Positions 1 to 64,000 of a DNA stretch of 64,000 nucleotides are shown here, in pieces. The notes below the pieces were generated by a model. It was not told where the DNA came from, did not search any database, and worked only from the letters and a program-made list of their open reading frames with translations. The stretch is from NCBI GenBank assembly GCA_017433295.1, contig JAFRHL010000006.1:62001-126000 (forward strand), given 5' to 3'. The stretch comes from Eubacterium sp. (GTDB taxonomy: Bacteria > Bacillota > Clostridia > Lachnospirales > Lachnospiraceae). The translations under genes and the position numbers were made by a program. Position 1 is the stretch's first letter, and each line of letters starts with the position of its first letter.

Positions 1-2
1 TA

Positions 3-1382
3 TTTATATGTTTTCTCCTTTCAACCTTTGTATCCATGTGGTCCCTGGATCACATGGTACGCCATAATATGAATGAAATGAATAAGATGATGGCTGCCCG
101 TATCTATGAACAGATCAGCCAGGAGCTGTCGGAACCGCTGCTTTTTTCCAGGACCATGTCCAGTGACAGCTTTCTTGCCAAGGCCATTGAGCAGGAAGGA
201 TCCTTAACAGAAGAGGAAGCATCCCATATGATGGGGGAGTTCCTTACAGACATGAGGGAAGGCCTGGGATGCGAGAAGGCCTTCGTGGTTTCGGCTGATT
301 CCCTCCGCTATTATTCTGATAAAGGTCTGGAGAAGGTGGTAGATCCTGACACGGTCGAATATGATAAGTGGTATACGGAGTTTCTGGACCGGAACCGGGA
401 GTATTATCTTGATGTGGATGTGGATGAACTGAATCGTGATATCTGGACGGTTTTTGCCAACTGCCGGATGGAGAGGGAAGGAAAGCTGCTGGGTGTGTGC
501 GGTGTCGGAGTTCATATGACCCGGACCCAGGATCTGATCCGTGCCCTGGAGAAAGAATATCAGGTTAAGATTAATCTGATCGATTCAAATGGACTGATCC
601 AGCTTGATACGGACGAGGGTAATATTGAGAAGGCCTATCTTAAGGATCTGGAGCTGGGCGGCAGCGATAATTCGGATTATATCTGTTCAAAAACCGGCAG
701 GGGGCAGTATGTCGTAACTAAGTATATCAAGGACCTGGACTGGTATCTGGTGGTTCAAAACAGCGGTGACAATGGGAAGTGGCAGTTTATCAATGTAATC
801 GTTTTAAATCTGGCTCTCTTTTTCTTTGTCCTGGCAATTCTCATCTTTGCCATCAGAATTATTGCCATGCGGACCATAACCTTGTCGGAGGCTTCTTTTA
901 AAGACCAGTCTACCCGTCTTCTCAACAGAAGAGCCTTTGAGGAGGAAAAGGCCAGGTTAATGAATAACATGACCCTGGGAGAGGATTTTATCTATGTGAC
1001 CGCGGATGTCAACGGTTTAAAGACAGTTAATGATACTCTGGGACATGCGGCCGGAGATGAACTGATTCAGGGTGCAGCCGCCTGTCTTAAAAAATGTTTC
1101 GGTAAATATGGAAAAATATACCGGATAGGAGGGGATGAATTCGCCCTCATACTGTCTCTGCCGGAAAAAAGGATAGAAGGCCTGAAAAAGGAATTTGAAA
1201 CTGTTATGACAGCCTGGTCCGGTGAGAAAGTAAAGGACCTTTCCGTATCCCTGGGATATGCATCTGCCAGAGAGTTTCCTTCGGAAAATCTGGCGGAATT
1301 AAGCAGGATCTCCGATGAGCGGATGTATGAGGCCAAAGCGGAATATTACCGGGTTTCCGGTAAGGACAGAAGAAAACAGTAA
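3..1382 (+). CDS. Membrane-anchored diguanylate cyclase (GGDEF), 5' end outside window
   Basis: The reading frame is open to the left window edge, so the true start is upstream; the first in-frame ATG is at 36. The first visible residues are hydrophobic and look like the end of an N-terminal membrane segment. A roughly 210-residue extracytoplasmic sensor region follows, of Cache-like length, then a second membrane helix near residues 255-280 of the visible protein. The cytoplasmic end is a GGDEF domain with the intact signature RIGGDEFALI, so synthesis of cyclic di-GMP is predicted. The RxxD inhibitory site that normally lies shortly before GGDEF is absent, suggesting no product inhibition. 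The ligand of the sensor domain cannot be told from sequence. Confidence 0.9.
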   Translation, partial: FICFLLSTFVSMWSLDHMVRHNMNEMNKMMAARIYEQISQELSEPLLFSRTMSSDSFLAKAIEQEGSLTEEEASHMMGEFLTDMREGLGCEKAFVVSADSLRYYSDKGLEKVVDPDTVEYDKWYTEFLDRNREYYLDVDVDELNRDIWTVFANCRMEREGKLLGVCGVGVHMTRTQDLIRALEKEYQVKINLIDSNGLIQLDTDEGNIEKAYLKDLELGGSDNSDYICSKTGRGQYVVTKYIKDLDWYLVVQNSGDNGKWQFINVIVLNLALFFFVLAILIFAIRIIAMRTITLSEASFKDQSTRLLNRRAFEEEKARLMNNMTLGEDFIYVTADVNGLKTVNDTLGHAAGDELIQGAAACLKKCFGKYGKIYRIGGDEFALILSLPEKRIEGLKKEFETVMTAWSGEKVKDLSVSLGYASAREFPSENLAELSRISDERMYEAKAEYYRVSGKDRRKQ

Positions 1383-1400
1383 GAAGAAAGATAATAAGGA

Positions 1401-1436
1401 AAACAGCCGGAACCATCATAACGGTTCCGGCTGTTT
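1401..1436. terminator. Bidirectional intrinsic terminator
   Basis: Arms 1401-1414 and 1423-1436 form a perfect 14-bp stem with an 8-nt loop, A-rich on one side and T-rich on the other. It lies between convergent genes, so it can serve both strands. Confidence 0.85.
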
Positions 1437-1454
1437 GAGTCTGTGACAGCTTTC

Positions 1455-1709
1455 TTATTTAATCAAATTGCTTGCGATCCAGTACTCCCCGACAGCACCG
1501 GGAAGTTTTACCTGCTGCCAGGTAATATTGCCATCATCAACGGATATGCCTGTGGGATATACTTCTGTACCACCCGGGATCTCCTGAAGTACCTCCGAAT
1601 TAATATCTGGTTCCATCCTGCAATTCACATACCCATTACCTTTAACGGTAGCATATCCTCCCACTACCTGATTCAGTTCTTCGAGGTTTATCTTTTTTAC
1701 TTCTGCCAT
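1455..1709 (-). CDS. Double-glycine leader peptide with SH3-like domain
   Basis: This 84-residue protein begins with a leader typical of class II bacteriocins and related exported peptides: residues 8-18 read LEELNQVVGGY, ending in the GG cleavage motif used by C39-peptidase ABC exporters. What follows is not a short amphipathic bacteriocin but about 65 residues resembling one bacterial SH3 (SH3b) domain, with a YVNCRMEPDINSEVL segment like the RxxPs.ss.vl motif of SH3b proteins. A strong AGGAGG site precedes the ATG at 1709. No exporter or immunity gene is adjacent in the window. Secretion by a leader peptidase/ABC transporter encoded elsewhere is inferred; the function of the mature domain (peptidoglycan binding is typical) is not proven. 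Confidence 0.72.
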   Translation of the reverse strand: MAEVKKINLEELNQVVGGYATVKGNGYVNCRMEPDINSEVLQEIPGGTEVYPTGISVDDGNITWQQVKLPGAVGEYWIASNLIK

Positions 1710-1767
1710 TTTATGTTCCTCCTTTATTTGCTCTTTTTTGCTTGCTCTTTGTTTGTTGAGCTGAGTA

Positions 1768-1797
1768 TATCACAGGGATTGTCACAGTAGTGTCACA
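1768..1797 (-). promoter_or_regulatory. Three tandem TGTGACA-type repeats upstream of the GG-leader gene
   Basis: Read on the minus strand, TGTGACA, TGTGACA and TGTGATA occur with start-to-start spacings of 11 and 12 bp, about 60-90 bp before the start codon at 1709. Direct repeats about one helical turn apart are typical of a regulator binding on one face of the DNA. The regulator is unknown. Confidence 0.35.
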
Positions 1798-1942
1798 TAG
1801 CAGATTTTCTTTCTTAGATAATAACATGAATGTCCTGATTCATCAATGAAAATCCGGAAAGAGTATTTTTCTGACCAGAAATTATTCAATAGTTGTTGTG
1901 CCATTGATGCAAATATGATAATATTCTAATAATGACACATTT

Positions 1943-1970
1943 TTGACAATGATTTATAAATGCTGATACA
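1943..1970 (+). promoter_or_regulatory. Candidate sigma-A promoter of the hydrogenase operon
   Basis: A perfect -35 TTGACA at 1943-1948 is followed 16 bp later by a weak -10 (GATACA, 1965-1970). It lies about 30 bp before the hydC start. The AT-rich stretch 1798-1942 shows no other feature. Confidence 0.4.
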
Positions 1971-2000
1971 GCAGTTACAGCCGAAAGGAGATGGTAATGA

Positions 2001-2498
2001 ATGGCAACTAAAATGGCGTTTCGGGGTACACCGAAACAGGAACGTGAGCTCCGCAAATTTATCAAAAAGCATAAAGATCAGCCGGGAGCCATGATGCCGG
2101 TACTCCAGGAAGCCCAGGGGATCTACGGATATCTGCCCCGTGAGGTTCAGGAGATCATAGCAGAAGAGATGCAGGTACCTCTTTCTGATGTGTTTGGTGT
2201 CGCAACTTTTTATTCTCAGTTTACATTAAATCCCAAAGGTGAGCATACCATCAGTGTCTGTCTCGGAACAGCCTGTTATGTTAAAGGGGCGGATAAGATT
2301 CTTGCCGCAATCGAAGAACATCTTGGTATTCAGTCCGGTGAATGTACCCCGGACGGATTCTTCTCTATTGAAAGCTGCCGCTGTCTTGGAGCCTGCGGTC
2401 TGGCGCCGGTTATGACGGTGGATGGAGAAGTATACGGAAAGGTGACACCTGAATCTGCAGTGGAGATCATTGATTCCTACTATGAAAAGGAGGCGTAA
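2001..2498 (+). CDS. hydC: [FeFe]-hydrogenase subunit, NuoE-like [2Fe-2S] protein
   Basis: A 165-residue NuoE/24-kDa-type subunit. The helical N-terminal half is followed by a thioredoxin-like domain with the four cysteines of a [2Fe-2S] cluster: CLGTAC around residue 93 and CRCLGACG around residue 132. In trimeric hydrogenases of the Thermotoga HydABC or Desulfovibrio Hnd type, this subunit sits with the flavin subunit and relays electrons. The start has AAAGGAG about 10 nt upstream. The next gene follows after 3 nt, so the three hydrogenase genes form a tight operon. A NuoE of complex I is excluded by the downstream hydrogenase catalytic subunit and the absence of other nuo genes. Confidence 0.93.
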   Translation: MATKMAFRGTPKQERELRKFIKKHKDQPGAMMPVLQEAQGIYGYLPREVQEIIAEEMQVPLSDVFGVATFYSQFTLNPKGEHTISVCLGTACYVKGADKILAAIEEHLGIQSGECTPDGFFSIESCRCLGACGLAPVMTVDGEVYGKVTPESAVEIIDSYYEKEA

Positions 2499-2501
2499 TC
2501 C

Positions 2502-4397
2502 ATGACTATGACAATAGACAGGCTGAATGAGCTTAAGAAAAAAAATGAAGAGCTGGTCATGGTGCGTAAGCTGGTGGCTTCCCAGGCTGAAGAGATGGCG
2601 AAGCATACTGCATACCGTAAGCAGATTCTTGTCTGCGGTGGTACCGGCTGTACCTCCTCCGGCAGTAAAAAGGTGATCGATGCGCTGGAGAAGGAGATCA
2701 GGGAAAAAGCCCTTGAAGATGTGCTGGTTGTAAAGACCGGCTGCTTTGGTCTTTGTGCCCTGGGCCCCATCGTGATTGTTTACCCGGAAGGTGCTTTTTA
2801 TTCCCAGACCACACCGGAAGGAGCGAAGCGCATCATAGATGAACATATCATAGAAGGCAATATCTGCAAGGACCTTCTGTATCCGGAAACAGTACATGAT
2901 GACGGCGAGATCCTTCCCTTAAGCGGTACCAATTTCTATGCCAAGCAGATGCGTATCGCATTAAAGAACTGCGGTGTCATCGACCCGGAAAATATTGAAG
3001 AATATATCGCTCTGGATGGATATCAGGCTCTTTATAAAGTCCTTACCAGCATGACCCAGGATCAGGTCATCGACACCATGCTGGAATCAGGTTTAAGGGG
3101 CCGTGGCGGAGCCGGATTCCCCACCGGACGCAAGTGGTCCTTCTGTAAAGCCACAAAATCTGACATCAAGTATGTCTGTTGCAACGCCGATGAGGGTGAC
3201 CCCGGTGCCTTCATGGACCGTTCCATCCTGGAAGGGGATCCCCATGCTGTTCTGGAAGCCATGGCCATTGCCGGTTACACCATCGGTGCCAGTCAGGGTT
3301 ATGTATATGTCAGGGCAGAATATCCCATCGCTGTAGAGCGTCTCTCCATTGCCATCAAGCAGGCCAGAGAGTATGGTCTTTTGGGTAAGAATATCTTTGG
3401 TACCGGATTTGATTTTGATGTGGAGATCCGCCTTGGAGCCGGTGCCTTCGTTTGTGGTGAGGAGACTGCTCTGATGACTTCCATCGAGGGCAAGCGCGGT
3501 GAACCCCGCCCGAGACCTCCTTTCCCGGCAGTGAAGGGCCTTTTCCAGAAACCTACCGTATTAAATAACGTGGAAACCTATGCCAACATTGCCCAGATCA
3601 TCCTGAAGGGACCCGAGTGGTATTCCTCCATCGGTACTGAGACCTCAAAGGGTACCAAGGTATTTGCCCTGGGCGGCAAGATCACCAATGTAGGTCTGGT
3701 GGAGGTTCCCATGGGAACCACTTTAAGAGAGATCATCGAGGAGATCGGCGGCGGCATCCCGAACGGCAAGAAGTTCAAGGCTGCCCAGACCGGAGGACCC
3801 TCCGGCGGCTGTATCCCCTCTGTACATATAGACACGCCTATTGATTATGAGAGCCTTGCCAGGATCGGATCCATGATGGGCTCCGGCGGACTCATCGTTA
3901 TGGACGAGGACACCTGTATGGTGGATATTGCCAAGTTCTATCTGGAGTTCACCTGTGAGGAGTCCTGCGGTAAATGTTCACCCTGCCGTATCGGTACCCA
4001 CAGACTCTTACAGCTCCTTGACGATATTACCAAGGGCAACGGAACCATGGAGGATCTGGAGAAGATCGAGGAGCTGGCAGCTCATATGAAGGTATCCTGC
4101 CTGTGCGCTTTGGGCCAGACGGCTTCCAACCCGGTTGTATCTACTCTTAAGTATTTCCGGGAGGAGTATATTAACCACATCCAGAACAAGACCTGCGCGG
4201 CCAAGAAATGTAAAGACCTGCTTCATTACGTGATCGACCCGAATCTGTGCAGGGGCTGTACCTTATGTTCCAGGAACTGTCCGGTGGGCGCCATTTCCGG
4301 CAAGGTGAAGGAAGTCCACAGTATCGATATCGATACCTGTATCAAGTGCGGACTGTGCCAGCAGAACTGTAAGTTCGGTGCTGTTTATATGGAATAA
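2502..4397 (+). CDS. hydB: NAD(H)-dependent [FeFe]-hydrogenase flavoprotein subunit (NuoF-like)
   Basis: A 631-residue protein with the full HydB/HndC architecture. The N-terminal thioredoxin-like [2Fe-2S] domain (about 40-115) has cysteines in CGGTGC and CFGLC. The NuoF core with the FMN/NADH glycine-rich motif GLRGRGGAGFPTGRKW lies around 200, then an SLBB domain and the [4Fe-4S] motif ESCGKCSPCRIG with a distal cysteine. Two C-terminal ferredoxin [4Fe-4S] motifs are CRGCTLCSRNCP and CIKCGLCQQNC. It exchanges electrons with NAD(H) and ferredoxin; members of this family carry out flavin-based electron bifurcation or confurcation. AAGGAGG precedes the ATG. It is translated directly after hydC. 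Confidence 0.94.
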   Translation: MTMTIDRLNELKKKNEELVMVRKLVASQAEEMAKHTAYRKQILVCGGTGCTSSGSKKVIDALEKEIREKALEDVLVVKTGCFGLCALGPIVIVYPEGAFYSQTTPEGAKRIIDEHIIEGNICKDLLYPETVHDDGEILPLSGTNFYAKQMRIALKNCGVIDPENIEEYIALDGYQALYKVLTSMTQDQVIDTMLESGLRGRGGAGFPTGRKWSFCKATKSDIKYVCCNADEGDPGAFMDRSILEGDPHAVLEAMAIAGYTIGASQGYVYVRAEYPIAVERLSIAIKQAREYGLLGKNIFGTGFDFDVEIRLGAGAFVCGEETALMTSIEGKRGEPRPRPPFPAVKGLFQKPTVLNNVETYANIAQIILKGPEWYSSIGTETSKGTKVFALGGKITNVGLVEVPMGTTLREIIEEIGGGIPNGKKFKAAQTGGPSGGCIPSVHIDTPIDYESLARIGSMMGSGGLIVMDEDTCMVDIAKFYLEFTCEESCGKCSPCRIGTHRLLQLLDDITKGNGTMEDLEKIEELAAHMKVSCLCALGQTASNPVVSTLKYFREEYINHIQNKTCAAKKCKDLLHYVIDPNLCRGCTLCSRNCPVGAISGKVKEVHSIDIDTCIKCGLCQQNCKFGAVYME

Positions 4398-4412
4398 GGA
4401 GGGATGATAAAG

Positions 4413-6143
4413 ATGAAAAAGATGATAAATTTAAAGATCAATGATATCCCGGTCACTGTTCCGGAAGGCACCAGCGTTCTGCAGGCGGCCAAGATGGCCA
4501 ACATCGAGATTCCTTCCCTGTGTTACTTAAAGGATATCAACTGTATCGGCGCCTGCCGTGTCTGTGTTGTGGAGATCAAGGGCAGAAGGGGCCTTACAGC
4601 TGCCTGCACCTATCCCGTGGAAGAGGGACTGGAAGTCCTGACCAACACACCCATGGTTAGAGCCTCAAGGAAGACGACCATTGAGCTGATCCTGTCCACC
4701 CACAGAAAGAAATGTCTTTCCTGCGTGAGGGGGAATCATTGTGAGCTGCAGAAGCTGGCTTATGATTACGGTATCGATGAGGACCGTTTCAGAGGCGAAG
4801 AGCCAAACTATGAAATCGATGAAACCACACCCTATGTGGTTCGTGACAATAACAAATGTATCCAGTGTCTGCGCTGCGTTTCCACCTGTAATCATGTACA
4901 GGGCGTGGGAGCCATCGGACAGATCCGCCGTGGTTTTGATGTCCGGGTGGGTTCTCCCTTCGACCAGGGCCTGGATTCTACCACCTGCGTAGGCTGCGGC
5001 CAGTGTATCGTATCCTGCCCGGTGGGTGCCTTATATGAAAAGAGCAACATTGACGAAGTCTGGGATGCCATTGCGGATCCGAAAAAGAAGGTGGTATTCT
5101 TTACCGCTCCTTCCATCGCCGCAACTTTGGGCGAGTGCTTTGACATGCCTCCGGGAACCCATGTGGAAGACAAGATGGTCCAGGCCATCCGGATGCTGGG
5201 AGATGTAGAAGTATTCAACATGAACGTGACCGCCGACCTGACGATACTGGAGGAGGCCAATGAGCTGATTGAAAGAATCAAGACCAACAAGCCATTGCCC
5301 ATGTTTACCTCCTGCTGTCCGGGCTGGATCAAGTTTATGGAGCATAACTACCATGACCTGCTCCCCAACCTGTCCACCTGCAAGTCTCCCCAGGCCATGT
5401 TCGGTGCGGTATTAAAGAGCTATTACTGCCAGAAGAACCACATTGATTCCAAGGATCTCTACGTGGTCAGCGTGATTCCGTGTACGGCCAAGAAGTTCGA
5501 GGCCTCCCGTCCGGAGCTTTCCTACAAGGGCATTCCGGATGTGGATGTGGCCCTTACCACCAGAGAGCTTTCCCGTATGATCAAGGGTGCCGGCATCAAC
5601 TTTAAGGATCTTCCGGGAGAAGAGTTCGACAACCCGTTTGCCATCGCCTCCGGCGCCGGCAAGATCTTCGGAGCCACCGGCGGTGTTATGGAAGCGGCTC
5701 TTCGTACTGCCGCCAATATCCTTGACGGCACCAATGAGAAGGTGGATTTCATGGATGTCCGCGGCATTCCCGGCATTAAGGAAGCAACCTATAAGATCGC
5801 CGGCATGGATGTGGATGTCTGTGTGGCCAGCGGCCTTGCCAATGCCCGCAAGGTTGTGGAGATGATCCGGAGCGGTGAGAAGAAGTATCTTTTCGTTGAG
5901 ATCATGGCCTGTCCGGGCGGCTGTATCAACGGCGGAGGACAGCCGGTACAGAGCGACAGTGTAAGGAACTATGTGGATCTTAAGACCCTGCGGTCCTCTG
6001 TTCTTTATAATTCAGACAGAGAAAATGATCTGCGCTGTTCCCATGAAAGCCCTGTCTGCCAGATGCTCTATGATGAGTATCTGGAGAAACCGGGTAAGGC
6101 AAAAGCCCACAGCCTGCTGCATACATCCTACACACCCAGATAA
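4413..6143 (+). CDS. hydA: [FeFe]-hydrogenase catalytic subunit, group A3
   Basis: About 576 residues. N-terminal plant-type [2Fe-2S] domain (CIGACRVC), a His-Cys [4Fe-4S] segment (HRKKCLSCVRGNHC), two ferredoxin clusters (CIQCLRCVSTC and CVGCGQCIVSC), then the H-cluster domain with TSCCPGW, IPCTAKKFEA and EIMACPGGCINGGGQP. The C-terminal tail resembles the small subunit of periplasmic hydrogenases. The residue order matches HydA of trimeric bifurcating enzymes. An in-frame ATG at 4404 is only one base from AAGGAGG (4396-4402), whereas 4413 is at normal spacing, so 4413 is preferred. It produces or consumes H2 and balances redox in fermentation. Maturation genes hydE/F/G are not in the window. 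Confidence 0.95.
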   Translation: MKKMINLKINDIPVTVPEGTSVLQAAKMANIEIPSLCYLKDINCIGACRVCVVEIKGRRGLTAACTYPVEEGLEVLTNTPMVRASRKTTIELILSTHRKKCLSCVRGNHCELQKLAYDYGIDEDRFRGEEPNYEIDETTPYVVRDNNKCIQCLRCVSTCNHVQGVGAIGQIRRGFDVRVGSPFDQGLDSTTCVGCGQCIVSCPVGALYEKSNIDEVWDAIADPKKKVVFFTAPSIAATLGECFDMPPGTHVEDKMVQAIRMLGDVEVFNMNVTADLTILEEANELIERIKTNKPLPMFTSCCPGWIKFMEHNYHDLLPNLSTCKSPQAMFGAVLKSYYCQKNHIDSKDLYVVSVIPCTAKKFEASRPELSYKGIPDVDVALTTRELSRMIKGAGINFKDLPGEEFDNPFAIASGAGKIFGATGGVMEAALRTAANILDGTNEKVDFMDVRGIPGIKEATYKIAGMDVDVCVASGLANARKVVEMIRSGEKKYLFVEIMACPGGCINGGGQPVQSDSVRNYVDLKTLRSSVLYNSDRENDLRCSHESPVCQMLYDEYLEKPGKAKAHSLLHTSYTPR

Positions 6144-6193
6144 GGGACAGGCCCTATTATATCCAAAAGAACAGGTTAAACGATAATACAGTG

Positions 6194-6231
6194 ATCCGGC
6201 GGATGGATTGATCCTTCCGCCGGATTTTTTT
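6194..6231 (+). terminator. Intrinsic terminator after hydA
   Basis: Arms 6194-6203 (ATCCGGCGGA) and 6216-6225 (TCCGCCGGAT) form a perfect 10-bp stem followed by a run of seven T. It ends the hydrogenase operon. Confidence 0.88.
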
Positions 6232-6359
6232 GATGACACGGAGCAGTAAACTGTGATAAGATAAAGCCAGCAAGAATATGACACTAGAAATATTTATTAA
6301 TAATAGCAGGGCTTTTAAGTATAAAGTCTGTCAGATATCATTAATGAGAGGAAAAGAAT

Positions 6360-8216
6360 ATGTGTGGAATAGTTGGTTTTACCAGTAATGAAACAAATGC
6401 GGCGCCTATCCTGCTGGACAGTCTTTCCAAGCTTGAATACCGGGGGTATGATTCCGCAGGTATCGCAGTGAGGGATGGAGCAGGTGATCCGAGAATTGTC
6501 AAGGCAAAAGGGCGGCTGAAGCTTTTATCTGAAAAGACAGACGGAGGTGCTGCTGTGGTGGGCACCTCCGGTATAGGCCATACCAGATGGGCGACCCATG
6601 GTGACCCCAGTGAAAGGAATGCCCATCCCCATGTAACAGATGATAACAACGTGATCGGAGTCCATAACGGTATTATTGAGAATTATGTGGAACTGAAGGA
6701 TAAGCTGATCCGCAAGGGATATTCCTTCTATAGTGATACTGACACCGAGGTGGCAATCAAAACGGTAGATTATTATTATAAGAAATACGGGGTCGGACCC
6801 ATTGATGCCCTGGCCAAGACCATGGTACGTGTCAGGGGCTCTTATGCTTTGGAGGTAATGTTTAAAGACTATCCGGGCGAGATATATGTGGCCCGTAAGG
6901 ACAGCCCCATGATCATTGGTGTCAAGGAGGGTGAAACCTATGTGGCATCTGATGTTCCTGCCATTTTAAAGTATACACGGCAGGTTTATTACATCGGAAA
7001 CCTGGAAATGGCCCGCCTGAGTCCCGGCAGTGCAGAATTCTATAACCTGGACGGAGATATCATTGACAAAGAACCTGTGGAGATCAAGTGGGATGCCCAG
7101 GCAGCGGAAAAGGGCGGTTTTCAGCATTTTATGATGAAAGAGATCCATGAACAGCCCAGGGCCATCGCAGACACAATTTCTTCTGTTCTTCGGGAGGATG
7201 AGGATTCCGGTCTTCATCTCGATTTTACAGAGGTGGGATTATCAGAAGAAGACATTCGTTCCATATCCCGGATCATGATCATAGGATGCGGCTCTGCCTA
7301 TCATGTAGGCGTTGCTGCCCAGTATATTCTTGAGGACCTGGCCCGTATCCCGGTACGGGTGGAACTGGGATCGGAATTCCGTTACCGTAATCTGATCCTG
7401 GACCCTGCCGGTCTGGCTATTATTATTTCCCAGTCCGGAGAGACAGCAGATTCCCTGGCGGCATTAAGGGCTGCGAAGGAGGCTGGTATGAGGACCCTGG
7501 CCATTGTCAATGTGGTGGGCTCCACCATTGCCAGAGAAGCAGATAATGTATTTTATACCCTGGCGGGTCCGGAGATCGCCGTGGCAACCACCAAGGCCTA
7601 CTCCACCCAGCTGATCGCTTCTTATTTGCTGGCTCTGGAATTTGCCAGGGTAAGGGGGACGATCACGGAAGAAAAATTCACAGGGATGTTGAGAGAAATC
7701 CAGACTATACCGGATAAAGTCAAAAAGATTTTTGAAGACAAGGAACGGATCCAGTGGTTCGCATCCAAATTCTCCAATGCCAAGGATGTTTTCTTCATAG
7801 GACGGGGCCTGGATTATGCCATCTGTCTGGAAGGCAGTTTGAAGATGAAAGAAATCAGTTATATCCACAGCGAAGCCTACGCTGCAGGCGAACTGAAGCA
7901 CGGTACCATCAGTCTGGTTGAGGACGGGACGCTGGTTATCGGTGTCCTGACTCAGAATAAGCTTTATGAGAAAACTGTCAGCAATATGGTGGAGGTGAAA
8001 AGCCGGGGGGCTTATCTCATGGGCCTGACCAGCTATGGACATTATGAGATAGAGGATACAGTGGACTTTAACGTTTACATTCCAAAAACGGATGAGCATT
8101 ATGCCACCAGTCTGGCTATTATTCCATTACAGCTCCTGGGCTATTATATCAGCGTGGCCAGAGGACTGGATGTGGATAAACCGAGAAATCTGGCAAAATC
8201 TGTAACTGTAGAGTAA
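6360..8216 (+). CDS. glmS: Glutamine--fructose-6-phosphate aminotransferase (isomerizing)
   Basis: A 618-residue GlmS, close to the 600-610 of the family. It begins MCGIVG, so after Met removal the N-terminal Cys is the glutaminase nucleophile; the GATase domain covers about 1-225 (GHTRWATHG). Two SIS sugar-isomerase domains follow (IIGCGSAYH and SQSGETADS near 305-370; a second around 470-600). The C-terminus KPRNLAKSVTVE is the conserved family end. It makes glucosamine-6-phosphate, the entry point to peptidoglycan and amino-sugar synthesis in the cytoplasm. GAGAGGAAAA lies before the ATG. The 128-nt leader does not show the glmS ribozyme core, so control differs from Bacillus. Confidence 0.97.
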   Translation: MCGIVGFTSNETNAAPILLDSLSKLEYRGYDSAGIAVRDGAGDPRIVKAKGRLKLLSEKTDGGAAVVGTSGIGHTRWATHGDPSERNAHPHVTDDNNVIGVHNGIIENYVELKDKLIRKGYSFYSDTDTEVAIKTVDYYYKKYGVGPIDALAKTMVRVRGSYALEVMFKDYPGEIYVARKDSPMIIGVKEGETYVASDVPAILKYTRQVYYIGNLEMARLSPGSAEFYNLDGDIIDKEPVEIKWDAQAAEKGGFQHFMMKEIHEQPRAIADTISSVLREDEDSGLHLDFTEVGLSEEDIRSISRIMIIGCGSAYHVGVAAQYILEDLARIPVRVELGSEFRYRNLILDPAGLAIIISQSGETADSLAALRAAKEAGMRTLAIVNVVGSTIAREADNVFYTLAGPEIAVATTKAYSTQLIASYLLALEFARVRGTITEEKFTGMLREIQTIPDKVKKIFEDKERIQWFASKFSNAKDVFFIGRGLDYAICLEGSLKMKEISYIHSEAYAAGELKHGTISLVEDGTLVIGVLTQNKLYEKTVSNMVEVKSRGAYLMGLTSYGHYEIEDTVDFNVYIPKTDEHYATSLAIIPLQLLGYYISVARGLDVDKPRNLAKSVTVE

Positions 8217-8307
8217 AAAGAAAAAAATAATAATTTGCTGCAATAAATCGGTTCCTGTCTGCGTTGTCTTTAATGAATATATCCGGCCTGCCGGGATAAG
8301 AGGTTAT

Positions 8308-8336
8308 TTGACTTTACTTTCCAGATGCCTTATAGT
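8308..8336 (+). promoter_or_regulatory. Candidate sigma-A promoter for the surface-protein cluster
   Basis: TTGACT (8308-8313), a 17-bp spacer and TATAGT (8331-8336). The transcript would have a leader of about 110 nt before the ATG at 8454. Confidence 0.6.
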
Positions 8337-8453
8337 ATTGATATATGTCTGTATTTTTGATATGGATAAAAATATACATGATTTATAAATATACAACATT
8401 ATGTTAACAGGAATCCGTAAAATGTACACAATAGAAAGGTGGCAATAGTAAAC

Positions 8454-9938
8454 ATGAAAAAAACCAGAAAGCTTATACTGGCATTTGGCCTCTTATGTTT
8501 AATAGTATGTTCGGTAAATCTTAATGCAAAAGCAAGGTACAGACTGACAAAGACAGAAATCACTTTAAGGAAAAGTGATAAATACAGACTGGCCCTCAAG
8601 GGGGTTGCAGCCGGAAAAGTTAAGTGGGGGACCGGTAATAAAAAGATCGCCATTGTCAAGAATGGAATCATAAAAGCCTATAAGCCTGGAAATGTATATA
8701 TTATTGCAAAGTATAAGAAAAAAACTTATCGATGCAAGGTTCATGTCGCTGCTTTAAGTAAAGATAAGCTTACCTTAGCCTCGGGTTCCACCTATGCACT
8801 CAAGTTGAAATACGGGAAAAACCCTGTCTGGATCAGTTCAAATTCAAATGTAGTCACTGTAGCTCCTAATGGAGTAATTACTGCAATAAACAGCGGAAAA
8901 GCAGTCATCAGCTGTAAGACAGGCGGAAAGATTCTGAAGGCAGCGGTATATGTTCCGGCCATCAGCTCGGAAGTGATGCAGTTGGAGGCTGGTCAGAGTT
9001 CGTCCCTTGTTATAAAGAATACAGGGCATGATAAATCATTCCTTTCCGATAACAATCAGGTGGCGGAGGTCTCGAAGGCAGGAAAAGTCGTGGCTAAAAA
9101 GATCGGGACGGCTAATATCATCTGTAAGACCGGAAATGCCAGACTGGCCTGTCGGCTGACCGTTGTGCTTCCGTCAAATATTACTACTCCCATGTCAGAA
9201 CTGCCCACGTCAAGTAAGGTTGACAGACAGAAGGTTGAGATAAACAGCTATCCGGGAAAAAAGACCTATATAGTCTATAAGCAGAGCGGCAGCACCAACA
9301 AGAATTCCGGAAAAAACGGTGTGCCCTATAATTATATGCCCAACCACGGATGTGCCGCCTGCAGTCTTGCGACAGTACTTAATGGAATGCGCGCGGGAGG
9401 ATTCACCCCCATCGACGTTACCGAGACAGTTGAGAAAAAAGTTTTAGGCCAGGAAGCATGGAAGAAGAATTACGCAAATCCCAATAAACAGGTTCCGCTC
9501 TCTTTATATGGAATGACTGTCATTATGGACAGATACGGGATAAAGAACAGATATGTCAGGTGTTTCCCCGGTGCTGAGACCTCGGGTGACACACTGGCAA
9601 CTGCCGGGGCCGCAAAGCAGGAGATAGTCCGGCATCTGAAAACCGGCAATCCCGTTGTAATTGAAGTGTCAAAAACAAACTGGGTTACAGGCAAGCAAGA
9701 TAAAAAGTGGTCTAACAGCTATCATACTATGGTTGTCCTTGGAATGACTGATACCGGAAAGGCCATTGTGGCAGATCCCGCAAACCGGGATGGTTTCGGT
9801 TCACAGCAGAGGCTGAAATATGTCAGTATGGACGAAATGGTTCAATATATGTTCTCCTGTACAAAACTGACCAGCACCAGTGTTTACTGGGGAGGAAAGT
9901 CTTCAGGAGGAGGTTATATTCTTGTTAATCCGAAATAA
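8454..9938 (+). CDS. Secreted Big_2-domain protein with C39-like cysteine peptidase domain
   Basis: Starting at 8454 the protein has about 494 residues with a clear signal peptide (KK..., hydrophobic core, cleavage near NAKA). Two to three Ig-like Big_2 repeats follow (about 28-235), recognised by the repeating W..s/N..v/G.i.A...G pattern. The C-terminal half is a peptidase C39_2-type papain-fold domain with Cys in HGCAACSLATVL, His in SYHTMVVLG and an Asp in VADPANRDG. The in-frame GTG at 8439 lies inside the ribosome binding site, so it is not the start. Binding to the cell surface and peptide cleavage are inferred; the substrate is unknown. A second protein of the same family is encoded at 11015. 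Confidence 0.82.
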   Translation: MKKTRKLILAFGLLCLIVCSVNLNAKARYRLTKTEITLRKSDKYRLALKGVAAGKVKWGTGNKKIAIVKNGIIKAYKPGNVYIIAKYKKKTYRCKVHVAALSKDKLTLASGSTYALKLKYGKNPVWISSNSNVVTVAPNGVITAINSGKAVISCKTGGKILKAAVYVPAISSEVMQLEAGQSSSLVIKNTGHDKSFLSDNNQVAEVSKAGKVVAKKIGTANIICKTGNARLACRLTVVLPSNITTPMSELPTSSKVDRQKVEINSYPGKKTYIVYKQSGSTNKNSGKNGVPYNYMPNHGCAACSLATVLNGMRAGGFTPIDVTETVEKKVLGQEAWKKNYANPNKQVPLSLYGMTVIMDRYGIKNRYVRCFPGAETSGDTLATAGAAKQEIVRHLKTGNPVVIEVSKTNWVTGKQDKKWSNSYHTMVVLGMTDTGKAIVADPANRDGFGSQQRLKYVSMDEMVQYMFSCTKLTSTSVYWGGKSSGGGYILVNPK

Positions 9939-9999
9939 ACGGGATGATTTCTTTAAGACAGACAGTATCAGATTAATTTTTTAAAGAGGTTATGTTACC

Positions 10000-10962
10000 A
10001 TGAACAGTATTTCATCAATTCATAACAGGAAAGTTGCTATTATCGGAACCGGTAATGTGGGAGCGACAATTGCCTATGCCCTGACAATACGTAACATAGC
10101 AAGGGAGATCACCCTGATAGATAAGGATGAGAGAAGGGCAGAGGGGGAAGCCCTTGATATTGTCCACGGTATACCCTATATGGGCATATCATCAGTTAAG
10201 AACGGGGATTACAGGGATTGTGAGAACTGTGACATGATCATTATCACTGCCGGAAGAAACAGAAGACCCGGGGAGAACCGGCTGGATCTGATTGCGGATA
10301 ATATTGCCATACTGAAGGATGTTGTAACCAGGATAAAGCCCTATTACAGCAGAGGAGTGATACTCATAGTTGCGAATCCGGTGGATATTCTGACTTATAA
10401 GTGTGCTAAATGGATGGATCTGCCTGACGGAAGAGTGTTTGGTACCGGGAATATCCTTGATTCGTCAAGACTGGTTCGCATCGTGGCGGATTACATCGGC
10501 CTGAACACGGAAGTCGTGAAGGGGAATATTGTCGGAGAACACGGGGACAGCCAGATCACGATCTGGAGTAAGATGGCCATTGCAGGAGTTCCCATCGATG
10601 AATATTGCACAGATGTCGGCCTTGCATGGGACATCAACATTAAAAAAGAAATGGAACGTACAGTCCGGGGACTGGGATCTGAGATCATCAAAGATAAAGG
10701 GAAAACCCACTATGGTATCGCAACTTGTGTCTGTTATATTGCCGACGCTGTTTTAAATCAGAGACTGACTATCGTCCCTGTTTCTTCGGTGCTGCAGGGA
10801 GAATATGGTGTAAGTGACGTCTCCCTGAGTGTGCCTTCCATTATCGGAGCCGGCGGTGTTGAGCGAAGGCTTGAAGAACGCTGGGCTGAAGAAGAATACT
10901 TTAGCTTTAAGGAAACTGCTGCCCGTCTGAAGCGGGTACTTGAAGGAATTGAGCAATTTTAG
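10000..10962 (+). CDS. L-lactate/malate dehydrogenase family enzyme
   Basis: A 320-residue NAD-dependent 2-hydroxyacid dehydrogenase of the LDH/MDH fold. The dinucleotide motif GTGNVGAT lies at residues 16-23, NPVDILTY near 126, GNILDSSR with the Asp/Arg pair near 151, and the catalytic His in GEHGDSQ near 182; the substrate-binding Arg is R94. Overall it is LDH-like, but the specificity position six residues before R94, Gln in lactate dehydrogenases (Q102), is Arg (R88), the residue found in malate dehydrogenases. Oxaloacetate/malate may therefore be the substrate. It lies between two C39-like peptidase genes, 61 bp after the first, an odd place for a core metabolic enzyme. Usual ldh length. 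Confidence 0.85.
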   Translation: MNSISSIHNRKVAIIGTGNVGATIAYALTIRNIAREITLIDKDERRAEGEALDIVHGIPYMGISSVKNGDYRDCENCDMIIITAGRNRRPGENRLDLIADNIAILKDVVTRIKPYYSRGVILIVANPVDILTYKCAKWMDLPDGRVFGTGNILDSSRLVRIVADYIGLNTEVVKGNIVGEHGDSQITIWSKMAIAGVPIDEYCTDVGLAWDINIKKEMERTVRGLGSEIIKDKGKTHYGIATCVCYIADAVLNQRLTIVPVSSVLQGEYGVSDVSLSVPSIIGAGGVERRLEERWAEEEYFSFKETAARLKRVLEGIEQF

Positions 10963-11014
10963 ATATTAGTGCTGTTATTATGGTTGCTATGGGAAGGGGG
11001 AAGTATATAACCGG

Positions 11015-11899
11015 ATGAGCCATCGTGAAGATGTACAGATATATCATTTGGAGCTGCGAAGAGGATCCTCCGTGAAGGATCGCTGGATTCTGTCTGAACC
11101 TGATTACCAAAGTACAGATGTTTCATTCTGTTCATCAAAAAGGGGCGGCACGGGGCGGTCAGCCGGGGGAGCTGATCTGTATGGAAACCGGCTTAACATC
11201 ATTATCAGATCAAATAGTAAGGGAGAAGGCCGGATGTTTCCGGTTTTTTCTCAGAAAGCCGAAAATTATGGTAATTATAATCAATACCTCAGACTGCACG
11301 GATGTGCCTGCTGCTGCCTGACAACCGTTCTGGCAGCCTACAGTGAAAACTGCCGAAAGCTGACGCCGGATAAAACCATCGAAGAAATCGAGAGAGTCTG
11401 TTTAGATGCCGGCCAGGTGAAGAAAAACTACAGCCGTCCTGTCAGCAGGCAGATGCCGGTATCCCTGTTTGGCATTTCGACGATTCTGAAGACCTACGGA
11501 ATAGCCAATCGATATATTGGTTCATTTCAGGATGGAAAAGCCCTGCTGCAGATGAAAGAGCATCTTTACCGGGGGTGTCCGGTCATTGTAGAGACCAGCC
11601 GTATCCGAAGACGAAAGGGGCGTATCGCCAGTATCAATGACAGGAAATATGCAGGATCCTATCATACATTGATCCTTCTTGGCTTTAATGAGAGAGGCCG
11701 GGTCCTCTTTACGGATTCTGCTGACAGAGCCTGGGCCGGAAACCGGCAAAGACTGAAAGAAGCACCTCTTGATGAAATGATAAACTATATGTACCCCCAA
11801 AAGAATCCGGCTGACGATCATGTGTATTTCAGCCGGAGAAAAAACACAGGAGGATATATTCTGGTCGATCAATTTTTATCAGATCGGGATAATCAATAA
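11015..11899 (+). CDS. C39-like cysteine peptidase protein without signal peptide
   Basis: A paralogue of the C-terminal domain at 8454-9938: LHGCACCCLTTVLAAY carries the candidate nucleophile, SYHTLILLGF the His, and the conserved end NTGGYILVDQF matches SGGGYILVNPK of the other. The first 70 residues from the ATG at 11015 look unstructured, and that ATG is 15 nt from the purine-rich site. An ATG at 11234 has AAGGGAG at 8-nt spacing and starts right at the domain, so the true protein may be only 222 residues. Neither start gives a signal peptide, so it is cytoplasmic or exported by a non-Sec route. Function is unknown. Confidence 0.65.
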   Translation: MSHREDVQIYHLELRRGSSVKDRWILSEPDYQSTDVSFCSSKRGGTGRSAGGADLYGNRLNIIIRSNSKGEGRMFPVFSQKAENYGNYNQYLRLHGCACCCLTTVLAAYSENCRKLTPDKTIEEIERVCLDAGQVKKNYSRPVSRQMPVSLFGISTILKTYGIANRYIGSFQDGKALLQMKEHLYRGCPVIVETSRIRRRKGRIASINDRKYAGSYHTLILLGFNERGRVLFTDSADRAWAGNRQRLKEAPLDEMINYMYPQKNPADDHVYFSRRKNTGGYILVDQFLSDRDNQ

Positions 11900-11930
11900 A
11901 TTCTTATTCTTAAAGAAAGTGAGGTAACGA

Positions 11931-13400
11931 ATGAAGAAAGTATTATTAAGATGTCTGGCATGTATGCTTATTGCCGCGCTGCTTGCTGCTGGTGCTACCG
12001 GTGTTTTCGAGCTGACAGGAGCTGGTGATGTGGTGAAGGCTTCTGCAAAGCCCGTTGCAATCAGTAAAGACAGCAGAGGTTATGTATTAGCCTATGGAGA
12101 TGACAAACTGGCAGATGAAGGGTATTATTCTATTCCGGCTGATATCGTGTGCGGAAAGATCACCTTCAAAAAAGGAATCTATTATTGCAGCAAGGGCTGT
12201 ATTGATTTAAAGAGCAGTGCAGGTCCGAAAACCGAGATCGTAAATAAGATCAGCTCATCAGGTACTTTAACACGGAAGAAATACGTTATAAGCAAAAGCA
12301 GGGCTGTGACAAAGGATTCGGTAATCAGATCCGGTGTCAGCTTATTCACAGGAAAGTATAAGAACTGTATTTACCGTGACGGTAGAAAGCTTTCAAGCGG
12401 ATATGCATCTGTGGACAGCTTAATGTACAAGGTTACGAACGGAAGCTTCAGTTCCAAAACACTTACCACCGGTGTTATGGCCGAAACCTTTGTAAATGCA
12501 TCAACCAACAGCCTGTCTGAAGCCAACGGTATTTATTATGACAAAGGAACACCGGCCAAAGGGATTTATGATCTGACATTATATGAAAACGGTGTTCCCA
12601 GCACTTACACAGGATGGAAAAAGGCAGATTCCCTGGGGCTTTATAACGGCTCCAAGATATACTATTTTGTAAATGGTAAGGCTCTTACAGGCTGGCAATA
12701 TCTTGAAAGCTATGGTAACGGCAAGGAAAAATACAAATACAACTTCAGGAAAGATGGTACATTAAGGACGAATCTTTTTGCCTGGAAGAGAGCTTATTAT
12801 ATTAAACAGAAACTGTATATTAAGACGAATCTGACCACACATAATACCACTATCTACGTATATAACAAAGATACCAAAAAGTATGATATACCGGCGATCA
12901 CGGGAATCTGCTCAACATCAAGAAAGAAAAACGGTACCAAGCCCATCAAGAAGACTTTTCTGCAGAAGACATCTGCCTGCAGATGGTTTATCTACAAACT
13001 GAGTAATCCCTGGCATTACTATCAGTATGGTGTCCTGATCAAACGCAGTGCGAGCTGGTACCACTCTACCATGTACAAGACTGTTAAAGCCGATAAGATG
13101 ATGCCGCCTACCAGCAAAAGTGGCTATAACTACCTCGGAACCAATCAGACAACGGCATGTATCCGCCAGCAGGCAGGTATGGCGAAGCTGATCTATGATA
13201 TTGCAGTCCTCAACAAAATGCCAAAAGCTTCCCTCAAGAAACAGAAGGAGCGTATCTGGGTTGATATTTATCGCTCCAGAAACAATGGACCTTTCGGGAA
13301 AATTACATTGAAGGACAGTACCGGTACATTAAAGAAAAACGTCAGGAAGGATCCTACAGATCCCAAATATGGTAATTCTCTGTTTAAAGCCGGAAAATAA
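11931..13400 (+). CDS. Secreted divergent L,D-transpeptidase (YkuD-like) with wall-binding repeats
   Basis: A 489-residue exported protein with a signal peptide (residues 1 to about 38, ending VVKASA). The middle holds cell-wall-binding-like repeats rich in GW, Y and K/D (for example YNGSKIYYFVNGKALTGW). The C-terminal part (about 290-430) resembles YkuD: WYHST can represent the first His strand, and TTACIRQ aligns with the SHGCIR active-site motif, keeping the Cys, Ile and Arg but lacking the His and Gly before Cys. It may remodel peptidoglycan by 3-3 cross-linking or attach proteins, but the lost His makes activity uncertain. GTGAGG precedes the ATG; the gene lies 31 bp after the C39-like gene. 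Confidence 0.62.
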   Translation: MKKVLLRCLACMLIAALLAAGATGVFELTGAGDVVKASAKPVAISKDSRGYVLAYGDDKLADEGYYSIPADIVCGKITFKKGIYYCSKGCIDLKSSAGPKTEIVNKISSSGTLTRKKYVISKSRAVTKDSVIRSGVSLFTGKYKNCIYRDGRKLSSGYASVDSLMYKVTNGSFSSKTLTTGVMAETFVNASTNSLSEANGIYYDKGTPAKGIYDLTLYENGVPSTYTGWKKADSLGLYNGSKIYYFVNGKALTGWQYLESYGNGKEKYKYNFRKDGTLRTNLFAWKRAYYIKQKLYIKTNLTTHNTTIYVYNKDTKKYDIPAITGICSTSRKKNGTKPIKKTFLQKTSACRWFIYKLSNPWHYYQYGVLIKRSASWYHSTMYKTVKADKMMPPTSKSGYNYLGTNQTTACIRQQAGMAKLIYDIAVLNKMPKASLKKQKERIWVDIYRSRNNGPFGKITLKDSTGTLKKNVRKDPTDPKYGNSLFKAGK

Positions 13401-13456
13401 AGATGATCCCGCAGACTGCTGATCATATGAGAATATTACAAAACAATTAAATAATG

Positions 13457-13485
13457 TTGACAAAATATAATCTTTATGTTAATAT
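13457..13485 (+). promoter_or_regulatory. Sigma-A promoter
   Basis: TTGACA (13457-13462), 17-bp spacer, TAATAT (13480-13485). Predicted transcription begins near 13492, which supports the ATG at 13531 rather than the one at 13498 as start of the next gene. Confidence 0.7.
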
Positions 13486-13530
13486 TTCATTAGCAAGATG
13501 GAAAGTTATTTAACAGAAAGAGAATTTGCT

Positions 13531-14190
13531 ATGCGAAATAAAAGATTATATTTTGGAACATTGGTATTTACATTTGTCTTGGCCGCAGGGTTAATATTCG
13601 GTAATAAAGCAGTTGTCCGTGCAGCTGAGGCAACACCGGTACAGACAACGGGGACCACTCCGGTGGCTCCAAAGAAAAGTAACTATGACAGATGGATGAA
13701 TATCTGCACAACTATGGGAAAGAACATGACCAGATATCATTTTCATTATAGCAGATATTCCAATGCCAAGTCATACAGGAAGGCTGTGAAGAAACAGCGT
13801 ACCAGCAACTGTGCTGCTTTCGTTTCCTGGTGTCTGCAGGAATATGGAGTTCTAAGACCCGGTGAGATGATTTATGCCAGGGAATCGGGAAGGGTTAATA
13901 AGAATTATCGTTCCTGGAGAGGTAAAGTCAGAATTATTCCTGTGTATAGAAAGCCGAAAAATGCTGCTTCTTTCCTTAAACCCGGTGATGTGGTACTTTG
14001 GAAAAATATTGTACATACCAATATTTATGCCGGCAGGAATTCCAAGGGCCAGATGATATGGATCGACGGAGGATCCATGGCCACAACACGCAGCGGCAAT
14101 GAGTATTACAAATCGGCAGACAAGAAAAAAGTCTTTAATTATTTAAATAAGTACACTATCTCATATGTGATCAGAATTAAAGATCTGTAA
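13531..14190 (+). CDS. Secreted NlpC/P60-like cysteine hydrolase
   Basis: About 219 residues. The signal peptide runs from MRNKRLYFG to about VVRAAEA. A short Pro/Thr linker precedes one NlpC/P60- or CHAP-type domain: SNCAAFVSWCLQEYG holds the Cys nucleophile at the start of a helix, KPGDVVLW is the typical strand before the His, VHTNIYAG carries the His, and IDGGS follows. Such enzymes cleave peptidoglycan stem peptides outside the membrane. The upstream ATG (13498) would sit at the transcription start and lacks a ribosome site; AGAAAGAG precedes 13531. It has its own promoter and terminator, so it is probably monocistronic. Confidence 0.75.
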   Translation: MRNKRLYFGTLVFTFVLAAGLIFGNKAVVRAAEATPVQTTGTTPVAPKKSNYDRWMNICTTMGKNMTRYHFHYSRYSNAKSYRKAVKKQRTSNCAAFVSWCLQEYGVLRPGEMIYARESGRVNKNYRSWRGKVRIIPVYRKPKNAASFLKPGDVVLWKNIVHTNIYAGRNSKGQMIWIDGGSMATTRSGNEYYKSADKKKVFNYLNKYTISYVIRIKDL

Positions 14191-14208
14191 GATTGAGGCA
14201 TGCTAAAG

Positions 14209-14242
14209 CAGCCGGTGGAAACTTCTTTCCGCCGGCTGTTTC
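14209..14242 (+). terminator. Intrinsic terminator
   Basis: Arms 14209-14221 and 14226-14238 (CAGCCGG...CCGGCTG, one G-T pair) with a 4-nt loop, followed by TTT. It ends the NlpC-like gene. Confidence 0.75.
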
Positions 14243-14245
14243 ATA

Positions 14246-14274
14246 TTGACAAATATTTTGTTCTTATATAAAAT
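14246..14274 (+). promoter_or_regulatory. Sigma-A promoter of the polysaccharide operon
   Basis: TTGACA (14246-14251), 17-bp spacer, TAAAAT (14269-14274), immediately after the preceding terminator and about 70 bp before the CapK-like gene. Confidence 0.7.
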
Positions 14275-14347
14275 GATGATGGCTTTTGACGGCCAATCCT
14301 GAAAAAGTTACAGTTATTTGTCATAAGAGGGATTTAAGGAGAGCAAT

Positions 14348-15637
14348 ATGTTTGAAAAGTTAGAAAAGAAAATGGTAAATGTCCTGTTGTTTATAGATTT
14401 ATTTAAGATGAAGAAATCTATTCCCACTGACTTTAGCGGCGTATTAAAAGTGCAGGATCGAAGAGTGCGAAGACTGGTCCGTAAGGCTTATAAGATTCCC
14501 TTCTACAGGAAAAGATTTAAAGAAGCCGGAGTGAAACCTGAGGATATCAGGACGGGGGATGACCTTTCCAAGCTGCCCCTGCTTACAAAGGATGAACTTC
14601 GCGCCTGGATGAATGAAGAGGCGAAAAAGCCTAAGTACAAAGACTGGTATCAGGATACTACCAGCGGTTCCTCAGGTGTGCCGCTGATGCTGCTGGTCTC
14701 ACCGAGAGAAAAAGCATATAATATGGCAAACTGGTTCCGGGTAATGATGACTGCGGGTTACAATCCATTTATCGGGAAGACCATGAGCAGAAAAAGCGCC
14801 CACAGTATAACAGGCGGAAAGGATACATTTCTTCAGAGATTCGGTATATTGAGGAGGGGATTTGTCTCACAGTATGATCCGGAGCCGGATATCGTAAAAC
14901 AGATCAATAAATACCGGCCTGATTTCCTGTACATGAATAAAAGTGAATTTATGAGGATCTGTCTTTACTGCAAGAAGAATCATGTAAGATTAAGGAAACC
15001 AAAGTACTATTGTCCCACCGGTGAGAAGATCGACGACACGGCCAGGAAGCTTTTCAGGGAGATCCTGGGGCCGGGTATCATTGACTCCTATGGTACTGCG
15101 GAAACAGGCGCTGCCATGGTGAAGCTGTTTGACAGCAAAGAGTATGTGATCCACAATGATTCCTTTGTTGTCAATATTTATGATGAACATAACAAGCCCG
15201 CAAACGAAGGAAACATAGTGGTGACCCCGCTCTATAAAACAGATCTTCCCCTGATCAATTATGCCATCGGTGACAGGGGAACCTGCGAGATGCGGGGAGG
15301 AGTCCGCTTCATAACCAGCGTCCAGGGACGTATGAATGACTTTTTCCGTTATGAGACCGGAGAGGTAACGACATTCTTTGAGATTGCTCCTATCATAGCC
15401 CACTGTGAAGACATATTCCAGATCCGCTTTATCCAGAAGTCTTATCATAATATTCATATTCAATGTGTCCAGAATAAAGAGCAGTCCGGCAGGACCGAGA
15501 AGGAAATTGAAGAAATGCTCACGGAAAAGCTTAATAACAAGTTTAAACATCCCTTTGAGATCGATTATGAATGGATGGATTCGATTCCTCCGGATAAAAA
15601 CGGAAAGCTGAGGATGATTGTATGCGAGGTGAAATAG
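14348..15637 (+). CDS. CapK / phenylacetate-CoA-ligase-like adenylate-forming enzyme
   Basis: A 429-residue member of the ANL superfamily in the CapK branch found in capsule and exopolysaccharide loci. The ATP-binding loop is TTSGSSGVPL (about 108), the A5-type motif is DSYGTAETG (about 241), and INYAIGDRG corresponds to the conserved Asp motif; a short C-terminal AMP-binding_C_2-type domain ends the protein. No membrane segment. The usual inference is activation of an acyl group for transfer onto a sugar, but the substrate is not known. It overlaps the flippase gene by 16 nt, so the two are translationally coupled. Confidence 0.82.
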   Translation: MFEKLEKKMVNVLLFIDLFKMKKSIPTDFSGVLKVQDRRVRRLVRKAYKIPFYRKRFKEAGVKPEDIRTGDDLSKLPLLTKDELRAWMNEEAKKPKYKDWYQDTTSGSSGVPLMLLVSPREKAYNMANWFRVMMTAGYNPFIGKTMSRKSAHSITGGKDTFLQRFGILRRGFVSQYDPEPDIVKQINKYRPDFLYMNKSEFMRICLYCKKNHVRLRKPKYYCPTGEKIDDTARKLFREILGPGIIDSYGTAETGAAMVKLFDSKEYVIHNDSFVVNIYDEHNKPANEGNIVVTPLYKTDLPLINYAIGDRGTCEMRGGVRFITSVQGRMNDFFRYETGEVTTFFEIAPIIAHCEDIFQIRFIQKSYHNIHIQCVQNKEQSGRTEKEIEEMLTEKLNNKFKHPFEIDYEWMDSIPPDKNGKLRMIVCEVK

Positions 15638-17118
15638 ACAAGATACCGGCTTCCATCGAGGAACAGGCTAAAAAGAACAGGTCATCCAGAAATGAAACTC
15701 TGAACAGGATGGCCTTCACCTCAGGATTTTTTTATATATTAGCCCAGTTTTGTGTCAGAGGCCTGACCTTTGTGGTCACTCCTTTTTACAGCCGTATGCT
15801 TTCCAAGGCCCAGTACGGAGATATCCGTGTCTATGAGTCCTGGCTGCTGATCGCCTATACGGTCATGTCTCTGTGCCTCTGGCGCAGTGAGGATGTGGCA
15901 AAATATGATTTCAGGGACAAATTTAACGAGTATACCTCCAGTGTTCATACACTTTCCTATCTGGCCATCGCCGGATTTTTCGCTCTGGCCCTGATCTTTA
16001 AGGAGCCCTTTAAGAAGTTTACTTCCATGGATGATCTCATGTTTTACATGTGCTTCCTCTATGTCTTTACTTATACCAGCATGCTCTATCTCCAAAGAAG
16101 AGACAAGCAGATGCTGCGCTATAAATTCAGTACCATGGCGACCATGCTTACCATCGTCCCGGGAACAGCCCTGTCCTTGTGGTTGATCTATAGGGGCAGG
16201 CAGCTGGGTCTCCTGGATACCCTTGTCCACCGAAGGGTCATCGGCTATTACGTTCCCCAGATTATCGGCGGAGCCATTATCGCCGTGGTTATATGTCTGC
16301 AGGGGAGAAAGTTTGTAGATTTAAAATACTGGAAATATGGTCTTAAATACAGCCTTCCTTTAATTCCGGAAGCCTTATCCATCCAGATCATGAATCAGTC
16401 GGATAAGATCATGATCCAGAAACTTATCGGATCCGATCCCACAGGTATTTTTTCCCTGGCAACTACCATATCCTTCATTATCTGGATTCTGGAGGATTCC
16501 GTCTGGAATGCCTGGATCCCGTGGCTATATGAAAAGATATCCAGGGACGAGACGGAGGATATCGCCAGACCCTGGACTACGGTAATGCATATTTTCGGAT
16601 TGATATCCTGGGCCCTGGTGGTCCTGGCTCCGGAAGAGATCCTGATTCTCGGAGGGAAAAAATATTACCCGGCAATCTTCCTGATTGCCCCCATGGTATC
16701 CGGAACCCTCTTCCGATTCTTCAGCTACAGTTATTCTGCGGTGGAAAACTATTATAAGAAGACCAAGTATGTGGCTGCGGGAACCATAGGAACCATGATA
16801 TTAAATGTGATCCTGAATTATGTCTGTATCCTTAAGTTCGGATATATGGCAGCCGCATATACCACAGCGGCAAGCTATATGGTCCTGCTCATTGTCCAGG
16901 GTATCCTGGAATATAAGGTGACCGGCCAGGTGATCGTGCCCCTTTATAAGACAGTTCTGATCGCCCTCATGTACGGGGCCATCAATGTGGCATCTATATC
17001 CCTGTATGCACTGCCGTGGTTCGTCCGCTGGGGCATCCTCCTGACAGTAGCAGGCGGAGTTTTTGTCGCCCTGCGGAAGGAATTCCTGACAATATACAGA
17101 TTGATCCGCAAAAAATAA
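15622..17118 (+). CDS. Polysaccharide flippase (Wzx-like, MOP superfamily)
   Basis: A 498-residue integral membrane protein with about 12-14 hydrophobic helices, the length and pattern of PST/Wzx exporters. A roughly 35-residue charged N-terminal tail precedes the first helix (GFFYILAQFCVRGLTFVV). SDKIMIQKLIG near 260 is a typical repeat-7 motif of this family. It is expected to flip undecaprenyl-linked oligosaccharide units across the membrane. It overlaps the CapK-like gene and is the last gene before a strong terminator. Lipid II flippase activity (MurJ) is less likely given the context. Confidence 0.87.
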   Translation: MRGEIDKIPASIEEQAKKNRSSRNETLNRMAFTSGFFYILAQFCVRGLTFVVTPFYSRMLSKAQYGDIRVYESWLLIAYTVMSLCLWRSEDVAKYDFRDKFNEYTSSVHTLSYLAIAGFFALALIFKEPFKKFTSMDDLMFYMCFLYVFTYTSMLYLQRRDKQMLRYKFSTMATMLTIVPGTALSLWLIYRGRQLGLLDTLVHRRVIGYYVPQIIGGAIIAVVICLQGRKFVDLKYWKYGLKYSLPLIPEALSIQIMNQSDKIMIQKLIGSDPTGIFSLATTISFIIWILEDSVWNAWIPWLYEKISRDETEDIARPWTTVMHIFGLISWALVVLAPEEILILGGKKYYPAIFLIAPMVSGTLFRFFSYSYSAVENYYKKTKYVAAGTIGTMILNVILNYVCILKFGYMAAAYTTAASYMVLLIVQGILEYKVTGQVIVPLYKTVLIALMYGAINVASISLYALPWFVRWGILLTVAGGVFVALRKEFLTIYRLIRKK

Positions 17119-17135
17119 TTCATGTTATATAAACA

Positions 17136-17169
17136 GCCGGAAGGGGACCCTGCAGGGTCCCCTTCCGGC
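17136..17169. terminator. Bidirectional terminator hairpin
   Basis: A perfect 15-bp GC-rich stem (17136-17150 and 17155-17169) with TGCA loop between convergent operons. The T tract is short on both sides. Confidence 0.75.
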
Positions 17170-17208
17170 ATCTGTGTTATAAACGAAACTCTCATCTGAT
17201 AACGAATG

Positions 17209-18390
17209 CTATTCCACAAGAATCTCTATGCGGTCTTTTGCAGCAAACAAAAGCTTCTGGGCCTCCTCAAGAGTTTCCCCTTTGGTGATAATGTGTCCGA
17301 TCCTGTGAGGGCCGATATGAAACCTGCTTACTTTATCGCCCGGTTTATAATCAAACTGTACCTCATATATATCGTCATTCGGTTCATTTTTGTCTGCCTG
17401 TGAAATGATGACCCCGTCTTTGTCACTCATAAGAAGATGACTGGCGTTTGGTGTAAAAGGAGGCTGGAATCTGAATTCGGGATCTTCGCCCAAAGCTACT
17501 TTCAGGATCTTCTCATAATAGTCAAAACCATAATAGATGGATACAAGCTCGGCCAGACAGGTTGCCCCGCAGCGTCCTCCAAGTTCAAGTACATATGTTT
17601 TTCCGTCTTTGAGGATAAAATCTGCATTAATAGCGCAGTTATCCAGCTTCATGGCGGCTGCGGCACCCCGGAGCTGGAGAAGGGCGTCATCGGTTATTTC
17701 CGCGCTGATCTGATATGGGGCGTAATGTCCGATGGGTACCCCGGTATCTCCATGATAAACATAATCACCGTGAGGAAGGATGAAAGCTATGCTGCCGTTA
17801 TATACAAAAGCCTGGGCACCGAATTCTTCTCCCTCGATAAATTCTTCTACAATAAAATAGTCTTTTTTTGTATTATCCTTTACATATGCCATGGCAGAAG
17901 AAAATTCATCATAAGAATCGACTCTTATGATACCTCTGCTTCCGGAGGAATCCACCGATTTGAAGATCAGAGGGAAATGCAGCGGGGAAATAACCTTCCG
18001 GATGTCAGGATCTGAAAACCATACCTGGCGGAACCGGGCTGTTCGCACCCCTGCTTCCTCGTATTTTGTTTTCATCAGCATCTTGTCGTTTGCGATGCAC
18101 GCAGCTTCATAGGATAGTCCCTTAAGCCCCATCTGATCGCAGACATAACCCACTGTCTGGATACATACGTCGGTTCCGGAGGTGACAATGCCGTCGACCT
18201 TTTCTTTTATACATATTTCAAGGATTTTTTCTTTATCAACGGTGTTTTCGTAATACACCTTGTCAGCCAGCTCGAAGCCGGGGTAATTGCCGGGTATGCT
18301 TGATACGATGGTATATATACCCATTTTCCTTGCTGCATTGATCAGGGGAACCTGATAAATGCCGGCTCCCAGTATCATTATTTTTTTCAT
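17209..18390 (-). CDS. ATP-grasp ligase in polysaccharide cluster
   Basis: A 393-residue ATP-grasp protein: N-terminal Rossmann-like preATP domain (KKIMILGAGIYQVPLI), ATP-grasp domain about 105-300 with FPLIFKSVDSSGSRGI, EEFIEGEEFGAQAF and ELGGRCGAT, and a C-terminal domain. Such enzymes join a carboxylate to an amine through an acyl-phosphate. An ATG at 18420 would overlap the preceding gene and has no ribosome site; GAGGAAGAGGA precedes the ATG at 18390. It is the last gene of the YfhO-wecE-GT2 operon. Acylation of the amino sugar made by WecE is a reasonable guess from context, not shown by sequence. Confidence 0.82.
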   Translation of the reverse strand: MKKIMILGAGIYQVPLINAARKMGIYTIVSSIPGNYPGFELADKVYYENTVDKEKILEICIKEKVDGIVTSGTDVCIQTVGYVCDQMGLKGLSYEAACIANDKMLMKTKYEEAGVRTARFRQVWFSDPDIRKVISPLHFPLIFKSVDSSGSRGIIRVDSYDEFSSAMAYVKDNTKKDYFIVEEFIEGEEFGAQAFVYNGSIAFILPHGDYVYHGDTGVPIGHYAPYQISAEITDDALLQLRGAAAAMKLDNCAINADFILKDGKTYVLELGGRCGATCLAELVSIYYGFDYYEKILKVALGEDPEFRFQPPFTPNASHLLMSDKDGVIISQADKNEPNDDIYEVQFDYKPGDKVSRFHIGPHRIGHIITKGETLEEAQKLLFAAKDRIEILVE

Positions 18391-18394
18391 GTTT

Positions 18395-19336
18395 TTAATC
18401 CTCTTCCTCTTTGTGTTCATATATTTGCCGGATTACAAACTGCGGCTGGTTGTTCATACCCAGGAACATGCGCCCGAGATACTCTCCTATGAGACCCAGA
18501 AAGAGCATGATGATGCCTGAGAAAAAGCAGATGGCACACATCATGGATGGCCAGCCGATGGCCATGGAGGGTACAAGTATCTTGCGTATTACTACGAATA
18601 CTGCTCCTAAAATACTTAATAAAGAAAAGAAGTATCCACAGTAAGTAGCCATCCTTAAGGGAACCACGGAATATCCCATGATGTTTGACCACAACTGGAT
18701 CAGTTTATGAAAGGTATAGCCGGAGCTGCCGACTTCCCTTTCAAAATGTCTGATGGGAATACAGCTGATATTCCGGGTGGTCCTTAAGAACAGTCCCTGA
18801 AGATGGGTGTAGGGACTCTTATATAAAACCACATAATCTCTGACAAAACGACGGATCACCCAGTAACTGGACGTTTTCATGTCTTTCGGTTTGCCGATCA
18901 GGATCCTTACGGTGAAGTAATTGACAAAACTTCCGAAGTTGCGGAAAAGGGAATGTTTTTTTGAAGGATAATATCCATAGACGATATCATAACCCTTTTC
19001 TATCTCATCGAGGAGTAAATGAAGCTGTGAGGGATGGGTCTGCATATCATCGTCCATGGCGATGATATAGTCTCCCGACGCATAATTAAGCCCGGCCATC
19101 ACTGCATTGTGCTGGCCGGAATTGCGGGCGAGAGAAATAGCTTTCACAAAGTAATAATCGTCAGTCAGGGACCGGATGGCATCTAAAGTAGCCCCGTTGT
19201 CCGGGGAGTAGTCATCTACCAGAATAAATTCAAAATCAAAGTGATTCAGACGCCTGAGTTCCTCTGCAGTCATCTCCACAACCTTACGAATTGTCTGTGA
19301 AGACTTGTAGCATGGAATAATTACAGAATATATCAA
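18395..19336 (-). CDS. Family 2 glycosyltransferase, polyprenyl-phosphate sugar type
   Basis: A 313-residue GT2 enzyme of the DPM1/GtrB/ArnC kind. The N-terminal GT-A domain has IIPCYKSSQTI, EFILVDDYSPDN, the DxD motif as MDDDMQTHP and the GxxxxxRxxx region (SSYWVIRRFVRDYV); two C-terminal transmembrane helices (about 233-255 and 267-290) follow. This architecture transfers a sugar from a nucleotide donor to undecaprenyl phosphate on the cytoplasmic side. The YfhO GT-C-like protein upstream could then use that lipid-linked sugar outside the cell. It starts 28 bp after wecE and ends just inside the following gene's ribosome site. Confidence 0.88.
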   Translation of the reverse strand: MIYSVIIPCYKSSQTIRKVVEMTAEELRRLNHFDFEFILVDDYSPDNGATLDAIRSLTDDYYFVKAISLARNSGQHNAVMAGLNYASGDYIIAMDDDMQTHPSQLHLLLDEIEKGYDIVYGYYPSKKHSLFRNFGSFVNYFTVRILIGKPKDMKTSSYWVIRRFVRDYVVLYKSPYTHLQGLFLRTTRNISCIPIRHFEREVGSSGYTFHKLIQLWSNIMGYSVVPLRMATYCGYFFSLLSILGAVFVVIRKILVPSMAIGWPSMMCAICFFSGIIMLFLGLIGEYLGRMFLGMNNQPQFVIRQIYEHKEEED

Positions 19337-19364
19337 AACAGAACCTCCTGTTTTCAGTTAACAA

Positions 19365-20495
19365 TTATTGATTATAGAATTCCCTGATTTTTTCACATAC
19401 CACATAAACCTTCTCAGGCTCCAGTCCGTAGTAGAGAGGCAGACGAAGAAGGCGTTCGCTTTCTGCAGTTGTATAACGGTCTGCTCCGTGGAATCTGCCA
19501 AACCGCTTACCGGCAGGTGCGCTGTGAAGAGGAATATAATGGAATACCGTGGATATTTCATTCTCTTTGAGGAAACGGATCAGGGCTGTCCGTTCTTCCA
19601 GGTCTTTTGCTTTGATATAGTACATATGAGCATTATGTACGCAGCCTTCCGGGATGACAGGGAGATCAAGAAGACCCTGCGCGCGCAAAGGAGAAAGCAG
19701 TTCATGGTAGGTGTTCCAGGTGTTCATACGATTGTCATAGATCTCGTCGGCAAGCTCCAGCTGTGCCCACAGGTAGGCAGCATTCAGCTCACTTGGCAGG
19801 TAAGAAGATCCGGCCTCCACCCAGGTGTACTTATCGATCTCGCCCCGGAAGAACTTGCTTCGGTTCGTGCCCTTTTCGCGGATGATCTCTGCGGGTTCCT
19901 GATTCTTTTTATCCCTGATCAGGAGAGCTCCGCCTTCTCCCATACTGTAGTTTTTTGTTTCATGGAAGCTGAAGCAGCCGAAGTCTCCGATACTTCCGAG
20001 AGCCTGTCCTTTGTAGGAGGACATGACGCCCTGGGCAGCATCTTCGATAACCTTTAAACCATGGCGGCCGGCAATATCCATGATCGTATCCATCTCACAG
20101 GCTACTCCGGCATAATGAACAGGAACAATGGCGCGGGTTTTATCCGTAATGGCATCCTCAATCAAAGACTCATCGATGTTCATGGTGTCCGGGCGGATAT
20201 CTACAAATACTACCTTTGCCCCTCTGAGTACAAATGCATCTGCTGTCGATACAAAGGTGTAGGAAGGCATGATCACTTCATCACCGGGTTTAATATCACA
20301 TAAAAGCGCGGCCATTTCTGTTGCGTGGGTACAGGAGGTGGTCAATAATGCCTTGGCTGTACCGGTCTTTTTTTCAATCCACTCATTGCAGCGTCTGGTA
20401 AAAATACCATCTCCGCTGATTTTATGATTATGGATCGCCTGATCTATATATTCGTTTTCTTTTCCTGTGTAAGGGGGAATATTAAAATTAATCAT
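19365..20495 (-). CDS. wecE: dTDP-4-amino-4,6-dideoxygalactose transaminase
   Basis: A 377-residue PLP enzyme of the DegT/DnrJ/EryC1 family that matches WecE (RffA) strongly along its whole length: MINFNIPPYTG start, GDGIFTRRC, PGDEVIMPSYTFVSTADAF, VHYAGVACEMD, and the PLP Lys in SFHETKNY, then FHYIPLHSAPAG. It converts dTDP-4-keto-6-deoxyglucose to dTDP-4-amino-4,6-dideoxygalactose (Fuc4N) with glutamate. The frame extends upstream to 20633, but AGAGGAG just before the ATG at 20495 and homology fix the start. The dTDP-sugar supply genes (rmlA, rmlB) are not in the window. Confidence 0.92.
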   Translation of the reverse strand: MINFNIPPYTGKENEYIDQAIHNHKISGDGIFTRRCNEWIEKKTGTAKALLTTSCTHATEMAALLCDIKPGDEVIMPSYTFVSTADAFVLRGAKVVFVDIRPDTMNIDESLIEDAITDKTRAIVPVHYAGVACEMDTIMDIAGRHGLKVIEDAAQGVMSSYKGQALGSIGDFGCFSFHETKNYSMGEGGALLIRDKKNQEPAEIIREKGTNRSKFFRGEIDKYTWVEAGSSYLPSELNAAYLWAQLELADEIYDNRMNTWNTYHELLSPLRAQGLLDLPVIPEGCVHNAHMYYIKAKDLEERTALIRFLKENEISTVFHYIPLHSAPAGKRFGRFHGADRYTTAESERLLRLPLYYGLEPEKVYVVCEKIREFYNQ

Positions 20496-20554
20496 AAAGG
20501 CTCCTCTTTTCTGATTTTTATTTATTATAACAAATCCATGATGGAATGTATAGT

Positions 20555-23350
20555 TTATCTGTTTTTGTTCCTGCACTTTTCTCGTTTTTTCTGCAAATAC
20601 ATTACCAGAAGCAGGAGAAATACATACCAGCATAAAACTGTTATGGCGATACCGATGCGGATTCCGGGAGAGTGATACTTAAGTGTGACCCTGTGTGCTC
20701 CTTCCGGTACTACGATTCCCATGTAAAGGGTGTTCAATCTGTAAAGTTTTGTTTTTTCTCCGTCAATAAATGCGGACCAGCCCACATGGCAGGGCACCGA
20801 AAATGCGATGATCCTTTTGTGGCCGGTATTTGACTCTGCTTCGATCATATTTGTGCTGAAGGTGATATCAGTCAGCGCATCTTTTTTCAGATTTGCAATG
20901 GAATCCTTATAAGTGTCCATGGAAACATAGTATACTTCAAAGTCTTCAATTGTATAGTCTGCAATGCCGCTGAATGAAATGTGTCCGTTGATTACTTCGG
21001 TGTCGTGGTAATAACCCAGATTTACCAGATAGTCTGTCATGCCAAGGCCATAGGTGTCGGCCTTGTTACGGATAATGGCCCGCTTTTTGATTTTATCGGT
21101 AAATACGTTAATGTCCTTGCGGATCTTTTTTGAATAAGAGACACCCTTCAGCCTCAGGTATACTTCACAGTTACTTTTGGAACTGGTCGTAAAATGAATC
21201 TGCGGGTTTTTTGCTGCAGCGGGATCACCGGCGTCATTCTCCGGGACCCAGTCAGCCGGAACGATCCTGGTTGCCTTATAGGTGTTTCCTTTTTTCACTA
21301 TTCCCTCATCGATGCCGGTAATGGTAAAGGTCCCTTTACTGATGGCGCCCAGAAGGGTGGAAGGGTCGGCAGAAGGAAAATCCGAAAAGTCTTTCAACTC
21401 CTTATCCGGGATAACAGCAGCATTTAACTGCACCTCTTGTTTTTCCAGGCCGGAGAGCTTGTCGTATTCTGACTGGCTGACGACCCGGTCGTAATTGTAG
21501 CCTACAGGCAAAATATATTTGTTTTTGTAGACGTCATAGTTGTCAGAGTGTCCGGATACATCCTGATCCAGTTCAAAACCGTAAGGAACATTCTGGGCGT
21601 TGTTTTTAAAGGTGATAAAATATTTCACACATGCAAGAGCTTCCTGGGCGGTCCGGTTGTCCAGAAATAGGGTACGGTTGAGGGCGCTGATTCCGGTGTT
21701 CTCAGTTTCCTTATAATATGAGATGGTATTGGACCCTATGGTACTGTTGTATAATGAGATCCCGTTATATCCGAGGGCAACGGGGACATTATTATAGTTA
21801 TTAAACATCATATCCGTATCATTACGGTAAAAGCTGTCATCCTCTATTTTGCCCAGCAGCTTATACCGGGAGGAAACAAAATAATTATTTGCGGTGGCCT
21901 CATTTTGGAATTCATTGACAAGATTTCCGTATTTCTGACTGTTCATATAGTAGCCGTTCAATGCTGCAGAGACACATAGAATGAGGATCAGTACGTATCC
22001 GGAAACGGTCCTGTTTTTTATGGGCAGCAGTCTGACCAGTCCGATGAGGATCGTAGTTGCTGTTAACATAAACAGTGCCAGTAAATAGGCGCGATTATTG
22101 GGGACTCTGATATATACCGCTAATCCGTATAGAATATTTACAGCCGCGAGAATGATATACTCAGCCAGTGATATCTCATAAATTGCAGAAAAATACGTAA
22201 TGACTATAACGGCGATCAGGAACACAAATCCAAAAGACCACCGGTTATTTACAGTACTGAATCCGGAAAATACATAGCCGAAAAACGGGACCATCAAAAA
22301 CAGCAGCCCCAGAAGAAAAGCGGGAATCAGTACCCGGTTTTTCTTTTTCCGGTCTGTAAACATCAATACCAGGGCAGGGATAGTCAGTATACCTGTCGAA
22401 ATCGTAGTAAGGGCGGCACTCTGGCGGATCGGAGCAATCAGTGATAAAAACAGACTAACCGGCCTGTATTTCCCGTATGTCAGAAAACTGCCTATGGCCG
22501 AAGCCTTGTTGCCCCCTGAACTTCTTGCTGATAAAAAGAAGCTGGCAACGGAAGGAATAAAGAAGATCGTAGCCATGCCGCAGCCCAGGAGGTAGGACAG
22601 AATGATCCTCTGGCACATACTGAGAAAACCTCTGACCCGGTCTTTCCTGCACAGGCCCGGGAAACGCAAAAGAGCATAAATCCCCATGATCAGGGTATTC
22701 ATATATAAAAAGTAGTAGCTGGCCATCAGGGATACCGCTACAATAAAGGAGAAAAACAGAATGCTTTTCTGCCGCATGACCTGCTCAAGACCGATGAGGA
22801 GCAGGGGAAGCATGATTGCCGCCACCACAAACTGAGGGTGCCTTTCTACCTGATAAAAGGTATAAGTGCTGAAGGTGTAGGTCAGGGATCCGGCCAGTAC
22901 AGGCAGATGCTCCTGTTTCAGGTAAAAGCCGTAGCATGAGAAGGAGATCCCTATCAGATAAATACGCAGTATGGTCAGCAGATTATACAGCTTGGAGGTC
23001 CCCCTGGTGCCGTAGATCAAAAAGATACCCATAAACTGCATGGGCTCTGTTTTAAAGAAATTACGGATATCGTTACCCATTCCGATATGAAAATCATACA
23101 TGGGGATTGTGACTGTGCCGGTCAGGATCTGTTTTATTAGCTGTCTCAGATATCTTCCCGTATATTGAAGCCATAGCATATATTGCGGGACACCGTCAAT
23201 TTTCCAGATAAGACTTTTTTCAGAACCGATAAAAGGATGAAATACGACAAAGCATATTGCTATAAATAGGAGGGTATATACACAATAATATCGAGCAAGA
23301 TCCCTGAAACGTTTATCGGAAAAAACAGAGTGTTTTAATTTATTTTTCAT
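20555..23350 (-). CDS. yfhO: YfhO family multi-pass membrane protein
   Basis: A 931-residue protein with about 12-13 membrane helices in the first 500 residues, a large extracytoplasmic C-terminal region (about 500-890) and one final helix followed by a basic tail. Length, order and sequence style match the YfhO family (PF09586), GT-C-like glycosyltransferases that add sugars from polyprenyl carriers to teichoic acids or other surface glycans. It is first in the minus-strand operon and has its own promoter (23390-23418). AGGAG precedes the ATG at 23350. With the GT2 and WecE it forms a likely three-step route for decorating a surface polymer with a 4-amino sugar. Confidence 0.85.
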   Translation of the reverse strand: MKNKLKHSVFSDKRFRDLARYYCVYTLLFIAICFVVFHPFIGSEKSLIWKIDGVPQYMLWLQYTGRYLRQLIKQILTGTVTIPMYDFHIGMGNDIRNFFKTEPMQFMGIFLIYGTRGTSKLYNLLTILRIYLIGISFSCYGFYLKQEHLPVLAGSLTYTFSTYTFYQVERHPQFVVAAIMLPLLLIGLEQVMRQKSILFFSFIVAVSLMASYYFLYMNTLIMGIYALLRFPGLCRKDRVRGFLSMCQRIILSYLLGCGMATIFFIPSVASFFLSARSSGGNKASAIGSFLTYGKYRPVSLFLSLIAPIRQSAALTTISTGILTIPALVLMFTDRKKKNRVLIPAFLLGLLFLMVPFFGYVFSGFSTVNNRWSFGFVFLIAVIVITYFSAIYEISLAEYIILAAVNILYGLAVYIRVPNNRAYLLALFMLTATTILIGLVRLLPIKNRTVSGYVLILILCVSAALNGYYMNSQKYGNLVNEFQNEATANNYFVSSRYKLLGKIEDDSFYRNDTDMMFNNYNNVPVALGYNGISLYNSTIGSNTISYYKETENTGISALNRTLFLDNRTAQEALACVKYFITFKNNAQNVPYGFELDQDVSGHSDNYDVYKNKYILPVGYNYDRVVSQSEYDKLSGLEKQEVQLNAAVIPDKELKDFSDFPSADPSTLLGAISKGTFTITGIDEGIVKKGNTYKATRIVPADWVPENDAGDPAAAKNPQIHFTTSSKSNCEVYLRLKGVSYSKKIRKDINVFTDKIKKRAIIRNKADTYGLGMTDYLVNLGYYHDTEVINGHISFSGIADYTIEDFEVYYVSMDTYKDSIANLKKDALTDITFSTNMIEAESNTGHKRIIAFSVPCHVGWSAFIDGEKTKLYRLNTLYMGIVVPEGAHRVTLKYHSPGIRIGIAITVLCWYVFLLLLVMYLQKKREKCRNKNR

Positions 23351-23389
23351 ATAGGTATGATTCTCCTGTTGCTTAAAATAGTTATAAGT

Positions 23390-23418
23390 ATTTTAATCTA
23401 TAGCAATAATTTTTGCAA
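23390..23418 (-). promoter_or_regulatory. Sigma-A promoter of the yfhO-wecE-GT2 operon
   Basis: On the minus strand TTGCAA (23418-23413), 17-bp spacer, TAAAAT (23395-23390), about 40 bp before the start codon. Confidence 0.5.
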
Positions 23419-23428
23419 CAACCCGGAC

Positions 23429-23457
23429 GTATAAAATTCTTTAAAAAACAGATAATA
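23429..23457 (+). promoter_or_regulatory. Possible sigma-G promoter of spoVT
   Basis: GTATA (23429-23433), 17-bp spacer, GATAATA (23451-23457), close to the sigma-G pattern GnATA / CATnnTA; spoVT is a sigma-G gene in Bacillus. The match is partial. Confidence 0.35.
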
Positions 23458-23499
23458 GAGTTAGTATATTTTATGGGATCTGTAAAGGAGTATTATTAA

Positions 23500-24045
23500 A
23501 TGAAAGCAACTGGGGTCGTGAGAAAAATAGATGATCTGGGGAGGATCGTGATACCGAAAGAGATCAGAAAAACTTTGAAAGTGAAGGAAGGCATGCCGCT
23601 TGAAATTTTTACTGACCAGGCGGGGGATATTGTGTTGAGAAAGTATCTCCCTTTCTCGGAATATACATCTATTGCGGCAGAATATGCGGAGTCCCTTCTT
23701 TTGCAGACAGGAGCCGCAACTGTAATTACAGACCGGGAAAAGGTGATTGCCTCGGCAGGATGCCGGAAAAGAATACCTGTGGGGGTACAGATCTCCGAGA
23801 GTCTGGAAAAAATACTTGATGACCGGAACGAACAGCTTCCCCTTTCTGCGAAAAACCGGACCATTCCGGTGATAGAAGGCATGGAAGCAGTGGAGCAGGT
23901 TTTCAGCATTATTAGAAGCGGAGGAGAGATCCTTGGGGCGGTATTCCTGCTGGCCAGAGATCCTGCGGGAAGAAAACCGGGGGAGACGGAGAAAAAGCTG
24001 ACGGCTGTGGCGGCAGAATTTCTGGGCAGGCAGGCGGCGGTATGA
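23500..24045 (+). CDS. spoVT: Stage V sporulation protein T, AbrB-type regulator
   Basis: 181 residues with the SpoVT architecture: N-terminal AbrB swapped-hairpin DNA-binding domain (MKATGVVRKIDDLGRIVIPKEI) followed by a GAF-like domain (about 60-178). SpoVT tunes forespore gene expression late in sporulation. AAAGGAG precedes the ATG. It stands at the head of the conserved spoVT-yabPQ-divIC-spoIIE-tilS-hpt-ftsH neighbourhood. The terminator directly after separates it from the convergent rqcP-hup pair. Confidence 0.95.
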   Translation: MKATGVVRKIDDLGRIVIPKEIRKTLKVKEGMPLEIFTDQAGDIVLRKYLPFSEYTSIAAEYAESLLLQTGAATVITDREKVIASAGCRKRIPVGVQISESLEKILDDRNEQLPLSAKNRTIPVIEGMEAVEQVFSIIRSGGEILGAVFLLARDPAGRKPGETEKKLTAVAAEFLGRQAAV

Positions 24046-24064
24046 GATTTCCGGGAACGAGTAA

Positions 24065-24104
24065 AAAAGAGCTGTTCGGTCATACATACCGAAACAGCTC
24101 TTTT
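24065..24104. terminator. Bidirectional intrinsic terminator
   Basis: AAAAGAGCTG...CAGCTCTTTT hairpin (arms about 24065-24080 and 24088-24104, one bulged T), T-rich on both sides. It serves spoVT and the convergent rqcP gene, whose stop codon lies in it. Confidence 0.85.
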
Positions 24105-24337
24105 GCTTCTTCTTTTTTGGCAGTATCTTTTACATCTAATATCTCTGCCTTCACGCTTCTGTTGCCAAATTGTATCTCGATCAGGTCCCCGGCTTTGACA
24201 GGAAGTCCTGCCTTGGCAACCTTGCCGTTTACCAGTACTCTGCCTGCATCGCAGGCTTCATTGGCCACGGTTCTTCGTTTGATGAGCCGTGATACCTTAA
24301 GAAATTTATCCAGTCTTATGGGAATCACCTTCCACAT
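24080..24337 (-). CDS. rqcP: S4-domain RNA-binding protein RqcP (YabO)
   Basis: About 80-85 residues, one S4 domain: RLDKFLKVSRLIKRRTVANE, then VNGKVAKAGLPVKAGD. RqcP works with RqcH in ribosome-associated quality control, binding the 50S subunit during C-terminal tailing. Homologues normally start at the MRLDKF position; here that codon is ATA, so the start is the GTG at 24328 or the ATG at 24337, neither with a strong ribosome site. It follows hup by 4 nt, so translational coupling is likely. In Bacillus yabO lies next to yabP in the same direction; here the hup-rqcP pair points away from yabP. Confidence 0.9.
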   Translation of the reverse strand: MWKVIPIRLDKFLKVSRLIKRRTVANEACDAGRVLVNGKVAKAGLPVKAGDLIEIQFGNRSVKAEILDVKDTAKKEEAKELFRYV

Positions 24338-24341
24338 TCCA

Positions 24342-24617
24342 TCAGTTGTTTACTTTGTCCTTTAATGCTTTCATTGCTTTGAACTTGGGAGCCTTGGAAG
24401 CGGCAATTGTGATGGTCTCTTTGGTTCTGGGATTAATGCCCTGGCGTTCTGCACGCTCAGATACTTCAAAAGTGCCGAAGCCTGCAAGCTGAACCTTCTC
24501 ACCTTTTCCCAGTTCGTCCCCAACTACCTCGATGAAAGCCTTTAAAGCTTTATCTGTATCAGCTTTTGATAACTGTGTTCTTTCTGCAATAGCTGCAATC
24601 AATTCTGTTTTATTCAT
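24342..24617 (-). CDS. hup: HU family DNA-binding protein
   Basis: A 91-residue HU (MNKTELIAAIAERTQLS..., VQLAGFGTFEVSERAERQGINPRT with the DNA-binding beta arm). It forms dimers that bend and compact the chromosome. The frame extends upstream, but GAAGGAGAAG before the ATG at 24617 and family length set the start. It is cotranscribed with rqcP. Confidence 0.96.
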   Translation of the reverse strand: MNKTELIAAIAERTQLSKADTDKALKAFIEVVGDELGKGEKVQLAGFGTFEVSERAERQGINPRTKETITIAASKAPKFKAMKALKDKVNN

Positions 24618-24660
24618 GATCTTCTCCTTCCCAAAATGCTTGTGTATAGTTTTAAACAGG

Positions 24661-24689
24661 ATTATAAACACTATAACATTTCTCAATCG
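24661..24689 (-). promoter_or_regulatory. Promoter of hup-rqcP
   Basis: A perfect -10 TATAAT on the minus strand (24666-24661) about 45 bp before hup; the -35 at 17-bp spacing (CGATTG) is weak. Confidence 0.45.
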
Positions 24690-24776
24690 ATCGAAAACAT
24701 AAGAAAAGTTACAATGAAATGCTTTACTATTTATAACGGTTTAAAAGGTATTTGTCAAGAAGTTTCGGCCTTATAA

Positions 24777-24804
24777 CATATTTTTTATTGGAATGACATA
24801 TAAA
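24777..24804 (+). promoter_or_regulatory. Candidate sigma-E promoter of yabPQ
   Basis: CATATT (24777-24782), 14-bp spacer, CATATAAA (24797-24804). This fits the sigma-E pattern (TCATATT / CATACAAT), and yabP/yabQ are sigma-E genes in Bacillus. Predicted start of transcription is near 24811, ahead of the ribosome site. Confidence 0.6.
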
Positions 24805-24838
24805 TAGAGACAAACAGGGCTGCCGAAAGGGTACAGGT

Positions 24839-25120
24839 GTGGAAGAACATATTAAAAAAAACCATAAAATAGCTATATATAACAGAGGAACCGGTATGAT
24901 CAGCGGGGTAAAGGAGGTCATTTCCTTTGACCCCAATGAGATCATACTGGATACTGAGCAGGGGGTGCTGGCCATACAGGGAGAAGATCTGCATGTGACC
25001 AGACTGACGGTAGAAAAAGGCGAGGTTGAGCTTGATGGCATCGTAAACAGCTTTATGTACTCGGATACAGGATTCGGCAATGAGAAGAAGACCGGGATCA
25101 TAAGGAGGCTCTTCGGCTGA
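24839..25120 (+). CDS. yabP: Sporulation protein YabP
   Basis: 93 residues, GTG start. YabP/YqfC family: IYNRGTGMISGVKEVISFDPNEIILDT is the family's beta-rich pattern, ending with the conserved short basic tail (IIRRLFG). In Bacillus it is made in the mother cell and needed with YabQ for spore cortex formation. It is followed by yabQ with one base between stop and ATG. Confidence 0.9.
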   Translation: MEEHIKKNHKIAIYNRGTGMISGVKEVISFDPNEIILDTEQGVLAIQGEDLHVTRLTVEKGEVELDGIVNSFMYSDTGFGNEKKTGIIRRLFG

Positions 25121-25121
25121 A

Positions 25122-25556
25122 ATGAGTGAAATGTCGGTTTTGCAGGGCAGGATATTCTGCTGCTGCCTGGTCTGCGGATTGTTTACGGGATTGTGGTATG
25201 ATTTGTTAAGAACTCTGAGGATGATGATCAGACATAATGATTTCTGGGTGCAGGTGGAAGATATTATGTTTATATTTACTGCCGCCACAGGATTATTTGT
25301 TCTGATACATAAATACAATCATGGAAGTATAAGACTGTATATCTTACTGGGTACAGCTCTGGGAATCCTTGTCTACAGGGCAGTTTTTCATCCTCTGACA
25401 GGTTACCTGCTGAAAAAATTAATGACGGCAATATTGAATGTGTTAAAAATTCTGGTTATAATACTTGTGTGGCCTGCAAAAAAAACAATCAAATGTATTT
25501 ATATCATATTGAAAAATACTTTCAGAACAGTTAGAATGATTAACAGCAGAATGTAA
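25122..25556 (+). CDS. yabQ: Spore cortex biosynthesis protein YabQ
   Basis: 144 residues with three to four hydrophobic helices (about 8-25, 45-62, 70-88, 100-120), opening GRIFCCCLVCGLFTGLWYDL, which matches YabQ (G.. .G..YD..R). It is a membrane protein of the mother cell required for the spore cortex. It is translationally coupled to yabP. The tail is Lys/Arg-rich. Confidence 0.9.
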   Translation: MSEMSVLQGRIFCCCLVCGLFTGLWYDLLRTLRMMIRHNDFWVQVEDIMFIFTAATGLFVLIHKYNHGSIRLYILLGTALGILVYRAVFHPLTGYLLKKLMTAILNVLKILVIILVWPAKKTIKCIYIILKNTFRTVRMINSRM

Positions 25557-25570
25557 CAGAGGTTATTTAT

Positions 25571-25966
25571 ATGAAAAAAAAGAGAAAAAACAGCAGACAG
25601 TTTAATGATAAATTTAAAAAGAAGTTCTTTACTGTAAAGTCAGCCATCATTATGGTACTGACAATGATGATCGTATTATTCCTGGGATTTGGCGGGATAC
25701 ATCAGAAAAGACAGGCAGACAGGTATCGGGATACCATAGAAGAACTGTCTTCCGAGGTAAAGCAGATCAAAGATACGAATAAATCTCTGGAAAAAGAAAA
25801 GAAAAACGTCTCTTCCGATGAATTTAAAGAGCGCATGGCCAGGGAAAAGCTGGGTCTTGTGGGCAAAGACGAGTACGTAGTAAAAGAGTCTGATGATGAA
25901 AAGGCCGTTCCCGGCCAGAAGACTTCACAGGATAAGGAGAATACGGAAGAGAAGTCCGAAGAATAA
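25571..25966 (+). CDS. divIC: Septum formation initiator, DivIC/FtsB family
   Basis: 131 residues: a basic cytoplasmic tail, one membrane helix (about 24-45), then a coiled coil (about 47-85, QADRYRDTIEELSSEVKQI) and the family motif FKERMAREKLGLVGKDEYVV. It is a bitopic divisome protein that works with FtsL/DivIB to activate septal wall synthesis. An acidic tail ends it. The gene position after yabQ is conserved in Bacillus and Clostridia. Confidence 0.92.
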   Translation: MKKKRKNSRQFNDKFKKKFFTVKSAIIMVLTMMIVLFLGFGGIHQKRQADRYRDTIEELSSEVKQIKDTNKSLEKEKKNVSSDEFKERMAREKLGLVGKDEYVVKESDDEKAVPGQKTSQDKENTEEKSEE

Positions 25967-26060
25967 TTCCGCCGGGTTTACATGGGAAAGACAGACCGTT
26001 TTTTTAAAAATTGTATTGACTTTTTTCAATAAAGATGATATCATGTCGTCTGTTGAGTCT

Positions 26061-26134
26061 GGCGGGATAGCTCAGTTGGCTAGAGCACACGGTTCATACC
26101 CGTGGTGTCGCTGGTTCAAATCCAGTTCCCGCTA
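26061..26134 (+). tRNA. tRNA-Met (CAT)
   Basis: A full cloverleaf: acceptor GGCGGGA/TCCCGCT, D arm GCTC...GAGC, anticodon stem CACGG/CCGTG with loop TTCATAC (anticodon CAT at 26095-26097), T arm GCTGG TTCAAAT CCAGT. The paired 1-72 end (G-T) argues against the initiator; a lysidine-type tRNA-Ile is not excluded but the loop suits elongator Met. The 3' CCA is not encoded. A tRNA-Met here is conserved before spoIIE in Firmicutes. Confidence 0.93.
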
Positions 26135-26140
26135 CTATTG

Positions 26141-26166
26141 AAAGGTCCATTTGGACCTTTTTTATT
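26141..26166 (+). terminator. Intrinsic terminator after tRNA
   Basis: AAAGGTCC (26141-26148), loop ATTT, GGACCTTT (26153-26160), then a T-rich tract. Confidence 0.9.
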
Positions 26167-26207
26167 TTTTAAGAAAAAAGAACTACTTTTTTTATTGTGA
26201 CAGTGGT

Positions 26208-26241
26208 TTCGACATATGTCTTAAGACTTCTCCCGTATAAT
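26208..26241 (+). promoter_or_regulatory. Spo0A-type promoter of the spoIIE-like gene
   Basis: The Spo0A core TGTCGAA lies on the minus strand at 26208-26214 and overlaps a -35-like TCGACA (26209-26214). A perfect TATAAT follows at 26236-26241 with a 21-bp spacer. Abnormally long 21-22-bp spacers with overlapping 0A boxes are known for Bacillus spoIIE and spoIIG. Confidence 0.62.
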
Positions 26242-26297
26242 GTGATGATGCAAAACTGCCATATCAGGTGCAGACAATCATTGACGGGGGAAAGAAA

Positions 26298-27716
26298 ATG
26301 AGAAGAGGTTGGGACCGTGATACAGTGAATCCCGCCGCTCTTTCAGACTGGAGCGCGGCAGAATATTTAAAACTATACAGAGAATCGCTGACAGAAGTGA
26401 TCAGGCTTGCAGATCATCCAGAGGAGGAAAAAGAATATACCAGAGAAGGCTTTTATTATTTATTTAATACTCTGAAGGATGATATCTGCCGCAAATGCGT
26501 CCGCTTCAGATCCTGCTTTGGGGAAGACCGGGATCTTTCAGATGCCCCGGTGTATGAACTGGTCTGCCGGGAATTGTTCTCAGATGCCCCGGTACCTGAG
26601 AAGGCGAATACCCGGCCTGATGGATGTATTTATTATGATTCCATCAAAGAAGAACTGATCTGGCTGAAAAGGCTTTTGTTTCAGAACAGGTTCTGGAAAA
26701 GCCGTTTTTATGATATACGCAGGGCATTCAAAAGTTCGCTGGTGACCCAGAAAGTGGTATTGGACGAGTGCATCAGAGGCCTGGAATCGGATGAAGGAAT
26801 AAAGAAGTCTGACATACGAAAACTGAACAGGAGCCTTTTCCCGGGAGCCCTGGTACGCAGCGGGAGACAGCGGAAGGATCAGGACGGTAATCTTGAGATA
26901 TTGCTGGATCTGTATCTGCTTCGCGGGTGGAAAGTGCCGGATATTACGGAACGTATCTCCAAAGCTTACGGACAGACTCTGACCTGTCTGATGCCTGAAG
27001 AATGGGCGGCCGCAGGAAGCAGAAGGCTTAAGTTTTCTGATACGAACACCTTCAGCATTCTCTTTGGAAAATGCCATCGCAATAAAACAGGAGAAACTGT
27101 CTGCGGAGATACTTTTTCCTTTGTACATAAAGGAAATGGACAGGTCCTGCTCTGTCTTTCTGATGGAATGGGTACCGGAGAGAAGGCGAGGCTGAGCAGT
27201 GCCAGACTGCTGGAGACTTTTGAGTCACTGGCATTGGCCGGCGTTGCCGAAGAAACGGCAGTGGATATGCTGCATTCGGTCCTCTATCTGCAAACCGGAA
27301 ATGAATCATCCACACTGGATATCGCTTCGGTATCCCTTAGAACGGGCGTGGCAAGGTTCATTAAGGCAGGGGGAGCAGCCACCTTTATCAGGCGCCGCCG
27401 AAAGGTAGAACGGCTTTGCAATGCAGGCCTGCCGCCGGGGATCCTTGAAGGGAATGACAGGAGTCTTCAATGTTACTGCCGGAAGCTGTATGATGGAGAT
27501 ATGATCGTTATGCTCTCCGATGGAATGCTCGCTTTTGAGAATCATAAGGAAGAAACCATGGAAAACCTGATAGCCCGGATCGGGACCGACAATGCCCAGA
27601 CCTTTGCGGACAGACTGATGGAGCTGATACCTGAACCGCCCGGAGGGACGGATGATGACCGGACTGTGCTGGTGGCTGTTGTCAGGGAAAGAAGGAATAT
27701 GACCAATGTGGGATGA
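26298..27716 (+). CDS. spoIIE: SpoIIE-like PP2C phosphatase lacking the membrane domain
   Basis: About 472 residues. The C-terminal third (about 235-470) is a PP2C/SpoIIE phosphatase with metal-binding motifs GDTFSF, LSDGMGTGEKA, MLSDGM and DDRTVLV. The first 230 residues resemble the central region II, including a Cys motif CRKCVRFRSC; no membrane helix is visible. Bacillus SpoIIE has about 827 residues with ten N-terminal helices, so the membrane anchor is missing. The phosphatase dephosphorylates SpoIIAA to activate sigma-F. The gene position and Spo0A-type promoter support spoIIE identity. Start 26298 (GGGGGAAAG before ATG) is preferred over GTG 26268. It overlaps tilS by 11 nt. Confidence 0.85.
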   Translation: MRRGWDRDTVNPAALSDWSAAEYLKLYRESLTEVIRLADHPEEEKEYTREGFYYLFNTLKDDICRKCVRFRSCFGEDRDLSDAPVYELVCRELFSDAPVPEKANTRPDGCIYYDSIKEELIWLKRLLFQNRFWKSRFYDIRRAFKSSLVTQKVVLDECIRGLESDEGIKKSDIRKLNRSLFPGALVRSGRQRKDQDGNLEILLDLYLLRGWKVPDITERISKAYGQTLTCLMPEEWAAAGSRRLKFSDTNTFSILFGKCHRNKTGETVCGDTFSFVHKGNGQVLLCLSDGMGTGEKARLSSARLLETFESLALAGVAEETAVDMLHSVLYLQTGNESSTLDIASVSLRTGVARFIKAGGAATFIRRRRKVERLCNAGLPPGILEGNDRSLQCYCRKLYDGDMIVMLSDGMLAFENHKEETMENLIARIGTDNAQTFADRLMELIPEPPGGTDDDRTVLVAVVRERRNMTNVG

Positions 27717-29157
27717 AATAGACGCTTACGTTAATAAATACAGTATGCTGGAACATACGGATCGTATTGTTCTCGGACTGTCAGGGGGTGCCGATTCCAT
27801 CTGTCTGGCCAGATACCTGCTGTATCGCAGGGAACTGGGCGGCCCCGGTCTCGTCGCCGTTCATATCAACCATATGCTGCGGGGAACAGAAGCACGGAGA
27901 GATGAAGCCTTTGTGCAGACTTTCTGCCGCAGGTGGGATATTCCTCTGTACCATTTCAGAAAAGACGTAAAAAAGGTCAGCCTGGAGGACAAGATGACAC
28001 TGGAGGAGGCCGGAAGGAAGGTCAGATATGAGTGCTTCCGAAATGTGATGTATCATAAACTGGCCGGCAAAAAGGTCCGCCTTGCTGTGGCCCACCATGC
28101 AGATGATCTTGCTGAAACCATGATTTTCAGGATGGTACGGGGAACAGGCCCTAAAGGGCTGGTGGCTGTCCGGCCGGTACAGGGTGATATCATCCGCCCC
28201 TTCCTGTCCATCAGAAAGAAGAAAATTCTCAGCCTCTTACATATTATGGAACAGGATTATGTGGAAGATGCGACGAACAGCAATACGGAGTTCAGCAGAA
28301 ATTTTATCAGGCACAGGATACTTGCTGATATGGAACAGCTAAATCCCCTTGCTGTAGAGCATCTGTGCAATCTGTCCCGGCAGCAGGACGAACTCCTGTC
28401 CTATGTGGAACCGGAGATAGAGAGGCTCTGCGGAACTGTGATAAAAAGCTTCCCCTATGGCTTTGGGGTTGAGGTGGAGGAAATACTTGATCTCCCTGAC
28501 CATGTCCGCCGTGAGCTGCTTAAGAGACTCCTGTTTATGGCGGCGGGCAGAGATAAAGATATTGGATCTGTTCACATAGAACAGCTTCTCTCTCTGCTTA
28601 AGAAAGAGCCGGGCAAACAGAACAGCTTTCCCTATGGTCTTGTGGCTGTCAGGGAAGGCACCGGGCTGATCTTGTCAAAAAAGGAGGTCCGGCAGCGAAA
28701 AGAAGAGGAGGCACGAAAGAAGACAGGGAAAATCTGTGTGGAAATCCCTCTGCCGGAGTACGCAGACGGGTGCAGGTGGAGCGTTCCCATAGATGGCAGG
28801 ACCCTGCTCCATCTTAAATATGAAGATTACCGGGGACAACAAATTGTAAAAAAGGACTGTGAGAAATACTTTGATTATGATAAAATAAGGTATCAATTAC
28901 ATATCAGGACCCGCCGGGAGGGAGATTATTTTGTATTTGATGACCTGGGCAGACATAAACGTCTTTCGCGGTATTTCATAGACAAAGGAATCGCAAAAGA
29001 CGAAAGAGACCGCCGGCTTCTGCTGGCTGAGAATTCCCATATTATATGGATACTGGGAGACCGCATCAGCAGGGAATACAGAGTAACCCCAAAGACCGGA
29101 CGGATGCTGGAAATCTCATATACCGTACAGGACCGGCCGCAGCAGGACCTGGATTAA
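27706..29157 (+). CDS. tilS: tRNA(Ile)-lysidine synthase
   Basis: 483 residues. The N-terminal PP-loop ATPase has LGLSGGADSICLAR and AVAHHADDLAETMIFRM; TilS-specific ATNSNTEFSRNFIRHRI follows, and C-terminal domains (about 390-475) bind tRNA. It converts C34 of tRNA-Ile(CAT) to lysidine so that AUA is read as Ile. ATG start inside the end of spoIIE; hpt follows after 22 bp. Confidence 0.95.
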   Translation: MWDEIDAYVNKYSMLEHTDRIVLGLSGGADSICLARYLLYRRELGGPGLVAVHINHMLRGTEARRDEAFVQTFCRRWDIPLYHFRKDVKKVSLEDKMTLEEAGRKVRYECFRNVMYHKLAGKKVRLAVAHHADDLAETMIFRMVRGTGPKGLVAVRPVQGDIIRPFLSIRKKKILSLLHIMEQDYVEDATNSNTEFSRNFIRHRILADMEQLNPLAVEHLCNLSRQQDELLSYVEPEIERLCGTVIKSFPYGFGVEVEEILDLPDHVRRELLKRLLFMAAGRDKDIGSVHIEQLLSLLKKEPGKQNSFPYGLVAVREGTGLILSKKEVRQRKEEEARKKTGKICVEIPLPEYADGCRWSVPIDGRTLLHLKYEDYRGQQIVKKDCEKYFDYDKIRYQLHIRTRREGDYFVFDDLGRHKRLSRYFIDKGIAKDERDRRLLLAENSHIIWILGDRISREYRVTPKTGRMLEISYTVQDRPQQDLD

Positions 29158-29179
29158 AAGACAAGATAAGGAGAATATC

Positions 29180-29710
29180 ATGGCAGATAAAATTTCAGTA
29201 ATGATACCTGAGGATGAAGTAAATGCTAAGATCAGGGAGCTGGCAGAAAAGATCAGCAGGGACTATGAGGGAAAAGAGATCCACATCATCTGTATTCTTA
29301 AAGGGGGCGTCTTTTTTGCCTGTGAACTGGCCAAAAGGATCACGGTTCCGGTTTCACTGGATTTTATGCAGGTGAGCAGCTATGGCAACGCCACATCATC
29401 ATCGGGGATCGTCCGGATCAAGAAGGACCTGGATGATTCCATGGAAGACAAGGAAGTCCTGATCGTCGAGGATATTATTGATTCCGGTAAAACCCTGCAT
29501 TACCTGATTCCTGTTCTTAAGCAGAGGAATCCTAAGAGTATCCGTCTTTGCGCACTGCTTAATAAGCCGGACCGAAGGGAAGCTGAGGTAGAGATAGACT
29601 ATCTGGGTTTTGATATCCCTGACGAGTTTGTCGTGGGGTACGGCCTTGACTATGCCCAGAAATACAGAAATCTTCCTTATATCGGCGTGATCGAGCTGGA
29701 CGCGGAATGA
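29180..29710 (+). CDS. hpt: Hypoxanthine phosphoribosyltransferase
   Basis: 176 residues. The PRPP-binding motif is VLIVEDIIDSGKTL (about 93-106), with the flexible-loop region MQVSSYGNATSSSG and C-terminal FVVGYGLDYAQKYRNLPYIG. It salvages hypoxanthine and guanine to IMP and GMP. ATAAGGAG precedes the ATG. The tilS-hpt-ftsH order is conserved. Confidence 0.96.
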   Translation: MADKISVMIPEDEVNAKIRELAEKISRDYEGKEIHIICILKGGVFFACELAKRITVPVSLDFMQVSSYGNATSSSGIVRIKKDLDDSMEDKEVLIVEDIIDSGKTLHYLIPVLKQRNPKSIRLCALLNKPDRREAEVEIDYLGFDIPDEFVVGYGLDYAQKYRNLPYIGVIELDAE

Positions 29711-29747
29711 TCAGCCGCGGATGGGGAGGATTTGAAAGGAGATATCA

Positions 29748-31565
29748 TTGAATAGAAGCTACAGAAGTGTTTTTGTTTTGCTCATTGTTCTGATGGCTGC
29801 ATACGGTATAATGAATTACTTCGGACAGAGAAATCTGTTATCCGGCCGCGAGGAATACAGCTACGAACAAATGACTGAAGATGTAAGGGATGACAGGGTG
29901 GAATCGATATCGGTCCTCCAGAATGAGGAGATCCCCACCGGTGCTGTGGAGGTCGCTTTTAAGGACGGATCCGGAGAAAAGTTTTATGTGACGGATGTCA
30001 ACGAGATCATTACATTTGCCCGAACCAATGAACTCAAATGCAGGGTGGAGGATGTAAACCATACAGGAGATTTTGTCACCGGCCTTCTTCCCTATATTGT
30101 AATGATGATTCTTATGATGACGTTTATGTTCATCATCATGAACCGGGTCGGAGGAGGCGGCGGCAACAATAAGATGATGAACTTCGGCAAAAGCCGGGCA
30201 AAACTCCATGATATCAACGATAAAAAGGTGACCTTCCAGGAAGTGGCGGGACTATTTGAGGAAAAGGAGGAGCTCAAGGAGATTGTTGATTTCCTGAAGC
30301 ATCCGGAGAAATTCATTGAGGTGGGGGCCAGAATTCCCAAAGGGGTTCTGCTGGTGGGGCCTCCCGGCACCGGAAAAACACTGCTGGCCAAGGCTGTCGC
30401 CGGCGAGGCCAACGTACCCTTCTTCAGCATATCCGGGTCAGATTTCGTGGAGATGTTCGTGGGAGTCGGCGCTTCCCGGGTGAGGGACCTGTTTTTAGAT
30501 GCAAAACAGGACTCCCCCTGCATCATTTTTATTGATGAGATTGATGCGGTGGCCAGAAGGCGAGGCACGGGTCTCGGGGGCGGTCACGACGAACGGGAGC
30601 AGACCTTAAACCAGCTTCTGGTGGAGATGGACGGCTTTGGTGTCAACGAAGGCATCATAGTTATGGCAGCCACAAACCGTGTTGACATACTGGATCCGGC
30701 TATTTTAAGGCCGGGACGCTTTGACCGCAAGGTAGCTGTAGGCAATCCGGATGTGAAAGGCCGGGAAGAGATTCTTAAGGTCCATACCAGAGGGAAACCT
30801 CTGGCAGAGGATGTAGATCTGCATCAGATCGCCCGGACCACACCCGGTTTCTCAGGTGCTGATATTGAAAACCTTATGAACGAAGCCGCTATACTCGCCG
30901 CCCGCCATGACCGCAGGTATATCCAGATGGAGGATATTCGCAAATCATTTATTAAAGTGGGTATCGGGACAGAAAAGAAAAGCAGGGTGGTGCCTGAACT
31001 GGAACGGAAAATAACCGCATACCATGAGGCGGGCCATGCTATCCTCTTTCATGTGCTGCCGGATGTCGGTCCGGTCTATACCATTTCCATCATTCCCACG
31101 GGAGTCGGGGCAGCCGGCTATACCATGCCTCTTCCGGAGAATGATAATGTATTCAATACTAAGAACAAGATGCTCCAGGACATGAAGGTGGGCATGGGCG
31201 GCCGCATTGCCGAAGAGCTTATTTTCGGGGATGTCACCACAGGCGCCTCCCAGGACATCAAGGGGGTTACAAGCACTGCCAGAGCCATGGTGACCAAGTA
31301 CGGCATGTCTGACAAGCTTGGTTTTATCAATTATGAAGAGGAGAGTGACGAGGTCTTTCTGGGCAGGGATCTCGGCCATGCCAGAAGCTTCAGTGAAGAG
31401 GTCGCCAGGCAGATTGATACGGAAGTGAAAAGAATAGTGGACGAATGTTATGAGGAGGCAAGACAGATCCTTCTTTCCCATATGGATGTTCTCCACCGCT
31501 GCGCAGCGCTGCTGATCGAGAAAGAGCGGATCAGCCGGGAAGAATTTGAAAGTCTCTTTGACTAA
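29748..31565 (+). CDS. ftsH: ATP-dependent zinc metalloprotease FtsH
   Basis: 605 residues. Two N-terminal membrane helices (about 6-25 and 105-128) flank a roughly 75-residue external domain. The AAA+ domain carries Walker A GPPGTGKT, Walker [10 protein letters not shown] and the second region of homology ([21 protein letters not shown]). The M41 protease domain has zinc motif HEAGH. It is a membrane-bound hexamer that degrades unassembled membrane and regulatory proteins. The start is TTG at 29748 behind GAAAGGAG. Family length is normal; the long acidic C-terminal tail of Bacillus FtsH is absent. Confidence 0.97.
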
Positions 31566-31704
31566 TATGCACAAAAATTATATTTAAAAGCGTAAATGTT
31601 TATGCACACTTGAGGGGGAGATGGTGCTATTATTACAGCGTAACCCCCCCAATACATTATATAATTTTTGCTACAACCCAATTAGTAACAAAAATACCTT
31701 CTCC

Positions 31705-31743
31705 AAAAAGGGATGACATTATTAAGATGCCATCCCTTTTTTT
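31705..31743. terminator. Intrinsic terminator between ftsH and convergent SH3 gene
   Basis: AAAAAGGGATG (31705-31715) and CATCCCTTTTT (31731-31741) with a 15-nt loop and T tract; A/T-rich on both sides so it can act in both directions. Confidence 0.8.
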
Positions 31744-31771
31744 GATGTCTGTTTATACTGATGGGAATTCC

Positions 31772-32203
31772 TTATTCCCCTTCTCCGGCCCGGACTGTAG
31801 ATTCTCCCAGCCGGGTAATGTAGTCGGTGTTCACATATCCCTTCAGGCCGTTGCTTTCGCCGGTGGTTACTTTTACATAGGCATAATTGGTGCCTTTTAC
31901 GTATTCAATGATTTCCATATGGGTCATGGGAGGAAGTCCTGCGATCTCCTTTGCGTTGGAACTGGGACTTTCCCTAAGGGTCAGTGACTGATAGACATCC
32001 GCGACAAAGGTATTGGATTCGGTTTCATCCTGCCCGGCAGTATCATCTTCTGCTTTTCCCGTATCCTCCACACTTTTGGGGAGTTTTATGGAATTTACGG
32101 CTTTTCGGCTGGGAATCGCAAAGTATAAAAACAGAAAACCTCCTGTTATCATACCGACAATTATAGTGGCACTGAGGAGAGATATCAGGATCTTTTTTAT
32201 CAT
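31772..32203 (-). CDS. Membrane-anchored SH3b domain protein
   Basis: 143 residues. An N-terminal membrane helix (about 4-28) is followed by a linker rich in Asp/Glu/Thr and one SH3b domain (about 66-133) with the LTLRESPSSNAKEIAGLP motif and a GYVNTDYI end. No Cys lipobox. It probably sits outside the membrane and binds wall peptides. AGGAGCC precedes the ATG. It is transcribed away from ileS. The SH3b fold is shared with the GG-leader peptide at 1455-1709 but the export route differs. Confidence 0.72.
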   Translation of the reverse strand: MIKKILISLLSATIIVGMITGGFLFLYFAIPSRKAVNSIKLPKSVEDTGKAEDDTAGQDETESNTFVADVYQSLTLRESPSSNAKEIAGLPPMTHMEIIEYVKGTNYAYVKVTTGESNGLKGYVNTDYITRLGESTVRAGEGE

Positions 32204-32298
32204 GCTGGCTCCTTTACGTCTTTTTTATTTATGACACCGGCAGACTCCGGTACCTGTCTCATTTTACCACATTATATTCTGAAATACAAAGTTTTTAT

Positions 32299-32327
32299 TT
32301 GACATTTAGGTGACGATAGTATATGAT
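32299..32327 (+). promoter_or_regulatory. Sigma-A promoter of ileS
   Basis: TTGACA (32299-32304), 17-bp spacer, TATGAT (32322-32327). The transcript leader would be about 105 nt. Confidence 0.75.
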
Positions 32328-32382
32328 GTTATTCGGTAAAAAACAAAGACTAAGACAAAGACAGCAGGCTGACAGCATTTAC

Positions 32383-32414
32383 GCTTTCATCCCTTTCGGA
32401 TGAAGGCTTTTTTT
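32383..32414 (+). terminator. Attenuator-like intrinsic terminator in the ileS leader
   Basis: GCTTTCATCC (32383-32392) pairs with GGATGAAGGC (32398-32407), 5-nt loop, followed by seven T, all between the promoter and the ileS ribosome site. This is a transcription-attenuation layout. The T-box sequence TGGNACCGCG is not present in the short leader. Confidence 0.68.
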
Positions 32415-32437
32415 AAATGATTCAGGAGGTAACAGGA

Positions 32438-35400
32438 GTGTATAAGAAAGTTTCGACGAATCTGAATTTTGTTGACAGGGAAAAAGAAACGGTAAAGTTC
32501 TGGAATGACCATGATATTTTCAGAAAAAGTATTGAGTTAAGGGAAGGCAGTCCTGTCTATACCTTTTACGACGGTCCGCCCACTGCCAACGGCAAACCTC
32601 ATATCGGCCATGTGCTGACCCGTGTTATCAAGGATATGATTCCTCGTTATAAAACCATGAAGGGATATATGGTTCCGAGAAAGGCCGGCTGGGACACCCA
32701 TGGCCTGCCTGTGGAGCTGGAAGTGGAGAAATTCCTGGGTCTTGACGGCAAGGAGCAGATCGAAGAGTACGGGCTGGATCCTTTCATCAGCAAGTGTAAG
32801 GAATCTGTATGGAAGTACAAGGGTATGTGGGAAGATTTCTCCGGTACCGTCGGCTTCTGGGCAGATATGGATGATCCTTATGTAACTTACCATGATGATT
32901 TTATCGAATCTGAGTGGTGGGCCTTAAAGACTATCTGGGATAAAGGACTTTTATATAAAGGGTTTAAGATCGTTCCCTATTGTCCCCGCTGCGGAACACC
33001 TCTTTCTTCCCATGAGGTGGCCCAGGGCTACAAGGCCGTAAAAGAAAGGTCGGCTGTAGTACGATTCAAGGTCGTGGGTGAGGATGCTTATTTCCTGGCC
33101 TGGACAACCACTCCCTGGACCCTGCCCTCCAACACCGCCCTGTGTGTGAATCCGGGTGAGACCTACTGTAAGGTGAAGGCCGCGGACGGTTATACTTATT
33201 ATATGGCCCAGGCCCTGCTGGATAAAGTACTCGGCAGACTGGCGACGGAAAACATCCCGGCTTATGAGATCCTGGAAACCTTCAAGGGTACCGGTCTGGA
33301 GTATAAAGAATATGAACCGTTGTTCGCGGCAACAGGGGAGGCCGCGAAGAAAGAAGGCAAGAAGGCTCACTATGTGACCTGCGATGATTACGTTACCATG
33401 TCTGACGGTACCGGCATAGTTCATATCGCGCCGGCCTTCGGTGAGGATGACTCCCGGGTCGGAAGAGAGTATGATCTTCCCTTCGTGCAGTTTGTAAATA
33501 CAAAGGGTGAGATGACGGAGGAGACTCCCTTTGCAGGCATGTTTGTTAAAGACGCAGATCCGAAGATCCTGGTGGACCTTGATAACAGGGGACTTTTGTT
33601 TGACGCTCCTAAATTCGAGCATGATTATCCCTTCTGCTGGAGATGCGATACACCCCTTATTTATTACGCAAGAGAATCCTGGTTTATCAAGATGACGGCA
33701 GTCAAAGATGACCTGATCCGGAACAATAACACCATCAACTGGATTCCCAGGACCATCGGCACCGGCCGTTTCGGCGACTGGCTGGCCAATATCCAGGACT
33801 GGGGTATCTCCAGAAACCGTTACTGGGGTACACCATTAAATGTATGGGTCTGCGAGGGCTGCGGACACATGGATGCCATCGGCAGCCGGCAGGAATTAAA
33901 GGAGAAGACCGGAAGGGAGGATGCCCTTACCGTAGAACTCCACAGGCCTTATATTGATGAATTTACCATGACCTGCCCGGATTGCGGAAAGACCATGTAC
34001 CGGGTTCCCGAAGTGATTGACTGCTGGTTTGATTCCGGAGCCATGCCCTTTGCCCAGCATCATTATCCTTTTGAGAATAAAGAAAAGTTTGAGCAGCAGT
34101 TCCCGGCTCAGTTTATTTCCGAGGCGGTGGACCAGACCAGGGGCTGGTTTTACTCCCTGCTGGCAGAGTCTACCCTGCTCTTTAATAAAGCGCCCTTTGA
34201 GAACGTTATCGTGCTGGGCCATGTCCAGGATGAAAACGGGCAGAAGATGAGCAAGAGCAAGGGAAATGCCGTAGATCCCTTTGATGCCCTGGCTGCCCAT
34301 GGAGCGGACGCAATCCGCTGGTATTTCTATTCCAACAGCGCGCCCTGGCTGCCAAACCGCTTCCATGCGGACGCGGTGACGGAGGGACAGCGTAAATTTA
34401 TGGGCACTCTCTGGAACACTTATGCATTTTATATACTGTACGCAGACATCGATCAGTTTGATCCGACCAGGTATACCCTGGATTACGAAAAACTGTCTGT
34501 TATGGATAAATGGCTCCTGTCCAGACTTTACACCACGGTGAAAAATGTAGATGAGAGCCTGGCCGCCTACAAGATCCCGGAGACCGCAAAAGCTCTGCAG
34601 AGCTTTGTGGATGAGATGAGCAACTGGTATGTGCGCCGGTGCCGGAGCCGCTATTGGGCAAAGGGTATGGAGCAGGATAAGATCAATGCCTATATGACCC
34701 TTTATACCGCTCTGGTAACTGTTTCCAAAGCCGCTGCTCCCATGGTACCCTTTATTACGGAGGATATTTATCAGAATATGGTGCGGACTGTGGACCGGGA
34801 GGCCCCGGAAAGCATCCATCTTTGTGATTTTCCTGAAGTAAAGACAGAGTGGATCGACGCGGAGCTTGAAAAGAATATGGCGGAGGTCCTTGATATCGTT
34901 GTACTTGGCCGGGCTGCCAGAAACACCTCCGGCATCAAAAACCGGCAGCCTGTGGGAAATATGATCGTGAGCGGGGCATCTGAACTTCCGGGGTATTATA
35001 TTGAGATCATTGAGGAAGAATTAAATGTAAAAGCCGTAAGCTTCCGGGATGATGTTTCGGACCTCACCAGCTATAGCTTTAAACCCCAGCTTCGTCTTTT
35101 GGGTCCCAAATACGGGAAGCAGCTGGGTAAGATCAGCAAAGCCCTGGCACAGGTCGACGGTTCTGTCGCAAAAAAAGAGCTGGATGAAAAAGGGACTTTG
35201 ACAATTGAGGTCGATTCTGATAAGATAAGCCTTACGCCTGAGGAACTTCTGGTCACCATGACCCAGAAGGAGGGCTTTGTTTCCCAGGCGGACCATGGTC
35301 TTACCGTGGTTCTCGATACAAACCTGACCCCCGAGCTTATTGAAGAAGGCTTTGTGCGTGAGATCATCAGCAAGATCCAGACCATGAGAAAGGAAGCCGG

Positions 35401-35593
35401 GTTTGAAGTTACAGATCATATCCGTATCTTTGCCGAAGGCAATGAGAAGATCGCAGCCATCATGAAGGATAACGGGGAGACCATCAGAAAAGATGTCCTG
35501 GCAGAAGAGATTTCCTTTGGCGGATCAGCAGGGTACTCCAAAGACTGGAATATCAACGGAGAGAAAGTAAAGCTCAGTGTTGAAAGGTTATAA
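32438..35593 (+). CDS. ileS: Isoleucyl-tRNA synthetase
   Basis: About 1051 residues, the long eukaryote-like/type 2 IleS form. HIGH motif as KPHIGHVLTR, KMSKS motif as QKMSKSKGNAVDP; editing domain (about 200-400) with WTTTPWTLPSNTAL; C-terminal tRNA-binding region. It charges tRNA-Ile. The frame opens at ATG 32417 inside the terminator tail and without ribosome site, whereas AGGAGGT at 32425-32431 serves the GTG at 32438, giving the family start MYKKVSTNLNF. The leader hairpin suggests regulated read-through. glgP follows after 30 bp. Confidence 0.96.
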   Translation: MYKKVSTNLNFVDREKETVKFWNDHDIFRKSIELREGSPVYTFYDGPPTANGKPHIGHVLTRVIKDMIPRYKTMKGYMVPRKAGWDTHGLPVELEVEKFLGLDGKEQIEEYGLDPFISKCKESVWKYKGMWEDFSGTVGFWADMDDPYVTYHDDFIESEWWALKTIWDKGLLYKGFKIVPYCPRCGTPLSSHEVAQGYKAVKERSAVVRFKVVGEDAYFLAWTTTPWTLPSNTALCVNPGETYCKVKAADGYTYYMAQALLDKVLGRLATENIPAYEILETFKGTGLEYKEYEPLFAATGEAAKKEGKKAHYVTCDDYVTMSDGTGIVHIAPAFGEDDSRVGREYDLPFVQFVNTKGEMTEETPFAGMFVKDADPKILVDLDNRGLLFDAPKFEHDYPFCWRCDTPLIYYARESWFIKMTAVKDDLIRNNNTINWIPRTIGTGRFGDWLANIQDWGISRNRYWGTPLNVWVCEGCGHMDAIGSRQELKEKTGREDALTVELHRPYIDEFTMTCPDCGKTMYRVPEVIDCWFDSGAMPFAQHHYPFENKEKFEQQFPAQFISEAVDQTRGWFYSLLAESTLLFNKAPFENVIVLGHVQDENGQKMSKSKGNAVDPFDALAAHGADAIRWYFYSNSAPWLPNRFHADAVTEGQRKFMGTLWNTYAFYILYADIDQFDPTRYTLDYEKLSVMDKWLLSRLYTTVKNVDESLAAYKIPETAKALQSFVDEMSNWYVRRCRSRYWAKGMEQDKINAYMTLYTALVTVSKAAAPMVPFITEDIYQNMVRTVDREAPESIHLCDFPEVKTEWIDAELEKNMAEVLDIVVLGRAARNTSGIKNRQPVGNMIVSGASELPGYYIEIIEEELNVKAVSFRDDVSDLTSYSFKPQLRLLGPKYGKQLGKISKALAQVDGSVAKKELDEKGTLTIEVDSDKISLTPEELLVTMTQKEGFVSQADHGLTVVLDTNLTPELIEEGFVREIISKIQTMRKEAGFEVTDHIRIFAEGNEKIAAIMKDNGETIRKDVLAEEISFGGSAGYSKDWNINGEKVKLSVERL

Positions 35594-35623
35594 AAGATAA
35601 TCACAGATCAGGAGGATAACATA

Positions 35624-38065
35624 TTGATTAAGAAAAAAGCATTTAATAAAAAACAGTTTAAAAAAGAGGTGGAGGCCAATGCCCGTATGCTCTTCAGACG
35701 TCATCTGGAGGACTGTGACATGCAGCAGGTATACCAGGCAGTGGCTTATTCCATCAAGGATGAGATCATTGATAACTGGATCGCCACCCACAAAGCCTTT
35801 GATAAAGAGGATAAAAAGATCGTTTATTATATGTCCATGGAGTTCCTCATGGGCAGAGCCCTGGGCAATAATATGATCAATCTCACCTGTTATAAAGAGG
35901 TAAGAGAAGTGCTTGCCGAGATGGGATTTGACCTGAATGTTATTGAGGATCAGGAGCCCGATGCAGCTCTGGGCAACGGCGGTCTCGGACGTCTTGCCGC
36001 CTGCTTCCTGGATTCTCTGGCCACCCTGGGTTATCCCGCCTACGGATGCGGTATCCGCTATCATTACGGAATGTTCAAGCAGAAGATAGAAAACGGGTTC
36101 CAGGTGGAAAAACCCGATGACTGGTTAAAGCACGGCAATCCCTTCGAGATCAAGAGGGAGGAATACACCCAGGTCGTCAAATTCGGCGGCTATGTGGATG
36201 TGGAGAACGACCCCAATGGCAAGCCCAGGTTTGTTCAGAAGAATTACCGGTCTGTCCGGGCCATCCCATATGATATCCCTATTGTGGGTTACGGCAACCA
36301 TCATGTAAACAGTTTAAGGATCTGGGATGCCGAGGCGGAAAACACCTTCAACCTCGAATCCTTCGACAAGGGTGAATATGACAAGGCCGTGGAGGAGGCC
36401 AACCTGGCCAGAAACCTTACAGAGGTTCTCTACCCCAATGATAACCACATGTCCGGCAAGGAGCTCCGCTTAAAGCAGCAGTATTTCTTTATTTCTGCCT
36501 CTGTGCAGAGGGCAGTTGCCAAATATAAATCTACTCATTCGGATATCCGTAAGTTTTATGAAAAGGTATCCTTCCAGCTGAATGATACCCATCCCACAGT
36601 GGCTGTGGCAGAACTCATGCGTATCCTGGTGGATGAAGAAGGACTGGAGTGGAATGAAGCCTGGGAGATCACCACAAAGACCTGTGCCTATACCAACCAT
36701 ACCATTATGGCGGAAGCTCTCGAGAAATGGCCCATCGAGCTCTTCTCCAGACTGCTTCCCCGTGTATACCAGATCATTGAGGAGATTAACCGCCGGTTTG
36801 TCATCGAGATCCAGGCAAATTATCCGGGCAATCAGGATAAGATCCGTACCATGGCCATTCTTTATGACGGCCAGGTCAGGATGGCGAACCTTGCCATTGC
36901 CGGCAGCTTTTCCGTAAATGGTGTGGCAAGACTTCATACTGAGATCCTGGAAAAACGTGAGCTTAAGGATTTCTATGAGATGATGCCCTTCAAGTTTAAC
37001 AATAAGACCAATGGTATCACCCAGAGAAGGTTCCTGCTTCATGGTAATCCGCTGCTGGCTGACTGGGTTTCAGAGAAGATCGGTGATGAATGGATCACCA
37101 ATCTTTCCCATCTCAGCAAACTGAATCTCTATGTGGATGATCCTAAATACCAGCATGAATTCATGAACATCAAGTACCAGAACAAGGTTCGTCTGGCAAA
37201 ATATATAAAAGAACACAATGGAATTGATGTGGATCCCAGGTCCATCTTTGACTGCCAGGTCAAGAGGCTGCACGAATATAAGCGCCAGCTGATGAATATC
37301 CTGCATGTTATGTACCTGTACGGACAGCTGAAGGAACATCCGGAGATGGATATCGTACCCAGAACATTTATTTTCGGCGCCAAGGCGGCGGCCGGATATC
37401 ATACCGCCAAGCTGACCATCAAGCTTATCAACAGTGTGGCGGAGAAGATCAATAATGACGCTTCCATAAACGGAAAGATCAAGGTCGTATTTATTGAGGA
37501 TTACAGGGTATCCAACGCGGAGCTGATTTTTGCGGCGGCTGATGTCAGCGAGCAGATTTCCACTGCCTCCAGGGAGGCGTCCGGAACCGGAAACATGAAG
37601 TTCATGTTAAACGGCGCGGTGACCATCGGAACCATGGACGGGGCCAATGTGGAGATCGTGGAAGAGGTCGGCCAGGAGAATGCCTTTATCTTCGGTCTGT
37701 CTGCGGACGAGGTAATGGAATATGAGCGGAATCATAACTATTATCCCAGAGACATCTACAATAATAATGAGGATGTCCGCAAAGTGATGACCCGCCTGAT
37801 CGATGGTTTCTATTCTCCGGAGAATCCGGAGCTCTTCCGGGAGCTTTATAATGCTCTGCTGGATAAAGACATGTATTTTATCCTCCGGGATTTCGATTCC
37901 TATAAAGAAGCCCAGCGAAGAGTAAACGAGGCATACCGCGACGAAAAGGGCTGGGCCCGCATGGCCATGCTCCAGACTGCCAACTGCGGAAAATTCTCCT
38001 CTGACCGGACCATCCAGCAATATGTGGATGATATCTGGAAGCTGGAGAAGGTCTCGGTTAAATAA
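35624..38065 (+). CDS. glgP: Glycogen/maltodextrin phosphorylase
   Basis: 813 residues, GT35 family. PLP-lysine motif EASGTGNMKFMLNGA (about 650), substrate loop ALGNGGLGRLAACF (about 110), and HPTVAVAELMRI. It releases glucose-1-phosphate from alpha-1,4-glucan in the cytoplasm. TTG start behind AGGAGG. No other glycogen genes are adjacent, and it may be read from the ileS promoter. The gene ends before a strong terminator. Confidence 0.95.
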   Translation: MIKKKAFNKKQFKKEVEANARMLFRRHLEDCDMQQVYQAVAYSIKDEIIDNWIATHKAFDKEDKKIVYYMSMEFLMGRALGNNMINLTCYKEVREVLAEMGFDLNVIEDQEPDAALGNGGLGRLAACFLDSLATLGYPAYGCGIRYHYGMFKQKIENGFQVEKPDDWLKHGNPFEIKREEYTQVVKFGGYVDVENDPNGKPRFVQKNYRSVRAIPYDIPIVGYGNHHVNSLRIWDAEAENTFNLESFDKGEYDKAVEEANLARNLTEVLYPNDNHMSGKELRLKQQYFFISASVQRAVAKYKSTHSDIRKFYEKVSFQLNDTHPTVAVAELMRILVDEEGLEWNEAWEITTKTCAYTNHTIMAEALEKWPIELFSRLLPRVYQIIEEINRRFVIEIQANYPGNQDKIRTMAILYDGQVRMANLAIAGSFSVNGVARLHTEILEKRELKDFYEMMPFKFNNKTNGITQRRFLLHGNPLLADWVSEKIGDEWITNLSHLSKLNLYVDDPKYQHEFMNIKYQNKVRLAKYIKEHNGIDVDPRSIFDCQVKRLHEYKRQLMNILHVMYLYGQLKEHPEMDIVPRTFIFGAKAAAGYHTAKLTIKLINSVAEKINNDASINGKIKVVFIEDYRVSNAELIFAAADVSEQISTASREASGTGNMKFMLNGAVTIGTMDGANVEIVEEVGQENAFIFGLSADEVMEYERNHNYYPRDIYNNNEDVRKVMTRLIDGFYSPENPELFRELYNALLDKDMYFILRDFDSYKEAQRRVNEAYRDEKGWARMAMLQTANCGKFSSDRTIQQYVDDIWKLEKVSVK

Positions 38066-38089
38066 TTAAATAGTTTTTGAAGAGATAAA

Positions 38090-38128
38090 GGGTGCAGAAG
38101 GTATATAATCCTCCTGCACCCTGTCTTT
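38090..38128 (+). terminator. Intrinsic terminator after glgP
   Basis: GGGTGCAG (38090-38097) and CTGCACCC (38114-38121), extended inward with one mismatch, followed by a T-rich tail. Confidence 0.85.
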
Positions 38129-38286
38129 TTTATCCTTTGCCGGGACGCGCAGGCAGGTTTTGAATTGTCAAAAACTCTGATCTATAGCAAAACTCTTCCC
38201 TTTCCTATATGACTTTTCCACATCATGGAACAAAATAAGGCTTTCATTCCTTTTAATAATTGAATGATTATTCATTACTTGGACAA

Positions 38287-38366
38287 CTGATACAAAAATC
38301 AGACATACTCTTTGTGCATCATTTCCGAAAAATAAAAAAATTTGCAAATTTTTGATAAAAATTTGC
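38287..38366. promoter_or_regulatory. Inverted repeats upstream of the corrinoid-protein gene
   Basis: A perfect inverted repeat has arms GCAAATTTTT (38344-38353) and AAAAATTTGC (38357-38366) separated by GAT; a smaller one, CTGAT/ATCAG, lies at 38287-38302. The 360-bp gap 38066-38427 is very AT-rich and otherwise holds only the glgP terminator; no cobalamin riboswitch was recognised. The large repeat lies 60 bp before the start codon and may be an operator or a terminator-like element. Confidence 0.4.
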
Positions 38367-38427
38367 TTTTTTTATAAAAAAAGATTAAAATATGAAAGAA
38401 GGATTTTTTTATCTGGGGGGTGCAAGA

Positions 38428-39123
38428 ATGGAAACAATAACAGACGAAATCAGGGATGCCCTGAAAAGAGGACAGGGAAAACGGGTTGCCAATCTTGTAA
38501 AGATGGCTCTCGATGAAGGGATTACTTCCCAGTCCATCGTGGAAGATGGTTTTCTTGCCGGTATGAGTCAGGTGGGAGATGTATTTCGCAGTGAGGAGGT
38601 CGGTGTCCCGGAGATTTTAAGTGTGACCAGAGCCCTTGATCAGGGTGTGGAGGCATTAAGAAGATACACAGGGGCCAGCGGGGTAAAAGATGTGGGCACT
38701 GTGGTCCTGGGGACCATGAAGGGCGATATGCATGATATCGGAAAGAATCTTGTAAAGATGATGATGGAGAGCAAAAATATCCACGTCATTGACCTGGGGG
38801 TCGATGTTTCTCCCGCCCGGTTTTATGAAGTTGCAACGGCAGCCCATGCCCAGATCGTTTGTATGAGCGGGATCCTTTCCCAGTCGGCCAGCGATATGAG
38901 AGCAGTCATAGAAGAATTTGAAGATAAGGGAGACCGGGACAATTTTTATTTTATGGCCGGGGGCTATTATATGGATGAGCTGAAGGCAGAAAAGATCGGG
39001 GCGGACTGTTATACGGAGGACGCCTGTGAATGTGCGGAAAAAGCCTATAAGTATCTGACAAGAAGAGAGAGAAAAAGAAGGAAGAACAAAGACAGACAGA
39101 TGTCAGATGGAGAACGGGCCTGA
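38428..39123 (+). CDS. Free-standing corrinoid (B12-binding) protein, MtaC-like
   Basis: About 231 residues. The N-terminal helical cap domain (about 1-80, GFLAGMSQVGDVFRSEEVGVPEIL) is followed by a Rossmann-like B12-binding domain with the base-off ligand motif DMHDIGKNLV (D-x-H-x-x-G) and later GILSQS and GG. The basic C-terminal tail (RRERKRRKNKDR) is unusual. MtaC/MttC-type proteins carry methyl groups for methyltransferases, but no methyltransferase is encoded nearby. The next genes are a PocR-domain kinase and a response regulator, so a sensory role for cobalamin is inferred. ATG 38428 behind GGGGGG is preferred over 38392. Confidence 0.85.
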   Translation: METITDEIRDALKRGQGKRVANLVKMALDEGITSQSIVEDGFLAGMSQVGDVFRSEEVGVPEILSVTRALDQGVEALRRYTGASGVKDVGTVVLGTMKGDMHDIGKNLVKMMMESKNIHVIDLGVDVSPARFYEVATAAHAQIVCMSGILSQSASDMRAVIEEFEDKGDRDNFYFMAGGYYMDELKAEKIGADCYTEDACECAEKAYKYLTRRERKRRKNKDRQMSDGERA

Positions 39124-39151
39124 AATATATTATTAGCCGGAGGGTAAAAGA

Positions 39152-40399
39152 TTGGCAGAAAAAAACATATTTATAAGAGATGTAATTGATGTCAAGGAAT
39201 TACAGACACTGCAGGACAACTGGGCAAAGGCCACGGATCTGGCCTTTATTACTGTGGATGTGAACGGAACTCCCATTACTGAGCAAAGTAATTTTACTCC
39301 CTTTTGTAAAAAACTCAGGAAAGTACCTGCTTTCCGGGAAAGGTGCTATCATTGTGATGCCTGCGGAGGGCGCAGGGCAAAAAAAACAGGCAGGGCATCC
39401 ATCTATATGTGCCATGCCGGCCTGGTGGACTATTCCATCCCCATCATGATCCACGGACAGCTGATAGGCTCCATCCAGTCGGGACAGGTGGTCAGTGACC
39501 ATATGGAGAAACTGAAGCCGGTGATGAAGCTTTCCGAGGAGTGGAAAGAGGATCCGGAGCTTGTGAAGCTTCATTCCCAGGTGACGGTAATGCCTCATGA
39601 GAAAATCGTAGCGGTAGCCCAGACTATCTGCGATAGTTATAATTATACTGTGGAAAAGCAGTATGCCAGTAAAATAGAAGCAGAGCTCAGGGAGAAGGAC
39701 CTGCGGCTTGTCAAAGAGGAGAAGCTCAGGATAGAGATGGAAAAGTCACTTCGTGACATTGAGCTCAAAGCACTCCACTATCAGATCAATCCTCATTTTC
39801 TTTTCAATGTACTCAATACCATAGGCCGCCTTGCTTTTTTTGAGAATGCCAAGATGACCGAGGATGTGGTATATGCTTTTTCCGATATGATGCGCTATAT
39901 TTTAAGAAAGAGCAACAACCCTCTGAGTACCCTGGGGGATGAAATGACCCATGTGCTCAATTATCTTAAGATCCATAAGATCAGGCTGGGGAGCCGTCTT
40001 CAGTATTCCATTGAAATCCCTGAGGAATATCGTGTGGTCCAGGTGCCCTTCTTATCGCTGACCACTATAGTGGAGAATTCCATTAAATACGCTGTGGAAA
40101 ACAGAACTTCCGGCGGAACTGTTCTGGTGACGTGTCATGCCCGTAAAGGGGATCTGTACATTGAGATCACCGATGACGGCGACGGGATGAGCAGGGAACA
40201 GATCCGCAGTCTTCTCCGGGGAGATGCTTTTAAAAACAAGGAGAGTAATTCCGTCGGCGTTTACAATATCAATTCCAGGCTGATCCATCATTTCGGACCG
40301 GAATATGCTTTGCAGATCGAGAGTGATAATGTACCGTCCGGGGGGACAAAGGTGATCATAAAAGTACCGTTACCGGAGAAAGGCAGTGCAGATGTATAA
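39152..40399 (+). CDS. PocR-domain sensor histidine kinase (LytS/YesM-type catalytic domain)
   Basis: 415 residues, TTG start behind CGGAGGG. The N-terminal PocR ligand-binding domain (about 8-175) has the Cys-rich signature FCKKLRK...CYHCDACGG...YMCHAGLVDYSIPI. A short coiled linker (about 180-215) precedes the His_kinase domain with the phosphoacceptor His in HYQINPHFLFNVLNT and a HATPase (IVENSIKY, DDGDGM). No membrane helix, so it senses a cytoplasmic ligand; in Salmonella the PocR domain responds to 1,2-propanediol. It overlaps the response regulator gene and is the partner kinase of it. Confidence 0.9.
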   Translation: MAEKNIFIRDVIDVKELQTLQDNWAKATDLAFITVDVNGTPITEQSNFTPFCKKLRKVPAFRERCYHCDACGGRRAKKTGRASIYMCHAGLVDYSIPIMIHGQLIGSIQSGQVVSDHMEKLKPVMKLSEEWKEDPELVKLHSQVTVMPHEKIVAVAQTICDSYNYTVEKQYASKIEAELREKDLRLVKEEKLRIEMEKSLRDIELKALHYQINPHFLFNVLNTIGRLAFFENAKMTEDVVYAFSDMMRYILRKSNNPLSTLGDEMTHVLNYLKIHKIRLGSRLQYSIEIPEEYRVVQVPFLSLTTIVENSIKYAVENRTSGGTVLVTCHARKGDLYIEITDDGDGMSREQIRSLLRGDAFKNKESNSVGVYNINSRLIHHFGPEYALQIESDNVPSGGTKVIIKVPLPEKGSADV

Positions 40400-41459
40400 G
40401 ATTTTAATTGTTGAAGATGAAGAACTTGAAAGGACCTCCATTAAGATCTTTCTGGAGGAGAATCTGCCTGAGGCTGAGATCGTGGGCGAGGCCAGAAGCG
40501 GTTTTGAAGCCCTGGAAATGATTGAGAACCGCGAGATCAATCTGATGCTGGTGGATATTAATATTCCGGGGGTTGATGGTCTCGAGGTGATCAGGCATGC
40601 AAGAAAAAAACTGCCTGATGCGGTGATCATCATTACAACTGCATATGATGATTTTAATGTCGCCCACAGGGCCATTAAATTGAAAGTGGATGACTTTCTT
40701 CTGAAACCGATACGGAAGGAAGTCCTCCTGGATTCGGTCAAATCCTTTGCCTCCAGGGTGGGAGGAGACAGAAAAACAGATAAGAGTAATAAATTGTTGG
40801 CCAAGCTGGAGGTGGAATTAAGAAAATGCTCTTACAAAGCCTCTGTAGACATTTTAAGAGAGTACATAGACCAGTTATATTTAGAGTATCATGATGTAAA
40901 TGTAATATCCAAACGTCTGCAGGAGCTGGCAAAGCTGATCCTGAAAATTGCCGAAGAGCTCGGAGTCGGAGATACCAATGAACTGGTAGTCCAGATGGAG
41001 AAGCTCAAGATCAAGTATCTGCTTTATAATAATAAGCATGATGCTTATAATGAAGTGATCAAGATGGTGGATATCGTTTTTGACAGGATGAACCTTAAGG
41101 GCAAGCTGTCCGACGGCGGCATGAAATCCGTGATCGACTATATCGAACGGAACCTGAAACGGGGCATCAGCCTGGAAGACGTGGCCAATCATGTGAATAT
41201 CAGCACCTATTACCTGAGCAAAATTTTCAAGAAGGAGATGGGGGTCAACTTCATCACCTATGTCACCGACCGGAAGATGGATCTGGCAAAGGAAATGCTG
41301 ATCAATACCGATATACCGGTATTAAACATTGCCTTGGATCTGGCGTATAATGAAGCCAACTACTTCAGCAAGGCCTTCAAGAAGAAGACCGGCCTTACGC
41401 CGTCTGAGTATAGAGAAAAATACAGAGTTAGAAAGGAGGAAACAAATGAAACGTTTTAA
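40392..41459 (+). CDS. Response regulator with AraC-type DNA-binding domain (YesN-like)
   Basis: About 355 residues. The N-terminal receiver domain has the phospho-Asp in LMLVDINIPG (about 54) and Lys in FLLKPI (about 104). A helical linker (about 125-245) leads to a C-terminal AraC HTH (SLEDVANHVNISTYYLSKIF and LDLAYNEANYFSKAFKKKTG). It probably activates the pdu promoters in response to the PocR kinase. ATG 40392 (GAGAAAGG before it) is preferred over GTG 40386. It overlaps the kinase gene by 8 nt and pduQ by 14 nt. Confidence 0.92.
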   Translation: MYKILIVEDEELERTSIKIFLEENLPEAEIVGEARSGFEALEMIENREINLMLVDINIPGVDGLEVIRHARKKLPDAVIIITTAYDDFNVAHRAIKLKVDDFLLKPIRKEVLLDSVKSFASRVGGDRKTDKSNKLLAKLEVELRKCSYKASVDILREYIDQLYLEYHDVNVISKRLQELAKLILKIAEELGVGDTNELVVQMEKLKIKYLLYNNKHDAYNEVIKMVDIVFDRMNLKGKLSDGGMKSVIDYIERNLKRGISLEDVANHVNISTYYLSKIFKKEMGVNFITYVTDRKMDLAKEMLINTDIPVLNIALDLAYNEANYFSKAFKKKTGLTPSEYREKYRVRKEETNETF

Positions 41460-42600
41460 GCTTTCCACTGAAGTATTATTCAGTGAGAATGCGCTGGATG
41501 CGCTGCTGGACATCAAAGATGTCAATGCGGTCCTGATCACGGATCAGTTCATGGTGGACTCTGGCATGGCTGACATGATCTTAAAGAAGCTTCGCTACTG
41601 CAATAAAGTTTCCGTATTCAGTGATGTGATTCCGGATCCGCCCATGGACCTGATCGAGAAAGGAATTTCCTTCCTGGAGGACAAGGACTGTGATGTGGTC
41701 ATTGCCCTGGGAGGAGGATCTTCCATCGATGCGGCGAAAGCCATTGTTTATATGACAAAAGAGCTGCACAGGGCCAAACATGGTGAGGATGGAAAGAGGC
41801 TGAAGCTGATCGCTCTTCCCACCACCAGCGGAACAGGATCCGAGGTGACTCAGTTTGCCGTGGTTACCGATTCGGAAACGGGCAAAAAGATTCCTCTCAT
41901 CGATGAGAGCCTGATGCCTGACCTGGCGATCCTTGATCCGGAACTGGTAAAATCCGCACCGCCCTTTATCACAGCGGATACGGGCATGGATGTGATCACC
42001 CATGCTCTGGAAGCCTATGTTTCTGAGACTGCCAGCGACTGTTCCGACTGTCTGGCGGAGAAAGCCTGTGAGCTGGCCTTTGAGTACCTGCCCAGAGCTT
42101 ACCGCAACGGTTTTGACATTAAGGCAAGGGACAAGATGCACAGGGCGTCCTGTCTGGCAGGCATGTCTTTTTCTCTGGTGAACCTGGGTTTAAATCACGG
42201 TATCGCCCATGCTCTTGGAGCAATCTTCCACATACCCCATGGCCGGGCCAACGGTCTGGTGCTGCCCCATGTTATTGCCTTTAATGCAGATGTGAAGCGG
42301 GAAGGCGCAAAGCACAGCAACGATTCGGCAAAGAAGTACCAGAAGATGGCAAGAATCGTCGGTCTGCCCGCCGCCACCCCTAAAGTAGGTGTGGCCAATC
42401 TGATCGCCGAGATCGTGAGGCTGTTAAAGTATATGGACCGTCCCATGTGCATTACGGAGTGCGGAATTTCCCTGGAGGAATTTGAGGCAAATCGTGAGGA
42501 GATCATCAAAAGGGCCCTGGCTGATGCCTGTACCGTGGCGAACCCCAGAAAGGTCTCTGCGGATGATATCAGTAAGATTCTGGACGAGATTGCAAAATAG
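41446..42600 (+). CDS. pduQ: Iron-containing alcohol dehydrogenase, propanol dehydrogenase PduQ
   Basis: 384 residues, group III Fe-ADH. GGGSSIDAAKAI binds NAD(H); LPTTSGTGSEVT and the metal ligands (Asp in TADTGMDVITHALEAYVS, His in LNHGIAHALGA and IPHGRANGLVLPH) are present. In microcompartments it reduces propionaldehyde to propanol and regenerates NAD+ for PduP. AAAGGAGG precedes the ATG at 41446. It is cotranscribed with the regulators rather than with the shell genes. Confidence 0.9.
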   Translation: MKRFKLSTEVLFSENALDALLDIKDVNAVLITDQFMVDSGMADMILKKLRYCNKVSVFSDVIPDPPMDLIEKGISFLEDKDCDVVIALGGGSSIDAAKAIVYMTKELHRAKHGEDGKRLKLIALPTTSGTGSEVTQFAVVTDSETGKKIPLIDESLMPDLAILDPELVKSAPPFITADTGMDVITHALEAYVSETASDCSDCLAEKACELAFEYLPRAYRNGFDIKARDKMHRASCLAGMSFSLVNLGLNHGIAHALGAIFHIPHGRANGLVLPHVIAFNADVKREGAKHSNDSAKKYQKMARIVGLPAATPKVGVANLIAEIVRLLKYMDRPMCITECGISLEEFEANREEIIKRALADACTVANPRKVSADDISKILDEIAK

Positions 42601-42650
42601 TTGACATAAAGGGCGTAAATTTTATGCCGGCTTATAAAAATTATGTCAAC
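42600..42650. promoter_or_regulatory. Long inverted repeat between pduQ and pduA
   Basis: Arms GTTGACATAA (42600-42609) and TTATGTCAAC (42641-42650) are a perfect 10-bp repeat. An inner hairpin GGCGTAAA/TTTATGCC lies between. It starts at the last base of pduQ and is about 100 bp before the shell operon's -10. It can be an operator for the AraC-type regulator or a weak terminator. Confidence 0.45.
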
Positions 42651-42707
42651 AAAGTATCATGAAAGAGATTTGAGAAATCCAATTCTCTGCAATGAAAAAC
42701 TAAAATT

Positions 42708-42750
42708 TATAGCATATGGGCAAGTAATTTTGTGAATATTGCTATATAAT
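42708..42750 (+). promoter_or_regulatory. Candidate activated promoter of the pduA operon
   Basis: A perfect TATAAT (42745-42750) has no recognisable -35, as expected of an activator-dependent promoter. The repeat TATAGCA (42708-42714) / TGCTATA (42740-42746) overlaps the -10. Confidence 0.5.
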
Positions 42751-42779
42751 CAAATTATCCTGTAAGTCAACCGACGACA

Positions 42780-42800
42780 GTCTGCCCTATCCAGGCGGAC
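42780..42800 (+). other. Leader hairpin before pduA
   Basis: GTCTGCC (42780-42786) pairs with GGCGGAC (42794-42800), one T-G pair, 7-nt loop, just ahead of the pduA AAGGAGG. It may stabilise the message. Confidence 0.4.
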
Positions 42801-42825
42801 AACTAACTTTTTAAGGAGGTCAATT

Positions 42826-43098
42826 ATGCAGAAAGAAGCTTTAGGAATGATTGAAACCAAAGGTTTGGTTGGCGCTATTGAAGCAGCCGATTCCATGGTT
42901 AAATCAGCAAATGTTACACTGGTTGGATACGAGAAAATCGGTTCCGGTTTTGTAACAGTTATGGTTCGCGGAGATGTAGGAGCTGTTAAGGCTTCCGTTG
43001 ACGCCGGAACAGTTGCAGCTGATAAGGTTGGTACTGTTGTTTCCAGTCATGTCATCCCAAGACCACATACAGACGTAGAGAAGATCTTACCACAATAA
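42826..43098 (+). CDS. pduA: Microcompartment shell protein, hexameric BMC-H (PduA/PduJ type)
   Basis: 90 residues, one BMC domain: [40 protein letters not shown] and the end SSHVIPRPH. The pore loop KIGSG keeps the Ser found in the propanediol-permeable PduA. It forms hexamers that tile the shell. AAGGAGG precedes the ATG. It is the only plain BMC-H of the operon, so it probably plays both PduA and PduJ roles. Confidence 0.95.
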
Positions 43099-43145
43099 GC
43101 CTTAAACCTTGTCTGATGATCAATTATTAATGGAGGTATTATTCA

Positions 43146-43973
43146 ATGAAAGACGAAATGATGGCTAAAATCATGGACGAAGTTATGAAGAAAATGGGTG
43201 GAGCGCAGGCTGAGAGCAATTTCGCTAACGACACCACAATCCAGGCTCCGACTCCACAGGGCATCAACGAAGACCTTTGCGGATTAACTGAGTATGTTGG
43301 AACAGCTATGGGACATACCATCGGTCTGGTTATCGCTAACCTTGACTACAGTGTTCATGAAATGTTAAAGATCGATCCGAAGTATCGTTCCATCGGTATC
43401 GTTGCTGACCGTGTTGGTGCAGGTCCCCAGATCTTCGCAGCTGACGAGGCTGTAAAAGCTACTAACACAGAAGCAGTTATGATTGAGTGCCCGAGAGATA
43501 CAGAGGGTGGCGCAGGACATGGATGCCTGGTTGTTTTCGGTGCTGAGGATGTTTCTGATGCAAGAAGAGCTGTTGAGGTTTGCTTAAGCTTTGTTGAGAA
43601 ACAGTTCGGTGATGTATACGGCAACTCCGCAGGACATCTTGAGTTCCAGTACACAGCACGTGCTTCCTACTGCTTAGAGAAGGCCTTCGGCGCTGTTGTA
43701 GGTAAGGCATTCGGTATCACCGTAGGTGCTCCGTCCGGTATCGGTATCGTATTAGCAGATACAGCTGCCAAGACCGCTACAATTGATCCTATCGCTATCG
43801 CAACACCCGGCAATGGCGGAACATCTTTCTCCAACGAGGTTAACTTCTTCTTCTCAGGAGATTCAGGAGCAGTTAGACAGGCTATCATCGGCGCAAGAGA
43901 AGTTGGTAAGCAGTTACTGAAGGCTCTGGCTCCGGACGAACCGCTTGAGTCCAGTACTGTACCGTACATCTAA
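43146..43973 (+). CDS. pduB: Microcompartment shell protein PduB, trimeric tandem-BMC
   Basis: 275 residues. A short N-terminal helix (MKDEMMAKIMDEVMKKMGG) and a linker precede two BMC domains (about 45-150 and 155-265), PduB/EtuB family: YVGTAMGHTIGLVIANLDY, AGPQIFAADEAVKA, EKAFGAVVGKAFGI. It forms trimers with a central pore; the N-terminal helix in Salmonella PduB links cargo to shell. GGAGG precedes the ATG. Confidence 0.95.
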   Translation: MKDEMMAKIMDEVMKKMGGAQAESNFANDTTIQAPTPQGINEDLCGLTEYVGTAMGHTIGLVIANLDYSVHEMLKIDPKYRSIGIVADRVGAGPQIFAADEAVKATNTEAVMIECPRDTEGGAGHGCLVVFGAEDVSDARRAVEVCLSFVEKQFGDVYGNSAGHLEFQYTARASYCLEKAFGAVVGKAFGITVGAPSGIGIVLADTAAKTATIDPIAIATPGNGGTSFSNEVNFFFSGDSGAVRQAIIGAREVGKQLLKALAPDEPLESSTVPYI

Positions 43974-44014
43974 GATTGACAGCTACATATTAGACGCTCC
44001 GATTTTTATGACTT

Positions 44015-44087
44015 CACACGGGGTGAGAGCCGTGTGAGGATAAAACAGAGTATGTTGCCTTTGCGTCTTGTGAGAGTGGCGCAGGGG
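44015..44087 (+). other. Structured intergenic RNA between pduB and pduC
   Basis: Two hairpins lie in the 148-nt gap: CACACGG (44015-44021) with CCGTGTG (44030-44036), and a 10-bp stem 44058-44067 / 44078-44087 with three G-T pairs. No T tract follows. It could adjust the relative amount of dehydratase to shell by RNA processing or stability. No match to a cobalamin riboswitch was seen. Confidence 0.4.
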
Positions 44088-44121
44088 ACACAGAATTGAG
44101 AATTTGAGAGGTGTTGAGACC

Positions 44122-45786
44122 GTGAGAAGTAAACGTTTTGAATATTTAGATCAAAGACCTGTTAATCAGGACGGCTATGCATTAGATTGGCCAGAAGTTG
44201 GATTTATTGCGATGAACAGTCCCTTTGACCCGGTTCCATCTATTAAGATCGAGAACGGCGTGGTTACAGAGATGGATGGAAAGACAGCAGATCAGTTCGA
44301 TATGCTGGATGCTTTCATCGCTAAATATGCTATTAACCTTGATTTCGCAGAGGAAGCTATGGCTAAGGATTCTCTGGAAATCGCCCGTATGCTCGTCGAC
44401 ATCAATGTTAACAGAGCAGAATGCTTAAAATATACCACAGCAGTTACTCCTGCTAAGTTAGTTGAGATCGTTGGTAACCTGAACGTACTCGAGGTAATGA
44501 TGGGTATTACCAAGATGAGATGCAGGTTAAAACCCGCTAACCAGTGCCACGTAACAAACGTTAAAGATAACATGATCCAGATCGCAGCAGACGCCGCTGA
44601 GGCCGCTGTACGTGGATTCGCCGAGATGGAGACCACAGTAGGTATCGTTCGTTACGCTCCGTTCAACGCCCTGGCTATCATGCTTGGTGCTAACGTTGGA
44701 CGTCCTGGTATTTTAACACAGTGTGCTGTAGAGGAAGCTACAGAGCTTGACCTTGGTATGAGAGGTTACACCGCATATGCCGAGACAGTTTCCGTATACG
44801 GAACTGAGGACGTATTCATGGATGGTGATGATACTCCGTGGTCCAAGGCATTCCTTGCATCCTGCTACGCATCCCGTGGTGTTAAGATGAGATTCACATC
44901 CGGTACAGGTTCTGAGGTTCAGATGGGTATGGCAGAAGGAAAGTCCATGCTTTATCTTGAGGCCCGCTGCCTTGGTGTTACCCGTGGTGCCGGTGTTCAG
45001 GGAACCCAGAATGGTTCCGTATCCTGTGTTGGTGTACCCGCAGCCGTTCCTGGTGGTATCCGTGCCATCGCATGTGAGAACCTGATTGCAGGTATGCTTG
45101 ACCTTGAGAACGCATCCTCCAACGACCAGACATTTACACATTCTGATTTACGTAGAGTTGCACGTTCTATCCCGCAGTTCATTCCTGGCACAGATTATAT
45201 CTGCTCCGGATATTCTGCTACACCTAACTATGATAACATGTTCGCCGGCTCCAACTGGGATGCAGACGATTATGATGACTGGGTAGTAATCCAGCGTGAC
45301 CTTAAGGTTGACGCAGGTCTTGTACCCGCTACAGAAGAAGAAGTTGTTGCTGCTCGTAATAAAGCTGCAAGAGCTATTCAGGCTATCTTCCGTGAATTAG
45401 GATTACCTGAGATCACAGATGAAGAAGTTGAAGCCGGTACATATGCACGCGGTTCCCAGGATATGCCTGACCGTGACGTTGTTGCCGACTTGAAGGCTGC
45501 TACAGAGATGCTTGAAAGAGGCGTAACAGGTATTGACTTTGTTAAGGCTCTTTACAAAGGCGGATTCGAAGATGTTGCAGAGTCTGTATTCAACATTCAG
45601 AAGGCTAAGGTTGTTGGTGACTACTTACATACCGCTTCCATGCTTGATGACAAGTTCCATGTAATTTCTGCTGTTAACAGCCCGAACTGCTACGAAGGAC
45701 CGATGACCGGTTATCAGATCAGCCCAGAGCTCTGGGAGAAGCTGAGCAACATTCGTACAGCTGTTGACCCATCTAAGATCGATTAA
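44122..45786 (+). CDS. pduC: Propanediol dehydratase large subunit
   Basis: 554 residues, GTG start giving the family opening RSKRFEYLDQRPVNQDGYA; GAGAGGTG lies 8 nt upstream (the frame extends to TTG 44104). The alpha subunit is a TIM barrel that binds AdoCbl and substrate with K+/Ca2+: GFAEMETTVGIVRYAPFNALA, MRFTSGTGSEVQMG, EARCLGVTRGAGVQG. It dehydrates 1,2-propanediol to propionaldehyde. Glycerol dehydratase is closely similar; the surrounding pdu genes favour propanediol. Confidence 0.95.
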   Translation: MRSKRFEYLDQRPVNQDGYALDWPEVGFIAMNSPFDPVPSIKIENGVVTEMDGKTADQFDMLDAFIAKYAINLDFAEEAMAKDSLEIARMLVDINVNRAECLKYTTAVTPAKLVEIVGNLNVLEVMMGITKMRCRLKPANQCHVTNVKDNMIQIAADAAEAAVRGFAEMETTVGIVRYAPFNALAIMLGANVGRPGILTQCAVEEATELDLGMRGYTAYAETVSVYGTEDVFMDGDDTPWSKAFLASCYASRGVKMRFTSGTGSEVQMGMAEGKSMLYLEARCLGVTRGAGVQGTQNGSVSCVGVPAAVPGGIRAIACENLIAGMLDLENASSNDQTFTHSDLRRVARSIPQFIPGTDYICSGYSATPNYDNMFAGSNWDADDYDDWVVIQRDLKVDAGLVPATEEEVVAARNKAARAIQAIFRELGLPEITDEEVEAGTYARGSQDMPDRDVVADLKAATEMLERGVTGIDFVKALYKGGFEDVAESVFNIQKAKVVGDYLHTASMLDDKFHVISAVNSPNCYEGPMTGYQISPELWEKLSNIRTAVDPSKID

Positions 45787-45815
45787 TCTAAGTCTGTTAA
45801 GGAAGGTGAACTAGA

Positions 45816-46472
45816 ATGGCAATTGATGAAAAATTATTAAAGAGCGTTATCGCTGAAGTTCTTAAAGAAATGAACGCAATTTCTGATTCTGCTCCGGCAG
45901 CAGAAGGCGTTGTTTCCGAGTCCGAAGGCATGACCATTACTGAGATTGGCGATGCAGCAAAAGGTACCAATCCTAACGAAGTTGTTTTAGGTTTAGCTCC
46001 TGCTTTTGGCGCTTCCCAGACAAAGAACATCGTTGGTATCCCCCATGCGGACATCATCAAAGAAGTTATGGCCGGCCTTGAAGAGGAAGGTGTATCCTGC
46101 CGTATCGTTAAAGTTTACAGAACATCTGACGTATCCTTTATCGCTCACGACGCAGCAGAGTTATCCGGATCCGGCATCGGCATTGGCATCCAGTCCAAAG
46201 GTACAACTGTAATCCATCAGAAAGACCTTCCGCCGCTGTCCAACCTGGAATTATTCCCGCAGTGCCCGCTGATTGACCTTGATACATACAGAGCAATTGG
46301 AAAGAACGCCGCTAAATATGCTAAAGGCGAGTCCCCAAGCCCCGTACCGGTAAGAAATGATCAGATGGCTAGACCGAAGTACCAGGCTCTGTCCGCAGTT
46401 CTCCATATCAAAGAGACTGAGCATGCCGACAGAGATAAGGCTCCTAAGGCTCTTAAGGTAGAATTTAAATAA
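45816..46472 (+). CDS. pduD: Propanediol dehydratase medium subunit
   Basis: 218 residues. The N-terminal amphipathic helix [18 protein letters not shown] is followed by a linker and the beta-subunit Rossmann fold ([50 protein letters not shown]). It helps bind AdoCbl at the alpha-beta interface. The N-terminal helix matches those that target dehydratase to the shell. AAGGAAGGTG precedes the ATG. Confidence 0.95.
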
Positions 46473-46486
46473 TCGGAGGTGCAATC

Positions 46487-46990
46487 GTGAATCAGGAATT
46501 ATTAGTAAGACAGATTATGCAGGAAGTGCTTAAAAATATGCAGGGTGCTCAGGCATCTTCTCAGGCATGTGAATGCGAGAAGGTTACTGTTGCAGATTAC
46601 CCCATCGGAGAGAAAAAGCCTGAATTAATAAAGAGTGCGTCCGGAAAGTCCCTTGACGAACTGACACTTGAGGGAGTTATCAAAGGCGATTTAACCGCTA
46701 AGGATTTCCGTATCACAAAAGAGACTCTTGAGTTACAGGCTCAGGTTGCAGAGTCCGCAGGACGTGGATTCTTCGCAGTTAACTTAAGAAGAGCCGGTGA
46801 GCTTATTCCGGTTCCGGATGCTCGTCTTCTTGAGATCTACAATGCTCTCCGTCCCTATCGTTCAACCAAGGCAGAGCTTTATGCCATTGGTGATGAGTTA
46901 ATTAACCAGTACGGTGCTGTAGTTTCCGGTAACTTCGTTAAAGAAGCTGCTGATATCTATGAGAAACGTAATCGTCTGAAAAAAGCTTAA
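46487..46990 (+). CDS. pduE: Propanediol dehydratase small subunit
   Basis: 167 residues, GTG start behind CGGAGGTG. The N-terminal helix NQELLVRQIMQEVLKNMQ is encapsulation-peptide-like; the rest is the helical gamma subunit (KSLDELTLEGVIKGDLTAKDFRI is family-typical, as is RDGRGFFAVN-like SAGRGFFAVN and EIYNALRPYRST). It completes the alpha2-beta2-gamma2 holoenzyme. Confidence 0.95.
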   Translation: MNQELLVRQIMQEVLKNMQGAQASSQACECEKVTVADYPIGEKKPELIKSASGKSLDELTLEGVIKGDLTAKDFRITKETLELQAQVAESAGRGFFAVNLRRAGELIPVPDARLLEIYNALRPYRSTKAELYAIGDELINQYGAVVSGNFVKEAADIYEKRNRLKKA

Positions 46991-47009
46991 TTAACTCCTA
47001 CGGAGGTAT

Positions 47010-48833
47010 ATGAAAGTGAAATTAGTTGCGGGCGTTGATATTGGTAATGCGACAACCGAAAGCGCAATAGCCAGAATCGATGGAAAGCAGGTCACCTTTT
47101 TAGCCAGCGGTATCACAGATACCACCGGCATAAAAGGAACAAAGCAGAATATACACGGTGTGTTCAAATCATTAAAGACTGCTCTGGACAAGGCAGGACT
47201 TGATATTAAAGATCTGGATGAAGTTCGTGTAAATGAAGCTGCTCCTGTTATTGGTGACGTTGCCATGGAGACGATTACCGAAACTATTATCACAGAATCT
47301 ACTATGATTGGACACAATCCCAATACCCCTGGAGGTATTGGGATTGGTGTTGGTCTTTCCCACATGATCGACCAGCTCGATTCAGTTCCAAAGGGTACAG
47401 ATGTGATCGTAGTTGTACCGTCTAAGATTTCATTTGAGCTTGCTGCTAAGATGATCAATCTCTATAATAAAACACTCAACATTACAGGTGCCATTGTCCA
47501 GCGCGATGATGGCGTTTTAATTAACAACAGACTTGACCATAAGATTCCCATCGTTGATGAGGTCGGGATGGTGGATAAGGTGCCCATCGGCATGCTTACC
47601 GCTGTGGAGGTTGCGCCTGTGGGCGGAGTTGTTGAAGTTCTCTCCAATCCCTATGGTATTGCCACCTTATTCAAACTGTCATCCGATGAGACAAAACAGG
47701 TCGTTCCGATTGCCCGTGCATTGATCGGAAACCGGTCGGCGGTTGTTATTAAGACACCGGAAGGTGACGTAAAGGAAAGAAGGATCCCTGCAGGCTCCAT
47801 TGAGATCATCGGTAAAAAGAAAAAAGTTACCGTGGATGTAGATGAAGGCGCAGAGAGGATGATGGATGCGGTAAACAGCATTGATGTTATCGAGGATATT
47901 AAGGGAGAACCGGGAACCAATGCCGGCGGTATGCTGGAGAAGGTTCGTCAGGTAATGTCCAGGCTTACCGATCAGCATCCCAGAGATATCAAGATTCAGG
48001 ATCTTCTTGCTGTGGATACCTTTAATCCCCAGAAGGTTAAGGGGGGACTTGCCAACGAGTTCTCCTATGAGAGCGCGGTAGGTATCGCGGCCATGGTTAA
48101 GGCAGACCGTCTGCAAATGGAAATGATTGCAGAAGAGCTGACAGACCGTCTGGGTATTCCTGTATATGTTGGCGGCGTTGAGGCTGATATGGCCATTAAG
48201 GGAGCTTTAACTACACCGGGAACCAATGTTCCCCTTGCCATAGTGGATATGGGAGCAGGATCGACGGATGCTTCCATTAAGAACAGAAAAGGTGATGTTA
48301 AGCTGATACATCTGGCAGGAGCCGGTAACATGGTAACCTTGCTGATTCAATCAGAACTTGGTCTTGAGGATTTTGATTTGGCGGAGGATATTAAGAAGTA
48401 TCCCCTTGCAAAGGTGGAGAGTCTTTTCCATGTCCGCCATGAGGACGGAACCGTTCAGTTTTTTGAACAGCCTCTTGACCCCAATGTATTTGCAAAGGTA
48501 GTTCTGGTTAAGGGAGACGGCGAGTTTGTGCCGATCGAAGGCTTTAATAATGTCGAAAAGATCAAGAATGTCCGGACATCGGCAAAGAAGAAAGTATTTG
48601 TTACAAATGCACTTCGTTCTCTTGCAAAGGTCAGCCCGACCGGTAATGTAAGAGACATTGAATTTGTGGTATTGGTAGGAGGATCTGCTCTTGACTTTGA
48701 GATACCGACCCTTGTTACCGATGCGTTATCACAATATAATATAGTAGCTGGCCGGGGCAACATCCGCGGATGTGAAGGCCCCCGTAATGCAGTGGCGACA
48801 GGACTTGCATTGTCATGCGCTGAAGGAGAATGA
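47010..48833 (+). CDS. pduG: Diol dehydratase reactivase large subunit
   Basis: 607 residues with the Hsp70/actin-like ATPase fold of diol dehydratase reactivases: VAGVDIGNATTESAIA phosphate motif, GHNPNTPGGIGIGVG, VPLAIVDMGAGSTDASI second phosphate motif. With PduH it expels damaged cobalamin from PduCDE using ATP so that fresh AdoCbl can bind. GGAGGTAT precedes the ATG. It shares a 4-nt ATGA overlap with pduH. Confidence 0.95.
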   Translation: MKVKLVAGVDIGNATTESAIARIDGKQVTFLASGITDTTGIKGTKQNIHGVFKSLKTALDKAGLDIKDLDEVRVNEAAPVIGDVAMETITETIITESTMIGHNPNTPGGIGIGVGLSHMIDQLDSVPKGTDVIVVVPSKISFELAAKMINLYNKTLNITGAIVQRDDGVLINNRLDHKIPIVDEVGMVDKVPIGMLTAVEVAPVGGVVEVLSNPYGIATLFKLSSDETKQVVPIARALIGNRSAVVIKTPEGDVKERRIPAGSIEIIGKKKKVTVDVDEGAERMMDAVNSIDVIEDIKGEPGTNAGGMLEKVRQVMSRLTDQHPRDIKIQDLLAVDTFNPQKVKGGLANEFSYESAVGIAAMVKADRLQMEMIAEELTDRLGIPVYVGGVEADMAIKGALTTPGTNVPLAIVDMGAGSTDASIKNRKGDVKLIHLAGAGNMVTLLIQSELGLEDFDLAEDIKKYPLAKVESLFHVRHEDGTVQFFEQPLDPNVFAKVVLVKGDGEFVPIEGFNNVEKIKNVRTSAKKKVFVTNALRSLAKVSPTGNVRDIEFVVLVGGSALDFEIPTLVTDALSQYNIVAGRGNIRGCEGPRNAVATGLALSCAEGE

Positions 48834-49198
48834 GCATGGAAGGAAGGTTTTCAGACCAGAAAAACAGACCCAGTATCAAAGTTTTTTATGACTGCGATCA
48901 CCTTTCGGTTTCTGATTTTACAGGCGTTCTCCTCGGTATCGAGGAGGAAGGAATCCCCTATGATGTTCAGGAAGAGCACACGAGCGATGTCCTGGAACTC
49001 GCACATAAAGCCAGCTTGGATTCAAGATTAGGGGTGGGCGTTGGAATCAGCAAGGAAGGAATCGTTCTTCAATATGAAAAGCTTGACAAAGCGGCACCTC
49101 TTTTTAAGATTAAGTTATATCAGAAGGAACTGTTCAGAAATATCGGTGCGAATGCGGCAAGACTCGTTAAGAAGATGCCCTTTAAACCGCTGGATTAG
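48830..49198 (+). CDS. pduH: Diol dehydratase reactivase small subunit
   Basis: 122 residues. The fold resembles the dehydratase beta subunit: IKVFYDCDHL, GIEEEGIPYDVQE, GVGVGISKEGIVLQYEKL, NIGANAARLVKKMPF. It takes the place of the beta subunit during reactivation. It is translated with pduG through the ATGA overlap behind GAAGGAG. Confidence 0.92.
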   Translation: MSMEGRFSDQKNRPSIKVFYDCDHLSVSDFTGVLLGIEEEGIPYDVQEEHTSDVLELAHKASLDSRLGVGVGISKEGIVLQYEKLDKAAPLFKIKLYQKELFRNIGANAARLVKKMPFKPLD

Positions 49199-49234
49199 TT
49201 CCGGTATCAAAATATAGGTTAAGGAGGTGAAAAG

Positions 49235-50005
49235 GTGGCTGAGAAAGCAATTGGGTTTATCGAAACCTTTGGACTTACAGCAGCTATTGCGGCAGCAGAT
49301 GCAGCCTGCAAGTCTGCAAATGTTAAGTTGCTTGGTTATGAATACGCCAAAGGCAATGGAATGTGTACAGTGAAAGTCGAGGGAGATGTCGGCGCATGTA
49401 AGGCAGCGATCGCTGCGGGAAAACGTGCGGCTGAGATGGTACAGGGTACCCATCAGGGCACTAAGAGTGTACTGCTTAAAGCCCGTCCGGCAGATGCAAT
49501 CATTCCCAAGATGATCAAACACAGAGAAAATGTCGGCGGTGATATTGCCCTGGCAGAAGGATACCGTCCGAAAGGCGAGAGCCGTATGCCGGTCCTGGTT
49601 TCCCACTGGAAGCCGAAGGAAGAGCCAAAGGAAGAAGAAACTCCAATCACACTGACACCTGAACCGCCTGTAGTTGAAGATCTTAAAGAAGAGCCATCTG
49701 AACCTGCAGTAGAAGCTGAAAAGGCAGAGGAGGCTCCTGCAAATGAAGCTCCTGTGGAGGAGGCTCCGGCTGAGGAAGCTCCTTTAGAGGAAGCTCCGGC
49801 TGAGGAGACATCTGCAGAGGAAGCTCCGGCAGAAGCAACGGTCCCGGTTGAAGCTCCTGTGGCAGAGGAAACTGCCCCGGTTGAAGCTCCTGAAATCGAA
49901 GCGTCTGCAGAGGAAGAACCTGCTGGGGAGGCTCCTAAGAAAAAAACAACAGGAACCAGAAGAAGCGGAAGATCCAGAAAGAAAAAGAATCCGGACAAAG
50001 AATGA
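49235..50005 (+). CDS. pduK: BMC-H shell protein with long Glu-Ala-Pro tail and basic end (PduK-like)
   Basis: 256 residues, GTG start behind AAGGAGG. A BMC domain (about 1-90: AIGFIETFGLTAAIAAADAA, GYEYAKGNGMCTVKVEGDVG) is followed by a linker and about 100 residues of EAP-rich repeats (units such as EEAPAEEAP), ending in a Lys/Arg-rich tail (TTGTRRSGRSRKKKNPDKE). PduK of Salmonella has a BMC domain plus an Fe-S-type extension; this tail is different and lacks Cys. The acidic-repeat/basic-end design may bind cargo, other shells or DNA. PduK by position and domain order only. Confidence 0.78.
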   Translation: MAEKAIGFIETFGLTAAIAAADAACKSANVKLLGYEYAKGNGMCTVKVEGDVGACKAAIAAGKRAAEMVQGTHQGTKSVLLKARPADAIIPKMIKHRENVGGDIALAEGYRPKGESRMPVLVSHWKPKEEPKEEETPITLTPEPPVVEDLKEEPSEPAVEAEKAEEAPANEAPVEEAPAEEAPLEEAPAEETSAEEAPAEATVPVEAPVAEETAPVEAPEIEASAEEEPAGEAPKKKTTGTRRSGRSRKKKNPDKE

Positions 50006-50041
50006 TCCGGCATAATTCATAACGGATTTAAAGCTCGCTAA

Positions 50042-50069
50042 CAGACCAGACAGCTGTCTGTCTGGTCTG
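50042..50069 (+). other. Intercistronic hairpin between pduK and pduL
   Basis: CAGACCAGACAG (50042-50053) pairs perfectly with CTGTCTGGTCTG (50058-50069) around loop CTGT. The weak T tract suggests partial termination or a processing site inside the operon. Confidence 0.6.
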
Positions 50070-50092
50070 CATAAATAATTTTGGAGGAAATA

Positions 50093-50740
50093 ATGGGTAC
50101 ATCTAATCAGGACGTATTAGTTAAATTAATTACAAAGCTTGTTATGGAAGAGCTTTACGGGATGAGTACTCAGATTCCTATTGGTGTATCAAATAAACAT
50201 ATTCATCTGAGCAGGAAAGATATGGATGCTCTTTTTGGAGAGGGTTCAGAGCTCACACCCATTAAGGACCTTGGACAGCCCGGTCAGTATGCATGCGCAG
50301 AGACTGTAGCTGTGAAAGGCCCCAAAGGAGAGTTCGCCAGAGTCAGGGTCTTAGGACCTCTGAGGAAAGAGTCCCAGGTTGAGATCTCCAAAACAGATGC
50401 AAGAAGTATTGGAATTAAGGCTCCGATCCGTGAGTCGGGTGTTCTGGAAGGAACTCCCGGCGTGGAACTGGTAGGACCAAAAGGTTCTGTTATGCTCGAA
50501 AGAGGAGTGATCGTGGCTCTCCGTCATATCCATATGACTCCGGAGCAGGCTAAGCAATGGGGACTTAAGGATAAAGACATCGTTGATGTAAAAGTTAACG
50601 GTGGAGAGAGAGCAGGAGTTCTTGGTAATGTTATAGTAAGAGTTTCTGATAAATTTGCTCTTGAGATGCATGTAGATACCGATGAGGCAAATGCCTGCTG
50701 CCTCGACAATAATGATACAGTATCCATCATCAGAAAATGA
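50093..50740 (+). CDS. pduL: Phosphate propanoyltransferase PduL
   Basis: 215 residues. An N-terminal encapsulation-type helix (MGTSNQDVLVKLITKLVMEELYG region) precedes two PduL domains with zinc ligands in VSNKHIHLSRKD and ALRHIHMTPEQ. It converts propionyl-CoA to propionyl-phosphate and recycles CoA in the compartment. The frame extends to TTG 50081, but GGAGGAAAT precedes ATG 50093. Confidence 0.95.
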   Translation: MGTSNQDVLVKLITKLVMEELYGMSTQIPIGVSNKHIHLSRKDMDALFGEGSELTPIKDLGQPGQYACAETVAVKGPKGEFARVRVLGPLRKESQVEISKTDARSIGIKAPIRESGVLEGTPGVELVGPKGSVMLERGVIVALRHIHMTPEQAKQWGLKDKDIVDVKVNGGERAGVLGNVIVRVSDKFALEMHVDTDEANACCLDNNDTVSIIRK

Positions 50741-50811
50741 TTCGGGGATATTTATCATAAAACAACAGTTACAAACCGTTTGTTGGCGGTTTATAACATA
50801 AAGGGGATCTG

Positions 50812-51639
50812 ATGAACGATTATAATAACGTTTTAACAGGATTTTCTGAGCTGATCAAGAATGAAGAATACAGGCCCTATGAGGGTGAGCTCAAGCTGGG
50901 AGTTGACCTTGGAACGGCAAACATAGTTGTATCCGTGGTTGACGGGAATAATACTCCCATCGCCGGTGCTTCTTTTCCGTCTACTGTGGTAAGGGACGGT
51001 ATCGTGGTAGATTTCCTCGGTGCCTCCAGGGCAGTAAAGAATATGAAGTATAAGCTGGAAGAAATGATGGGTGTGGAATTCCACCAGGCAGCTACAGCGA
51101 TTCCCCCGGGAATCATCTCCGGTAACGTGAGAGTCATTTCCAATGTAGTCGAATCGGTGGGACTGGACGTCATCAATGTAATTGATGAACCGACAGCAGC
51201 CGCTACGGTGCTGGGCATAACCGACGGGGCTGTGGTGGACGTCGGCGGCGGTACCACAGGAATCAGTATACTAAAGAATGGCGAAGTTGTATTTACAGCG
51301 GATGAGCCTACCGGAGGAACCCACATGACACTGGTTCTTGCCGGAAGCCTCGGCTGTACATTCGAGGAAGCTGAAAGAATCAAAAAAGATCCGAAACAGG
51401 AGAGACTGGTATTTCCCGTTGTGAAACCTGTCATTGAGAAAATGGCGGCCATCGTGAAACGGTTCATAGAAGGATACGATGTGGATGTTATCTATGTTGT
51501 GGGCGGTGCCTGCAGCTTTGAGAAATTTGAGAGTATCTTTGAACATGATATCGGAATAAAGACGATCAAGCCAAAGGAACCATTGCTGGTAACACCCTTG
51601 GGAATTGCCATGAATTGCAATAAACAACAGGTGATGTAA
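50812..51639 (+). CDS. eutJ: EutJ-like Hsp70/actin-fold ATPase
   Basis: 275 residues. ASKHA ATPase fold: LGVDLGTANIVVSVVDG, GAVVDVGGGTTGISIL and YVVGGACSFEKF. EutJ of ethanolamine loci is proposed to be a chaperone or reactivation factor. Here it stands in a propanediol locus, where PduM is often found. Its start has AAAGGGG upstream. Its stop overlaps the ATG of the next gene. Confidence 0.88.
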   Translation: MNDYNNVLTGFSELIKNEEYRPYEGELKLGVDLGTANIVVSVVDGNNTPIAGASFPSTVVRDGIVVDFLGASRAVKNMKYKLEEMMGVEFHQAATAIPPGIISGNVRVISNVVESVGLDVINVIDEPTAAATVLGITDGAVVDVGGGTTGISILKNGEVVFTADEPTGGTHMTLVLAGSLGCTFEEAERIKKDPKQERLVFPVVKPVIEKMAAIVKRFIEGYDVDVIYVVGGACSFEKFESIFEHDIGIKTIKPKEPLLVTPLGIAMNCNKQQVM

Positions 51640-52505
51640 TGTTTATTAATGCAGATTTAGAGAATGCGCTGATGTCAACGATAATTGGATATGTTTCTGA
51701 TCAGATCGTTTTACGCTATATGGATGCCTGCAAGACAGCCACGGTACTGTTTTCAGGTGCCCTGATCGGATACGGGGAAGCTGTAAAAGCCTTAAAGGAG
51801 CTTAAGGATAATGGCTGGAAACTGACCGCTGTTTTATCCAGGGCTGCAGGGGAAGTACTTACAGAAGAGCGTATCAGAAACGATATTGATCCGGAAGCTG
51901 TTTTTGTTGAGGGCGCTCCGATTAATGGAAGACAGATTATTGATGATAATCAGTATGTTATCATCCCTGAGCTGACAATCAACACCGCTGCCAAGGTTGC
52001 GAATTGTATCAGTGATAATCTTCTGACGAATATGATCTCGAGAGCCATGGCAACCGGTAAGCCGGTGATAGCTTCTATTGACGGATGTTGTCCGGACAGT
52101 GAGATCAGAGCTAAGCTTGGTTTTAAGGTGACTGAAAGCTATAAAGCTCGAATGAGACGTAATCTGGAAGATCTTCAGAGTTATGGGATCGTATTGACAG
52201 TCAACTCTAATCTGTGCAGTAAAGTTACTAAGATATACGAATCCAGCTTCGATTTCTCCCGGGAGGACATTGAGAGAAAGGCCTCCGGCGGGAATATGCC
52301 AAAAGAGGACACAGCACCAGAGAAATGTGTTCTGAAAAGCCAGGAAGCAGGAGAAAGTATTGTAATTGATAAAAACGTGATCAGCAGGACCGACATCGCA
52401 AGATACTCCGGTTTAAGCCGTATCGTCGTGTCGAAAGGCACAGTTGTTACTGACCTTGCCAGTGACGAAGCGAGAAGACGCGGCATTGAGATCATCAGAG
52501 AGTAA
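51639..52505 (+). CDS. HFCD-type flavoprotein of the microcompartment locus
   Basis: 288 residues. The first 180 resemble the homo-oligomeric flavin-containing Cys decarboxylase family (PF02441): TVLFSGALIGYGEAVKALKEL, TAVLSRAAGEVLT, IIPELTINTAAKVANCISDNL. The C-terminal 100 residues are unassigned. Flavin binding is inferred. Such proteins occur in some Clostridia propanediol loci and might reduce corrinoid or handle electrons; no activity is established here. It is coupled to eutJ and lies 13 bp before pduN. Confidence 0.7.
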   Translation: MFINADLENALMSTIIGYVSDQIVLRYMDACKTATVLFSGALIGYGEAVKALKELKDNGWKLTAVLSRAAGEVLTEERIRNDIDPEAVFVEGAPINGRQIIDDNQYVIIPELTINTAAKVANCISDNLLTNMISRAMATGKPVIASIDGCCPDSEIRAKLGFKVTESYKARMRRNLEDLQSYGIVLTVNSNLCSKVTKIYESSFDFSREDIERKASGGNMPKEDTAPEKCVLKSQEAGESIVIDKNVISRTDIARYSGLSRIVVSKGTVVTDLASDEARRRGIEIIRE

Positions 52506-52518
52506 AGTAGGTGAAGAC

Positions 52519-52791
52519 ATGTATTTAGGTAAAGTAATTGGTACGGTAGTTTCTACCATCAAGGTTCCAAGCCTGACCGGCTGCAAGTTCCTGATCGTGG
52601 AGAAGATCAATCAGGACCTGACGGCCAAGAAGCAGACGGAGATCTGTGTAGATACAGTCGGAGCCGGGGATGGAGAGACTGTGATCGTAGTTGGAGGCAG
52701 CTCCGCCCGTATGGCGGGCGGCAACAAATCTCTTCCTACAGATGCCTCCATAGTAGGAATTGTGGATACCGTAGAAGTTTCACAATGCTAA
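52519..52791 (+). CDS. pduN: Microcompartment vertex protein PduN (BMC-P)
   Basis: 90 residues, EutN/CcmL family: MYLGKVIGTVVSTIKVPSL, DTVGAGDGETVIVVGGSSAR and VGIVDTVEV. It forms pentamers that cap the shell vertices. The frame extends upstream but the ATG at 52519 with AGTAGGTGA upstream fits the family start. Confidence 0.95.
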   Translation: MYLGKVIGTVVSTIKVPSLTGCKFLIVEKINQDLTAKKQTEICVDTVGAGDGETVIVVGGSSARMAGGNKSLPTDASIVGIVDTVEVSQC

Positions 52792-52803
52792 GGATGTGAG
52801 AAT

Positions 52804-53820
52804 ATGGCTAATATTTATACAAAAACCGGCGATAAAGGGACCACGGGACTTTACGGTGGCTCCAGAGTCGACAAGGACAGCCTGAATGTGGACGTATACG
52901 GTACCATAGATGAAGCAATTTCTTCTCTGGGAGTTGCTTATGCTCAAACTGAAAGTACCGATATAAAAGAGTACGTTCACCACATTCAGGAGAGAATGTT
53001 CATGGCCGGAGCAGAGTTCGCCAGTGACGAAAAAGGCATGAAGATGCTCAAGGATAAAATCAGTGACAAGGATATCTCCTATCTGGAGTCCATCATTGAC
53101 AAATCCACGGAAGTCAACGGCAGAATGACAAGCTTCGTGATTCCGGGTGTGAATCCTTCTTCTGCCTCACTGCACGTTGCAAGAACGATCGTGAGGAGGG
53201 CGGAAAGGAAGATCACCACACTTGCCAGAGAGATTCCGGTGAGGGAGGAATTAAAGAAGTATATTAACCGTCTATCCGATGCCTGTTATGCTCTTGCCCG
53301 TCTGGAAGAGGCCAGGGCTCAGGAGCAGGAGATCGAGGAGCTGAAGGAGCAGGTACGTAAGGTCGTCAGTGAGATGACAGGGTGCGCAGACAAGGGAGTA
53401 TGTAAAATGGATATGTCTCTGAAAACTTTAAAACAGATGGCAGTATACGTTGAGGAAAAGGCCAATGAGATCGGAGTTCCCATGGTATTTTCTGCAGTAG
53501 ATGAAGGCGGAAATCTTCTCTACTTCCAGCGAATGGAGGGATCCCTGCTTATCAGCGTGAAGGTTTCTCAGGACAAGGCATATACCGCCGTATCCCTGAA
53601 GTGTCCTACCTCTGTTCTTGCAGATGTAACGAAACCCGGTGACAGCCTCTGGAGTCTGCATAATTCAGGGGACGGAAGGATCGTCTGCTTTGGTGGCGGA
53701 TATCCCATTGAGGTGGATGGAAAGGTAATTGGTGCAATTGGTGTGAGCGGTGGAACTGCTGAGGAAGACATGGCAGTTGCCACGTATGCATTAGAGAAAA
53801 TGCAAGGAGGAAGATCATAA
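52804..53820 (+). CDS. pduO: Two-domain corrinoid adenosyltransferase PduO
   Basis: 338 residues. The N-terminal PduO-type ATP:cob(I)alamin adenosyltransferase (about 1-185) has NIYTKTGDKGTTGLYGGSRV and RRAERKITTL with the ATP/cobalamin Arg/Glu pattern (SDACYALAR). The C-terminal GlcG/HbpS-like domain (about 200-338) ends in GAIGVSGGTAEEDM. It makes AdoCbl for PduCDE. It is followed by pduP with TAATG overlap. Confidence 0.94.
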   Translation: MANIYTKTGDKGTTGLYGGSRVDKDSLNVDVYGTIDEAISSLGVAYAQTESTDIKEYVHHIQERMFMAGAEFASDEKGMKMLKDKISDKDISYLESIIDKSTEVNGRMTSFVIPGVNPSSASLHVARTIVRRAERKITTLAREIPVREELKKYINRLSDACYALARLEEARAQEQEIEELKEQVRKVVSEMTGCADKGVCKMDMSLKTLKQMAVYVEEKANEIGVPMVFSAVDEGGNLLYFQRMEGSLLISVKVSQDKAYTAVSLKCPTSVLADVTKPGDSLWSLHNSGDGRIVCFGGGYPIEVDGKVIGAIGVSGGTAEEDMAVATYALEKMQGGRS

Positions 53821-55226
53821 TGAATATTGATGTTGCATTAATCGAAAAAGTCGTAAAGAAGGTATTAAATGAAGTAGACTCCTCCTGCCCGGCTGACGAT
53901 TATACATATGGTATCTTTGAAACTATGGATGATGCCATCGAGGCTTCTTTTAAAGCTCAGAAAGAGTATATGCATTATTCCATGGCTGACAGACAGAAGT
54001 TTGTTGAAGGTATCAGAGAGGTAGTTTGCGACAAGGCTAATCTTGATTACATGAGTACCCTTGCAGTTGAAGAAAGCGGCATGGGAGCCGTTGAATACAA
54101 GAAACAGAAAAATGTGCTGGCAGCCATGAAATCTCCGGGCGTTGAAGATCTGGTAACAGAAGCTTTATCCGGTGATGACGGCCTTACTCTTATTGAGTAT
54201 TGTCCCTTTGGTGTAATCGGAGCCATTGCCCCGACCACCAACCCGACAGAGACAGTTATCTGTAACTCCATCGCCATGCTGGCAGGTGGTAACTCTGTAG
54301 TATTCAGCCCCCATCCACGTTCCAAAGGCGTTTCAATCTGGCTGATCAAGAAACTCAATGCGAAACTGGAAGAGCTTGGTGCTCCGAGGAACCTGATCGT
54401 TACGGTTAAGGAACCCTCCATTGAGAACACCAACATCATGATGAACCATCCGAAGGTTCGTATGCTGGTAGCCACCGGTGGTCCAGGAATCGTTAAAGCT
54501 GTTATGTCCACAGGTAAGAAGGCAATCGGAGCCGGTGCCGGCAACCCGCCTGTAGTTGTTGATGAGACAGCTGATATCGAGAAGGCTGCAAGAGACATCG
54601 TAAACGGATGCTCCTTCGATAACAACCTTCCCTGTATCGCAGAGAAAGAATGTATCGCTGTTGACCAGATCGCTGATTATCTGATCTTCAACATGAAGAA
54701 TAACGGTGCTTATGAGGTTAAAGATCCTGCTGTGATCGAGCAGCTGGTAGAGCTCGTAACAAACGACCGTAAGAAACCCAATGTTAATTTCGTAGGTAAG
54801 AGCGCACAGTACATCCTTGATAAAGTTGGTATCAAGGTTGGACCGGAAGTTAAGGTTATCATCATGGAAGCTCCGAAGGATCATCCATTTGTTCAGATTG
54901 AGCTGATGATGCCCATCCTTCCCATCGTTCGTGTACCTAACGTTGACGAAGCAATTGATTTTGCTGTAGAAGTTGAGCATGGAAACAGACATACTGCTAT
55001 GATGCATTCAAGAAATGTTGAGAAGCTTTCAAGAATGGCCAAAGAGATCGAAACCACGATCTTCGTTAAGAACGGTCCGTCATATGCAGGTATCGGTGTC
55101 GGCGGTATGGGATGTACCACATTCACCATCGCAGGTCCGACCGGTGAAGGCTTAACATCTGCTAAATCATTCTGCCGTAAGAGAAGATGTGTATTACAGG
55201 ATGGCTTCCATATCAGAATGAAATAA
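53820..55226 (+). CDS. pduP: CoA-acylating propionaldehyde dehydrogenase PduP
   Basis: 468 residues. The N-terminal helix NIDVALIEKVVKKVLNEV resembles the known PduP encapsulation peptide. The ALDH fold follows with catalytic Cys in SFDNNLPCIAEK and NAD-binding ATGGPGIVKAVMSTGKKAIG. It oxidises propionaldehyde to propionyl-CoA, producing NADH. ATG overlaps the stop codon of pduO. Confidence 0.95.
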   Translation: MNIDVALIEKVVKKVLNEVDSSCPADDYTYGIFETMDDAIEASFKAQKEYMHYSMADRQKFVEGIREVVCDKANLDYMSTLAVEESGMGAVEYKKQKNVLAAMKSPGVEDLVTEALSGDDGLTLIEYCPFGVIGAIAPTTNPTETVICNSIAMLAGGNSVVFSPHPRSKGVSIWLIKKLNAKLEELGAPRNLIVTVKEPSIENTNIMMNHPKVRMLVATGGPGIVKAVMSTGKKAIGAGAGNPPVVVDETADIEKAARDIVNGCSFDNNLPCIAEKECIAVDQIADYLIFNMKNNGAYEVKDPAVIEQLVELVTNDRKKPNVNFVGKSAQYILDKVGIKVGPEVKVIIMEAPKDHPFVQIELMMPILPIVRVPNVDEAIDFAVEVEHGNRHTAMMHSRNVEKLSRMAKEIETTIFVKNGPSYAGIGVGGMGCTTFTIAGPTGEGLTSAKSFCRKRRCVLQDGFHIRMK

Positions 55227-55243
55227 TTAAGAGGTGAGTTTAA

Positions 55244-56572
55244 ATGGAGAAAAACCTTATAGATATAATCGCTCAGTCCGGTATCGTTGGTGCTGGTGGT
55301 GCAGGTTTTCCTACTCATGTAAAAGTGAATGCTAAGGCTGAGTACGTGATCATTAACGGCGCAGAGTGTGAGCCGCTTCTGAGAGTGGACCAGCAGCTGA
55401 TGGCAGTCGAAACAAAAAAGATTCTGGAAGCTTTAAAGCTTGTCAAGGACTTCGTAGGAGCTGACAAGGCTGTAATCGCTTTAAAAGATCATTATCATGA
55501 CGCAATCAACAGTTTTAACAAGTATTTGAGTGAGTATGAAGGCATCAGCCTTCATCTCCTCGAAAACTTCTATCCGGCTGGTGATGAGCAGATCACGGTA
55601 TATGAGGTCACAGGCAGAATCGTGCCGGAAGGCGGTATTCCATTAAAATGCGGAGTTATCGTATCCAATGTTGAGACGATGCTTAACATTTATAATGCTT
55701 ACTTTGAGGATCAACCTGTAACCGATTCTTATGTCACATTTGCCGGTGAAGTAAAGAATCATATTACTTTAAAACTGCCCTTAGGTATGACAGTCGCTGA
55801 AGCGCTTGAGATGGCGGGCGGTGTGACCGTTGACGGACCATATGTTGTTATAAACGGAGGTCCTATGATGGGTAAACATGTGCCGCTGGATTCCAAGATC
55901 ACCAAGACCACCAAGGGTCTGATCGTATTACCGGAAAGCCATCCCTTAATTCAGGATGTCAAGATGGACATCGATAAAATGCTTCATGTTGCCAAGGCAG
56001 CCTGCTGCCACTGTTCCATGTGTACAGAGGTTTGCCCGCGTAACCTGATCGGCCACAGCATAGCACCACACAAAACCATTCGTTTTGCAAGCTATGGTCA
56101 CCTTTGCGATGGATCCGATACACCAATGATCGCATTCTTATGTTCAGAGTGCCGTCTTTGCCAGTATGCATGTATCATGAACCTCCAGCCCTGGAAGGTG
56201 AACCACATGCTCAAAGGTCTTATGGCAAAGCAGGGCATCAGAAACAGCTTGAGCAATGCGCCTGAATCTGCGCATCCGATGAGAGAATACAAGAAGTTCC
56301 CGATTGGGACCCTGATCCGCAAACTGGGACTTACCAAGTACAATGTTGCAGCACCGATGACAGCCCTTCCCTATGAAGTAGATCATGTATCTATTCCGTT
56401 AGGACAGCATATCGGCGCTCCGGCAGTGCCTTGTGTAAATGTAGGCGATACAGTTGCAAAGGGCGACGTAATCGCTAAACCGGCAGAAGGCAAGCTGGGT
56501 GCTTGTATTCACGCAAGTATCAGCGGAACCGTTAAGGCAATCGCTGACGGTTGTGTATCAATCGAGAAATAA
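55244..56572 (+). CDS. pduS: Cobalamin reductase PduS (RnfC-like)
   Basis: 442 residues. The N-terminal flavin-binding region (GIVGAGGAGFPTHVK; NGAECEPLL) is RnfC/NuoF-like, SLBB near 160-215, then two [4Fe-4S] motifs CCHCSMCTEVCP and CSECRLCQYAC, and a C-terminal biotinyl-like fold. PduS reduces cob(II)alamin to cob(I)alamin for PduO. GAGGTGA precedes the ATG. Confidence 0.94.
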   Translation: MEKNLIDIIAQSGIVGAGGAGFPTHVKVNAKAEYVIINGAECEPLLRVDQQLMAVETKKILEALKLVKDFVGADKAVIALKDHYHDAINSFNKYLSEYEGISLHLLENFYPAGDEQITVYEVTGRIVPEGGIPLKCGVIVSNVETMLNIYNAYFEDQPVTDSYVTFAGEVKNHITLKLPLGMTVAEALEMAGGVTVDGPYVVINGGPMMGKHVPLDSKITKTTKGLIVLPESHPLIQDVKMDIDKMLHVAKAACCHCSMCTEVCPRNLIGHSIAPHKTIRFASYGHLCDGSDTPMIAFLCSECRLCQYACIMNLQPWKVNHMLKGLMAKQGIRNSLSNAPESAHPMREYKKFPIGTLIRKLGLTKYNVAAPMTALPYEVDHVSIPLGQHIGAPAVPCVNVGDTVAKGDVIAKPAEGKLGACIHASISGTVKAIADGCVSIEK

Positions 56573-56589
56573 AGGATGGTGTTTACACA

Positions 56590-57141
56590 GTGAAAAAAGC
56601 AGTTGGATTTGTAGAAATTAAGAGCATTCCTGTAGGCATCCAGACAGCAGATGAGATGGTTAAAGCAGGTAATGTAGATTTATTACTGGCTACTCCAATT
56701 TGCCCTGGTAAATATGTGATTATTATTGGTGGATATGTCGGTCCGGTGAAAGCAGCCATGAGCAAGGCTGAGCTGGTTAGTGGCATTTATCTGATTGATA
56801 CACATATCCTTGATAATATTCGTGACGAAGTACTTCCGGCTATCTCCGGTTACAGAGTTACAGAAGACATCCAGGCAGTGGGAGCTATTGAGACAATCTC
56901 CGCTTTGACAGCTATCGTTGCAGCAGATACAGCTGTAAAGGGTGCCAAGGTTAATATTGTTGATTTAAGAATTGCCAGAGGTTTAGGTGGAAAAGGTTAT
57001 CTGATCGTAACCGGAGAAGTAGCCTCCGTAAGAAATGCAATCAATGCATGTCTTGCTAAATTAGGAGTAAGCGGTGAGGTTACATCCACATCGATCATTC
57101 CTCGTCCACATCCACAGATTATTGAGAATTTATTAAAATAA
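56590..57141 (+). CDS. pduT: Microcompartment shell protein PduT, Fe-S tandem-BMC
   Basis: About 183 residues, two BMC domains. The pore-region Cys in ATPICPGKYVIIIGG corresponds to the Fe-S ligand of PduT, so it may conduct electrons through the shell, next to PduS. GTG at 56590 gives the family start KKAVGFVEIKSIPVG; GGATGGTG lies upstream. It is last in the plus-strand pdu operon. Confidence 0.93.
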   Translation: MKKAVGFVEIKSIPVGIQTADEMVKAGNVDLLLATPICPGKYVIIIGGYVGPVKAAMSKAELVSGIYLIDTHILDNIRDEVLPAISGYRVTEDIQAVGAIETISALTAIVAADTAVKGAKVNIVDLRIARGLGGKGYLIVTGEVASVRNAINACLAKLGVSGEVTSTSIIPRPHPQIIENLLK

Positions 57142-57152
57142 TCAAAATTCCG

Positions 57153-57184
57153 GAGGCTGTTCAGAAAATGAACAGCCTCTTTTA
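57153..57184 (+). terminator. Intrinsic terminator after pduT
   Basis: GAGGCTGTTCA (57153-57163) pairs perfectly with TGAACAGCCTC (57169-57179), then TTTT. Confidence 0.9.
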
Positions 57185-57212
57185 ATATATAATAACAAGG
57201 AGTACAAAAAAT

Positions 57213-57560
57213 ATGAGCACACCTTATATAAAGCTTTCTGAACAAAATAAGAAGATCATATTAAACTTTATAGGTTTGTGCAGAATGAACGGGATTGAGA
57301 TGGAAGGCAAACCCTCCATGACCTTTAATGATGTAAGGGAAGATATCGGTCCTGTAAAGTTTGATCTGTTTTTCAGAAATGACGGTGTGGACAAACCAAG
57401 CTGGAGTATGACAGTAAAAGCAGATACAGGCGTCAGATTCCACGACAATGTTCCTGCCAAAAAGGGAGATATTTATTGCTATCTTGATTCATATCGAATT
57501 GAAGAAGGATCTCTTGAAATAAAACCCGTTGCATCCAAATTTAATGTTTTTTCTTTTTAG
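57213..57560 (+). CDS. Small hypothetical protein next to the pdu locus
   Basis: 115 residues, not recognised. Soluble, no signal peptide; the first 30 residues look helical and the rest beta-rich with many aromatic residues (YIKLSEQNKKIILNFI, KFDLFFRNDG, GDIYCYLDSYRIEEGS). AAGGAG precedes the ATG at good spacing and coding composition is like the neighbours. No promoter is evident after the pduT terminator, so it may depend on read-through. Confidence 0.6.
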   Translation: MSTPYIKLSEQNKKIILNFIGLCRMNGIEMEGKPSMTFNDVREDIGPVKFDLFFRNDGVDKPSWSMTVKADTGVRFHDNVPAKKGDIYCYLDSYRIEEGSLEIKPVASKFNVFSF

Positions 57561-57586
57561 GGTGCAATAATTTTTCTAAAATAAGA

Positions 57587-57623
57587 AACCGCCGGGATTC
57601 CATGTTAATGAAAACCCGGCGGT
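57587..57623 (-). terminator. Intrinsic terminator of the minus-strand pdu operon
   Basis: ACCGCCGGG (57588-57596) and CCCGGCGGT (57615-57623); in minus-strand direction the stem is followed by a T-rich tract. Confidence 0.75.
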
Positions 57624-57635
57624 AAAGTCTTAATA

Positions 57636-58871
57636 TTACTGATTTTTTCTGTGATTTAAAAGATCTATCAGATCATCAATAACCTGATCAATATGATCAT
57701 AGGAATTCCACTTCCTGAAAAGGGCAACATCTATATCCACTGCAAGAAACTTAGCCTTTGTTCTCAAATCGTTATCTTCAATGAAATCAAAATCAGCCGT
57801 GTCCATGGTACCGCATACCCTTGAAAAGTTGACGCAGGCTGCAAATCCCAGACATTCTCTTAAGATATCCAGGCCTATGGTTTCTTTATAACCCTTCGTA
57901 ACCTGGTACTCAATCTTGGCATCCTTGTCCCAGTATTGGTAAAAGAAGCTTATATAATTGGTATAGAGCATTTTAAAGAGAGAAAGAAGATAGGCCAGAC
58001 ATTCCTTACGGTCTGCTTCATTATCATAGGGACGAAATGCCGCCGAACAGTACTGGGACAATATATTGGCCAGTATAAAACCAAGGTCATAGGAGAAAGG
58101 AGCTCCAAAAGTATACTCCATATCAATTACCTTGAGGCTGTCATCGTCCGCAAAGATATTGGAGGTATGAAAATCACCATGGATCAGAGTTTCAGACTTG
58201 CTCATAAAGAGATGGCGCAGTTTATAACGCTGAAACTTGAGATCAGGATCTTCAAAAACCCACTTGCAGTAATTGACATAATCCTGGCCGCAGGCATGAT
58301 CGAAATCATCTGCTCCGAAAATACCGAGGAAGATACCGTTCTCCATAACAGAACGAAGCTCGGCATTCATGAAATGAGCCAGAAGAGCCCGATAGGTTTT
58401 GGTGGGCAGATAAAACTCCGATGTGTAGAAATGTGTAGCCGCCAGATACTCTGCCCCCTGATAGGCAAATCTGGGAAGCTGGTGGTCCTTATTAAACTCA
58501 AAGCGAACCAGCTTTAAATTGGAGACATCTTCCATGACGATAATATAGTTGTCAAAGTCAACATGAAAGACCTTGGGAACATACTGGGGAACTATGGCAG
58601 AACGAAGCTGCATGATCTCATACTCGAAGCGGTTCCGCCTTGGAGTAAGGACACTTCCTCTCCTGCGAAGGGTTTCGGTGGACTGTTTTACAATGACAGA
58701 ATGCTTTCCATCGGAAACCGTAAAAACGTAATTACAGTAGCCGTCTCCTTCGATGTCAGCGCCAAGATCCCCTTCACCGATCAGATGTACTTCCACAGGG
58801 TCACACAACTCTACAGAAGGAACATGTTTACGAATATAAGAAACTATATTTTGTTTTGTTAATGTAATCAT
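57636..58871 (-). CDS. MtnK-like sugar kinase (APH superfamily), paralogue B
   Basis: 411 residues, protein-kinase-like/APH fold. The N-lobe (LIGEGDLG..., YVFTVSDGKHSVIVKQS) and catalytic loop HGDFHTSNIF with metal motif VIDMEYTFGAPFSYDLG match 5-methylthioribose kinase (MtnK) in layout. A kinase with all catalytic residues is therefore predicted, but the substrate may differ. It starts at ATG 58871 behind AAGGAAGGGG, 16 bp after its paralogue. It is the last gene of the operon with pduU, pduV and the other kinase. Confidence 0.78.
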   Translation of the reverse strand: MITLTKQNIVSYIRKHVPSVELCDPVEVHLIGEGDLGADIEGDGYCNYVFTVSDGKHSVIVKQSTETLRRRGSVLTPRRNRFEYEIMQLRSAIVPQYVPKVFHVDFDNYIIVMEDVSNLKLVRFEFNKDHQLPRFAYQGAEYLAATHFYTSEFYLPTKTYRALLAHFMNAELRSVMENGIFLGIFGADDFDHACGQDYVNYCKWVFEDPDLKFQRYKLRHLFMSKSETLIHGDFHTSNIFADDDSLKVIDMEYTFGAPFSYDLGFILANILSQYCSAAFRPYDNEADRKECLAYLLSLFKMLYTNYISFFYQYWDKDAKIEYQVTKGYKETIGLDILRECLGFAACVNFSRVCGTMDTADFDFIEDNDLRTKAKFLAVDIDVALFRKWNSYDHIDQVIDDLIDLLNHRKNQ

Positions 58872-58887
58872 AGCCCCTTCCTTCTTT

Positions 58888-60141
58888 CTATAGAACCAGG
58901 TCTTTGATGTTTGTGCGATATATTTCTTCAATTGTCTTTATATCATCAATGAAATCATCGATAGATGTATAAGACTCCCAGTTAACCAGCATATGCCGGT
59001 TAAGGATAATGGAAAAGCACTTGGCATTATGCCTCTGTACCGGATCGGCAATCTCATCATAATCAGGAAATGCGATGACACTGACAATACGCCCAAGCAT
59101 GGCGGTGGCGGCAAATCCGATAAATTCTTTCAGGGTAGTCTGGCAGAAATCTTCAAGCAATCCGGGAACATCCCTGTACTCGGGCTTGGCGAATCTGCGG
59201 AAATGCCTGCAAAAGTACTTACAGAAGCTTAAATAGGTATCTTTTATAATAAACAGGCAGTAGGCCTGGTAGGCCTCCCTGTCGCTCTCTGTGTCAAATG
59301 GTCTGAAAGCCGCTGCGGCATACTGGGTCAGGAAGTTCTGAAGGAAATATCCCATGTCATAGGAGAAGGGACCGCAGAAGGTATACTCCATATCTATGAC
59401 TTTGGTTTCATCATCACTGGCGAAAATATTGGAAGTATGCAGGTCTCCATGGATCAGGCACTCACCCTTGGTCATAAAGAGATGACGGAGCCGCTGCCTT
59501 GCGATCAGGACCTCAGGGTCTGCACAGATTTTTTCGGAGAATCTTTCAAAATCCGGATCAAGGGGCCTGCCTACGGTATCCTCAGGAGTAACCTTGCTTA
59601 AGAACATGCCGATATCCATGATCTGTCTCATGGTAGAGTTCATAAAATGAACGGAAAGATCCCTGAAAGTTTTGCCGTCAAGGTAATACTCGGAAGTAAA
59701 GAAATTGTTGGCGGCCATATAGCGGCCAATATGTTCCCCCAGCAGAGGGAACTGTACCCCTTTGAGCAGCTGAAAACGGGAAATCTTAAGATGAGACACA
59801 TCTTCGGTAATGAATACCCGGTTTTCTGTATCAATATCATATACGGCAGGAACAAAATCCGGGGCAATGGCCTTGCGCAGCAGAAGAGAATCATATTCCA
59901 GTTTATAACGGTTGACATCCAGCTGCATATGCATGCCGACCCGGGACTGAACCGTGGACTGTTTGACAATCAGAAAATGCCTGCCGTCGGAAACCCGGTA
60001 AACAAAATTGATAAAACCGTCCCCATCCTCTTCTTTACTGCCTTCTCCGATGGCGGAGACCTGTACGTCCCCCTCAATATTGAAAAAATCAAGCCTTGAA
60101 TCCACATAGGAAGCAACATTCTCTTTTGTCAGTTGAATCAA
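58888..60141 (-). CDS. MtnK-like sugar kinase (APH superfamily), paralogue A
   Basis: 417 residues, related along its length to the adjacent kinase. IGEGSKEEDGDGFINFVYRVSDG and IVKQS form the N-lobe; HGDLHTSNIF and VIDMEYTFCGPFSYDMG the catalytic site, again MtnK-like. TTG at 60141 behind AAGGGGG gives the same start (MIQLTKENV) as paralogue B; GTG 60150 is less likely. 5-Methylthioribose and 5-deoxyribose are known substrates of the family; AdoCbl breakdown yields 5'-deoxyadenosine, which suggests but does not prove a salvage role. Confidence 0.78.
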   Translation of the reverse strand: MIQLTKENVASYVDSRLDFFNIEGDVQVSAIGEGSKEEDGDGFINFVYRVSDGRHFLIVKQSTVQSRVGMHMQLDVNRYKLEYDSLLLRKAIAPDFVPAVYDIDTENRVFITEDVSHLKISRFQLLKGVQFPLLGEHIGRYMAANNFFTSEYYLDGKTFRDLSVHFMNSTMRQIMDIGMFLSKVTPEDTVGRPLDPDFERFSEKICADPEVLIARQRLRHLFMTKGECLIHGDLHTSNIFASDDETKVIDMEYTFCGPFSYDMGYFLQNFLTQYAAAAFRPFDTESDREAYQAYCLFIIKDTYLSFCKYFCRHFRRFAKPEYRDVPGLLEDFCQTTLKEFIGFAATAMLGRIVSVIAFPDYDEIADPVQRHNAKCFSIILNRHMLVNWESYTSIDDFIDDIKTIEEIYRTNIKDLVL

Positions 60142-60218
60142 GGCAAACACCCCCTTAGGTTCCGGTCTGGCAATGACACCATGCTATGGCACACAAAAAC
60201 CGGTATAAATCTTTTATA

Positions 60219-60698
60219 CTAATCAAAATAATCATCAGAAAACCTGACAGCGGTTTCGGCTTTATAACGGGCAACAATTTCATGAATGCCCTTGGAAAGA
60301 GCTTCGATACCTTCGCCGGTAAAGGAACTGACCGCGAAAATATCCCTGCAGCCTGCCAGTTCAAGATAACCTCTCCCCTGCTTCTGCTTGGAATCACTTC
60401 TGTCGATCTTGGTCAGAACCCCTATAACAGGTCTTTCAAACTTGGTATCGATCCCGCCGGAGAACCAGCAGTCATCGCTGGTGGAATCCTGCACCAGACA
60501 AATGACATCGGCATCATAGGAGGTAATGGTAAGTGATCCCCAGTAGCCCCGCTGCTGCATGTACTCTCCGGGTGTATCTATAAAGTTGCCGATATATTCT
60601 ACAGCCTGAGTCTTGTCGTATTTGATCTCCTCGTTCCTGAGCCTCTGGATCAAAGTGGTCTTGCCTGCTGCTGACGGACCGATGAGCATAATTTTCAT
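60219..60698 (-). CDS. pduV: PduV/EutP family GTPase-like protein
   Basis: 159 residues. P-loop GPSAAGKTTL, Asp-Thr-Pro-Gly motif as IDTPGEYM and the base motif LTKID. PduV of Salmonella associates with the outside of the compartment and its movement; EutP-type members have been linked to acetate kinase activity. Lies 15 bp after pduU. Confidence 0.92.
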   Translation of the reverse strand: MKIMLIGPSAAGKTTLIQRLRNEEIKYDKTQAVEYIGNFIDTPGEYMQQRGYWGSLTITSYDADVICLVQDSTSDDCWFSGGIDTKFERPVIGVLTKIDRSDSKQKQGRGYLELAGCRDIFAVSSFTGEGIEALSKGIHEIVARYKAETAVRFSDDYFD

Positions 60699-60713
60699 AT
60701 GTCAGTTCTCCAA

Positions 60714-61094
60714 TCAGGTCTTCGTAATAGAAACCACATCAAAGCCCAGCTTATTGTAGAAAGTCGAAATCACACTGTTTAAAGCGGATTCCACATTTGC
60801 CGTGGAGCCCACGATGATAACAGATCCTGAAAAACGGTCAACAAATCCAAGCTTTATGGATGCGGCTTTTGTGCAGATATCAGCGGCAATAATGGTAGCC
60901 TCTGACGGTGTGATGGTCATGATACCGATGGCGTCATGATAATCATCAGGAAGACCCAGCTTTCTGTAAACAGATTCCTTGGGTCTGGTAACCATATGTG
61001 CCAGGGTAATCTGCTTGCCGGGAACATATTCCTGTATCATACGTGATTTATCTTCCGCATTGATACCATTATTGATCATATCTCTGGTAGCCAT
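60714..61094 (-). CDS. pduU: Microcompartment shell protein PduU/EutS, permuted BMC-H
   Basis: 126 residues, circularly permuted BMC domain with an N-terminal extension that forms a beta-barrel over the pore: [18 protein letters not shown], then [21 protein letters not shown] and [16 protein letters not shown]. First gene of the minus-strand pdu operon. Confidence 0.93.
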
Positions 61095-61128
61095 AAATAT
61101 CCCCCTTTGAAATATTTCGGATTATTAT

Positions 61129-61160
61129 GATTTCTAAATGAGAAATAGTATATAGAAATC
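61129..61160 (-). promoter_or_regulatory. Inverted repeat around the candidate pduU promoter
   Basis: GATTTCTA (61129-61136) and TAGAAATC (61153-61160) enclose a minus-strand -10 TATACT (61152-61147); a nested TTTCT/AGAAA lies inside. This suggests an operator over the promoter. The rest of the 333-bp gap 61095-61427 is AT-rich with no gene recognised. Confidence 0.42.
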
Positions 61161-61413
61161 ACGGGACATTAATCATTTTTTAAAATGGACAGACTCCTGC
61201 CCGACAATAATTTGATTTTATTGTACAAAAAAAGATAAGAAAAGTAAATAAAAATAGTCGTATCTGATATATATTTTTTTGTTTAAGTGGTGGTATTGAA
61301 ATGGTTCTCAGAACAAATCTTTCACTGTAGCGATTCCTTACCTGACGGGCGGCTGTCAGAATTATTCTTATAAGCAGATTATCACCCTCCAGTTCTTAAA
61401 AAAAGATCCTAAG

Positions 61414-61421
61414 CATATAAT
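61414..61421 (+). promoter_or_regulatory. Possible sigma-E -10 element of spoIID
   Basis: CATATAAT (61414-61421) fits the sigma-E -10; the -35 is poor. Transcription would start at about the ATG (61428), so the leader is absent or the next ATG (61443) is used. Confidence 0.4.
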
Positions 61422-61427
61422 AGTACA

Positions 61428-62375
61428 ATGAGAAGAATAGCGATGATCCTCCTGATTCTGCTTTCGGGTATTCTCTTGTCCGGAATCATGACGATCCTCT
61501 TTATCGGAAGAAAAGACGGAATGCAGAAGAAAATGGGGATAAAGGTCACCTTGAAGGATGGGACAACAATTGATGGAGAAGAGTTTGTGATGGGGATGGC
61601 TGCCGCGGAGATACCACGTATGGAGGAGGAGGAAGCATTAAGAGCGTGGATAATAGTCTGTCGGACAAATTTTCTAAAAGCAGCCGGAGACCGGAAGGAA
61701 CTCAGCCAGGAAGAACTGGCACTGGATTACCTTTCATACGGGCAGATGGAAGCAAATAACGGAAAAATGATTTGCCTGGAGTACAGGAGCAGATTGATGG
61801 AGGCTTCAGAAAAGACCTTTGGAAAGACCCTGTTTTACGGGGAGGAGATGATCGATGCCCTCTATCATCAGGTCAGCATAGGGAAAACCATTTCATCAAA
61901 AGAAATATATGATCTGGACGTGCCCTATCTTACCAGTGTGGACAGCAGCCAGGATGTGGAATCCGAAGAATACCTCAATACAAAAATTCTGACATGGCAG
62001 GATCTGGCAGGCGTATTATCGAAGGGCGATGCAAAGGTATCTGAAAAAAACTGCAAAGAGAATCTTAAGATAGAAGAACAGACGGAAAATGGATATGTAA
62101 AGCTTATCAGTGTAAACAAGGCAAAATGGACAGGAGAAGAGTGGAAGGAACTTTTTGGACTCACCTCTCCCTATTATTATCTGGAAAACTATGAGGACAG
62201 GCTGAGGATCGTCACTTTGGGAAAAGGACACGGGATGGGAATGAGCCTGTTTGGGGCAAATGCGCTGGCAAAAAAGGGAAAAAAAGCTGAGGAAATCCTG
62301 TCCTGGTATTATCCCGGAACAGAGATTAAAAATACGGTAAATGAAAAAAATGAAGAAAAAAATACCAGGATGTGA
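61428..62375 (+). CDS. spoIID: Stage II sporulation protein D, lytic transglycosylase
   Basis: 315 residues (343 in Bacillus). An N-terminal membrane helix (about 5-27) anchors the external SpoIID domain, with the catalytic-Glu segment MGMAAAEIPRM and the C-terminal motif KGHGMGMSLFGANALAKKGK. It degrades peptidoglycan during engulfment as part of SpoIIDMP. The ATG lacks a ribosome site; an ATG at 61443 has AGAAG upstream. spoIIQ-like follows after 44 bp. Confidence 0.92.
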   Translation: MRRIAMILLILLSGILLSGIMTILFIGRKDGMQKKMGIKVTLKDGTTIDGEEFVMGMAAAEIPRMEEEEALRAWIIVCRTNFLKAAGDRKELSQEELALDYLSYGQMEANNGKMICLEYRSRLMEASEKTFGKTLFYGEEMIDALYHQVSIGKTISSKEIYDLDVPYLTSVDSSQDVESEEYLNTKILTWQDLAGVLSKGDAKVSEKNCKENLKIEEQTENGYVKLISVNKAKWTGEEWKELFGLTSPYYYLENYEDRLRIVTLGKGHGMGMSLFGANALAKKGKKAEEILSWYYPGTEIKNTVNEKNEEKNTRM

Positions 62376-62419
62376 ATAATTTCTCATTCTCTGGCAAAAA
62401 TAAAGCCAGAGGTGATGAT

Positions 62420-63208
62420 ATGAGAAGACCAAAATATTTTTTAGAAAAAAAATACATTACAAGTTTGGTTATTGCTGCTTTTCTGGCCCTTTCTGTAATA
62501 ACGGCAAATAATATTAAAATGGGAGATGCCGGTAAAAAAGAGCCGGAGACAGAAACTAAAGAAACACTCAGTCCCGCAGAGGATAAGGAAAGCACGGATG
62601 ATACAGAAGAAAATCCACTGAATGCATATGAGAATTCAGATGGGGATATTACCCCTGAAAAAAATGACCAGTATGATACACAATGGAAAAGAGAAACCGA
62701 TGATGACAGACAGGACAAAGCAGAAGCAGACAGGTCTGCGGAGGATGAAAAAGATAACGAGGGAACAAGGGAACCGGTATCAGATGATTTTAATTACGAT
62801 GGTAAAACCAGGCTGACCTGGCCTGTGCTGGGCAATGTTATCCTGCCCTACAGTATGGATACCACCGTATATTATACTACTCTTGACCACTATGCCTGTA
62901 ACGACGGCCTGCTGATCGGGGCAAGAACCGGAGACAAGGTAAAGGCTGCCGCGGAGGGCAGAATAGTGGACATTGCAGAAACAGACCGGTATGGAACCGT
63001 GATCACAATGCTGATCGGTAAAGATTATAAAGTATACTATGGTCAGGTAGAGGATGTAAAATACCAGATCGGAGATGTTGTTAAAGAGGGAAAAACCATC
63101 GCAAGGGTGGCAAAACCGACCCGTTCCTTTCTTCTGGAAGGACCCCATCTCTATTTTAAAATGATCTTTAAAGGAAAAAGTGTCAATCCGGCTGATTACC
63201 TCAGATAG
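62420..63208 (+). CDS. spoIIQ: SpoIIQ-like M23/LytM-fold protein, degenerate
   Basis: 263 residues from ATG 62420 (AGAGGTGAT upstream). A membrane helix (about 12-30), then about 100 residues of acidic linker and one LytM/M23 domain (about 150-260: GNVILPYSMDTTVYYTTLDHY, GDKVKAAAEGRIVDI, VKEGKTIARVA). The HxH zinc motif of active enzymes is HLY here, so the peptidase is probably inactive. SpoIIQ forms the forespore side of the SpoIIQ-SpoIIIAH channel. Position after spoIID supports the call. Confidence 0.82.
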   Translation: MRRPKYFLEKKYITSLVIAAFLALSVITANNIKMGDAGKKEPETETKETLSPAEDKESTDDTEENPLNAYENSDGDITPEKNDQYDTQWKRETDDDRQDKAEADRSAEDEKDNEGTREPVSDDFNYDGKTRLTWPVLGNVILPYSMDTTVYYTTLDHYACNDGLLIGARTGDKVKAAAEGRIVDIAETDRYGTVITMLIGKDYKVYYGQVEDVKYQIGDVVKEGKTIARVAKPTRSFLLEGPHLYFKMIFKGKSVNPADYLR

Positions 63209-63307
63209 TCACATCAAAACTGTTTGAGCATAAGATAAAAAGAGAAGGAACAAAAATTCAACAGCCGGGATGATATTACTATACGGTTTAACTGTCGGTT
63301 TAATGAT

Positions 63308-63369
63308 TAAGGAGCCATGTCGCATAAGATTAACTGGTATTAATTCTACCGGGGCGGCATGGCTCCTTA
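63308..63369. other. Long hairpin between convergent genes
   Basis: TAAGGAGCCATG (63308-63319) pairs perfectly with CATGGCTCCTTA (63358-63369), extendable to 16 bp, with a 30-nt loop. No T tract, so terminator function is uncertain. The rest of the 336-bp gap 63209-63544 shows no gene. Confidence 0.55.
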
Positions 63370-63544
63370 TATTCACGAAACGATTCCGAATGGGTGATGC
63401 GCTTTATATCCGGCTGATCGGATAAGGAAGGAGTTTAGAAGAACTATCCTGTTATTTTAAGCTCCTTCCTGATGAAATACACTTTTAAGGATAGAAAAGC
63501 ACATAGAAATCATGGTATACTAAAACAGATAAGATACCCGGAGG

Positions 63545-64000
63545 TTACAGAAGATAAGCATACATAAAAATAAAATGACACAGGCTGCCTCCCATCACAA
63601 ACAGGTGGAAGATCTCATGTTTTCCGAAATACCTGGGGAGCTTTTCAAAGACTTTAAGCTTCAGGCCATAGATGATCCCGCCCAGGGTATAGATGATCCC
63701 GCCAATAAGAAGCCACAGAAAGGCAGCTGCAGGCAATGTGGCATAAAGCGGCTTAAATACAAAGATACAGGTCCATCCCATGGAAATATAAATCAGGGAG
63801 CTGACCCATCGGGGACAGTTGATGAACAGGATCTTTAAAAGTATGCCGGCCAGAGCAGCTGTCCACATGAAGGCCAGCAGGGGGATTCCCCTGGAGGGGG
63901 GCAGGACAAGCAGACATACAGGAGTATAGGAACCCGCGATGAGGACAAATATCATAGAATGGTCGATGCGGCGCAGCACAAGATTCACCTTCTCGGAGAT
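63545..64000 (-). CDS. Hemolysin III family membrane protein, 5' end outside window
   Basis: The last about 152 residues of a PAQR/HlyIII-type protein; the frame is open to the window edge (GTG at 63988 is internal). RRIDHSMIFVLIAGSYTPVC is the family signature, followed by four to five membrane helices and the conserved HEIFHLFVMGGSLCHFIF near the C-terminus. His and Asp residues of the zinc site are present in these motifs. Full members have 210-220 residues. Function in bacteria is poorly known, with hemolysis shown for few. Confidence 0.9.
   Translation of the reverse strand: MSEKVNLVLRRIDHSMIFVLIAGSYTPVCLLVLPPSRGIPLLAFMWTAALAGILLKILFINCPRWVSSLIYISMGWTCIFVFKPLYATLPAAAFLWLLIGGIIYTLGGIIYGLKLKVFEKLPRYFGKHEIFHLFVMGGSLCHFIFMYAYLL

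Follow-up and report, generated by a model that had tools for sequence, protein, structure and literature searches.

A free-standing corrinoid protein as a candidate B12 input to the PocR-kinase two-component system of a propanediol microcompartment locus

Organisation of the locus

The window, the whole 64,000-nucleotide stretch of DNA that was analysed, carries a gene for a free-standing corrinoid protein (CP) that is followed by the genes of a two-component system and a microcompartment cluster:

38428..39123, + strand: CP, free-standing corrinoid protein of 231 aa with four-helix-cap and Rossmann B12 domains and a basic tail
39152..40399, + strand: soluble PocR-domain histidine kinase (Pfam), whose orthologue adjoins every CP of the clade described below
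40392..41459, + strand: AraC-type response regulator (Pfam Response_reg and HTH_18)
41446..42600, + strand: pduQ-type iron alcohol dehydrogenase (Fe-ADH), which closes the presumed CP operon
42826..43973, + strand: pduA- and pduB-type shell genes, open frames whose order is kept in relatives; labels are our own
44104..46990, + strand: pduC, pduD and pduE, B12-dependent diol dehydratase; pduC is PF02286, D and E are assigned by position and conservation
47010..57141, + strand: remaining pdu cluster (G, H, K, L, EutJ-like, N, O, P, S, T), open frames; labels are our own

Pfam assigns B12-binding_2 and B12-binding domains to the CP and PocR (2.2e-46), His_kinase and HATPase_c domains to the kinase. 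The kinase gene begins with a TTG codon after a gap of 28 nt, the regulator gene overlaps it by 8 nt (14 if an upstream GTG is used) and pduQ overlaps the regulator gene by 14 nt; the rest of the pdu cluster is conserved, by blast, in genomes G175 and G253. An earlier note, made from the sequence alone, had described this gene order with its short gaps and overlaps, and Pfam and the coordinates bear it out. It had also reported a DxHxxG motif, which is present in the CP as DMHDIGKN, and a cytosolic kinase, consistent with the lack of any apparent membrane helix in the kinase (highest 19-residue Kyte-Doolittle mean 1.21).

Conservation of the CP-kinase-regulator triplet

All 17 loci with this CP keep the triplet, a clearly positive outcome for the conservation search that the earlier note had proposed, and the recurrence of the same neighbours throughout indicates more than chance. 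The loci come from 16 of the 24 genomes of the window's genus and from one other genus, and the triplet is known from these two genera only. Contigs that were obtained twice, as judged by their length, were counted once (L004=G255, L005=G251, L006=G272, L007=G260, L008=G250, L009=G262, L010=G271, L011=G252, L012=G261 and L013=G265). The contigs of L007, L013, L077 and L078 stop less than 6 kb from the CP, and L013, which holds a partial CP, was excluded from the 16-sequence comparisons below.

For comparison, 40 other corrinoid-protein loci were used, consisting of 19 from among the best matches of a corrinoid-protein search, two loci of the same genus (L093 and L108) and 19 more matches that were picked partly for long open frames; L187 was dropped as a repeat of L062. 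This set is non-random, some genomes giving two loci, and is a part of the matches of that search, the further ones having been left unfetched. Under one blast rule, a PocR kinase lies within 6 kb of the CP in 17/17 clade loci versus 0/40 of the others. Conversely, genes for a URO-D, pterin-binding or RACo protein lie within 6 kb in none of the 17 clade loci, as far as the contigs reach, versus 35 of the 40 others (L181 being counted as methyltransferase-free by the 6-kb rule, although it has a weak fused pterin-binding match). PocR-domain genes do occur near the corrinoid protein in 15 of the 40 comparison loci. The mec dichloromethane cassette, in the accessible part of its description, likewise lists a PocR-kinase (MecA) beside a corrinoid protein (MecB) and includes a receiver protein (PMC9768040), and adjacency of CP and kinase alone is therefore weak evidence. 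Unlike the CP locus, mec contains several methyltransferases, and MecB is taken there to be catalytic. Among the long open frames no kinase was seen to carry a fused corrinoid domain; where fusions were present, the partner of the corrinoid protein was URO-D (L171) or a pterin-binding domain (L172, L181, L188).

The earlier note's statement that no methyltransferase lies nearby holds for this locus but not for the genome, where another contig (C14) carries a single gene of the URO-D family and a gene for the reactivase RACo. No corrinoid protein gene adjoins this pair, and B12-binding domains are matched three times in the genome, once by the CP. The CP could on these grounds still be a methyl carrier served from elsewhere, or a relict of a methyltransferase cassette, and mec does combine similar parts. 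We regard this as improbable, since CP-bearing G250, G262 and G272 (98, 92 and 99% complete) have no URO-D match, the window's genome has no MTTB (the one genome searched for it), and RACo is present in 21/24 genomes of the genus, including the 99%-complete G259 that has no CP, so that RACo may serve MetH. Residues fixed solely in the CP clade argue against decay. Within the families searched (URO-D, pterin-binding, RACo and, in the window's genome, MTTB) no co-conserved methyltransferase partner was found, the presence of which would, according to the earlier note, have overturned its reading.

The CP is also tied to the dehydratase within the genus, where 10 of the 11 pduC-bearing genomes have it and the contig of the eleventh begins within the regulator gene. 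This co-occurrence, together with cobalamin-binding residues that are kept and a basic tail that could bind a compartment partner, would suit a protein that stores or chaperones cobalamin and, alongside PduO, PduS and PduGH, supplies PduCDE with AdoCbl, its place in a regulatory operon being historical. Such a role appears unlikely, given that the gene adjoins that of the kinase in 17/17 loci rather than pduCDE, pduGH or pduO, that its conserved promoter is distinct from that of the compartment operon, and that 19 other pduC loci from the family have no match to the CP (0/19), nor to a PocR domain.

Two further sets of PocR-kinases lack the CP. For eight more distant ones, found by a family search, the genome has no match to pduC and the stretch that was fetched contains no CP. 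A second PocR-kinase-like pair of the window's own genome likewise lacks a CP and lies beside a gene resembling a glycyl-radical (B12-independent) diol dehydratase, a contrast that fits, and favours, a B12 input at the CP locus.

Sequence and family placement of the CP

The CP resembles the corrinoid proteins of methyltransferase systems (MtgC/MtbC type) in its domains, its length, the DxHDxGKN motif and the positions of the Ser and Gly-Gly residues; the nearest solved chain is 1y80, with 7xcn, 3ezx and 4jgi also near. The best NCBIfam models are those of the MtgC/MtbC types, at 1e-42 to 3e-33; MtaC ranks lower, at 6e-19, and the CP falls below the cut-off of all 12 models listed (146 of 370 bits for MtgC, 130 of 215 for pyl_corrinoid and 125 of 350 for MtbC). 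The earlier label of MtaC-like is therefore loose, although the protein is indeed a corrinoid protein with both B12 domains.

The CPs of these loci form a monophyletic clade with support of 100/100, whose stem is long at 1.19 changes per site. H102, S147, G178 and G179 are invariant in 38/38 corrinoid proteins, so the cobalamin-binding residues are kept in the clade. Other positions set it apart: residue 59, beside the cap, is Gly in 15/16 clade CPs versus an aromatic F/Y in 21/22 others, Ala180 is replaced by Tyr in 14/16, and Cys194 and Cys202, both gained, are present in 16/16. Over the last 26 residues the net charge is +2 to +10 in all 16 full-length clade members versus −6 to +3 in the 22 others; the unusual basic tail that had been remarked upon earlier is hence a conserved trait. 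With its cap-adjacent Gly, two extra Cys, basic tail and own clade, and without URO-D, pterin-binding or RACo genes nearby, the CP differs from the methyltransferase proteins that it otherwise resembles.

The CP evolves at the rate of the kinase, about twice that of the regulator, pduQ and glgP. Given pduQ and glgP, the partial rate correlation of CP and kinase is 0.40-0.46 (permutation P 0.0005) and that of CP and regulator is 0.54-0.57; with the regulator also controlled, the CP-kinase correlation disappears (r 0.02-0.15, P 0.2-0.45). The higher value for the regulator, and the basic tail, would be expected if the target of the CP, reached for example via that tail, were not the kinase but the regulator or its DNA, or else an RNA, much as the B12-binding AerR acts on a DNA-binding regulator in the accessible part of PMC9144470. 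We think this distinctly unlikely, as the direct gene neighbour of the CP is the kinase and the upstream regions of CP and pduA have no convincing motif in common.

Promoters and riboswitch searches

The CP and pduA have separate promoters, each of them conserved, and three control elements were delineated by conservation:

38363..38391, + strand: sigma-A-like promoter of the CP operon, TTGCTT-17-TAAAAT
42645..42661, + strand: block that precedes the pduA promoter and may be a response-regulator site
42740..42750, + strand: extended −10 element for the pduA operon, lacking a good −35 and lying 75 nt upstream of pduA

TTGCTT-17-TA(A/G)AAT is kept in 14 of the 15 CP loci examined and is absent in G175; it is missing from the output of a generic consensus scan, so conservation is the sole evidence for this promoter. 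Of 13 intergenic regions between pduQ and pduA, 9 have the block at 42645..42661 in identical form and all 13 have its core GTATCA; the extended −10 is likewise present in 13/13 loci (once with TAC for TGC). A motif common to the two promoters was rejected, only AT-rich octamers and one nonamer being found in both.

No cobalamin riboswitch was found in the whole window at gathering scores (with a model that had no positive control), in 37900-43200 at E<=5, or in ten stretches of relatives. In the window the −10 lies 36 nt from the start of the CP and 75 nt from that of pduA, so there is little room for one in a leader, and a hidden riboswitch in the locus was rejected on these searches and the short leaders. 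The absence reported earlier thus stands, but as an argument it is weak, because 15/15 other Lachnospiraceae pduC loci (7 + 8 loci; same lack of a positive control) also have none and it does not discriminate. The idea that the CP replaces a riboswitch was dropped, pduC loci without a CP lacking one as well. With 0/19 pduC loci having the CP or a PocR match and 0/15 a riboswitch, B12 gating by either device is not a general need.

Relation to known systems

PDU1D microcompartment loci have a two-component system with a PocR-domain kinase, according to the accessible part of Axen 2014 (PMC4207490). The present locus is like them in that its B12-dependent diol dehydratase (pduC PF02286) is clustered with shell genes and its two-component histidine kinase has a PocR domain. 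The pair was thus already known for such loci and the CP is the new part; the word 'corrinoid' is absent from the main text of that paper. For A. woodii, the accessible part of PMC7593272 describes a regulator that binds upstream of its own kinase gene and of pduA, and 399 bp of intergenic DNA upstream of the kinase gene. This pair hence seems to work without a CP; in the present locus the CP gene precedes that of the kinase.

A helical cap and Rossmann B12 domain like those of the CP are used for regulation in AerR/PpaA and CarH. CarH/LitR regulators have a MerR-type DNA-binding domain, and CarH has a characteristic cap motif. A CarH-like identity was rejected for the CP, which has no MerR domain, Pfam finding only the two B12 domains in its 231 aa. 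AerR, as described in the accessible part of PMC9144470, is closer in being a free-standing B12-binding co-regulator that works via a partner. Phe53 (16/16 clade CPs) stands at the place of its cap Trp94, the residue that faces the upper ligand, an equivalence judged by eye from the solved-chain comparison and PMC9144470. The CP differs from AerR/PpaA in having Phe, not Trp, at the cap and a histidine kinase as its neighbour gene.

For ethanolamine, the accessible part of PMC5821096 states that EutR requires both ethanolamine and AdoCbl and that EutV/W works with an AdoCbl riboswitch. The substrate-AND-B12 logic proposed here for a microcompartment operon is alike, but in eut B12 is read by the activator itself or by RNA, whereas the candidate here is a protein, no riboswitch having been found. 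AerR and EutR thus serve as precedents that support a B12-input role of the CP. Counting against it are the A. woodii pair that seems to do without a CP and, as far as the accessible part of PMC4871866 goes, the fact that E. hallii makes its own cobalamin.

A candidate B12 input to the kinase

The best explanation, to which we give a probability of about 0.45, is that a corrinoid protein of the methyl-carrier type, the CP, has been recruited to give the PocR-kinase an input on B12 state. It draws on features of the sequence, namely the conserved triplet, the lack of the usual partners nearby, the retained cobalamin-binding residues, the clade-specific changes and the separate promoters; what we infer is that the CP binds cobalamin, that it is coupled to the kinase and that propanediol and B12 are combined in an AND logic. 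The earlier note's reading is on the whole partly supported.

On this explanation, the CP would have parted from its methyltransferases and come to serve the PocR-kinase/AraC-regulator pair as an accessory that senses B12. It would be made together with the kinase from its own promoter and would hold a corrinoid, probably base-off/His-on; its loaded or unloaded state might then alter kinase activity, in either direction, through a putative contact. Only with both a diol (sensed by the PocR domain) and usable B12 (sensed by the CP) present would the compartment operon be switched on, via an activator-dependent pduA promoter. A more specific proposal, which is possible but doubtful, is that the CP is the B12-sensing subunit of the soluble kinase, and that this B12-gated two-component system lets a gut bacterium choose between the AdoCbl-dependent microcompartment and the glycyl-radical diol dehydratase under the second, CP-less PocR kinase.

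How a costly B12-dependent compartment is avoided at low B12 has been worked out for ethanolamine, through EutR and riboswitch RNA, but in the literature covered, part of it in accessible sections, not for PDU1D-type propanediol loci. If the proposal is true, a two-component system that reads B12 through a protein would add a third solution to EutR and the riboswitch, found in A. hallii and its kin, gut bacteria that form propionate from propanediol, and it would be an example of an enzyme subunit turned sensor.

Architecture of the corrinoid protein cassette

The corrinoid protein (CP) lies in a block of four genes between glgP and the B12-dependent microcompartment (pdu) cluster, all on the plus strand:

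38428–39123, +, CP, corrinoid protein, 231 aa
39152–40399, +, PocR-domain histidine kinase, 415 aa
ending at 41459, +, AraC-type response regulator
ending at 42600, +, pduQ-type alcohol dehydrogenase

The gaps are 28 nt (CP/kinase), −8 nt (kinase/regulator) and −14 nt (regulator/pduQ), in agreement with the order and tight spacing claimed in an earlier note; likewise, no cobalamin riboswitch was found in the window locus. No membrane helix is apparent in the kinase. A pduC match (PF02286) lies downstream of the block, the other pdu gene names being labels assigned here from sequence and position. The genome (91% complete, 2.9 Mb, 56 contigs) belongs to the same genus as Anaerobutyricum hallii DSM 3353 in the collection used.

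Elsewhere in the window, a PduK-like shell protein (49235–50005) combines a long acidic linker of Glu, Pro and Ala with a basic C-terminal tail that resembles the CP tail in character. Two tandem S-methyl-5-thioribose-kinase-like genes (57639–58931 and 58891–60150, both minus strand; TIGR01767, 259 and 255 of 275 bits) adjoin PduU/EutS- and PduV/EutP-like genes, and perhaps salvage 5-deoxyribose from spent AdoCbl; in Acetobacterium woodii, too, a BMC gene has a methylthioribose kinase as its neighbour (PMC7593272).

Conservation within one lineage

Gene order from CP to pduQ is kept in all ten loci of a scan of GTDB contigs, which come from A. hallii DSM 3353 and its relatives and are 67–86% identical. 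CP is present in 16 of 24 genus genomes, with a kinase orthologue directly adjoining it in all 16; in two further genomes, G257 and G270, the kinase fragments are cut at the contig end, where CP is not judgeable. pduC was found in 11 of the 24, ten of them with CP, and the contig of the eleventh (G256) begins within the regulator gene. One genome that is 99% complete (G259) has neither a CP orthologue nor pduC, and its kinase match is only 24%. Outside the genus, a single one of 250 family genomes, G175, carries CP (49%) together with the whole arrangement, subsequent matches being at most 46% identical. The CP-kinase-regulator triplet, whose conservation the earlier note had proposed as a check, thus holds in 16/16 CP-bearing genus genomes and G175, and the anatomy of the cassette is confirmed, with good conservation within a single lineage.

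Comparison with other corrinoid proteins and the methyltransferase question

One blast rule was applied to the 17 loci of the CP clade and to 40 loci of other corrinoid proteins, of which 19 are among the best matches, two come from the same genus and 19 were picked partly for long open frames. Genes for the reactivase RACo, URO-D-family or pterin-binding proteins lie within 6 kb in 0/17 clade loci versus 35/40 others, which upholds the claim that no methyltransferase is nearby, and a PocR-kinase is found in 17/17 versus 0/40. This cassette is not alone in placing a PocR sensor near a corrinoid protein, since 15 of the 40 have a PocR-domain gene of one sort or another; the one scanned (n=1) is a PocR-AraC activator. 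The mec cassette likewise pairs a PocR-kinase with a corrinoid protein, but beside methyltransferases (PMC9768040), and the CP clade may have descended from a mec-like cassette.

B12-binding domains match at three places in the window's own genome: CP and what we read as an 826-aa MetH-like protein and a radical-SAM-type protein, a homologue of which carries a Radical_SAM domain. The genome has no MTTB match, and has one URO-D-family gene and one RACo, overlapping on contig C14. URO-D matches occur in 11/24 genus genomes (relatives of the own URO-D in 9/24) and are missing from CP-bearing G250, G262 and G272, while RACo occurs in 21/24, CP-less G259 included. From this distribution and the lack of an MTTB match, no co-conserved methyltransferase partner was found in a search that covered URO-D across the genus and MTTB in the own genome. 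RACo may serve the MetH-like protein, apparently too short for the usual reactivation domain. The URO-D gene and the short RACo (L074:2440-4927, minus strand) have no adjoining corrinoid protein gene.

Sequence features of CP

In a tree of 38 sequences the clade forms one group (support 100/100) whose stem is 1.19 changes per site long; the placement of two long branches, L062 and L093, is uncertain. His102, Ser147, Gly178 and Gly179, invariant in 38/38, are interpreted as the lower ligand and the residues that bind the tail, as mapped by eye from an AerR structure paper (PMC9144470) and a MetH alignment. The presumed cap pair is kept in the clade (Phe53 16/16; residue 60 Val 14/16, Ile 2/16). 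The adjoining residue 59 is Gly in 15/16 clade members and Glu in G175; in other corrinoid proteins it is Phe or Tyr in 21/22. Also clade-specific are Tyr in place of Ala180 (14/16), Cys194 and Cys202 (both 16/16) and the Lys/Arg-rich tail, rightly noted earlier as unusual. This pattern fits a protein that would still bind corrinoid, with changed upper-face handling and new surface contacts.

PocR-kinases and dehydratases without CP

Contig C14 carries a second kinase, a 26% match spanning the PocR and kinase parts, beside what we read as an AraC-type regulator:

L191:2316-4937 and L074:12236-14494 (own genome, C14), −, second PocR-kinase-like/AraC-regulator pair and glycyl-radical diol/glycerol dehydratase-like locus

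Neighbours of the pair are metK, an activase gene and the gene for a glycyl radical enzyme of 873 aa; no CP was found there. In a structure search with 561 aa, the nearest solved relatives of the enzyme were 9rco, 1r8w (a B12-independent glycerol dehydratase) and 5i2a (a diol dehydratase). An internal segment (~residues 618–682) has an amphipathic stretch that on visual inspection resembles a microcompartment targeting peptide, and the enzyme could ride in the pdu compartment.

A family search (397 genomes, E≤1e-45) gave eight more distant PocR-kinases (27–35% identical), with no pduC match in their genomes and no CP match in the 13–18 kb around each; these stretches contain glycyl radical enzymes in 2/8 and shell genes in 5/8. 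No CP or PocR match occurs in any of 19 other pduC stretches (19 of 24 genomes examined; pduC 60–64% identical), so B12-dependent dehydratases are not generally accompanied by CP. In four other Lachnospiraceae loci (L136, L138, L139, L144) glycyl-radical dehydratase-like genes lie ~9 kb or less from B12-dependent pduCDE clusters, and thus the two routes are retained next to each other.

Promoters and the role of CP

A TTGCTT-17-TA(A/G)AAT element is conserved upstream of CP in 14/15 loci, 32–44 nt before the start in 12/14 (92 nt in L077; 6 nt in L075, whose start is uncertain). In 13/13 loci pduA is preceded by an extended −10 that lacks a good −35. A generic promoter scan picked out neither element. 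We read the first as a putative basal promoter of the sensor genes and the second as a putative activator-dependent promoter of the compartment genes; the A. woodii regulator binds upstream of its own kinase gene and of pduA (PMC7593272).

Across 12 loci (11 without G175), CP and the kinase change at the same rate, roughly double that of regulator, pduQ and glgP. CP correlates positively with both kinase and regulator (partial correlations 0.40–0.57), but the correlation with the kinase vanishes once the regulator is also controlled for.

The PocR two-component system of PDU1D loci has been described by Axen 2014 (PMC4207490), the main text of which has no occurrence of 'corrinoid'; the E. hallii paper (PMC4871866) has none of 'regulator', 'corrinoid' or 'histidine'. 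A search of titles, abstract openings and some passages of openly accessible papers found no corrinoid protein described in a role like that proposed for CP. The best reading, which bears out the earlier note in part, is that CP would be a B12-state input to the kinase; action of CP on the regulator and a role as reservoir or chaperone are live rivals.
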